Of a DNA stretch of 38,133 bases, positions 1-38,133 are shown piece after piece. The notes under the pieces are model-generated. The model had not been told where the DNA came from and did not search any database. It saw nothing but the letters and a program-made list of their open reading frames with translations. How positions within the stretch are numbered: position 1 is the first letter of the stretch; every line of letters begins with the position of its first letter. Made by a program: the position numbers and the translations under genes. This stretch comes from a virus, in the IMG/VR virus record IMGVR_UViG_3300030108_003453, positions 1 to 38,133 of that record, one strand, 5' to 3'.

Positions 1-1083
1 TTCGAGGAAGTGGTCATAGACGGCAACAAGGAGGTCGAGTTGAAGGAGGGTTTCCTCAATGGGCGCAAGGCCTTGAACTTCGACGAGGGTTCCATCATCC
101 TCAATCCTAACAAGCACAGTGCGGAGACGGTCCTGTATCTACAGTCAGCGTGCAACCCAGTCGGAAGCAACAACAACAAACTGGTCAAGCACACCAAACA
201 AGGGCGCATAGAGACTGAATCACTAGTGTCACTGTGGATTACGACATATCCCCCTGCTGGCGTCAAGGAGTACGTACTGACCAAGGGTATCTTTCAGCGA
301 GTTCTGCTGTACTGGTCCCACTGGGACATGAAGAGGAGGCAGAACGTCAGTGAGAAGAGGGCATCGATGGCCTTGAAGAAGACCCCTCCGATGAAGGTGA
401 AGTACGATGACATCGTTGACTACTTCACGGAGTTGGACAAGAAACTCAAGAACAGGGTACTGGAGATAACGGAGTCATCAGTGCTTGAGTGGGACACCAA
501 GAGCAGGGAGGAGCAGGAGGAACTACTGCTGGACACCATGGAGAACATGTTCACCGGTTGTCCGAACTCGTTCCTACCCTCACTCCTCAATTCGATAGAC
601 GAGTACTATCAGTTGCTTGACGGGCTGGGACCGGGTATCAGCGATGTAGTCGCTTCCTTCATCCCTGCCATGGAGAACTACACAGTCATCTTCGCTACAC
701 ACATAGCGATGATGGACGACAAGTGGGTGGTCGATGGCGACCATGTGAGAATGGCTACGGAGATTCTGTTCGACCTGTTCCGCAACCTGATATCTTGGTT
801 GGAGGGAGAAGTCGAGATTGGACCCAAGATGAGCGAGAGAGCGACTCAGAGGAACAAGTGGATTGTCGCAGTGCAAGCCACGACTGGATACGAGTTGGGC
901 AATCGAGGAGAGGGCTGGCATGCCAAGGCAGATGTCATCAAGGCGTACATGTCACACACAGGCATTACGAGGGGCACTGCATACCAGCACTACGACAAGT
1001 GGGCCAAGCCGATGTTCCACGAGCAGAACGACGGACAGAAGAGATACCTACGTCTCAGGGAGGAGTTGAAGAATGGGTCTTAA
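1..1083 (+). CDS. C-terminal part of a probable replicative helicase/primase-type ATPase (partial, runs off left edge)
   Basis: The frame is open to the first base, so the gene starts outside the window and 360 codons are visible. Near the visible start FDEGSIIL (residues 28-35) resembles a Walker B strand. WITTYPP (79-85) followed by GIFQRVLLYW (96-105) resembles the sensor region and the GxxxR element of DUF3987-like and primase-helicase ATPases. A long helical segment follows. The last 75 or so residues, with ATTGYELGNR and GITRGTAYQHYDKW, look like a winged-helix DNA-binding domain that ends the protein. The likely role is viral DNA unwinding or primase-helicase work, but the Walker A region lies outside the window. 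The next gene starts inside its last codons, which suggests one transcript. The family call is by pattern only. Another AAA+ or MCM-like viral ATPase is the main alternative. Confidence 0.5.
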   Translation, partial: FEEVVIDGNKEVELKEGFLNGRKALNFDEGSIILNPNKHSAETVLYLQSACNPVGSNNNKLVKHTKQGRIETESLVSLWITTYPPAGVKEYVLTKGIFQRVLLYWSHWDMKRRQNVSEKRASMALKKTPPMKVKYDDIVDYFTELDKKLKNRVLEITESSVLEWDTKSREEQEELLLDTMENMFTGCPNSFLPSLLNSIDEYYQLLDGLGPGISDVVASFIPAMENYTVIFATHIAMMDDKWVVDGDHVRMATEILFDLFRNLISWLEGEVEIGPKMSERATQRNKWIVAVQATTGYELGNRGEGWHAKADVIKAYMSHTGITRGTAYQHYDKWAKPMFHEQNDGQKRYLRLREELKNGS

Positions 1084-1207
1084 AAAGAAGGTATGCTGGG
1101 AGTGCAAGGGGAGGCAGTACGTATTCAGGCAGAACGCAGACGGCGAGTACGACTGCGAACCCTGCATATGTTTGGTCTGTCCACGGGAGATGCTTACAGA
1201 TGAGTGA
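1073..1207 (+). CDS. Small zinc-ribbon protein, 44 aa
   Basis: The gene begins with ATG 11 bases before the end of the helicase-like gene, after a GGAGG-containing stretch (AGGGAGGAG), so translation is probably coupled. The 44-residue product has cysteines in CWEC (8-11), CEPC (28-31) and CLVC (33-36), with basic residues at the N-terminus. Two CxxC knuckles about 16 residues apart are typical of a single zinc ribbon, and the third pair overlaps the second knuckle. No enzymatic domain fits in this length. A role in nucleic-acid or protein binding next to the replication genes is inference. The cysteine pattern and the ribosome-binding site support a real gene. Confidence 0.6.
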   Translation: MGLKKKVCWECKGRQYVFRQNADGEYDCEPCICLVCPREMLTDE

Positions 1208-1325
1208 TGATGTGGACCCACGAATAGCACTCTTTTGGATACAAGAATGCCGAACAGGAAACTCATCTCCCACACTCGATGTGAAACAATGGCAGAAGCA
1301 AATGGGGATTGGTGAAGAGGAATGA
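1200..1325 (+). CDS. Hypothetical protein, 41 aa
   Basis: This short gene starts with ATG inside the last codons of the zinc-ribbon gene and ends in an ATGA overlap with the exonuclease start at 1322. A GGGAG site lies about 12 bases upstream. The product is acidic at both ends and has the core RIALFWIQECRTG. No family is recognised. It is called because it exactly fills the space between two real genes with coupled overlaps at each side, as throughout this block. A longer open frame exists upstream in the same frame, but it overlaps the helicase-like gene entirely and is a shadow. Confidence 0.5.
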   Translation: MSDDVDPRIALFWIQECRTGNSSPTLDVKQWQKQMGIGEEE

Positions 1326-1930
1326 CAGATATAATGGCACTAGACATAGAGACGAGCAACTACTCATGGGAGATTGGCGGTTGGGACAACAAGGCTTTGT
1401 TCGACACATCCGTCGTGGCTACATGGGATGGCAAGGATGGGCACATATTCACGAAGGCAGACGTACTGCTTGATGGCGCGGAGACGCACGACCTGCATCC
1501 ACGCACTCTAGGTGACCACATCACAGCCCACATAGAGAAGGGCGGTAGGATACTGGGTCACAACATCATCAACTTCGACTTACCAGTGCTCAAGGAGTCG
1601 CTTGACTGCTGGGCAGCGGGCGACGTCATGCAGAAGTCAGACAGCATCATAGACACGAAACTGCTCTTTCAGAAGTCATCGCTATCATACGGCAAGTTGG
1701 AGTCTTCATTGCAGTCATTGGTATCACACACGCTTGGCAAGAGCAAGAGCATGAGCAGCGTGGATGCGCCTAGAGGATGGCGCGATGGTAGGTACGAGGA
1801 GGTGTGCGACTACTGCTTGAAGGACGCGCAACTGACGTACGACATATACGCACATGCGAAGGAGCATGGCGTCTTGAAGTCAAGGTCTTTCGAGACCGGT
1901 GACATAGTGGAGGTAGAATTGGAATGGTAA
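1322..1930 (+). CDS. DEDDy-family 3'-5' exonuclease (RNase H-like fold)
   Basis: The 202-residue protein carries the complete exonuclease signature. Exo I is LDIET (D8, E10), Exo II is GHNIINFD (D86), IIDTKLL holds a further conserved aspartate (D111), and Exo III is YCLKD (Y164, D168), the Y-x3-D form that defines the DEDDy class. Enzymes of this class remove nucleotides from 3' ends using two metal ions bound by the four acidic residues. The length covers only the exonuclease domain, so this is a stand-alone nuclease and not a full family B polymerase. It could supply proofreading, end trimming or host nucleic-acid degradation; which one cannot be told. The start overlaps the preceding stop by ATGA and follows GGTGAAGAGG. 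The next gene overlaps its end. Confidence 0.82.
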   Translation: MTDIMALDIETSNYSWEIGGWDNKALFDTSVVATWDGKDGHIFTKADVLLDGAETHDLHPRTLGDHITAHIEKGGRILGHNIINFDLPVLKESLDCWAAGDVMQKSDSIIDTKLLFQKSSLSYGKLESSLQSLVSHTLGKSKSMSSVDAPRGWRDGRYEEVCDYCLKDAQLTYDIYAHAKEHGVLKSRSFETGDIVEVELEW

Positions 1931-2103
1931 ATGAAGAGAGAACGAAAGACGAAGAAATATGGGAGTTGAGGCGGGCCTTTAGCATCCTGTACACGATGAT
2001 AACGAGAGGGAACAACCTCTTCGATATCTCTAGGACGACATCTAGGCTAGCGCAAAGAGTGCGTTATCCGTTTGTGGAAGAGATAGCAGGTGAGGAAGAA
2101 TGA
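1924..2103 (+). CDS. Hypothetical protein, 59 aa, upstream of thermosome
   Basis: This small gene starts with ATG seven bases before the exonuclease gene ends, after a GAGGTAGA ribosome-binding site, and its stop overlaps the thermosome start (ATGA at 2100). The product is highly charged and mostly helical by inspection. It has an acidic head and tail around the core RAFSILYTMITRGNNLF. No family is recognised. The coupled overlaps on both sides argue that it is real and co-translated with its neighbours. A helper role for the thermosome would be a guess from position only. Confidence 0.55.
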   Translation: MVNEERTKDEEIWELRRAFSILYTMITRGNNLFDISRTTSRLAQRVRYPFVEEIAGEEE

Positions 2104-3704
2104 GCGACACCAAGACGGAGACGACATTGAGAAGCAACATAGAGGCGGCACGCATCATCATAGACACGGTGAAGACCACGCTCGGCCCCATGGGTCGAGA
2201 CAAGTTGCTGGTCGACGCTGGTGGCAACACCATCGTCACCAATGACGGCGCTGCAATCCTAGGGGAACTGGATGTCAGCCATCCGGCAGCGAAGATGATT
2301 ATCGAGTGTGCCAAGACGCAGGAGGCCGAGTGCTACGACGGCACGACGTCATCGGTCATAGTGGCTGGCTCTCTGTTGAAGAACAGCGAGGCCCTGCTCA
2401 ACAAGGGTCTGCACCCCAATGTGGTGTCCAAGGGATACCATGAGGCTGCAAGGCTGTGCATGGAGAGACTGGATAAGTTGACGGTAGGCCATACGGGTGA
2501 CTTCTCGGATAGTCCAAAGGACAGGGAAGATGTGATGAGACAAGCAATCACTACTGCAATCACAGGCAAGACGTTAGAGGCAGACGTAGACCATGTGGTG
2601 ACACTGGTCTCAGGCGCTGTTGATAGCGATGAGAAGCCGAGAGTCGTATGCATACCCGGTGGTAGCCTATCCGACTCCGAGTTGTGGCATGGCGTAGTAG
2701 TCAACAAGACGTTCACCCAACCCATTCAATGGCCAAAGGCGAAAGAGGATGCGATAATCCACCACGACAGCGGTAAGTACGTATCCAAGGAAGGACTCAG
2801 GAACATCCTCCTACTGAACAAGAGCAGCGATGAGTCCAAGTCTGAGGAAAATGTACAGGTCCAACTGGACATGAAGGGGTACTCTCAGATGAAAGCCACA
2901 GCGAAGGAAGACGCTCTATCGTCTGCTAAGTTGATTGTATCGGCATTCGATAGCAAGGCCGGAGTCGTGTTCGTCAGAGACCAAGTTGACGACGCTATGA
3001 TATCGTACTTGAAGAAGCATCACATAGCAGTGGTCAGGCTAGTGCCTGAGAGTGCAATTAGAGCAATCGCCAAATCAACAGGCTCTATGGTGTATCATTC
3101 CCCCTCAGAGGATATGGATGTACAGCCTACCATTGTAGAAGAGAGAGAATTAGATGACGTGAAATACCTATTCGTCTTGAGTAATTCGACTGATGACCAT
3201 GAGGTCGCACAACCCGTTGTGAAGACCTTAATCATCAGAGGCTCTACGAGAACCACACTGGATGAGACCGAGAGGGGATTCGACGATGCCCTAGGTGTAG
3301 CATCCATCATACACGAAGGCGGACCCGTGGTTTGGGGTGGTGGGACTACCTACTGCGCACTCGCCATGTACATCAGGAACGAAGCAGCGAGCGTCAGCGG
3401 CAGGAAGCAGATGGCTATCGAGGCGTTCGCGGATGCACTGGAGAGCATACCATCCACGCTAGCGGAGAACAGCGGGCATGACCCACTGGACTGCATACTG
3501 GCTATGCGGAAGGCACTGTACGATGACCCTGACATGGAGAAACAGGCTCTAGGGCCTGATGTTGAAGAGGGCGGACTCATCGACATGAAGGAATTGGGAG
3601 TGCTAGAGCCAGCCAAACTAGTCAGGCAATCCATCATGAGCGCCACTGAGGTCACTACTGCCATGTTGAAGATTGATGACATGGTAGCGAAGAAAGGTGA
3701 ATGA
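2100..3704 (+). CDS. Thermosome subunit (archaeal group II chaperonin)
   Basis: The product of 534 residues is close to the usual 540-550 of archaeal thermosome subunits. The equatorial nucleotide site is intact: GPMGRDK (29-35), TNDGAAIL (47-54) and DGTTSSV (80-86, including the conserved aspartate). The second equatorial half has FDDALGV with the catalytic-type aspartate at 396, then GGGTTY in place of the usual GGGAxE. The end has SATEVTTAMLKIDDM, the normal C-terminal ATPase segment. Apical and intermediate domains fill about residues 140-370. The protein folds clients inside a closed double ring using ATP. Its start is coupled to the preceding gene, with GGTGAGG upstream. The GGM-type tail of many archaeal subunits is missing. 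A viral copy beside giant fibre genes suggests dedicated folding of virion proteins, which is inference. Confidence 0.93.
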   Translation: MSDTKTETTLRSNIEAARIIIDTVKTTLGPMGRDKLLVDAGGNTIVTNDGAAILGELDVSHPAAKMIIECAKTQEAECYDGTTSSVIVAGSLLKNSEALLNKGLHPNVVSKGYHEAARLCMERLDKLTVGHTGDFSDSPKDREDVMRQAITTAITGKTLEADVDHVVTLVSGAVDSDEKPRVVCIPGGSLSDSELWHGVVVNKTFTQPIQWPKAKEDAIIHHDSGKYVSKEGLRNILLLNKSSDESKSEENVQVQLDMKGYSQMKATAKEDALSSAKLIVSAFDSKAGVVFVRDQVDDAMISYLKKHHIAVVRLVPESAIRAIAKSTGSMVYHSPSEDMDVQPTIVEERELDDVKYLFVLSNSTDDHEVAQPVVKTLIIRGSTRTTLDETERGFDDALGVASIIHEGGPVVWGGGTTYCALAMYIRNEAASVSGRKQMAIEAFADALESIPSTLAENSGHDPLDCILAMRKALYDDPDMEKQALGPDVEEGGLIDMKELGVLEPAKLVRQSIMSATEVTTAMLKIDDMVAKKGE

Positions 3705-3926
3705 ATGAAGACATGGTATGTGACGAAGGCAGGTAGACTGTCGAATGGTTTTGGTTTAGATAGCGGTAGAGTAAATCATATCGTTGTCTCGGAAAAACCT
3801 CCCCCTCCGGGTAGTCAAGCCAATGCTTTGTGTGGAACTTACCCAAGGGTCTCGTGGGATTTCAAAAGCCATGAAAAACCAACAGGCAAAGTCTGTGCAA
3901 GGTGTCTAGCGAAGAAGGGCGAGTAG
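3705..3926 (+). CDS. Small putative zinc-binding protein, 73 aa
   Basis: The start codon follows the thermosome stop directly, with AAGGTGAATGA as ribosome-binding site, so the two are probably co-translated. The 73-residue protein has a short beta-like N-terminus, a proline stretch (KPPPPG, 31-36), and possible metal ligands H25, C43, C64 and C67, the last two in CARC. The spacing H...CG...W...CxxC recalls small single-zinc proteins common in phages and DUF3039-like families. It carries no recognisable catalytic domain. Its function is unknown, and the zinc assignment rests on the ligand pattern alone. Confidence 0.7.
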   Translation: MKTWYVTKAGRLSNGFGLDSGRVNHIVVSEKPPPPGSQANALCGTYPRVSWDFKSHEKPTGKVCARCLAKKGE

Positions 3927-4103
3927 ATGGGCAGGTTGATGGACAGGCTTCGTGTCACATGCAGGGAATGCGGACACAAGCACATTCCTCGTCGCCTATC
4001 TGCGCGTTATCACGATGGCGATAGGAAGAGATTACAACTGTGGCAATGCAAGGAGTGCGGTCACTTTTGGCAGGACTCTGTATTTAAGAAGCAAAGCAAA
4101 TAA
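3927..4103 (+). CDS. Small zinc-ribbon protein, 58 aa
   Basis: This gene starts with ATG right after the preceding stop, with GAAGGGCGAG just upstream. The product is strongly basic and has two exact knuckles, CRECGHKH (12-19) and CKECGHFW (41-48), separated by a basic linker: a textbook zinc ribbon of the kind found in transcription-factor and ribosomal-protein ribbons. It could bind nucleic acid or act as a small transcription regulator, but nothing identifies a target. It is the third small cysteine-pair protein in 3 kb and the last gene before a 39-base non-coding gap that holds a hairpin. Confidence 0.7.
   Translation: MGRLMDRLRVTCRECGHKHIPRRLSARYHDGDRKRLQLWQCKECGHFWQDSVFKKQSK
4081..4088 (+). 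promoter_or_regulatory. Possible archaeal TATA box
   Basis: TATTTAAG stands near the end of the zinc-ribbon gene. It has the form of an archaeal TATA element, and a start site about 25 bases further on would fall in the 4104-4142 gap before the 97-residue gene. Downstream bases are A-rich. It is the only gap of any size in the plus-strand block, which makes a promoter here plausible, but a short AT-rich match is weak evidence. Confidence 0.3.
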
Positions 4104-4121
4104 CCGGAATAACAAAATAGA

Positions 4122-4142
4122 GTGGTGTAGAATCCACACCAC
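4122..4142 (+). other. Perfect 7-bp stem hairpin directly before a start codon
   Basis: GTGGTGT (4122-4128) and ACACCAC (4136-4142) are exact reverse complements around the 7-base loop AGAATCC. The second arm ends at the base before the ATG at 4143. The only ribosome-binding-site-like bases (GTGGTG) are in the first arm and would be paired. It is not followed by a T-run, so a terminator is unlikely. A translation-control element or protein-binding site is possible. Confidence 0.55.
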
Positions 4143-4436
4143 ATGGGTTTATTCCGTTGGTTTGCGCGTAAGTTGATGATGATAATGGGCCATGCTTATG
4201 TGTGGTTGGACAAAAGGGTACAGTACAGTGATGAAGAGGTGAGAGAGGTATTGGGATTAGCGATAGACCAAGACCTACAGACGTCATCAAGGTACGAATT
4301 GTGTCGACTAATAGAAGCGGAGTTCAAAGTGCCGAAGGATTCGTTTTGGAGTCTGCATAGCACGCAGAAGATACGCTTCGCAGCACAGCAGATACGTGAG
4401 ATGAAGAAGCCCAGCAAGTTCGAGATGGGGTATTGA
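4143..4436 (+). CDS. Hypothetical protein, 97 aa
   Basis: The product begins with an amphipathic, hydrophobic and basic stretch (GLFRWFARKLMMIMGHAYVW) that could touch a membrane. A charged helical region with SDEEVREVLGLAIDQD and a basic C-terminus follow. No family is recognised. The start at 4143 follows a hairpin and has no clear ribosome-binding site, unlike its neighbours, so an internal start such as the ATG at about 4176 is possible. The stop overlaps the next small ORF (TGATG). It is the largest gene of the AT-rich pocket before the strand switch. Confidence 0.55.
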   Translation: MGLFRWFARKLMMIMGHAYVWLDKRVQYSDEEVREVLGLAIDQDLQTSSRYELCRLIEAEFKVPKDSFWSLHSTQKIRFAAQQIREMKKPSKFEMGY

Positions 4437-4510
4437 TGCACAAGAACCTGCCTTTGAGGAAGATAAAGACCTGTAGAAGATTTGATTGGTGGAGGTGTGA
4501 GTTAATATGA
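4436..4510 (+). CDS. Very small ORF, 24 aa
   Basis: The 24-residue basic peptide (with KTCRRFDWWRCELI) starts on the last base of the preceding stop and its own stop overlaps the next ATG (ATGA at 4507). The upstream GAGATGGGG is only a fair ribosome-binding site. It may be a real coupled microgene or just a leader that carries the strong GGAGGTG site of the next gene. Nothing is known of its function. Confidence 0.3.
   Translation: MHKNLPLRKIKTCRRFDWWRCELI
4491..4497 (+). promoter_or_regulatory. Consensus ribosome-binding site for the 25-aa gene
   Basis: GGAGGTG lies nine bases before the ATG at 4507. It matches the complement of the archaeal 16S rRNA 3' end and is what decides that the 25-residue ORF is likely translated. 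A second copy at 4572-4578 serves the GTG start at 4584 with a five-base spacer. Confidence 0.6.
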
Positions 4511-4584
4511 AGAGAAAGTATTCTAGGTGTGCTATGTTTGTGAGATGCATAACTGAGATGTTTGAAGATTGGGAGGTGGAATAG
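4507..4584 (+). CDS. Very small protein, 25 aa
   Basis: The ATG is preceded by a full GGAGGTG site at nine bases. The product has a basic N-terminus (MKRKYSRCAMF), two cysteines and an acidic C-terminus (FEDWEVE). Its TAG stop shares its last base with the GTG start of the next gene, so the two are very likely coupled. No family is recognised. The strong ribosome-binding site is the main support. Confidence 0.45.
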   Translation: MKRKYSRCAMFVRCITEMFEDWEVE

Positions 4585-4733
4585 TGATAGTAGACAATGC
4601 GTTGATTAATGATATTGTGAATACGGACATGGATGTCAATTTGGCACCAATGCTTCCTTTTGTTGTAATAACCTTGATTTGTATAGGCTATGCGACAAGA
4701 AGTCTGTGGGCTTGGAGCAATTTCAGACCTTGA
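4584..4733 (+). CDS. Small single-span membrane protein, 49 aa, GTG start
   Basis: The start is GTG at 4584, five bases after a perfect GGAGGTG. No ATG in this frame is as well placed. The product has an acidic, non-basic N-terminal part (residues 1-22), one hydrophobic segment (about 22-37, LPFVVITLICIGYA) and a short basic, aromatic tail (TRSLWAWSNFRP). This predicts one membrane span with the tail inside. Small viral membrane proteins at the end of early operons can be holin-like, superinfection-related or of unknown role; none can be chosen here. Its TGA stop directly abuts the stop of the opposing late operon. Confidence 0.6.
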   Translation: MIVDNALINDIVNTDMDVNLAPMLPFVVITLICIGYATRSLWAWSNFRP

Positions 4734-5042
4734 TTACGGGAACATGACACCTCTAGGGTGCTTGTCATCGAACCAACTGGGTTGCGAGGGCTGGTGCTTC
4801 GCATACGAATTAGGAGGCACGTCGCCGTATATCCCCTGTAGGGTAGCGGGCCAATCTAGTAGGGCTTGTCTGTAAGCAGTCAGTTCAGTCTTCTGCTCCT
4901 CGCTCAAATCTGCCCATAGAAGGGGTTTGGACTGGAAGAAGTCAACATAGACCTCCAGCATCCAATCCCTAGTGCTTCTGACTTTGGCCATGGCCTCATC
5001 CATCGTTATCGTTATCTCCTCTCCATGTTCTCCTATTGCCAT
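4734..5042 (-). CDS. Tail-fibre assembly chaperone-like protein, 102 aa
   Basis: The core RDWMLE (25-30), then KPLLWADLSEEQK (39-51) and AYRQALLDWPA (56-66), follows the layout of phage tail assembly chaperone proteins (PF16778 type: RD..L..TDW...D.PL....K..W..YRQALRD...). Such small proteins are encoded just after the fibre gene they serve, as here, where it follows the 2849-residue fibre by nine bases. The role would be to help the fibre trimerise or attach, in the cytoplasm. A strong ribosome-binding site, GAGGTGAAT, lies before the ATG. The last third, rich in proline and aromatic residues, is not recognised. It ends the late operon, and its stop touches the stop of the opposing early operon. 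Confidence 0.62.
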   Translation of the reverse strand: MAIGEHGEEITITMDEAMAKVRSTRDWMLEVYVDFFQSKPLLWADLSEEQKTELTAYRQALLDWPATLQGIYGDVPPNSYAKHQPSQPSWFDDKHPRGVMFP

Positions 5043-5044
5043 CT

Positions 5045-5053
5045 ATTCACCTC
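5045..5053 (-). promoter_or_regulatory. Strong ribosome-binding site for the tail chaperone gene
   Basis: On the minus strand this reads GAGGTGAAT, two bases before the ATG, and overlaps the stop of the large fibre gene. It matches archaeal anti-Shine-Dalgarno pairing over eight or nine bases and suggests high translation relative to the fibre. Confidence 0.6.
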
Positions 5054-8000
5054 AATCCACTGTAAAGTAAGCAGTCATTCTCGCAGGACCGACCTGTGTA
5101 TTAGTATACCCATTCATTCCCGTTGCTCTTATGTTGAAGGTATCACCTGCTGCGTATGACAACCCGTTGCCGCTTAGTGACGAGAATGATTTCACGAAGG
5201 CATTACCACCGCTACCACTAGCGTTGTAAGTCATCGTCGTGGTGGATGCAGACCTGTTCTTGAACACAGTCAGAGTCTGATTGTTGCTGTTGGTCTCACT
5301 ACCTATGTTGCCGAAGGTTATGTCTATTCTTGACAGGGTGCAACCTGCTGGTATGACTACACCGAAGTCGCTTCCTGAAGAGGACTTACTGGTGTTCTGC
5401 GCCCCATTACCATATGACATGACGAAACCGTTCGCATTACCAGCAGCAGCCTCGGAACTGATGTAATCATCCGACTCCTCACCGACGATGACGAACGTGT
5501 TGGTCGCTTGACCACCCACCTTGAGCAATGAGATGTATGTCCCATCCTGCTGTACCTGTACCTGACTTGTATCGTCAGCATCGTTCTTTCGCATCTTCAC
5601 TGTCACTACGTCGTTCGCTGATAGTTCCACCACCCCTGACCAGTGTGCAACCATGTCATCGTCAAACCCTGCACCCCTTGAGTAGGAAGTGGCTAATGTG
5701 TAATTCAATGCAGTGCCGTTGACATAGAGTCTAGCATGCCCGACGAACCTGTTCGTGCCTGTGTTCTCGGTGTTGATGCTGTAGTCAATCAGGTAAGTCC
5801 CATCCGATGTGACCGTTATCTCTTCGGGGCTGCTGCTTGTGCTATGTGTGAAGATGGAGTCCTTGTGAACCTCACTTAACCAAGTGATTGCCTGTGCTGT
5901 GGTGTTGTTCACGTTTATCAGAGTGGTTGCATCTCCTGTGCCTGTGTTCTGAATTGCGACGAACTTCTTCATATCAGCGCCGCTGCTGCCACCTGCGTCT
6001 GCAAAGGATAGAGCACCACTACCATTCGTCGTTAGAACCTGATTAGCAGAACCATCAGAAGTAGGGAACGTATATGCGTTGTTGAACTTGACTTGGCCGC
6101 TAGAGGCTAACTCAATGCTATCGTCGCCATTACCCGGCTTTATGATTATCTTACCGCTTGCGTGTCTGTTCAAGATGTAAGCGTCATTACCCTGTACTGC
6201 GAAATCCGTAGAGCCACCGTTGCTATCCGTCAACCTTAGATTGGCCTGTGTCGCATTTGATACCTCTATACCCGAACCACTTGCGAAAGAGGGGCTTGTA
6301 GTGCCGACTCCAATATCCCCATCTGATGCGACATGTATTCTAGCAGTATCATTCGATACTATGTTGAAGTTGGAGTTGGTGAATGTCCCCACATTACCTG
6401 CATTGTCACCTACCTTGATACCACCCTGTATCCCTGATGAGCCATCCTCTGCGATGATTCGTGCATCTTCATCCACTACGTGTAGAGTGTAGGAGGGACT
6501 TGTAGTGCCGATTCCAACATCCCCAGCAGCGGTTATGGTCATAGCAGGAACGTGGCTCGTACCATCGAGAGAAGTGGCACCTGTTTGAATCTTGAACTTA
6601 TCAGAGTCGCTGTTGTCGATGCCCATGGTCCATCTCCGCACACCTGTTAGTAGGAAGTTGAGGGCAGCGTCACCCGTACCGTCTTGCTCTATCGTTATGT
6701 TCGCAGAGCCAGCGCTGGTCTGACTCGTGGCCGAACTGTCTGCTTTGACGTGCAACAAGGCGACAGGGCTGACCCCTAGTCCCATCTTTATCGTGCCAGC
6801 AGTATCAGCATTGATATTCATCGTGTTGAAATTGCCACTGCTATCCCTGAGTCTGAGATTGTAGTCTAGCGTGTTGACCTGTGAATCGAAGTAGAAAGCA
6901 GAACTATCAGTCTGCAACTTCCACCTGTTGTTTCCACCTACTTGGAAGCCTATTCCCTCATATGAAGTACCATCACCATTGAGAGTGAGAGCCATGTCCG
7001 TCATAGGCGACGCAGTTCCGATGCCCACTCTACCATTGCCGTCAACGACGAATGGTGTGGAGTCGGCAGTGCTGTCTGTATCTGTTATAGTGACTTTGAA
7101 TGCCTCGGACACAGTATCGTCTACGGTGATTGTCTGCTTACCTGCCAATGCCAAGGTGCTTCCATCGAACGTGAGATTGGCCTCACCATTCAGAGCGTCT
7201 GCGCTGCTGAAAGTGGCTATCCTGTTGTTAGACCCATTTGCCACTGCTGATACAGCACCACCCCCACCACCACCGCCAGTAGCAGCACCGTCATCGGTGA
7301 GTTGTATGTCAGTGCCGTTGTCGTCGGTGAAGTAAAGTTCCCCATCACCATCGCTCTTCACCCACAGTTGCCCGAATCCTGCGGTGTCGGAAGGTGCTGA
7401 TGCCCTCTCCTTGAGAGTGAGTGAACCGTCTATTGTCACTTGGGATGAGGTGAGTGACATGACATCGCTCCCACCAGTTGTGAAAGTCTGTGAGTTGTCT
7501 GCTATCGTTATCTGCTCATCTGTGTCGTTGTTTATTCTTCGTAGTATCAGGTCTTCATCGTAGGAGGAGATGACTCCCTCGTTCACAACGAGTTCCCTGT
7601 TGAAGTAGAACTTGCCCCTGTTAGTGACGAAGTGGCAATAGGTGGTGTTCTGACAACCGACTTGCACATACCCGTCAAAGGAATCTATCCTGAGAACCTC
7701 AGACTCGAAACCCAGTCTTACGTGGTTGGTATCAGCAGGAGCACCCGTTGTAGTACCGCTTAGTTCTATTTGACCAGTTGACAGTAGTCTCATCTTCTCA
7801 GTCGCTGCTTCGGAACTACCTGTGGCAAACACGATGTCTGTTGTATTTACAGTGTCTGAGAACGTAGCGTCTGCCTCCGCATATATTGACGCTGCTAGTG
7901 CTGTTGAGTCCCCTGCTCCGTCTGCTTCGTCAGGGGCAATGAAATCTATCCTACCTAGTATGTCCCCGTCTACCACAGTCGTCTCGGCTGTGGATAGGGA

Positions 8001-11000
8001 TAGGTGGCCCGGACTCCCTGCTGCGCCTCTTACATCCAGTAGTGAGCGTGGTGAAGCAGTGCCTATCCCGACCTTGCCATCCTCACCTACTCGGAAGAGT
8101 TCAGTTCCACTACCTACTAAGTTTGAGTTCTTGGCTACTATGAAAGCAGTGTTATCAGCATTGTTATTGTTGGAATCTATGTTGATGTACACGTTATCAG
8201 GAGCCATCATACCTACTGCAAACGAAGTATTCGATTTGAGACCCATGTCTACCCTGTCCCTGAAGCCGAATATCGCATGAGCGCCTTGGTTGCCTGTCGT
8301 CAACGACAACTTGTCAGCGGTGAGTTGCATCTGCGACTCGTTCCCTAGTCTGAATCTGATTCCTGCGTTTGCGTTTATCGACAGGTCGTCTCTCGATGCA
8401 CCGCTGTTGTCCTTGTCGTATATGGTCACGCTAGGCTGTGCTACGTTCTCGAAGCCGTCTCGGAAGAACAGACCGGTATCAGCCACTACCGTGATAGTTG
8501 ATGCTGCTGTGTAGGAGGCATTCAAGTCAGGGACAGTGAGGGTGTTGCTAGACTTGTTTGTCCAAGTGAATGCAACTCCATCAATTGTGCCTGACCCCGC
8601 TGTGGGGAACTGGCTGGCATCAGTCAGAACCAATGATGTCTCACCATCGGTGTAGTCGCTTGCGAGCGTGGTCGTGGCGAAGTTGTAGGCATCTGCTAGG
8701 ATGCTGCCTTCAACGTGTAGTTTTTGGTCAGGTGCAGTAGTGCCTATTCCTACATTGCCATCTCCCTCTATCACCATCCTTACGTTAGAGGTAGACCTGT
8801 CTGCTGCCACTCTTGTGTGGAAGTGTATGTCTGCGGCGGAGTTGTTGTACAAAGAAGCGATATGGGCTATACCTAAGCCGTTATCGTACCACATCTGGAA
8901 ACCTTCGTTGTAATTATTACCCTGACCTAGCATCTCTATTGCAGGGTCGGCGTTTGCGTTGTCTGTACCTGTTATCCTAATTGCAGGGTGAGAGGCACTT
9001 GAGATGTGGAGTATTTCATCAGGACTCGTAGTGCCTATTCCTACATTACCAGTTCCCGCTAGTGTCATTGTATCGTTAGCCGTAGCACCATCGGAGAAAG
9101 TCAGGAAGTGCATATCACCATGATTATCTGTGGTATCTGAGACTCGACCAACAATCGCACCTAAGTGGTTGAATTGGTTTGCATCTGAGAGGTTGTCATC
9201 CTCGTTAGCAAAAATCAATGTGGCGGTATTAGCAGAAGTGCTACCGTTCCTCGCACCCTGAATCTTCACTGTGGCATCTCGGCTATTGGTCAGTATCGGT
9301 CTTACAAGCACGATTGGGTCATCTGTCAGAGCCGTGACGCCATCATTACCCTTGACTGTGAGGGTATTACTATCGTATGTGAAATTGCTTTCCGCTTGAA
9401 CTGCGCCCGTTCCATTACCTGTCAAAACCGCATTACTGGTGAGTGTCGTTGCGCCTGTTCCACCACTAGAAACTGCTAATGTCGAAGAAAGGCCTCCAGC
9501 AGTAGTAGCAGAAGTAGCAGTATCAGCATTTCCAGTCAAAGCACCTGTGAATCCAGTTGCTGTCAGCATGCCTGTGGATGGGTTGTAAGTGAATCCTGTA
9601 TCTGTCTCTAAGCCTTGAGTGCCTGTTTCGCCATCAACAAAGACGGGGAATATGGTTTCATCTGTTGAATTGTTAGCGCTGACTACAACATTGGTGGCAG
9701 TCGTCGCAGTGCTTGCATTACCAGCAAGAGTGCCTGAGTGTGCACCAGTGGCATTACCTGTCAGATTACCAGTGACATTGCCTGTGACATTGCCTGTGAG
9801 GTTGCCCTCGAACGTGGCTGCTACCACTGTGGCAGCGGCATACCCAGTACCTGCCGTGTTGACGGTAGTGGTCGGTTCAGCCTGTAGGTCCTTGAAGAAC
9901 TTGAACTTGCCACTGTCACTGGCATCTGCGAAGACACCCCTGAACTTCTGAGTGTCACCCACGTCATAAGTACCGTAGAAACCGAAGTCCAATGCGTCGG
10001 CATCGGTTGCAGTCTGCCCTATTCCCATAGAGAGCATGGCTTCCTCTGTTGTTATTGTCTCAGCATTCACCGTGATGCTATCCCCGCTGACAATCAAGTT
10101 GTTGTGTACGGTCACGTTGCCTGTATCGCCATGCACCGTTAGAGCATCCGCATGGGAGTTGACACTAGAGCCGGTCGAACCTGCTGCTGGGGCATATTGG
10201 AGTTTCAAATCCCCGCCAGTCCCAGTCCCAGTGCCAGCACCGCCTCCTATCTCAAGGGCAGTACCGGCAGTGTCTGTGCCGGAAGAGGGAAGTTTCTGGA
10301 GGTGATTCCTACCGAGATACAGGTTTCCGTCATACCCGTAGAACCACACATGGCTACCGCTGCTTATCCTCAACTGCCTGTCGGCAGTGGTACTCAGTGG
10401 TGCGTTCGCTGAGTTATCACCTGCGTGAATTATCAGGTTGTCATCACCCGATGTTATATCCTGACCAGCATCCTCACCGATGAGCACGTTGAAACTACCA
10501 TCAGTGATTGAGTCCCCTGCGTCTTGTCCTATTCCTATGTTGCCATTTCCACTAGATACATTTTGAAGAGCCGTATTACCAATGGCTACGTTGTTGTCAC
10601 CCGATGTGATTTCTGAAAGGGTGAAGTGACCAATACCGACGTTTTGTGTCCCTGTGTTGTTTGATGTGGTTATAGAGCCATTAACAGCATTGCTTCCTAT
10701 GCCTATATTGAATCCGCCCTTGAGAGCAGCGCCAGCGAAGTACCCCATCATTATGTTATCAGAAGCGGCCACGTCTGTTGTGGACAAGGCGCCTTCTCCA
10801 ATCGCTATGTTGTTGTCACCAGTGGTGACATCCCCAAGTGCGTTCCTGCCTATCGCTACGTTATCTTCGCCTGTGGTATAGGATTCCATTGCGGTATAGC
10901 CTATCGCTATGTTCTTGCTCCCTGTATTGCCTTGTGCGTTTGTAGAGCCTTTCATCGCTCGGTATCCTATCGCTACGTTATCGTTGTTTCCGATGTAGTA

Positions 11001-13601
11001 CCCTGCTTGGTATCCAAGCGTGATGTTGTGGTCAGCGCTATCGTATACCTCTTTCATAGTCTCATTGCCGACTGCTATGTTAGAATTACCAGTCCTAATC
11101 ATCTGCATCGCCTCGAATCCTATAGCGAGGTTCTTGTCTCCTGTTTGCATCTCCCACATCGGCTGGTATCCCATTGCTATGTTGTATTCCCCGTTTATCG
11201 TGCCTGATGTCAGACCGAGCAGGGCTTGAGGTCCGAATGCTACGTTCCCACTACCTGATAGGTTCTTTCCAGCCTGATAACCAACGGCGGTGTTTGCCGA
11301 GTTTGAGGTGACGGTGCTGAGTGCTTCCCTACCAATCGCTACATGATTGCCACCGCTAGTGACAGCGCCAGCCGCATGGAAACCAATGGCAACATTGTCA
11401 CTACCTGATGTGAAGGCATCCATCGCCTCCTTTCCGATTGCTACGTTCCTAGTACCTGTGTTGTCAGTAGCCGTTGATGAGCCTACTAGGGCATCTTTAC
11501 CAATGGCAACGTTGTCGCCGCTTCCTAGATATCTTCCTGCTCGGTATCCTAACGCTACATTGTAATCTACACCAGTATCAACATCTCCCATCGCAGCGCC
11601 TATGGCTACGTTGCTTACACCATCGGTGAGCAAGTCTGCTGTGCTACTGCCTATTGCTACATTGCCACTGCCTGTTGTGATGCTGCCTAGTGTGTTATTA
11701 CCTATCGCAACGTTGTATCCACCCGTAGTGGCGTTCTGCAATGGGGCGTATCCTATGGCAACGTTCCTATCAGCAGAAGTGATGTCGAAGAGTGCGAGGT
11801 ATCCTATGCCGACGTTGTTTGCTCCAGTGTTGTTGGTGTTGGTGGAAGACCCTTTGAGCGCATCCCTACCTATCGCTATGTTGTCATCGCCATCCATCCT
11901 CTTACCAGCACCACCGCCAATGAAAACAGCATTGTTTATCGCTGAAGTGGTTGCATTACCTGCTAATGCACCTATGGCTATGTTAGAGCCGCCAGTTGTA
12001 ATACCAGTCAGTGCCTCACGACCCAGCCCAATATTGTCATCACCCGATGTTATACTGTTCAGAGCAGTATCGCCGATTCCTATATTATCAGAAGCAGTGC
12101 TCAATGTGCCAGTGACAGGAGCACTACCGAAGTTGTTGATGAAGAGTGAATCGTTGGATACGAGTACATCGGTGAGTCCGTCGAGACTAGAAGCGCCCCC
12201 TGAACTGCTAGTGTCTATGGAGTCTTGTAGATTGTCCAGCGTCATGTACTTCCATGAAGAGGCAGACTCATCCCAAAGCAGAATCTTGTCATCAGTGGCA
12301 TCCGTTGATTCTGTCAGTTCAGTCAGATTTACCGGGTCGTCCAAACCCACTGTATCACCAGTCAGTGTTATCGGTGAGGATACCGCTAGGTTGGTATTAG
12401 CGCTTATATCCACGGATGATAGATAGTTATAACTCAGTATCTTCTCCTTGATTGCGCCTGATGACATTATGTGGTCGTCAGTATCCACGAACTCAGTGCC
12501 TATGTCTATGTCATCGAAGGTATGTCCGCCGATTGTCATCGAACCCGCTTTGACATCCCCCGAAGTCTCGAACTTGCCCGCTGACGACGCTGTTGGTGAT
12601 GCCGTACCGAGAGCGAGCGAGTAGATGTACGAACCCGCCGAACCACTAGCCTCGAACTGCCCCTCTACGAATGCGTCGTTGCCGTTCAGGGCAATTTTGC
12701 TGGGAGAAGTGTTGCCCACCCTCAAATTATCAGTAGCGTATATGTCCCCTACCACATGAAGGTCGTAGGATGGCGTTGAAGTTCCTATGCCGAGTTTACC
12801 GTCATGCGTGAGCCTCATCTGCTCGGCTGCGGCTGCTGTGTTGGCAGTGGCGAAAACCAGTTCTGTCGTATTGTGTGTGGTATCGAATGTGGCATCTGCC
12901 TCAGCCCATATGGAAGCACCTACAAGTCTAGCATCGTCATCACTTGATTCTGATGGTGCGTTGAAGTCTATCCTACCGAGTTTGTCACCATCGACTACCG
13001 TCAACTCATCAGTTGATAGAGTCAGTATACCCGGAGAACCCGCTGCACCACGAACATCTAGTAGGGACTGTGGACTGGAAGTACCTATACCGACTCTTTG
13101 AGTGCTACCATCGAACCTGACGTACTCCGTAGTGCCTATTTCAAAGATGACGTCATTGTCGGGTCTTATGAAAACGTCTTGGTCTGCTCCAATCACTAAG
13201 TCTTCAGGGTCATCCGCATTGGTTTTGATGAAGGTATCAGTTGAATCGAAGTAAATCGCCTTTGCAGAACCTAGATACATGTCACCTGTGAGATTGATGC
13301 TTCCCGCTACATCCAATTTTTGAGAAGGGCTTGAAGTGCCTATTCCGACTTGACCGTCGTTGTCCATGACGAAAAAGTCAGTAGAGTCCTCCCTTATCTT
13401 GAAGACGCTGTTAGTGTCATTGGCGTTGGTGTCGAGATTAACGTGAACGGAACCGAGCGAGTTGATTGACAGTATCGAAGTAGATGCACCACTGATGTTG
13501 CCGATAGTGCCTAGGGTTAGCACACCATCTATGATGGAGGAATCCCTATTCGGCCCCTCTACATCAAGTCCTTTCCTTACTCTAAATGTCTTCTCCACCA
13601 T
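5052..13601 (-). CDS. Giant tail-fibre/adhesin protein, 2849 aa
   Basis: The N-terminus MVEKTFRVRKGLDV matches the start of the 1175-residue neighbour and is probably the virion-docking peptide. The rest is a chain of modules. Ten VGIGTxSP-type elements lie in two sets (residues about 85-280 and 1500-2440). About 31 NxAIG repeats fill residues 500-1057. A GGAGTGTGTGG module sits near 1120, a TGNV repeat near 1270, and a glycine run (ATGGGGGGGA) near 2105. Near 2543 a C1q/TNF-like jelly roll begins (KKFVAIQNTG, later DGTYLIDYSI), followed by a last beta domain of about 155 residues. Such chains occur in trimeric fibres of marine viruses, where the C-terminal tip binds the host. There is no signal peptide. 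The start follows GGTGAAG. At about three times the length of many fibres it is unusual. Confidence 0.85.
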   Translation of the reverse strand: MVEKTFRVRKGLDVEGPNRDSSIIDGVLTLGTIGNISGASTSILSINSLGSVHVNLDTNANDTNSVFKIREDSTDFFVMDNDGQVGIGTSSPSQKLDVAGSINLTGDMYLGSAKAIYFDSTDTFIKTNADDPEDLVIGADQDVFIRPDNDVIFEIGTTEYVRFDGSTQRVGIGTSSPQSLLDVRGAAGSPGILTLSTDELTVVDGDKLGRIDFNAPSESSDDDARLVGASIWAEADATFDTTHNTTELVFATANTAAAAEQMRLTHDGKLGIGTSTPSYDLHVVGDIYATDNLRVGNTSPSKIALNGNDAFVEGQFEASGSAGSYIYSLALGTASPTASSAGKFETSGDVKAGSMTIGGHTFDDIDIGTEFVDTDDHIMSSGAIKEKILSYNYLSSVDISANTNLAVSSPITLTGDTVGLDDPVNLTELTESTDATDDKILLWDESASSWKYMTLDNLQDSIDTSSSGGASSLDGLTDVLVSNDSLFINNFGSAPVTGTLSTASDNIGIGDTALNSITSGDDNIGLGREALTGITTGGSNIAIGALAGNATTSAINNAVFIGGGAGKRMDGDDNIAIGRDALKGSSTNTNNTGANNVGIGYLALFDITSADRNVAIGYAPLQNATTGGYNVAIGNNTLGSITTGSGNVAIGSSTADLLTDGVSNVAIGAAMGDVDTGVDYNVALGYRAGRYLGSGDNVAIGKDALVGSSTATDNTGTRNVAIGKEAMDAFTSGSDNVAIGFHAAGAVTSGGNHVAIGREALSTVTSNSANTAVGYQAGKNLSGSGNVAFGPQALLGLTSGTINGEYNIAMGYQPMWEMQTGDKNLAIGFEAMQMIRTGNSNIAVGNETMKEVYDSADHNITLGYQAGYYIGNNDNVAIGYRAMKGSTNAQGNTGSKNIAIGYTAMESYTTGEDNVAIGRNALGDVTTGDNNIAIGEGALSTTDVAASDNIMMGYFAGAALKGGFNIGIGSNAVNGSITTSNNTGTQNVGIGHFTLSEITSGDNNVAIGNTALQNVSSGNGNIGIGQDAGDSITDGSFNVLIGEDAGQDITSGDDNLIIHAGDNSANAPLSTTADRQLRISSGSHVWFYGYDGNLYLGRNHLQKLPSSGTDTAGTALEIGGGAGTGTGTGGDLKLQYAPAAGSTGSSVNSHADALTVHGDTGNVTVHNNLIVSGDSITVNAETITTEEAMLSMGIGQTATDADALDFGFYGTYDVGDTQKFRGVFADASDSGKFKFFKDLQAEPTTTVNTAGTGYAAATVVAATFEGNLTGNVTGNVTGNLTGNATGAHSGTLAGNASTATTATNVVVSANNSTDETIFPVFVDGETGTQGLETDTGFTYNPSTGMLTATGFTGALTGNADTATSATTAGGLSSTLAVSSGGTGATTLTSNAVLTGNGTGAVQAESNFTYDSNTLTVKGNDGVTALTDDPIVLVRPILTNSRDATVKIQGARNGSTSANTATLIFANEDDNLSDANQFNHLGAIVGRVSDTTDNHGDMHFLTFSDGATANDTMTLAGTGNVGIGTTSPDEILHISSASHPAIRITGTDNANADPAIEMLGQGNNYNEGFQMWYDNGLGIAHIASLYNNSAADIHFHTRVAADRSTSNVRMVIEGDGNVGIGTTAPDQKLHVEGSILADAYNFATTTLASDYTDGETSLVLTDASQFPTAGSGTIDGVAFTWTNKSSNTLTVPDLNASYTAASTITVVADTGLFFRDGFENVAQPSVTIYDKDNSGASRDDLSINANAGIRFRLGNESQMQLTADKLSLTTGNQGAHAIFGFRDRVDMGLKSNTSFAVGMMAPDNVYINIDSNNNNADNTAFIVAKNSNLVGSGTELFRVGEDGKVGIGTASPRSLLDVRGAAGSPGHLSLSTAETTVVDGDILGRIDFIAPDEADGAGDSTALAASIYAEADATFSDTVNTTDIVFATGSSEAATEKMRLLSTGQIELSGTTTGAPADTNHVRLGFESEVLRIDSFDGYVQVGCQNTTYCHFVTNRGKFYFNRELVVNEGVISSYDEDLILRRINNDTDEQITIADNSQTFTTGGSDVMSLTSSQVTIDGSLTLKERASAPSDTAGFGQLWVKSDGDGELYFTDDNGTDIQLTDDGAATGGGGGGGAVSAVANGSNNRIATFSSADALNGEANLTFDGSTLALAGKQTITVDDTVSEAFKVTITDTDSTADSTPFVVDGNGRVGIGTASPMTDMALTLNGDGTSYEGIGFQVGGNNRWKLQTDSSAFYFDSQVNTLDYNLRLRDSSGNFNTMNINADTAGTIKMGLGVSPVALLHVKADSSATSQTSAGSANITIEQDGTGDAALNFLLTGVRRWTMGIDNSDSDKFKIQTGATSLDGTSHVPAMTITAAGDVGIGTTSPSYTLHVVDEDARIIAEDGSSGIQGGIKVGDNAGNVGTFTNSNFNIVSNDTARIHVASDGDIGVGTTSPSFASGSGIEVSNATQANLRLTDSNGGSTDFAVQGNDAYILNRHASGKIIIKPGNGDDSIELASSGQVKFNNAYTFPTSDGSANQVLTTNGSGALSFADAGGSSGADMKKFVAIQNTGTGDATTLINVNNTTAQAITWLSEVHKDSIFTHSTSSSPEEITVTSDGTYLIDYSINTENTGTNRFVGHARLYVNGTALNYTLATSYSRGAGFDDDMVAHWSGVVELSANDVVTVKMRKNDADDTSQVQVQQDGTYISLLKVGGQATNTFVIVGEESDDYISSEAAAGNANGFVMSYGNGAQNTSKSSSGSDFGVVIPAGCTLSRIDITFGNIGSETNSNNQTLTVFKNRSASTTTMTYNASGSGGNAFVKSFSSLSGNGLSYAAGDTFNIRATGMNGYTNTQVGPARMTAYFTVD
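7785..8045 (-). repeat. Duplicated fibre block, copy 2 (DVRGAAGSPG block)
   Basis: This copy reads SLLDVRGAAGSPGHLSLST, VVDGDILGRIDF and AEADATFSDTVNTTDIVFAT. It is about 5 kb from copy 1 and has a small insertion (EADGAGDST) relative to it. The first ten or so residues are identical between copies. Confidence 0.75.
9752..9799 (-). repeat. 12-bp tandem repeat, four units, encoding TGNV-type repeats
   Basis: On the plus strand the units are cattacctgtca, gattaccagtga, cattgcctgtga and cattgcctgtga; the last two are identical. In the fibre protein they give NLTGNVTGNVTGNLTGN. The unit is a multiple of three, so slippage would change fibre length without breaking the frame. Confidence 0.7.
10430..12115 (-). 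repeat. Array of about 31 NxAIG repeats (YadA-head-like) inside the fibre gene
   Basis: Coding repeats of 15-21 residues follow the form (D/N)NVAIGxxALxxxTTGS. I counted 31, plus one decayed unit (DNLIIHAGD) at the end. Every fifth unit from the eleventh on is of the form GYxAGxxxG and is followed by a unit with a longer loop ending in NTG or similar; an earlier copy is seven units before. In trimeric adhesins this motif builds a left-handed beta-roll stalk. Confidence 0.85.
12829..13085 (-). repeat. Duplicated fibre block, copy 1 (DVRGAAGSPG block)
   Basis: About 85 residues, beginning SLLDVRGAAGSPGILTLST and containing VVDGDKLGRIDF and AEADATFDTTHNTTELVFAT, recur as copy 2 at about 7785-8045 in the same gene. 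Both copies follow a VGIGTxSP element. Confidence 0.75.
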
Positions 13602-13628
13602 ATATCTTCACCATGATTTCACTTTCCA

Positions 13629-16600
13629 TCATTGCTTGATTACCTGCGTCGCTGTGACCGCGCTCTTGTACGTACCATTGGACGTGGGTGTAAACTTTAA
13701 CTGTATTTTACCAGTGCCGCCTGAACCTGACTTTACAGCGCTAACCGTGCCTAATGGAGTATCGCTGTTGCTAGCGAGGTATGCATAGGTGGTCATGAAT
13801 ATAGCATTGTCATCAGCGGGTTCGCTTGCTCCCTTGTAAGTCACTAGAACCTCGAACGCATCCACGTTAGTACCATCACTCACTTGCCCCACGTACTTGA
13901 CGGTCCTGTAAGTGGCATAGAGGAACTCCTCTATCATGTATGCAGAGTCAGCGGTCCAACTCTGACTTGTCAATGCGTTAGTCTCTATGACCGATACCAC
14001 ATCGGCAGAATCGCCAACTCCGACTTGCGTGAACTGCCCCGTGGTAGCAGTCGTGACCCCTATCGTTGTGTTGTTAATCGTACCGCCAGTTATCGTCAGG
14101 TCTTCATCGACATAGGTATCAGTGATTGCAGTCCCATTCCAAACACCAGTGGTTATCGTGCCGACAGTCGCTAGTCCTGCTGCGCTCGTCACGCTGCTGG
14201 CGATTGTCGTGGCACTGAGTATCGAGACGTCGTTTATCTTGTACGTCTTGCCCGTATTCAAGTTTAGGTGGGTATTCGCCTCGAAAGCGTCAGGTGTGTT
14301 CTGATAGGTGAATGATGGGTTCGTCACACCTACTCCAGTGCACTCAATCTCCAACCCCGCTCCATCTGCATTGGATAGGGTGTCGTTGCCCTTGGCCAAG
14401 GTGATAAGAGCGTCCTCCACCTCCAGTTCAGTGGTGGATACCGATGTGGTAGCACCGTTCACTACCAAGTCCCCGGCTATCGTGACTGTGGAGGACGCTG
14501 CTGCTACACCGCCCGTGATGGTCAGTATGTTCTCGATTGCCCCGTTCGTAGTGGTGGCCACTCCGAACTGCATCGAACCTGATTCGCTACCAGTGCTGAC
14601 GTCGACTGCTCTCACCTTCATGCTTCCGAAGGCTTGGTTGTTCCCAGCGTTGTCATTGCCGTACCACTGTATGAAACCGAGGTCGTCGTTGTTCTTACCC
14701 GCCTCAGAGCCATCTCTCTCCGTCACGAACCTAAGAGTCTGACCGTTCACATTCGAACTAGCACCGGGTGCTGCTGTGTTCTTCAGCACAAGACCGATAT
14801 CACCGCTGGATGCTCCGGTCTGAGTGAGTTGCCCAGTGCTTGAGTTGAATGCGAGGTTAGTCCCTGTCTTCGGCGCTAGGCTTCCGCTCGCTGCCGTTGC
14901 GAATAGTGGGAAGCATGTGGTGTCTGATGACTCGTCTGCCACTGTGACCGTGGCTGCGTTCCCGGTGACGTTCACTGGAGGGGTGTATGTGAAGACGCCC
15001 GTGCTGTTGTTGTAGGCTAGGCTACCATCTCCCGATGGTGTGCCCTCGCTGCCCACAGACAGGTCGGTGAGTGCTATGCCCCCTGCCGAGGATGTCCAAG
15101 ATAGGACTCCACTGCCATTGGTCTGAAGGACTTGTCCGGTAGTCCCGTCGTCCACTGGTAGAGTGAGCGTGTAGTTGGATGTGCCAGTTAGGTCTGATGG
15201 TGCTTGAATGGCTATGTAGTTGTTCTCTGACTCACCAGTCTCATAGAATCTGATTGCGCCCTCACCAGTTATCTGAATCTTGGTCTTGGGAGCGGTTGCA
15301 GAGGAGTTGCCCTCTATGATGTTGAGAGTACCAGCAGTAGCAGAACCACCGATGTGTGTGCCGAGTTGTATGTAGTGGTTTCCTCCCTCGTCCATGACGT
15401 AGAGGGGTTGCGCGTCTGCCGCTCTCGTGTCATTCAGAGGAGAGTTGGTAGTCCCCTTCGTGCTTTGGTCGTATCCCGTCTTACTGCCTGAGAACCCTAT
15501 TACGAACCTCTTCGTGTCGCCTTGTGTAGTGCCTATCCCCCATGTGCTCGCATCTGTTGCTGTACCGGGATTGGATGACTGGTTGTCGAATATGATACCC
15601 TTCGAGCCTAGTGAATTGTGATTGCCACCACCCGCAACACTGCTGTTCTGCAAGACGAGGGCCACCAAGTCCCCCGGATGGGTCATATCACTGTTTCCAC
15701 CCTCATCGACGCCTATGTGCAGTCGAACCTCAGTGTAGTCCGCATCGGCACCACTAGTACCGGCCCCTGTGTTAGCGTGCAACGCCGCGTTAGCACCACC
15801 GTTGACCTGCAATGCGATGTTGTCATCGGCCAGTGCAGTTCCACCGATTGTGACGTTATCCGTCCTACCGATGTTTATCCTGTCGGTAGTGCCCGAACCC
15901 ACCTGATTAGCATCTACGTTGAGAACGTACAGGGTATCGACGTGCTTTATGCTCTTGTCGTTCATGTCAAGAGCCGCTTGAACGTCTATCTCACCAGTCC
16001 CCTGCGGGTCGAGAGTCAGGTGTATGTTGGTTTGACTCCCATCTGTGGATATCGTAGAACCGTTGATTGTTATACCAGCGGTCGTATTTGATGTGGTGAA
16101 TGTGGGCGCTGTCGTCACGCCGGTGAATGTGGCAGTGGGGTTAGCGCCAGCAGTTGCGGCTTGCAGTGTGAATGCCTCCACATGGGCGTTGGAGGAAGTT
16201 CCCGTGCTTGATGCGGGAGGTGCTAGTTCGAACTTGATAAAACCCCCAGTGCCCGTACCCGTGCCCGCTCCACCTTGTATGGTAGTGCGACCACCATTCG
16301 CATCAGTGCCACTAGCGTCACCGGGCAGTAGATTGAGGTTCTTTCCAGCAGCGGTAGTGATTTGTCCATGATTGCTCCCGTCACCCATAGTGACCGTGCC
16401 GACTAGGGCGCTAGTGCTGGATGCACTGAGCGTCGTGAATGAACCTGCGGCGGGCGTGTTCCCACCGACTATACCGTCTATCGGTCCTACGAATGCAGTG
16501 GATGTTATCGATGTGGCAGCGGAGACCGTGCCTAGGTTGTGTATGTTGGTGCTGGCGAAGGTGGTGTCCTTGCTGAATGTTATCAGACCCGAATCGGCTT

Positions 16601-17156
16601 CGTCACTACCGTCAGTGGTTGTGAACTTCATGTACGAGTTCGAACCCTCGGTGATGTTGAGCGCGTCTGCTAGATTGTCTCCGAGGGTTATCGTGGATTT
16701 GGTTGTGTTAGCACCACTGAAGTCCACGTTGAGTCCTTGACCGGCATCGGCGACGCTGATGCTGTCTGCGTCTATGTCACCAACGTTGGCTATGTTTCCA
16801 TCACTCACGTCAAGGCTGGTGAATGTAGCAGATGTGCCTGAGATAGTGACGCCATCGATGGTACCGCCGTCTATGTCGACCTTGGGGAGATTGACCTCAC
16901 CAGTCCCCTTTGGTGTGATGTTGATGTCAAGGTTGTCAGTGCCCCCGCTACCTGCTCCTAGGGCTGTTGCCTGTATTGTGTTGCCCCTTATCTCAAGACC
17001 GCCCGTCCCTAGTAGTGTAGTCTGACCATGTGTGCTGAACTCCTTTGCGAAGACGACTGCATTGGTAGCACCATCGGTATTGCTTGGATTGGATACTAGT
17101 ACATTACCATCGCTTACGATGATACCCTTTTGCACCTTGAAGTCTTTCTCTGCCAT
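13629..17156 (-). CDS. Tail-fibre protein, 1175 aa
   Basis: The start MAEKDFKVQKGIIV mirrors the first residues of the 2849-residue fibre and is likely a shared attachment peptide. The body is low-complexity, Thr/Gly/Ala/Asn-rich beta repeat. It includes a GGAGTGTGTGG module near residue 300 that also occurs in the larger fibre, several strand-turn repeats (VDIDGGTIDGVTISGTSATF), and ELEVEDALITLAKG with ADGAGLEIE near 912-940, a common marine-virus fibre module. The last 100 residues, with YATYRTVKYVGQV, correspond to the C-terminal domain of the 823-residue neighbour (FDKTEFRSAKIMLEL). The protein probably forms a trimeric fibre or its shaft. TGAGGAT precedes the ATG by about seven bases. 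The next gene follows after 27 bases. No lytic domain is seen. Confidence 0.8.
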   Translation of the reverse strand: MAEKDFKVQKGIIVSDGNVLVSNPSNTDGATNAVVFAKEFSTHGQTTLLGTGGLEIRGNTIQATALGAGSGGTDNLDINITPKGTGEVNLPKVDIDGGTIDGVTISGTSATFTSLDVSDGNIANVGDIDADSISVADAGQGLNVDFSGANTTKSTITLGDNLADALNITEGSNSYMKFTTTDGSDEADSGLITFSKDTTFASTNIHNLGTVSAATSITSTAFVGPIDGIVGGNTPAAGSFTTLSASSTSALVGTVTMGDGSNHGQITTAAGKNLNLLPGDASGTDANGGRTTIQGGAGTGTGTGGFIKFELAPPASSTGTSSNAHVEAFTLQAATAGANPTATFTGVTTAPTFTTSNTTAGITINGSTISTDGSQTNIHLTLDPQGTGEIDVQAALDMNDKSIKHVDTLYVLNVDANQVGSGTTDRINIGRTDNVTIGGTALADDNIALQVNGGANAALHANTGAGTSGADADYTEVRLHIGVDEGGNSDMTHPGDLVALVLQNSSVAGGGNHNSLGSKGIIFDNQSSNPGTATDASTWGIGTTQGDTKRFVIGFSGSKTGYDQSTKGTTNSPLNDTRAADAQPLYVMDEGGNHYIQLGTHIGGSATAGTLNIIEGNSSATAPKTKIQITGEGAIRFYETGESENNYIAIQAPSDLTGTSNYTLTLPVDDGTTGQVLQTNGSGVLSWTSSAGGIALTDLSVGSEGTPSGDGSLAYNNSTGVFTYTPPVNVTGNAATVTVADESSDTTCFPLFATAASGSLAPKTGTNLAFNSSTGQLTQTGASSGDIGLVLKNTAAPGASSNVNGQTLRFVTERDGSEAGKNNDDLGFIQWYGNDNAGNNQAFGSMKVRAVDVSTGSESGSMQFGVATTTNGAIENILTITGGVAAASSTVTIAGDLVVNGATTSVSTTELEVEDALITLAKGNDTLSNADGAGLEIECTGVGVTNPSFTYQNTPDAFEANTHLNLNTGKTYKINDVSILSATTIASSVTSAAGLATVGTITTGVWNGTAITDTYVDEDLTITGGTINNTTIGVTTATTGQFTQVGVGDSADVVSVIETNALTSQSWTADSAYMIEEFLYATYRTVKYVGQVSDGTNVDAFEVLVTYKGASEPADDNAIFMTTYAYLASNSDTPLGTVSAVKSGSGGTGKIQLKFTPTSNGTYKSAVTATQVIKQ

Positions 17157-17165
17157 ATTCTATCC

Positions 17166-19637
17166 TCATATCGCAAATGCTTGCCATCCTATCTTGTATG
17201 CGTAAGTGTCACCATTCTGACTGCTTGGGGCTGTGAGCGTCAGTCTCACGTTGTTCCCGTCGATATCAGAGCCAATAGTCACAGCGTCGATAGTGTCATC
17301 GCTTCTCACTGAACCATACGTCGTACTCACGGATGCAGCACTGCCAGTATGAGTGAGCAGTATCTCGTGTGCCTCATATCGACTGTCGGTGGTGTTGGTG
17401 AGTTCGAGCATTATCTTAGCGCTGCGGAACTCAGTCTTGTCGAATATGACCACGTTGGTTGCTGATGAACTGCTAAGAGCACCTGAGCCGCTGATGTATT
17501 CGAATCCTATGCTTTTCATCTGCAAGGTCGCCAGTGGCGTGCCCTGCTTGACTCCCACTCTATCGTTCGTGACATCGACCTTCAACACATCCGTGTCTAT
17601 CGCCAGTGTGCTGCTACCTGTGATGGTAGTGGCGGTGAGGGCACCGCTGTTCAGTGATGTGAAGTGTCCGTTGTTCCACTTCCTCACGCTTGTGCCGACG
17701 GTCTTCGTGACACCGTTCTTCGGTACTATGTTCTCGCTGAATGCCCAGCCTAGGACGCTGGCCGTGTTGTCGTAGAGTATGTCCTTGTCCCCATCGGAAG
17801 AGTCTACGATGATTCCAGCACCATTTGCAGCAGAGTCATCCCCTTGACTACCCGCTACTTTCGCTAGTTCTATCGTCTTGTCCTCGACCTCTATCGTACC
17901 TACATTGAGGACTGTATTGTCACCACCCACGGTGAGGTTCCCAGTCACAGTCAGGTCTTGGTTGACTGTGAGCGTACCAGCGGGGCCTATGTTGGTAATG
18001 GTGTTCAAGTTGGTCGGTAGGTCACCGCTCGCTATCGTGCCGAACACTACCTTGTTGGGTGTGCTGTTGACCTTGAGGAACTGACCAGCGTGACCAGTGA
18101 AGTCAGCCTCATCGACATCAGTCAGTTCCAGCAGCGTGGTAGCGCCGAACGAGTCCGACCCGAACGCTATCTTGTTCGCACCTAGGTAGAGTCTGCTGTC
18201 ATCGCTATCCACCCACAGCGTCTCTGCTGCGGTAGTGCCGGGGTTGGTTGCCACTTTCGTGAAGTCTACCCCAGTCGGATTCTCCAGCAGGTTATTCATA
18301 GAAACCTTGCCGCTTATCGTAAGCACGTTTGTAGAGTTATTGAAACTGAGGTTGGAGGATGCGGCGAAGTTGCTGCCGTTCTTGAACTGTATCTCACCGT
18401 TCGCGCTTCCTGCTACTGCTACGTTGATGTTCCCTGATACGAACGCTTGTTGCCATCCGTTGTCTCCGTCTAGTCCGCCTGTATTCCCTGCCCAAACGAA
18501 TATGATGCTCTGACCCGCATTGAGCGTGTATGCATTGGCCCCGCTTACGCCATCCCTCGCAGGTCCGTTGAATTGTATTTGGGTTGAATCGTCGCTGTAG
18601 TTGAATACGTGCACGGTGTGACTGAGTGGGAACTCTCCCTGTGGGTTCAATTGTACCGTGCTTCCACCACTAGCATGCATGAGGAAATGAGTGCCCTCGT
18701 CCTTCGTGAAGGTGACATTGCTAGTCATATTCTCATTGAGTATGACTGCATTAGGCCCTAGCCTCCAAGAGTACCTAGCGCTACCTTGCTCGCCGCTGAA
18801 GTACAGGACGCTCTCATCAGACGTGTTCTTGGTCATCCATAGAGCACCGAACTTCGATGCAGTGAATGAGCCGTTCTCGTTGCTGCCCCCGTGCATCCCG
18901 TCGATTAGAGTGTGCTTGTTGATTCTGTTCGTGTAGACCGCCACGTCGTCCTTCGTCATCGGTGCCATGTATAGCGGCGCATTCGGGCGAATGAACGTCC
19001 TCATGTCGTACACGTCAGTGACGGTCAGATTCAGGTCGTTATCGGTACCACCCGATGCATCCCTAGCAACCTTGAGAACCGCCAGCACGGTGCTCTGCTT
19101 GCTAGACAGAGACGCCTTGGGGTCTTCTAGGAATGCCTCCGGGGTGACTGGGAATCCGCTTGTGACTAGACTCCCCATCTCCACTTGAATGTGCTTGACA
19201 GCGCTACCGCTCGTATCAAAGCCGCTTGAGGTGGTAGCGTGATTCCCTCCCTCGGTTGAGACGTACACGACTAGGAGCGCTGTGTGAGATGCGTTCGTGA
19301 GTGCGGTTCCCCCACCGTTTATGGTATCAGAGTTGAGTTTCAGAGTATGGTCCAACGGGTCATCGTTTCCAGCATCGTAGCCTCCACCGAAGTCCACTAC
19401 AAGCCCGTCTATGACTGCGTATCCACCCTTGATTGTCAGTACGTTGACCGATGCTGATATCGCACCCGGTAGGCTCGCTGGTGTGTTCCTCCTTCCCGAT
19501 GTGCTTGTAGCGGCATCCTCGTAGAGCATGATGCCGTTTCCATGGGCTGCTTCGTACAAGTTGGTGAGTGATGGCGATAGTAGGAAGTCACCATCGGTCA
19601 GACCCTTCGTGTTCGTGTATAGCGGGTTATCTGACAT
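17166..19637 (-). CDS. Tail appendage/fibre-like virion protein, 823 aa
   Basis: The N-terminal half differs from the two fibres downstream. It begins MSDNPLYTNTKGLTDGDFLL and continues with globular beta-rich sequence up to about residue 420, including GGYAVIDGLVVDFGGG and TALLVVYVSTEGG. It may be the base that connects to the baseplate. The second half is fibre-like: NLTVGGDNTVLNVGTIEVED and KTIELAK near 577-589, then a C-terminal domain with TEFRSAKIMLEL near 730-745, shared with the 1175-residue protein. AGAGGTGC lies seven bases before the ATG. The mosaic suggests an adaptor with a fibre-derived end. Exact placement in the virion cannot be told. Confidence 0.72.
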   Translation of the reverse strand: MSDNPLYTNTKGLTDGDFLLSPSLTNLYEAAHGNGIMLYEDAATSTSGRRNTPASLPGAISASVNVLTIKGGYAVIDGLVVDFGGGYDAGNDDPLDHTLKLNSDTINGGGTALTNASHTALLVVYVSTEGGNHATTSSGFDTSGSAVKHIQVEMGSLVTSGFPVTPEAFLEDPKASLSSKQSTVLAVLKVARDASGGTDNDLNLTVTDVYDMRTFIRPNAPLYMAPMTKDDVAVYTNRINKHTLIDGMHGGSNENGSFTASKFGALWMTKNTSDESVLYFSGEQGSARYSWRLGPNAVILNENMTSNVTFTKDEGTHFLMHASGGSTVQLNPQGEFPLSHTVHVFNYSDDSTQIQFNGPARDGVSGANAYTLNAGQSIIFVWAGNTGGLDGDNGWQQAFVSGNINVAVAGSANGEIQFKNGSNFAASSNLSFNNSTNVLTISGKVSMNNLLENPTGVDFTKVATNPGTTAAETLWVDSDDSRLYLGANKIAFGSDSFGATTLLELTDVDEADFTGHAGQFLKVNSTPNKVVFGTIASGDLPTNLNTITNIGPAGTLTVNQDLTVTGNLTVGGDNTVLNVGTIEVEDKTIELAKVAGSQGDDSAANGAGIIVDSSDGDKDILYDNTASVLGWAFSENIVPKNGVTKTVGTSVRKWNNGHFTSLNSGALTATTITGSSTLAIDTDVLKVDVTNDRVGVKQGTPLATLQMKSIGFEYISGSGALSSSSATNVVIFDKTEFRSAKIMLELTNTTDSRYEAHEILLTHTGSAASVSTTYGSVRSDDTIDAVTIGSDIDGNNVRLTLTAPSSQNGDTYAYKIGWQAFAI

Positions 19638-19638
19638 T

Positions 19639-19983
19639 TTATTGCACCTCTATGACTAATTGTATCTTCACTTCGTTATTAGCACTCTTCTGTATCGGCC
19701 TGAAAACGTGTCGAGTAATCGGCGTGAACCCATTCGTACCACGTAGTTGCACGAAGACTTCCTTCAAAGTTTCATCGTAAGAATCGGCTGTTGTGAGTGT
19801 TCCTTCCACTAGTAGAGTAGCATTGTCGAGTATTTTGACAGTGGGTGTTATGGTAGTGGCAGGACGTCCGGCAGCACCGTCGGATGACGTTGCGGGTGTA
19901 CCATCGAATCCTATGACCATCTCGTTTATGTTGTTGGCTACAGTCTCTATCATCAATCTCTTCAAATGGTCGTTTGCTGGCAT
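19639..19983 (-). CDS. Hypothetical virion protein, 114 aa
   Basis: The product starts with a short helix (NDHLKRLMIETVANNINEMV) and then is beta-rich and Thr-rich. TPTVKILDNATLLVEGTL and FTPITRHVFRPIQKS point to a small beta-sandwich. There is no signal or membrane segment. It sits between the hub-like protein and the fibre block, with one base between its stop and the next ATG, so it is probably a small baseplate or connector component. No family is recognised by name. A very strong ribosome-binding site (GAGAGGTGAAT) suggests many copies are made. Confidence 0.6.
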   Translation of the reverse strand: MPANDHLKRLMIETVANNINEMVIGFDGTPATSSDGAAGRPATTITPTVKILDNATLLVEGTLTTADSYDETLKEVFVQLRGTNGFTPITRHVFRPIQKSANNEVKIQLVIEVQ

Positions 19984-21389
19984 TATAATTCACCTCTCAT
20001 GGTTATTGGCGTTCCCTTGTTTAACCCTAGCACCTTGTGGTTCCCACCTACCCTACCCCTATTTCCGTTTCGCCCGATGAGGAAACCGTTTGCTGCTACT
20101 CTTCTCACAGTGAGCATCGGCACTATCGTGATGTCGAATGTGTTGAAGAAGGAGAAGTTCTCCTCAGTAATCTGCTGAGTCGTGTCGGGATTCTTCACCG
20201 ATGCCTCTGTGATGCCCGCTTCGAAGATGCCCTGCAATATACCGTCTATGCCGCTCTTGATGCTGACGAATGTGAAGTCGGAGGTTCCTCTGCTCATCAC
20301 GTGATTGGCCTCTACGATTACTCTCTTCTCGCCGTCGTACATCACTATGTCACCCGGTCTCAGGTCGAATGCGCTTGGGTGACCCTGCGTTATCACCCTA
20401 CCTAGCATGGCGCTGTTGGCCTTGAGCATCTTCCTAGCGACCCTCCTTGCCTGTTGCATCGATGTGATGGATGCATCGAACACTGGGGTGATGGTCTCTA
20501 TGACGTCGTTGTCGAATCTACCCTGCTGCCTCGACCTGTCGTCCATGGTCACTATCAAGTCCTCGTTCAATGCGACTGCCCTCCCTCTGACCGATACTCT
20601 GTTCTGACTGTCCTCAAGTGGTATGGTGTCCTTGTTTCCAAGCCTGTTGTCAGCATCGAGCACTCTGAGTGAGGAGAAGTATGACATCGGTACGTGCAAT
20701 AGGGAGCCGAACCTGTTGAAGACAGGAACTCCATTGTCATGCTTGGACAGGTATCTAAGCGAGGTGATTAGATTGACCCCATTGAAGTTGGCCGCTAGGA
20801 AGACGTTGCTGTGTTGTCTCCTTTGGGAACTGTTCACCGTGTTGAGCGGGTTTCCTATGGATACGGATGTGATTGAGCCTGTTATGCTCTCCCCCAGTCT
20901 GATTGCCAAATCAGTGGTTCGAAATCCGACATCGATGGTCTGACCGAAGCGCACTGCGTCGTCATCGAAGCCTATGCTGGTGAGTCTCCTCCCTTTCATG
21001 TTTCTCAGTTCAACGCGCAAGCCTTCATTCGTCGTGGTTGTGGTCTTACCCAGTAGTCTCTTGGTTTCATCCGTTGCCCCATACAGCAGCGGGGTCGTTG
21101 TGTTCTTACCCTTGCTGCCGTATATGGCGCTCTTCAGGCTGTGTCCATCCGTCTCACGATGCGTGAGGTAGACTGTCGACTCGCTCTCCACTACGGAGTA
21201 GGCTTTCTCCGTGGCTAGGTCGTAGTTCTCAGCGTTGTTGTTCTCTATCGTGACCTTATTCCCTTCGCTACTGCTCTCGACCTTTGCATAGTGCAGTGCG
21301 TTATCGACGAAGACCGGTGCTCTCAATTTGGTGGCCATGGTGTCTAAGGATGTATCGAAGTGTCCTTGAGTAGGGGTTATTCTGACCAT
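19983..21389 (-). CDS. Probable baseplate hub-like/tail protein, 468 aa
   Basis: The protein of 468 residues follows the giant gene with a one-base overlap (TAATG); GGAGATGGTG lies upstream. Around residues 300-365 it has SMQQARRVARKMLKAN, then FDLRPGDIVMYDGEKRVIVE and NHVM. This order (an alanine/arginine helix, then a LRPGD-type turn, a beta barrel and a conserved histidine) resembles hub proteins of contractile and long tails related to late control gene D and gp27. Residues 1-260 are beta-rich and unassigned, and the C-terminal 90 contain GNRGRVGGNH. Position between the giant protein and the fibres fits a baseplate part. The hub assignment is a pattern-based guess, and a generic minor tail protein is the alternative. 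Confidence 0.42.
   Translation of the reverse strand: MVRITPTQGHFDTSLDTMATKLRAPVFVDNALHYAKVESSSEGNKVTIENNNAENYDLATEKAYSVVESESTVYLTHRETDGHSLKSAIYGSKGKNTTTPLLYGATDETKRLLGKTTTTTNEGLRVELRNMKGRRLTSIGFDDDAVRFGQTIDVGFRTTDLAIRLGESITGSITSVSIGNPLNTVNSSQRRQHSNVFLAANFNGVNLITSLRYLSKHDNGVPVFNRFGSLLHVPMSYFSSLRVLDADNRLGNKDTIPLEDSQNRVSVRGRAVALNEDLIVTMDDRSRQQGRFDNDVIETITPVFDASITSMQQARRVARKMLKANSAMLGRVITQGHPSAFDLRPGDIVMYDGEKRVIVEANHVMSRGTSDFTFVSIKSGIDGILQGIFEAGITEASVKNPDTTQQITEENFSFFNTFDITIVPMLTVRRVAANGFLIGRNGNRGRVGGNHKVLGLNKGTPITMRGEL
19988..19998 (-). promoter_or_regulatory. Strong ribosome-binding site for the 114-aa gene
   Basis: On the minus strand this is GAGAGGTGAAT, a long match to the archaeal anti-Shine-Dalgarno sequence about five bases before the ATG at 19983. 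It lies inside the last codons of the hub-like gene (which end RGEL), so the two genes overlap by one base and are probably coupled. Confidence 0.6.
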
Positions 21390-24300
21390 TACGCACCATC
21401 TCCGCTGTGGTCTGATACGCTGAACTGCACATCACCCTTGTGTCCCTTGCCGTGTAGCGCTTGGCTGAATCTAGCCTTGACTGTGTAGTCCATGCGCAAC
21501 GCCTCCTCATCCGTGTCTAGCGTCTGTCTTCTCCTAGGTGCATCGGAACGATGGTGCTGTAGTGTGTTGTCCGTTATAGTCGCCGTGGTGATGGTGGATA
21601 GTAGGCTGCTAGTGTCATAGCCAGTCACATCCGTGCCGGGCAGTTTGGGGCCTTTGCTGTCAGGGACTTGCAGCGCTGAGTCCCACTTTGCGAATATCGG
21701 TATGTACGGACCGTTGGTATCGGGTATGCTTCTCCCAGTGGGTAGGTTGTCTGCTGCTGTCCTTCCGTTCGGCGTCTCGTAGGTGAAGATACCGTACTTC
21801 CCACCTGATGTCGCTCTTAGGTAGTTCTGAGCATACTGTGGGGATGTGGAATGAAGCGAGTCATGCGGTCTGAATACCTCTACGTGCTTCGCATCCAGTA
21901 GGCGTATCGGTCTGAGTAGGAAGCGCACTAACGAGTCGCTCTCGTTATTCTGCACCGTGTTGCTTGTGAAAGTGGCATCTTGATACGGATTGCTGGTATT
22001 GATGCTGCCAGTCAGATTAGACAGTCCCCATCCCGTGTCATCGAAGACACCAGCATAGTTGAGTGCCTCAAGTATGTAAGAGCCTCCGTACGGCCTGAAT
22101 ATGTTGGTATGGGAGTACTTGTGTACGCTATTGAGGGTCGAGCCTCCGCTCTGCCTTGCGAAAGACACGTTGGTGTAGTTAGCATCGGTCAGGGACGACG
22201 CTCCTGAGAGTAGGTTGGACCCTCCTAGCAGAGTGACCCTTTGACCTATGTTCCTGTCAGTGTGTAGGCTATGTGCCTCGCTGTTGATGACTATGTGACT
22301 CTGCTCCCTGTCTTCGCTTATCTCTGCGTCTAGGCCTATTCTAGGGCTGCTACGTGATATTGCCGATTTGTGCGGTGTGTCCCCTACTACCTTCTCTACT
22401 CTATCGCTCACGACTGCATCGAGTTTGAGGAGACCCTTGTCGTCTATTCCTAGTCTAGCGCTTATGCCACGCTTCACCTCGTCCTTCTGTAGCGTATCGT
22501 CCCTCGGTCTGAGTAGACCATCTCCGAAGAGAGGCTCTGCCGTGTTGTGACTGAGCACGATGCCCGTCTTGCGAATCGGTGCTGATAGTTCCGTGAGCAC
22601 GTCCTCGTTCATCGTAGTTGGGTATCTGATTCCCCTTCCGTTGCCCATGTCCCCTACCCTCAAAGCGTGTGTGGGTGCGAATACGTCCACTAGGTCATTG
22701 TCTGTACCATTGAGGTTCTCGTCATTGTCAGTGCCACCGAAGCGCGGTATCGTGTACCCACCGGTCACGCTGACGTTTCCGTTCGAGAAGTTCACCAACC
22801 CCTTCAGATTGAAGATGGGCTTGGCATCGTTCCATATCCTGCGATACGGGCTTCTGCTGTTCCTTCTGTCGTACTCGTACGCATCTCCTGCATCCCATGC
22901 TGGGCGTATGCCGAATCCGCGCACTGGAGCACGTCTCACGTCCTCACCACGCTCGTTGCCCCACCAGTCCACCAAGTAGTGCTGCGAGGCTATGGATAGG
23001 CTAGTGACGCCTAGTCCATTGACGTCTCCCCACCAGTCCCTCCTGACTGCGCTGGGGTTGCGTATCGTCCGTACGGGTGCGCCGAACGGCCTAGTCATCC
23101 TACGACCATCGCTGTACCTGACCTGCATCTCCTGCTTGTCGTGTCCCAGCATGCCAGCGAAGTTCGTCTGCCTCTCCATCACACCGACGTACGTCACTGG
23201 GAACGTGCTGCTACTCGTCCCGTTGCCGCCCCACTCCCAGTCCGTGGACTCCATCTGCACGAGTGGCCCGCTGTCTGCATCCGTGGTGTTCTTGCCCTCC
23301 ACGTTGGCGGTGTTCTCGTAGACCATACGGGCTGGCGATATGCCGTACCGTGGTCTGTTAGTGGCTTGCAGTACACCGAAACGGTGACCGTACGCTCTCC
23401 TCTCGGTGCCACTTGCGGTCGCTGTCGTGATTCCAGCGGAAACGGCATAACTACCATCGTCATCGCTGTCTACGAACTTGTACTGCGTGTCAGATGCGAA
23501 GTTGGCCCTCTGTGATGTGCTGTGTGCGTTCCATGTGGTGCCTACCATCGAGTAGTACCCCAAGTCACTGGCCTGTGCACCACCACGAGTACCACATGGC
23601 CAGTACCCTGCGAGCATGACATTAGTGCCACCAGCGTCATGAGTGCTATCACCAGCAACTGCTGTGCCGTCTTTCAGGGAGACGCTAGGCGTCTTGATGA
23701 GGAAGTCGAATGGTCCGTTGCTTATCGCATATGAGAAATCGTGGTAGTGTATGGTCTCGAAGTGCTCAGGTAGGCTGTTGTATGGCCTCTTGTCCACGGC
23801 ATTGCCGCCGAATGACGTCCTGCTATCCGAGAAGTATGTGTTAGGCCTACCTAGATTATGATGCCACATGCATAAGAATGCATCAGGAGTGTATCCTGAG
23901 TTGGTGTCATCGTTCCCTGATATGACGTCATCGAGTATGTTTGCGAATATGCTCTTTCTCTTATCCGTAATTATAGTGCCAGTGGGTATATTGTTGAATG
24001 CGCTGGACATTCTCAGAACCGCTCCATCGAATAGATTCGTCCAAAATGCATCACTACCGCCGGATACCGCTAGATAATCGCCCTTGTTTATGTCGAAGTT
24101 GCTTCCACTGCGGCTTAGAAGCGGTTTAGAGTACTTATTGCCGTTTTTAGCAGTGTATTCGATTACTTCGGAATAGTAGTTTTTGAGGGGGAAGAGGTTT
24201 GCGTTGTCGACTTGTATCCTACCTGCGCTAGCATTGAAACTAATCACGGTACTTTTGGGTATTATACTGGTAGTTTGCATATTACCTGAGTATATATCTA

Positions 24301-27300
24301 TATATGCAGAACTATATCCGTTAATTGTCAACTGTTTTCCTATACTTCCAAATGTATTTCTGCATATATAATAATAATCGTCAGGTGTATATTGGGACAT
24401 TTTTAGGAATGCACTGGAATTACCTGTGGGGTCTTCCTTGTGCAGTATGCTCCACCAAGGTATATTCAGGGTATATCCGGGAGTCGCATCGCTCATCATC
24501 ACAGAATATGGGAATCCCCTGCGTGTGAATGAGGGGCTTTCCGTCAATTGCACTCCTAGTGGGTTGTATGACATCAATGTGGGTATGTTTGTGAACTGGC
24601 TACCGGGGTCGGGGTTTATGTCTAGCATCACCTCATTCACGAATACCTCGCATCCCCTGACATCAACACCCACTTCCTTGGCTAGCACTAGGGTCAAGCC
24701 GCCTTTGGTCGCATCCTCCTTTATCGCTACGACTGTGTTTATCTGCTGGCTGGTTAGTTTGCCGCTGTTGTGGTATCCCACTAGTTGATTGTCGAATACG
24801 TTCGGTTGTATCACTATCTGATACGCACCTACCTCAACCGGGTCGGGGAAGTGTCTACCTAGTGTGTAGTTCCCTGCTGCCTCAAGCACTACGCTATGTC
24901 CGCCTAGTTTGTTTATGTCACCCGCATTCGTGCCACTGGAAGCCAGTACACCATATCCGTCGTATCTGATGCCTGTCTCGAACATCAGTGAGAACGCACC
25001 TCCGTGTATGTCGCTTGGACCACTTGGTGCGGCGTTTATCCCGCTGAAGTTTATCTCAGGCTCCAGTGGGTTGATGTTGTTCGACAGGTTGGTTATGTCT
25101 GCTTTCTTGTTTGTCTGACTCTTCAGGTTGTCGAAGAATGCCGTGTCCGTGAAACCGGTGAGCATGCCGTAGTCCAGCAAGTGCCTCTTGTACAGGGACT
25201 GGTACGCTGGGTGTGCCCAGTGTCCCGGAAGCATGGGCATGGTGGGTGTGACGAAGTGGTGACCCATCCTAGGGAAGGGCATCGGTGTTAGTTTGGGTCT
25301 GCTGTATGCGTTGTAGGCAACTGAGTCCCCGTTGAAGTACAGTGTCTCCGCCATGTCAGGGGAGTTGCCACTCACCTCAGCGTGGTCACGCATCCTCCTC
25401 GCAGCGAAGAAGCGCGTGCTACCAGCCGGAACGTAGTATGACGGTACTACCTTCACTGTCGCCTTCGGCTCGTACTCCCCGCTTGTAGCGTTCAGGGTGA
25501 AGTACTTCGATAGGAAGTCTGACAGTTCTATGTCACCTGTCACTCCCTTGAACCAGTTTTGCTCTGCACCCGATGTGCCTGTGCTCGTGTATGACAGGAC
25601 CACACCCTCCTCGGTCACAGTGTCGTACATCCTGATGAATCGCCTGTTGTCACTGACCTCCTTAGTCCCGAAGCCTGAGTAGTTCAGTATCTCATTACCG
25701 GCAGAAACAGTGATATTGTTGTCAAAAACGGGATTATTCTTCAAACCGACGCTCATCTTGAGGTTGCCATTGGTAGCATCCCACGATGATACGTTGCCAC
25801 CGTAGTTCTTCACACCAAGTGCATGAGTGTACACGGTTGGGTAGCGATGAGTGTGGCTGTGTCCCATCTTCGTGACATGGAAGAACAGAGTTCTGTCATG
25901 CAACTCGTAGGACGTATCGAGTGGAGCGTCATTGTTCCATGCCCCCACTTGCGAGTCGAACGTCACCGGGTCTATCCTCTCCCAGTTGTGGTCTTCGTAA
26001 GTGGGTGACATCCTAGGTCCAACCACTGAGTTATTGAAAAGTTGATTGGTGTACGATGACCCTAAGTCGGGGTGATGCATACCACCACTACCTATGGTCT
26101 CATTCTGATACGCTTGGAGCGGGTCGAAGCCTGACCTCACCACTATGTTGCCCGGTATGGAGTCAGGGTTGGGTAGCATTACTTTCAGATTGGGGGTGTT
26201 GCCGCTGTTAGCCAGTGCTGGTGCTCTACCTCCGATGCTTCTGTTGGTCGTTGGCCTGAAGCCGCGTATGACAGTCCCCAGTGGGCTACCGCCCTCTATC
26301 TTGTGAATCTCGCCAGCATCGTCGATGACTCTGATTGACCTGAACTGCACGTCCTCGTTCGGTATAATCAGTACGTTGTTGACTGTGTACGGGTTCTTCC
26401 TGACCAACTCAGGGTGGGAGAGTTCCTGCGCTTGCAGGACTGGTAGCATGGCGCTGTTAGTGGTCTCGAACGTGAATCTGACGTTGCCTAGCAGTTTCTC
26501 ACCCGTGGTGTACGCTATACCGCTGGATATCCTAGTGGTCCAAGGCACTGCCCCAAGCCCCCTTGCGTTGGATGTGGGTAGCGATAGGTTGCCGCCATCC
26601 ATCCTCTTCCACACTATGTTCTCCACGGAGAAGTTGTGCACTGCTGAGTCCTCTTGCATTTGGAATGCGTTGACGTCCCCCAACCAGTACGGTGTGGGGT
26701 AGGATGTGGTGTGCGCTGTGCTGTACTTGTGCGCTGCTGTGTTTCTCTCGGCATCATCGGTCTCAAGCAATGCGGAACCCACGGAGTGGTCCAAGTCGAA
26801 GAGCAGGTCTCCTATCTTGTTGAGGCCGGGGACTGCATTCTTCAGTTTCCTGTCTTTTGCGCTACCATCGCCACCGGTGACTGCCGAGTGGAAGTACGAG
26901 CCTGTGCCTGTCGTAGCGCTGAATGTGGTGGATGCCCAGTCAGCGTTCGTGAGTGTGCCACTGGGTAGGGTAGTGCCGTCTACTATGAGTGCCTCTACGT
27001 TAGGACCAGCATTCGCTGGTGCGATGAACCTGTCCTCACCGTGTATCCTCTCGTCCCATCTAGTAGTGCCCGCGTATTGGATGGGGTTGGTGGATTGGCC
27101 GTGTACGTGCAACCAGTCGCCTGTACCTTCGATGCCATCGTTGTCCCTCTTGCATATGAGAGTGGACTCAGCATCGTACGACACCACTACGAATGCATGT
27201 GAGAACAACCCCTGCGGTCGAGTGAGTTCCTCCGGGAGCGTGCCAGCGTAGTTCGATGGATGTGCCCATTGGTTTGCGTTGCCCGTCTCATCCGTGTCGT

Positions 27301-30300
27301 TGAAGTTGTATGTGTATGTGTCCCATCCCCCACCGCTACCGGTGATGTGGTTGTACTTCGTGTAGAAGTTTGCCTTCTTCACATGTGTGCCTAGGGCATT
27401 TCCTATGCCGTCTATGCTAGGTGTGCTCTCAGGGCTGCCGAACATCGATGTGACGACTGGTACGTGGCTGTGCAGTCCCACTACCGTACCAGCAGTGCCG
27501 TATGGGGAGAAAGCCAGCATGGGGTGATAGGCACCTAGCCCTGCTGCGTAGCCGCTGGATGTGGTAGTGCTTGAGTTCTTGGTGACGCTCGTTGTTATCT
27601 TGAGGCTGTTCAGGTACGAGTACCTCTCCCCGTGCCATCCTACCGCGCCTATCGGACGTGTCCTGTCAATCGCATCTGCTATGCCTGAGAAGTGCACTTG
27701 GCACATGTGGTCCCTGCTTGTGGCGTTCTCGTTGTTGAACCTCATAGTCCCAGCCTTGGTCCAAACGTAGATGTCGTAAGACGAGTCTATCGTTGGGAAC
27801 GAGGCCGCTGTGAAAGTGGAGGAGTTCTCTGCCTTGCTCGCTCCCTTGATTCTGTTAGGAGCCATGTAGAACTTGACCTTCCAGTTGCTGCTGTCCTTCA
27901 GCACCTCCCTAGAGTGATATGGCACCCATGCGTAGTCCTCGGACCCGCCATCGTCCTTGTAGAGCCTGAGCCATCCCGATGTGGGTATCTGCTCTAGGTA
28001 TGCTTGTGTGAATGTCGTGCCATTCCCGTCTGCCGTGCCTGAGAGTATGTGGTACCCAGCACTGGCTGACACGTCATATGTGCCCACAGCACCGATGTCT
28101 ACCCATGCGTATCTGTCCTGACGCATCGCGTTGCCCATGGATGGCATGTGAGTGCCTCCCATGGCTTTGAGCGCACCAGCACCGGGGAAGGCGTTGATGG
28201 CCGCTCCTACTACGGTAGCCAGTTCCTCACCGTTCTGACATCGCGTCCCGTCCACCACGATGTACTCCATCTTGGCATCACTGACGGACACGTCATCTGA
28301 CACGTTGCCCCCCTGTCCTCCGCTAGCCACACCGTCGATGTAGTCCAGTATCCTGCCGGTCATCACCCCTGACGCTCTGAATGCAGTCGGGTGCACTTGG
28401 TTCGCGGCTAACCAGTGAGGCCCTCCACCACCAGCCCCATTCACTGCTCCTTTGATTCTTGTAGCCTTGTTGGGATGTGGCGGGTTGAATGTGATTTGGT
28501 TGTCCATCCAGTGCCCTCCGGGATGGAAGCCCCCATCCATGTGAAACACCGTGTCCGCTGCCATCGCTATGCCGAAGCCGATGGTCGGGGTGTGGGAACG
28601 TGGGAACATGAGCGCTAGGTTGGATGCGTTAGTCGGGGTGTCATCGTTGAACTGCTGTCCGTAGTGCCTACCGTGTGCTGGTCTCTGCGCTAGTCTACCC
28701 TTGTTGGCGTATCCGGCGGGACTCTCCCAGTTGACCATCGCCCTCCAGTGGAATCCAGCCCTAGCGTCGTAGTTTGCATTGCGGAATGGGGTGAAGTCGA
28801 GCGAGGTGTCCATCGGCGGTGGTGGCGATGCCCAGTGGTTGCCGACCTTGACCACTCTGCCCGGATACGGCTCTAGCGTATTGCTACCCACATTGGCGCT
28901 GAATGACGTAGCACCGGCAGTGGATACCTCCTTGGTGAATGGGAATGCCTGTCCCGGACCGAATATCAGGTAGGTGGTCTTGCTGTCGATGTCAACCCCG
29001 TCAACGTGGTCTTCGTACCGAGCAGTCTGATGTGCGAACCTGAGAACGAGTGGCACTGCCTTGGCCTTGATGAGTTCATGAGTCAGGTCGTTGTTGCCAC
29101 CGGGGTTGCTGTACATCGTCGCACCCTTGTCTAGGTCGGGAGACAGCACGTTGTCCTTGTTGAACGCTGGAGGCGTGATGCTGCCCCTGTGTTGGTTGCA
29201 CAGTGCTGCGCCGGGGAAGAAGGAGAACATGGCATTAGCATCGAGTATGGCATGGCTGGTGGAAATCTCGCTGGCATTCTGCAATCCTGCTACTCCCATG
29301 GGGCCGTTTGCGTACGGGTGGGTGTAGAACGAGGAGTAGTCGTTTTGCGTACCGTCATTCACGTCCATCACTACACCGCTGAACCCTCCACCGAAGAACA
29401 GTGGTACGCTGTGGTCGTCCCCGCTCTTGCCCCCTCTGAAGTACACTATCGGCTCTGACATGACGCTACCAATGGACCTGAGACCCGCGAACTCCCTAGC
29501 CCTCTTCGGGTCTGCGAACAGCGAGAATATGAAATCGTTAGCGGGAACTGTGGCTGGCCAATTTTGAGATTGCGAGTTTTCGTCCAGCACGAAGGTCGAG
29601 GAGTTGTTCCAAGTTGCTATGGCTGATATGTCCTCTCTGAGGAATATTTTCTTCTTCTCACCCACTGATTGAGCACTCGTCCCCTTTGGAATGAGGAAAC
29701 CACCATTCTGAGTTTTTGTGCTGACTACAAAGAGCCTGTTGTTCCAATTGGTCTGATTAGTGCTGCTCGCTACGAACTCTCCCATCGGATTGTCTATCTT
29801 GGGTAGGATGTGGTCCCCGTACGAGCGGGTGAATCTCATGCCCTTGAGGTTCTCCATCCAAGTCCGGGTATCGACTGGAGTGTTCTGAGAGTCGACTATG
29901 ATGGGTGTCGCGGTATTTGCTTTAGGCCCCCTGCCAACGGTTCTTATCTCAAGCAGGTTGTAAGGTATGTATCCGCAGTCTATCGATTCGCCAGCGTCTA
30001 TGTCATCATCGGTCACACCGTAAGCATTCAGTCCGAAGAACCAGTCAGGACGAGTCCCCTCCCCAGTAGGCTCGTGCGCTCCTTCCAACTCTCCGAACTC
30101 CAAGTGAGCGGCCTTGATTCCCAAGTCCCTCTGCAAGGTCGCACTGTAGTCATCGCTCAGTGGCTTCACGTTGCTGTTGGGGTTGAATGCCCTTATCTTG
30201 ATTGAATCGGGTTTGATGCCCCATTCCAAGAAGGGTCTGCCGTCAGTGGCGTACATGTCGGTGCAGTCGAAGGATAAGCCTCCTTCTGAGTTGATTTCGT

Positions 30301-33300
30301 CGCTAGTCGCGTTTATCGCCGCTGCCATGGCTGCCGCTATGACCTCATCAGTCAGTATGCAGGTCCAGTTGATGGTTGGTGACATCAGATACGTGCCGCT
30401 TGAGATTGCTGGTGTGACTCCGTAGAACACGTTTCCTACTCTCTTGCTGTACGAGTAGACCTTGCCTATGTCTCCCGTGTGCACGCTCGCTTGGAATACT
30501 CCGTTCTCCTTCGGGAAGCCTAGGTATGACAGTTGGTTGTTCTTGTCGCCAGCACTGTTGAAACTGGGTATCGGGCTTTCTATGGCTGTGACTTCGAGAG
30601 CGGAGTTGGTGCTGCTGTATGTGGTGGTCATGCTGGTGACGATGCTAGGTGCTGGCACTCCACGCCATTCGTTGCCAAACCAACCATTCGCGGTGCCAGT
30701 CATGCTGCTTCTGCCCGTGGCGTCTCCCGACCCATGCATGTGTGCGCCTATCGTGAAACCGCCATCTGCCACCGACCTGTCATCGAAGAATATGCATACC
30801 TCATCCTCTATCGTATTCGGTAGGACTGTGTTCTCGTTCGCTATGGAATCTCCCATCTTCTTGTAAATCAAGCGTACGCCTGACTCGATACCAACGTTGT
30901 TCTTGAATCTGAATCCGTATATCGGCTGTCTGCCAATCGAATCCGAGGTTATCTCACTGGATAGTATGTGGGATGAGTAGTCAGACAGGGCTGGTGTGCC
31001 ATATCTGTTGTTGGATGATGAACTGCCCTTCTTGCCCATTCCGTATCTACCCGCTATGGGACTCCAACCCGGAATGCCAGCAGCGACCACTCCTCCGAAG
31101 TTTATCCTGCTCATTGCCCTCGTGCCTGTTCTAAGACCCTTGACGAGGGATGAGGATGAGCCTTTGACATCTAGCGACTCAAGCGAAGACGTGTTGTTGC
31201 TGCTACCACTGAGTGACTCGGATACTGCTCTGAGTAGGTTCGAGTCATCGAAGTCTGCGACGCTCGTGACGTCCTCACCGATGTTCTGCGTGCTGATGTA
31301 CTGCTGTAGCGTGGTGACTGGTGCGAATGGTCTACCGTGCTTGTTGAGCGGCATCGGTGCAGGATGCATGTTCTCCCCTTCGCTCTCTTCGGGTAGTGCC
31401 CAAAAGTTGCGCCATCTTCCACCGTGACCTATGAGGAACTGGGGTTGGTATGGGGTCTGTCCCTTGCTGTTGTCAAGCCATGCGCAGAAGTTCCTGCCGC
31501 TTGCGCCCGGCACTGTGCTGTGTATGACTACGGTGAATCCCCTGTCCCCATTGAGGTCTTCCACCTCCCTTCCTATGTGAGCGCGGACGTATCCCATGTG
31601 GTTTCCCTTGTTGTTGTCATCGACATGCCAAAACGGGGATGGGTCGTGAGCAGACCCTCCTGCTGTCCTAGCGTTGAGTGCGGCATGCTGGTTGATGAGC
31701 CTGACAATCTCCTCTGCTGCGTTCTGCACATTGGTGACTCCCTCCCTCTGTGATACCTCTCCCATGTCTATCGTGAGTCTCCTGACGAAATCCATGTTGG
31801 TCCACTGCGACCTCTTGTCCAAACTACCGAACTCGTGTGATGACAGGTCCAGCGTCTCGCTTCGTATTCCCCTCAGACACAGGAAGGCAGGGACGACCCT
31901 AGTCCCATCGGGAGTGTCGAAGAATGTGGATGGGTCTCTCATCGTCCTGCCTGAACCCGCTGTGTTTCTCCAGTCAATCAGCAATCCAGTGAAGAAGTCG
32001 GCCTCAGTCGTCTGTATCCTGCTCAGTGAGTGTAGTTTCTCCGCCTTCTGATAAAGCACAACCTCGTCCTTAGTCCTGAGAGTCGTGCTGTTGCCTGACT
32101 TGTACCCATCGACTATGCCGCCATAGGAGTACCCGGTGTGTACGTGATGACCATGAGCCTTGCCGTACAGTCGGCTACCTGCTATCACCCTACCATCAGT
32201 GGGAAGGGCCACGGACAGACTCGCTATCGTGGTGCTGTCGATGAGGTCGCTGGTGTGCCTGTTGGCTAGGTCATGCGCGTATGCGCTCTCTATGAACTTG
32301 GATTGGTGAGTGCTTCTGATGTACGGGTTCTGAGATGGGAATCCGTTTGCGACGTCTATCTGAGTGGTCCATGGGCTTGGGCCAGCAGCGTTGTACTTGG
32401 CGTTGATTGAGTGTAGCGGGTTGGATGTGCTTCCATTCTCCTCGACTACCTCCTTGGGCCAACCTAGTTCTGTGGCTTGGGGACTGCTCTGCACCTGCAT
32501 GTGTATGTCTTGGAACGCTACGAACTCCCTGTCGTTCCTCACATCGTACAGAAGAACCCTAGCGTGGTCATCAGTGGACAGGTATGGGTCTATGTATGCC
32601 ACGGTGGGTGCTTTGCTCGTTGCTATCCCCATTGCGGCATAGTTCTCCTCCATGGTCCGGTTGACGTGCTGCACGTAGTTCCTAGCGGTCTCTAGGCATG
32701 TGTCTCCTATCAGGAAGTTCTCTATGGGAACGCTGTCCCTAGGGTTGTCGTCGACCTGAGCCACCCCACCGTTGAACTCCTCCCAAACCTGAGACTCGTC
32801 ATAGACTCCCCTGCTCTTGGCAAACAGCCCTTCCACGGCATGGGGGTTGTTGTACGACATGTTAGCCCATATCGTGTCGCCGTTTCGCAATCCGCCGGGT
32901 GCGTAGGGATTCAGCCAAGTGGCGTTGAGAACCGCATCCCTGTCGATGTAGTCTCCCATGGAGACTCGAACGTCATACGTGGCAGCGGGTATGGACCAAG
33001 AGACGCTGGTTCTCGTTATGTTGACTACCTGCACTCCACTGGCGTTGACGGTCTCGATGTCGGTGACGGTTCCCACTGGGTAGAATACGCCATTGTAAGT
33101 GCCGCTGGAGGAGTAGAAGTAGATGTAGTCCCCCTTCTTGAGATTACCTCCATGCAGGTCGTTCAGGCTCTTACCTGCTGCTGTCGTCACTGTGATGGCG
33201 TTTCCCGATATGGTTGGGGATGTCCCGACCTTGAATGTGGAGCCTAGTAGTTCGTCATACAGGACGCTATTGTAATCGGAGGTGCTACCCTCGTTGTACA

Positions 33301-36300
33301 CTGGGTTGACACTACCGGTGAGATTCGTGTCCTGTATGGCCTTCCTGCTCTTCCTAGCGAGGTATATCTCCTTCTTGTCCAATGAAGCAGGATAGGACAA
33401 GGAGGAATCGTAGTACCCTAGCACTATGCTCGTCTTGGGTATGTTGACGCCGGTCTTCACGTTCTTGAGATGACCGTGGTACTGATACTTGTATATCGTA
33501 CCATTATCATCGTGCTCTACTACATAGAGCAATTGTCCTTGTTCAGTCGGTGCTGCTGCAAGATTGTCGTATCCCAAGTCGGGGAACTTCTTGAAGTCCT
33601 CTTCATTGAGGGTTGCTATCAACACCTTCTCGTTCGGAACCACGCCTATGCTCTCTATCGTCTGAGCCTGTACTATTCCCCTAGCCCTGCCCGTCTCCAC
33701 TCGTGCTGCATGTGGGTTGCTCTCAGGACCAGCCTTGAACTCGACTGCGCTGACGTATTGTCTGAGGCCGTAGTCGACGTTGCCACCCTGCGTCTTGACG
33801 CTAGCCGCGTCATGGTAGAACTCTCCCCTGCTCTCGAAGTCACTGGAGGGTGTGAGACTGTCTGACGCCATTGGTAAGGCATTCTCGACCACCGGACCGC
33901 CAACGAAGAGGGACACTCCCTCTCTCAGGCTGGAGACGAAGTTCTCGGAGACGTTGTAGTCCACACTCACGATTTGTATGTAGCCGTCGGTAGGTGGGTC
34001 GTTGTTGTACCATGCCCACTCTCCCTCTGCCGTGAAGACCCTCCTGTATCTGTGTTGGTTGACTCCTGCTATTCTCGCACTCCCTGAATGGGTGGTTGCG
34101 CTTGGGAACACCTTCGGGTCGCTCACTGTCAATTGGCGATTGCTATCGTCCCAAGACTGCAAGGTGGCTGACTTCACGTGCTTGTTCTGAGATATCGCAT
34201 ATGCGTATGCGGACTGAGCCTCCCTGTCTGCCGGTTCTATGTCCTTCATCCTACGACCTACCGGACTAGGATTGAAGGTGTGTGCTGTATGAGTGGCATC
34301 TATGTGTATCTTGAATCCGTTGTCAGGACCGACGTTGTTGTGGAAGAACTGCTTTGAGAACACTGGTATCTCAGCCAATGCTCTAGTGCTAGCGTACTGA
34401 GTGCCTAGTTGGTAGTCGTGGGATACATCGTTGAGGGACTGGTGCATCCTGTCATTGATGGTGGTCCCGTTGTCCAAGTCGCTGTTCTCGCCGAAGTCAG
34501 CCTCACTCATGATGGTGAAGTTTCCGTAGACGGTAGCAGTGGTCCCACTGACGTCCCCTTTCATGTACCCAGCAGCATTGAGTAGTTCCGCGATGGTAGT
34601 GGATTCCCTTCCCCTGCTGCTTACGAAATCCCCGCTGCCTATCGCTGCTGATGAGAATGTGAATGTGCTACCTCCCTTGCTGGAGTACTTTGCGCTTGTG
34701 CCATCAGGCAGGTATATCCTACCTACCTTCGGGAATCCGTATGTGCCCCAACTGCTGAGTGATGTGGAGTTGTTGTTGAGAGGCTCTATGTGCAGAGTCC
34801 CGCTACCACTGGTGTAGTCGATATCCAACCTAGTTGCCGTGACTGCGTATGCCCTGCGAGTGGAGTACGACTCGTGCGCTAGCACGCTTCTCTGATTCAC
34901 TGGTGCTGTGTCCATGGCACCCTGTCCGGGACCGCCGAGCGTGACGGTGACCACAGGTGCATTAGGCTCTATCTCCTTGACTATGTGCGAATCGGGGCTT
35001 CCGCTACCAGTGAGGCTCACTGAGCGTGTGACTGCGGATTCTGCGAGACCAACGCATTCGATGGTAGTGAGACTCGCATTCTCCCCCTCGCTCTCCTTTA
35101 TCGCTCTCACTCGTGCTCTACTCAATAGGTACATCGGGGTCAAAACGTTGAACGGAGATGTGTCTTTGATTATCGATTTCAATGATGACAGTTGGTTGGT
35201 TCTCCGCCTGTCTGATGGTTGGACTATGAGTCTGATGTTGGATATCTCATTGGTCACCTCTATGTTGTCTATGATGTCGAATACCTCGTGCACATGCGAT
35301 GACACGTGTGGTATTCCCGTGTCGAACTCACCTGCTGAGGGTGACGATGCGACAGTCTCAGGCTCTAGCCTCTCGAATATCCCTTTGTCAGTCAAATCGG
35401 TCTCAGTGAATATCTTGTCCATCGTCATTCTGTTGAAGACGGACTCGTGAGTGCCAGTCGTGCTGGACGACTCCCGTATGACTGAGGGAGTGCTGTTGAC
35501 CGAGGTCGATACTGCTCTAGGTGTGTAGTTCGCTGGAGACAGGCTCTCATCCAGTGCGAAATCGGCTTCGTACCCTTCGCTGTTGTCACCTATCATGGAG
35601 TGTGGAGTGGCTAGTATAGCGTCCGCAGTATCAACTTCTATGATGCCCCCTGCTGAGTACAGCGTCTTGCCTGATGCTAGTGATGCCGCGATAGCATCAT
35701 ATACGTATGACCCTCCTCCAGTCGGAACGTCCGATGCTGGGACAGTCTTCTCGACCATCAACAATGGCTGGTATCTCCTTGCTGTGCCAGTGCCGCTGCC
35801 AGTTCCACTGGCTGTGAATACAGTGCCCACGTCATTGTCTGCCGCACCTATGCTAGTGAAGGATGTATTACCAGCGCTGACAATGACGTATTGCTTGCCT
35901 GATACGAAAGAACCAGCGTTGGTGATGGCATGCATGCTCTCGCCAGTCAGGTCTATCGCATTGTAGTGAATCTCCACATATGGTGCGAACTTGGTGTTAG
36001 TCGTCTTCAACTGCGGTACGTGGAGAAGCGCGACCCTGCTCTTGCTGGATGGTCTCAGATGATGCTTTCTGAGGTCAGACTCGTACTTGGTCTGTAATGT
36101 GGGGGCAGGGCCTTTGAGTAGGAATGGGGTGAAGTCAAAGTCGTCTCCCCCTATGGCTATGAGTTTTCGCTTACCAGCGGGCGGGCTGTTGGTGTTCTGA
36201 TACGAGTTGATGGCTGACGTCACTGTCCCAGTGTTGACTACTCTGCTGACCTCCAGTTGGTCGAAGTCCCGATAGATGTCTATTTGGCTGTTGACCGCTA

Positions 36301-37891
36301 TTTGCTGGTCTACGCCATCCTGCATCTCATCATACACCAAGTCGATGAGTTCCGCTCTTGCGTTGCCCCTCTGATTGACTATCTCGTCAGATGCTCTCGG
36401 TAGTATGGTCAAGAATGAATGACCATCCACGTGATTTCGCGCATGCCTACCACTGTGACCTATCTTCCAACCGTCGTTGTCTGTGAGTGGCCATGCTACA
36501 GCATAGGGGTTGGTGCTGTCGGTGTCAGTCGTAGCCATCCTAGAGGAGAAGACGAATCCATGGTGGTCGAACCCGCTTTCGTCTATGACCATCTGCCCGG
36601 TCCTGTCTATGATTTGAGTGTTGTAGTGCGGGGGTTGGTACACCTTTCCTGATTTGTTGTCAATGAGCAGGTCTGCTCCTATGACGACGAAGTAGTCATC
36701 TACATCAGTGGTCCTAGTCTTGTTTATCACACCGACTAGTCCGTTGTTGGTGTCGACGCTGTGGTCTAGGTGTATGCTGGATATCGTGAGCACACCAGTC
36801 TCCACGTTTATGGAGTGCAACCTGACTCTCTCAGGTGGAGTGGCATTGGGCTTGAGCGTCTTCCTGTTTATGCTTCCGGGGTTTATCAGGAGGTTGTAAG
36901 GCACGTGCGCTACAGTCCTATTGACGTTCGTCCCGGTGGACGCATCGTATATCTCATAGGAGCCTGAACTGTAGGGGGATGCCGTGAAGTCGACTGTGCC
37001 TGTGCTGACGGTGTTGCCAGTGAGCGTCTTGGCCAACTCCTTCGCATCCGCTGCTGTCACTGTCATGGTGCTGAGTGTGTCGGTGTCATAGCCACCAGTC
37101 AGAGTGGTGAACGTGTATTCCTTCTCCACAGGTGCAATCGGCTCCTCGAACCTATAGAGCAGGATTGTGTCGTCACCGGCCAGCGGGCAGTTGTTGTTGG
37201 CCATCGTGTTCTTGAAATCAGCAGCGATGTGGACTGCCTCCATGACTCCGCGGAAGTTTCCTCCCTTGCCCCCTACGTACGTGTTGGAGTTTGACTGCAC
37301 CAGTCCTAGAGTCGCTTCGAAGTTCTTCTTGGCCATGAGAATGCCATTGATGTAGAGTTCTATCGACTTGGGTCTCACTGCGGCTACGACGTGCAGCAGT
37401 TCCCTGTGGTTCCTGTTGAGGTCCGTGGCCAAGCCGTAATTGCCAGTGTCGAACCTGTTGTAGGAGTCGTGCATCCCACCGAACGTAGAGCGAGGGAAGA
37501 CAGTGCCGTCGTACCTGTTGCCAGCGGAAACCTCGTCCGCAGTCGATATCTCATGGCTCTCCCTGATTCCTTGGTTGTTCAGAGTGACTCTGAACTTGGC
37601 AGGACCGGGAGTGTCAACGCTTCCCACTGTGAGTTTGAACTGTCCTTCCTTCTCGATTACCGTGCCACCGCAGTCAGGCATCACCCAAGCCTCGAATGTC
37701 ATGAATGGGTAGTTGGCGCTTATGACGCTCTTGGACGGGTCGGAGTTCCTGTCACTGAGCATTCGACTGACGTCGCTACCCCCTTCGGGGTTCTTCTTGC
37801 CGACAGCCTTGAACGCGCCTTCGGGGATGAGGATGCTATCGCTTACCCCATCGAAGAAGAATGCGTGGTTCGTCTTGCCTATTGCCGTCAT
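21389..37891 (-). CDS. Giant virion/adhesin-like protein, 5500 aa
   Basis: One uninterrupted frame of 16.5 kb encodes about 5500 residues. Residues about 50-235 resemble a LamG/concanavalin-like lectin domain (NYPFMTFEAWVMP, then HVVAAVRPKSIELYINGILM and NTYVGGKGGNFRG). Near 655-700 is a marine-phage-type element (FTSIGAADNDVGTVFTASGT). The rest is long, aromatic- and Gly/Ser/Asn-rich, beta-type sequence without named domains. Three segments of the type AAAINA recur near 2067, 2520 and 3230, hinting at repeated units. A histidine cluster (GHSHTHRYPTVYTH) lies near 4007. No protease, lysozyme or nucleotide-binding motif, signal peptide or membrane span was seen. The start follows GTGAT. It probably forms a large tail, baseplate or fibre structure that contacts the host surface. 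A tape measure is unlikely because long coiled coils are absent. Confidence 0.75.
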   Translation of the reverse strand: MTAIGKTNHAFFFDGVSDSILIPEGAFKAVGKKNPEGGSDVSRMLSDRNSDPSKSVISANYPFMTFEAWVMPDCGGTVIEKEGQFKLTVGSVDTPGPAKFRVTLNNQGIRESHEISTADEVSAGNRYDGTVFPRSTFGGMHDSYNRFDTGNYGLATDLNRNHRELLHVVAAVRPKSIELYINGILMAKKNFEATLGLVQSNSNTYVGGKGGNFRGVMEAVHIAADFKNTMANNNCPLAGDDTILLYRFEEPIAPVEKEYTFTTLTGGYDTDTLSTMTVTAADAKELAKTLTGNTVSTGTVDFTASPYSSGSYEIYDASTGTNVNRTVAHVPYNLLINPGSINRKTLKPNATPPERVRLHSINVETGVLTISSIHLDHSVDTNNGLVGVINKTRTTDVDDYFVVIGADLLIDNKSGKVYQPPHYNTQIIDRTGQMVIDESGFDHHGFVFSSRMATTDTDSTNPYAVAWPLTDNDGWKIGHSGRHARNHVDGHSFLTILPRASDEIVNQRGNARAELIDLVYDEMQDGVDQQIAVNSQIDIYRDFDQLEVSRVVNTGTVTSAINSYQNTNSPPAGKRKLIAIGGDDFDFTPFLLKGPAPTLQTKYESDLRKHHLRPSSKSRVALLHVPQLKTTNTKFAPYVEIHYNAIDLTGESMHAITNAGSFVSGKQYVIVSAGNTSFTSIGAADNDVGTVFTASGTGSGTGTARRYQPLLMVEKTVPASDVPTGGGSYVYDAIAASLASGKTLYSAGGIIEVDTADAILATPHSMIGDNSEGYEADFALDESLSPANYTPRAVSTSVNSTPSVIRESSSTTGTHESVFNRMTMDKIFTETDLTDKGIFERLEPETVASSPSAGEFDTGIPHVSSHVHEVFDIIDNIEVTNEISNIRLIVQPSDRRRTNQLSSLKSIIKDTSPFNVLTPMYLLSRARVRAIKESEGENASLTTIECVGLAESAVTRSVSLTGSGSPDSHIVKEIEPNAPVVTVTLGGPGQGAMDTAPVNQRSVLAHESYSTRRAYAVTATRLDIDYTSGSGTLHIEPLNNNSTSLSSWGTYGFPKVGRIYLPDGTSAKYSSKGGSTFTFSSAAIGSGDFVSSRGRESTTIAELLNAAGYMKGDVSGTTATVYGNFTIMSEADFGENSDLDNGTTINDRMHQSLNDVSHDYQLGTQYASTRALAEIPVFSKQFFHNNVGPDNGFKIHIDATHTAHTFNPSPVGRRMKDIEPADREAQSAYAYAISQNKHVKSATLQSWDDSNRQLTVSDPKVFPSATTHSGSARIAGVNQHRYRRVFTAEGEWAWYNNDPPTDGYIQIVSVDYNVSENFVSSLREGVSLFVGGPVVENALPMASDSLTPSSDFESRGEFYHDAASVKTQGGNVDYGLRQYVSAVEFKAGPESNPHAARVETGRARGIVQAQTIESIGVVPNEKVLIATLNEEDFKKFPDLGYDNLAAAPTEQGQLLYVVEHDDNGTIYKYQYHGHLKNVKTGVNIPKTSIVLGYYDSSLSYPASLDKKEIYLARKSRKAIQDTNLTGSVNPVYNEGSTSDYNSVLYDELLGSTFKVGTSPTISGNAITVTTAAGKSLNDLHGGNLKKGDYIYFYSSSGTYNGVFYPVGTVTDIETVNASGVQVVNITRTSVSWSIPAATYDVRVSMGDYIDRDAVLNATWLNPYAPGGLRNGDTIWANMSYNNPHAVEGLFAKSRGVYDESQVWEEFNGGVAQVDDNPRDSVPIENFLIGDTCLETARNYVQHVNRTMEENYAAMGIATSKAPTVAYIDPYLSTDDHARVLLYDVRNDREFVAFQDIHMQVQSSPQATELGWPKEVVEENGSTSNPLHSINAKYNAAGPSPWTTQIDVANGFPSQNPYIRSTHQSKFIESAYAHDLANRHTSDLIDSTTIASLSVALPTDGRVIAGSRLYGKAHGHHVHTGYSYGGIVDGYKSGNSTTLRTKDEVVLYQKAEKLHSLSRIQTTEADFFTGLLIDWRNTAGSGRTMRDPSTFFDTPDGTRVVPAFLCLRGIRSETLDLSSHEFGSLDKRSQWTNMDFVRRLTIDMGEVSQREGVTNVQNAAEEIVRLINQHAALNARTAGGSAHDPSPFWHVDDNNKGNHMGYVRAHIGREVEDLNGDRGFTVVIHSTVPGASGRNFCAWLDNSKGQTPYQPQFLIGHGGRWRNFWALPEESEGENMHPAPMPLNKHGRPFAPVTTLQQYISTQNIGEDVTSVADFDDSNLLRAVSESLSGSSNNTSSLESLDVKGSSSSLVKGLRTGTRAMSRINFGGVVAAGIPGWSPIAGRYGMGKKGSSSSNNRYGTPALSDYSSHILSSEITSDSIGRQPIYGFRFKNNVGIESGVRLIYKKMGDSIANENTVLPNTIEDEVCIFFDDRSVADGGFTIGAHMHGSGDATGRSSMTGTANGWFGNEWRGVPAPSIVTSMTTTYSSTNSALEVTAIESPIPSFNSAGDKNNQLSYLGFPKENGVFQASVHTGDIGKVYSYSKRVGNVFYGVTPAISSGTYLMSPTINWTCILTDEVIAAAMAAAINATSDEINSEGGLSFDCTDMYATDGRPFLEWGIKPDSIKIRAFNPNSNVKPLSDDYSATLQRDLGIKAAHLEFGELEGAHEPTGEGTRPDWFFGLNAYGVTDDDIDAGESIDCGYIPYNLLEIRTVGRGPKANTATPIIVDSQNTPVDTRTWMENLKGMRFTRSYGDHILPKIDNPMGEFVASSTNQTNWNNRLFVVSTKTQNGGFLIPKGTSAQSVGEKKKIFLREDISAIATWNNSSTFVLDENSQSQNWPATVPANDFIFSLFADPKRAREFAGLRSIGSVMSEPIVYFRGGKSGDDHSVPLFFGGGFSGVVMDVNDGTQNDYSSFYTHPYANGPMGVAGLQNASEISTSHAILDANAMFSFFPGAALCNQHRGSITPPAFNKDNVLSPDLDKGATMYSNPGGNNDLTHELIKAKAVPLVLRFAHQTARYEDHVDGVDIDSKTTYLIFGPGQAFPFTKEVSTAGATSFSANVGSNTLEPYPGRVVKVGNHWASPPPPMDTSLDFTPFRNANYDARAGFHWRAMVNWESPAGYANKGRLAQRPAHGRHYGQQFNDDTPTNASNLALMFPRSHTPTIGFGIAMAADTVFHMDGGFHPGGHWMDNQITFNPPHPNKATRIKGAVNGAGGGGPHWLAANQVHPTAFRASGVMTGRILDYIDGVASGGQGGNVSDDVSVSDAKMEYIVVDGTRCQNGEELATVVGAAINAFPGAGALKAMGGTHMPSMGNAMRQDRYAWVDIGAVGTYDVSASAGYHILSGTADGNGTTFTQAYLEQIPTSGWLRLYKDDGGSEDYAWVPYHSREVLKDSSNWKVKFYMAPNRIKGASKAENSSTFTAASFPTIDSSYDIYVWTKAGTMRFNNENATSRDHMCQVHFSGIADAIDRTRPIGAVGWHGERYSYLNSLKITTSVTKNSSTTTSSGYAAGLGAYHPMLAFSPYGTAGTVVGLHSHVPVVTSMFGSPESTPSIDGIGNALGTHVKKANFYTKYNHITGSGGGWDTYTYNFNDTDETGNANQWAHPSNYAGTLPEELTRPQGLFSHAFVVVSYDAESTLICKRDNDGIEGTGDWLHVHGQSTNPIQYAGTTRWDERIHGEDRFIAPANAGPNVEALIVDGTTLPSGTLTNADWASTTFSATTGTGSYFHSAVTGGDGSAKDRKLKNAVPGLNKIGDLLFDLDHSVGSALLETDDAERNTAAHKYSTAHTTSYPTPYWLGDVNAFQMQEDSAVHNFSVENIVWKRMDGGNLSLPTSNARGLGAVPWTTRISSGIAYTTGEKLLGNVRFTFETTNSAMLPVLQAQELSHPELVRKNPYTVNNVLIIPNEDVQFRSIRVIDDAGEIHKIEGGSPLGTVIRGFRPTTNRSIGGRAPALANSGNTPNLKVMLPNPDSIPGNIVVRSGFDPLQAYQNETIGSGGMHHPDLGSSYTNQLFNNSVVGPRMSPTYEDHNWERIDPVTFDSQVGAWNNDAPLDTSYELHDRTLFFHVTKMGHSHTHRYPTVYTHALGVKNYGGNVSSWDATNGNLKMSVGLKNNPVFDNNITVSAGNEILNYSGFGTKEVSDNRRFIRMYDTVTEEGVVLSYTSTGTSGAEQNWFKGVTGDIELSDFLSKYFTLNATSGEYEPKATVKVVPSYYVPAGSTRFFAARRMRDHAEVSGNSPDMAETLYFNGDSVAYNAYSRPKLTPMPFPRMGHHFVTPTMPMLPGHWAHPAYQSLYKRHLLDYGMLTGFTDTAFFDNLKSQTNKKADITNLSNNINPLEPEINFSGINAAPSGPSDIHGGAFSLMFETGIRYDGYGVLASSGTNAGDINKLGGHSVVLEAAGNYTLGRHFPDPVEVGAYQIVIQPNVFDNQLVGYHNSGKLTSQQINTVVAIKEDATKGGLTLVLAKEVGVDVRGCEVFVNEVMLDINPDPGSQFTNIPTLMSYNPLGVQLTESPSFTRRGFPYSVMMSDATPGYTLNIPWWSILHKEDPTGNSSAFLKMSQYTPDDYYYICRNTFGSIGKQLTINGYSSAYIDIYSGNMQTTSIIPKSTVISFNASAGRIQVDNANLFPLKNYYSEVIEYTAKNGNKYSKPLLSRSGSNFDINKGDYLAVSGGSDAFWTNLFDGAVLRMSSAFNNIPTGTIITDKRKSIFANILDDVISGNDDTNSGYTPDAFLCMWHHNLGRPNTYFSDSRTSFGGNAVDKRPYNSLPEHFETIHYHDFSYAISNGPFDFLIKTPSVSLKDGTAVAGDSTHDAGGTNVMLAGYWPCGTRGGAQASDLGYYSMVGTTWNAHSTSQRANFASDTQYKFVDSDDDGSYAVSAGITTATASGTERRAYGHRFGVLQATNRPRYGISPARMVYENTANVEGKNTTDADSGPLVQMESTDWEWGGNGTSSSTFPVTYVGVMERQTNFAGMLGHDKQEMQVRYSDGRRMTRPFGAPVRTIRNPSAVRRDWWGDVNGLGVTSLSIASQHYLVDWWGNERGEDVRRAPVRGFGIRPAWDAGDAYEYDRRNSRSPYRRIWNDAKPIFNLKGLVNFSNGNVSVTGGYTIPRFGGTDNDENLNGTDNDLVDVFAPTHALRVGDMGNGRGIRYPTTMNEDVLTELSAPIRKTGIVLSHNTAEPLFGDGLLRPRDDTLQKDEVKRGISARLGIDDKGLLKLDAVVSDRVEKVVGDTPHKSAISRSSPRIGLDAEISEDREQSHIVINSEAHSLHTDRNIGQRVTLLGGSNLLSGASSLTDANYTNVSFARQSGGSTLNSVHKYSHTNIFRPYGGSYILEALNYAGVFDDTGWGLSNLTGSINTSNPYQDATFTSNTVQNNESDSLVRFLLRPIRLLDAKHVEVFRPHDSLHSTSPQYAQNYLRATSGGKYGIFTYETPNGRTAADNLPTGRSIPDTNGPYIPIFAKWDSALQVPDSKGPKLPGTDVTGYDTSSLLSTITTATITDNTLQHHRSDAPRRRQTLDTDEEALRMDYTVKARFSQALHGKGHKGDVQFSVSDHSGDGA
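23860..24440 (-). other. AT-rich island inside the 5500-aa gene
   Basis: Base composition drops sharply within the open frame. By hand count, 24241-24420 has 56 G+C in 180 (31%), against 34 of 60 at 28021-28080 in the same gene. The encoded piece (about residues 4484-4677) is rich in Tyr, Ile, Asn and Lys (DDYYYICRNTFGSIGKQLTI) and unlike its flanks. The frame is intact across both edges. Confidence 0.6.
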
Positions 37892-37895
37892 TGTA

Positions 37896-38133
37896 TCACA
37901 GGATGTTGTCTATTGGTGCGAATATTATGTTGAAGTTGTAGACCGTCTCTCCTGCGTCGTAGTTGATGTCGAGTTTCTGTATTGCTCCTTGGATTCCGGT
38001 CCTGCTTCCGCTGCTCTCACTGAACTCCGTTCCTGCGGCGTTAGCGCCAGCAGAGCCTTTCTCCGAGGAGGAGTGACCCAACCCAGTGGGCATGAAGAAG
38101 TTCATCGCAGTGTACTCAGTGCCGTCCTCGGCT
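37896..38133 (-). CDS. C-terminal end of a late (tail) protein, partial
   Basis: The frame is open from the right edge. Reading in from 38133 gives AEDGTEYTA before the internal methionine at 38105, so the visible 78 or so residues are probably the tail end of a longer protein and not a small gene that starts at that methionine. The sequence is Gly/Ser/Ala-rich (GLGHSSSEKGSAGANAAG) and then has a compact end (LDINYDAGETVYNFNIIFAP). No family is recognisable from this piece. It ends five bases before the giant gene's ATG and is surely in the same late transcript. A tail or baseplate component is likely by position. Confidence 0.6.
   Translation of the reverse strand, partial: AEDGTEYTAMNFFMPTGLGHSSSEKGSAGANAAGTEFSESSGSRTGIQGAIQKLDINYDAGETVYNFNIIFAPIDNIL

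What the first reader, a model, noticed from the sequence alone, without database searches (positions are those of the whole stretch)
21389..37891. A single 5500-residue virion-type ORF
An unbroken 16.5-kb frame is exceptional for a virus gene and takes more than 40% of this window. Only the lectin-like N-terminus and one short phage-type element are recognisable; over 4500 residues have no named domain. It lies between tail-type genes and lacks the long coiled coils of tape measures, so it may be a new class of giant adhesin or tail structure.
Basis: partly seen in the sequence, partly recalled or inferred. Interest (0 to 1): 0.72.

Follow-up and report, generated by a model that had tools for sequence, protein, structure and literature searches.

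The report
Giant tail-tip protein, marine archaeal viruses
A family of marine viruses that probably infect archaea makes one 5,500-residue (0.6 MDa) structural protein that is conserved along its whole length and most likely builds the tip of the virus tail, which would make it a very large tail part that no paper found here describes.

Summary
The minus strand holds one open frame of 5,500 codons (21389-37891). It is no artefact: about 40 other marine virus contigs carry an intact homologue of 5,313-6,362 residues without a stop, and 339 contigs encode its C-terminal part. Identity to distant relatives is 48-63% over the full length, and dN/dS is below 0.14 in every 500-codon stretch.

The gene is not the tape measure, which is a separate 301-residue gene two places upstream. 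It lies between that gene's neighbour and a hub-like gene, where tail-tip proteins are encoded. It is conserved almost like the tail tube and far more than the three fibre genes downstream, which argues against a host-specific adhesin. Two domains have recognisable folds: an N-terminal lectin-type (ConA/LamG) fold, and a small beta-barrel whose best structural matches are the lambda tail-tip protein gpJ. The rest could not be modelled well enough to name.

Best explanation (0.6): a giant tail-tip/baseplate scaffold of a Poseidoniales-virus-like (magrovirus-like) group, marked by a virus-encoded thermosome. A homologue is already in the BFVD/UniProt structure set, unnamed; I found no paper that describes it.

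The parts
21389..37891 (-). Giant structural gene, 5,500 aa, 597 kDa
37145..37846 (-). N-terminal ConA/LamG/pentraxin-type domain, aa 16-249
   Evidence: Pfam Laminin_G_3 E 6e-5, below its gathering score; VIA Z 15.0, rmsd 3.0, 158 aligned
35771..35923 (-). Roaming ~45-50 aa cassette, aa ~657-706; at the same site or at ~2398 or ~2708 in some relatives, absent from the others
34502..34846 (-). Small beta domain, aa 1016-1130, locally well modelled; its core is similar by profile to aa 2438-2503
31247..32944 (-). Conserved central block, aa 1650-2215, with invariant HGHxVH motif at aa 1913-1918
23990..24307 (-). Beta-barrel domain, aa ~4529-4634; best structural matches are lambda gpJ residues 484-566
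   Evidence: pLDDT mostly 77-94; VIA Z 8.6, rmsd 2.6, 79 aligned; Foldseek E 3e-3
22172..23194 (-). C-terminal conserved block, aa ~4900-5240, found in 339 viral contigs
19983..21389 (-). 468-aa hub-like protein that follows the giant gene in relatives
   Evidence: PF13550 in 6 of 24 members; XkdQ-related 9g8s E 0.17; best profile match HVTV-1 gene 133; synteny
19639..19983 (-). 114-aa conserved tail-module protein
   Evidence: 58-82% identity in relatives beyond the closest two
17166..19637 (-). 823-aa baseplate-to-fibre connector-like protein
   Evidence: phrog_967 E 8e-8
13629..17156 (-). 1,175-aa fibre-type protein, variable
5052..13601 (-). 2,849-aa fibre-type protein with NVAIG repeats, poorly conserved
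2100..3704 (+). Group II chaperonin (thermosome)
   Evidence: PF00118 E 1e-113; best PDB hits are archaeal group II chaperonins

Best explanation
The gene encodes a giant, conserved structural protein of the tail tip (baseplate) of a non-contractile tailed virus of marine archaea. Shown: one intact coding frame under purifying selection along its whole length, in the tail module, directly before a hub-like gene and after a separate short tape measure and its neighbour; lectin-type N-terminal fold; one gpJ-like beta-barrel near the C-terminus; slow evolution compared with fibre genes. Inferred: several copies (probably 3 or 6, as for hubs and tail-tip rings) assemble around the hub at the end of a short tail into a complex of about 2-4 MDa that carries the fibres and holds the tail closed, and that rearranges or is shed when the fibres bind the host, so that DNA can leave. 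The lectin domain may give weak binding to surface glycans; host specificity would rest mainly on the variable fibre genes downstream. The virus-encoded thermosome may help fold this or other virion proteins.
For: Place in operon: TerL, portal, protease, MCP, connectors, tail tube (PF18906), 301-aa tape measure (several PHROG tape-measure families), 418-aa gene, giant, hub-like gene. Conservation order against G005: MCP part 92, 114-aa protein 82, protease 75, tube 69, giant 63, hub-like 46 over the 124 residues covered (~50 in other relatives), fibre-type genes 43/33/37, tape measure 27. Full-length conservation with invariant residues along nearly the whole length in 25 sequences. gpJ beta-barrel: lambda tail tip is rank 1-3 in VIA (Z 8.3-8.6) and Ur-lambda rank 4, against Z 5.9 for the first unrelated fold. 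HFTV1, a solved archaeal siphovirus, also has a short tape measure (341 aa) followed by connector, fibre and hub genes, and sheds its baseplate on ejection (PMC12494034).
Against: No direct virion evidence. Over 80% of the chain has no confident model (mean pLDDT 42 and 47 in the two stretches tried; the rest was not modelled). The gpJ match covers ~80 residues, is only weakly significant in Foldseek (E 3e-3), and the same barrel resembles ATP-synthase barrels at Z 5.3-5.9. The hub assignment of the neighbour rests on weak matches. The absence of a sheath gene was not tested with a dedicated search. Isolated archaeal viruses looked at (HVTV-1, HFTV1) have no such gene, so position is the main argument.
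Confidence: 0.6

Rival explanations
1. A giant tail fibre or adhesin: long chains that reach out from the tail and bind host surface glycans through the lectin domain.
For: ConA/LamG fold at the N-terminus; beta-rich make-up rich in Gly/Ser/Thr/Asn and no coiled coil; in HFTV1 the fibre gene lies at the matching place between connector and hub (PMC12494034).
Against: Conserved almost like the tail tube along its whole length, lectin part included, with no hypervariable tip; three other fibre-type genes downstream are variable; no long tandem repeat array, only weak repeats.
Confidence: 0.2
2. Another structural role: a protein that wraps the capsid, neck or tail outside, or an internal protein ejected with the DNA.
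For: Most of it has no assigned fold; its most conserved blocks evolve about as slowly as the protease and tail tube.
Against: Lies inside the distal-tail gene order; beta-rich, lectin-bearing make-up is unlike the helical ejected proteins known to me; no membrane-like stretch (max 19-residue hydropathy 1.4).
Confidence: 0.15
3. A tape-measure protein.
For: Large and in the tail module.
Against: A separate 301-aa gene matches several tape-measure families and has orthologues of ~280-445 aa in relatives; the giant lacks coiled coils, has a lectin fold, and would imply a tail of ~0.8 um at 0.15 nm per residue (rule of thumb, from memory).
Confidence: 0.02
4. Assembly or frame artefact.
For: The record has N gaps elsewhere.
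Against: About 40 independent intact homologues; uniformly low dN/dS.
Confidence: 0.01

Closest known systems
Lambda gpJ and other siphophage tail-tip hub proteins
   Same: Operon place near the end of the tail genes; a beta-barrel like gpJ residues 484-566
   Different: About five times longer; no detectable sequence similarity; a separate hub-like gene follows; most domains unassigned
HFTV1 baseplate (gp41 connector, gp42 fibre, gp44 hub)
   Same: Archaeal siphovirus, short tape measure, tail-tip genes directly after it; hub record annotated as carrying a carbohydrate-binding domain (PMC12494034)
   Different: Largest HFTV1 tail-tip protein is 954 aa; no profile match to any giant segment
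HVTV-1 (Druskaviridae) tail module
   Same: Tape measure, then a small gene, then gene 133, the best profile match of the 468-aa neighbour
   Different: No giant gene in the same interval
BFVD entry A0A1B1IU10
   Same: 52% and 63% identity to the N-terminal and the aa 4150-4665 models; split into at least four pieces of ~1,380 aa, so also a giant
   Different: Unnamed in the tables at hand; its source organism could not be looked up
Marine group II (Poseidoniales) virus clades / magroviruses
   Same: Group II chaperonin, as in all 18 genomes of clade 1 of Nishimura et al. 2017 (PMC5332604); ~100-kb genomes with two opposed modules; ATP-dependent ligase, AAA ATPase best matched by clamp-loader-type families, ERCC4 nuclease in relative G005
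   Different: Reference magrovirus genomes are not in the collections here, so no tree was made; no giant gene is mentioned in the passages read

Membership tests
Tape-measure proteins | Gene between tail assembly chaperones and distal tail genes that matches tape-measure profiles | tested here: not met
   The 301-aa gene fills that place and matches tape-measure PHROGs (E to 6e-6); the giant matches none
Tape-measure proteins | Long helical or coiled-coil make-up | tested here: not met
   Longest run without Gly/Pro is 40 of 5,500 residues; the folded parts of both models are mainly beta
Siphovirus tail-tip hub (gpJ/Tal/BPH type) | Operon position in the distal tail module | tested here: met
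Siphovirus tail-tip hub (gpJ/Tal/BPH type) | Hub domain set (gp27-like ring domains) | tested here: inconclusive
   One gpJ-like barrel only (Z 8.6, rmsd 2.6, 79 aligned); the neighbour gene is the better hub candidate
Siphovirus tail-tip hub (gpJ/Tal/BPH type) | Trimer or hexamer at the tail end | not testable with these tools
   Needs cryo-EM or proteomics
Tail fibres / receptor-binding adhesins | Host-interacting region that varies fast between relatives | tested here: not met
   dN/dS 0.03-0.14 throughout; 48-63% identity end to end; the fibre genes downstream do vary
Tail fibres / receptor-binding adhesins | Carbohydrate-binding fold | tested here: met
   ConA-like fold aa 16-249, Z 15; binding itself untested
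Magrovirales / Poseidoniales viruses | Virus-encoded chaperonin of marine group II type | tested here: inconclusive
   Group II chaperonin present and in 19 of 23 large relatives; no tree with MGII sequences
Magrovirales / Poseidoniales viruses | Placement in MCP and PolB trees | not tested
   Reference genomes ON649702, OR863078, PP497040 not held

The most novel reading that the evidence does not exclude
A new class of megadalton tail-tip machine, built from one 5,300-6,400-residue chain whose many conserved domains have no counterpart in phage tails, folded with the help of a virus-encoded thermosome and serving to breach the unusual envelope of planktonic archaea.
Probability: 0.3. Interest if true: 0.8.

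Novelty: new variant of a known kind. Interest (0 to 1): 0.55.

Why it matters
One gene takes about 16 kb of a ~100-kb genome, is kept whole by a group seen in at least 339 marine contigs, and is constrained along its entire length. If it is the tail tip, these viruses carry one of the largest single-chain tail proteins known to me, and the way tailed viruses enter the abundant, uncultured surface-ocean archaea would rest on a machine that neither isolated archaeal virus examined here has. It also gives a sensitive marker gene for the group and a concrete target for virion proteomics.

Tried and rejected
tblastn of both end pieces against 50,697 phage records: no match. Pfam and PHROGs on five overlapping pieces: only the LamG hit and sub-threshold noise. 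PDB sequence profiles of three stretches: nothing meaningful. GTDB genome contigs with the C-terminal profile: no relative, so no provirus or host link found; the thermosome query there also failed, so the host was not confirmed by sequence. BLAST self-comparison: no repeats; profile self-comparison gives a few pairs (aa ~1035~2438, 2424~4036, ~1228~4533) with scores 33-38 against a best of 30 for reversed profiles, so weak domain duplication only. Giant segments against HFTV1 and HVTV-1 tail proteins: nothing. AlphaFold of aa 1-1150 and 4150-4665: mostly low confidence; no fold is claimed for the uncertain parts. Conserved catalytic motifs: no HExxH; the invariant HGHxVH (aa 1913) was noted but not interpreted. 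Literature searches found no description of the giant gene; the Philosof 2017 and Prabhu 2025 papers were not held.

Full report
WHAT IS THERE. The window is the first 38,133 bases of a 65,082-base virus record. The minus strand carries one frame from 37891 to 21389, 5,500 aa, 597 kDa, pI 5.6. The chance of such a frame is nil. It starts 4 bases after the stop of a 418-aa gene and ends in a TAATG overlap with a 468-aa gene, so the three are read as one operon.

IS IT REAL. Relatives were found with protein pieces in IMG/VR: 10 contigs with the N-terminus, 16 with the C-terminus, then 278 and 339 with C-terminal profiles. In about 40 records other than the window the homologous frame is complete or nearly so; lengths are 5,313-6,362 aa, with no internal stop anywhere. 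Alignment of 25 full or nearly full sequences shows 48-63% identity to the distant ones over the whole chain, with invariant residues along nearly its full length. Against the 90%- and 86%-identical relatives, dN/dS is 0.09 and 0.06 overall and never above 0.14 in any 500-codon window. No split or clearly shortened version was seen. An assembly join or frame error is ruled out.

WHERE IT SITS. Reading the operon from the right end of the record: terminase, portal, protease, capsid protein, connectors, tail tube (PF18906, E 2e-7), tail-assembly genes, a 301-aa protein that matches several tape-measure families, a 418-aa protein, the giant, a 468-aa protein, a 114-aa protein, an 823-aa protein like a baseplate-fibre connector (phrog_967, E 8e-8), and fibre-type proteins of 1,175 and 2,849 aa. 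The 468-aa protein is probably the hub: six of 24 homologues hit PF13550, its best PDB profile match is an XkdQ-related protein although weak (E 0.17), and among twelve halovirus tail proteins its best match is HVTV-1 gene 133, with the HFTV1 hub second. Orthologues follow the giant gene in relatives. The giant therefore lies between a tail-end connector-like gene and the hub. It is not the tape measure.

HOW IT EVOLVES. Against the 102-kb relative G005 the identities are: capsid protein part 92, 114-aa protein 82, protease 75, tube 69, giant 63, hub-like 46 over the 124 residues covered (about 50 in other relatives), 418-aa 46, fibre-type genes 43, 33 and 37 (the last two partial), tape measure 27. 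The giant behaves like a core structural protein, not like a receptor-binding one. This is the main argument against the adhesin reading.

WHAT IT IS MADE OF. Residues 16-249 adopt a ConA/LamG/pentraxin fold (VIA Z 15.0, rmsd 3.0, 158 aligned). A ~45-50-residue cassette at ~660-706 is a clean insertion; in relatives it is at the same site or at ~2398 or ~2708 (two carry two copies), and most lack it; similar stretches occur in a virion structural protein of cyanophage S-TIM54 and in two other Caudoviricetes. In the 4150-4665 stretch only ~4529-4634 models well; its best matches are three lambda tail-tip entries (Z 8.6, 8.4, 8.3; rmsd 2.5-2.6; 78-79 aligned) and Ur-lambda (7.8), with unrelated barrels from Z 5.9 down; Foldseek also ranks lambda first, at E 3e-3. 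Profile self-comparison suggests a few duplicated small beta domains, above a reversed-profile control. Everything else is unassigned; both models are mostly low confidence, and aa 1151-4149 and 4666-5500 were not modelled.

WHO THE VIRUS IS. A plus-strand gene next door is a group II chaperonin; it occurs in 19 of 23 large relatives. For the other four I judge from the giant's place in the contig that they end before the expected position. Nishimura et al. 2017 found the group II chaperonin in all 18 genomes of one clade of presumed marine group II euryarchaeal viruses and bacterial-type chaperonins in the other three clades (PMC5332604). G005 also carries an ATP-dependent ligase, an AAA ATPase best matched by clamp-loader-type families and an ERCC4 nuclease. 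A Poseidoniales host is likely but was not tested by trees.

MECHANISM. Shown: intact, conserved, tail-module gene with a lectin fold and a gpJ-like barrel. Inferred: it forms the body of the tail tip around the hub, carries the fibres, and opens or falls off on contact, as the HFTV1 baseplate does (PMC12494034). With 3-6 copies it would weigh about 1.8-3.6 MDa (arithmetic).

NOVELTY. A homologue is already deposited (A0A1B1IU10 in BFVD), unnamed. No paper found here describes the giant gene, but two key papers were not available. I file it as a new variant of a known kind (tail-tip structural proteins), with a real chance that it is a new class.

Noticed in passing
window 35771-35923 (-): A ~45-50 aa cassette that sits at three different sites in relatives of the giant protein and also in unrelated marine virion genes; it looks like a roaming in-frame domain insertion.
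   Followed up: partly
window 2100-3704 (+): Virus-encoded group II chaperonin (thermosome), kept in 19 of 23 large relatives that carry the giant gene; the other four appear to end before its place.
   Followed up: partly
window 5052-13601 (-): 2,849-aa fibre-type protein with many 'NVAIG.xAL' repeats resembling trimeric-adhesin heads, poorly conserved even in a 90% relative.
   Followed up: no
record bases 38134-38143, 42603-42612, 47761-47770: Three 10-base N gaps in the scaffold; the window ends at the first, and the last breaks the capsid gene frame.
   Followed up: yes
aa 1913-1918 of the giant, window ~32138-32155 (-): Invariant HGHxVH motif in the most conserved central block; possible metal site as in some phage spikes and fibres.
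   Followed up: no
L130, L137, L138: One subgroup has an even longer version of 6,029-6,362 aa, the extra length made up of insertions.
   Followed up: no
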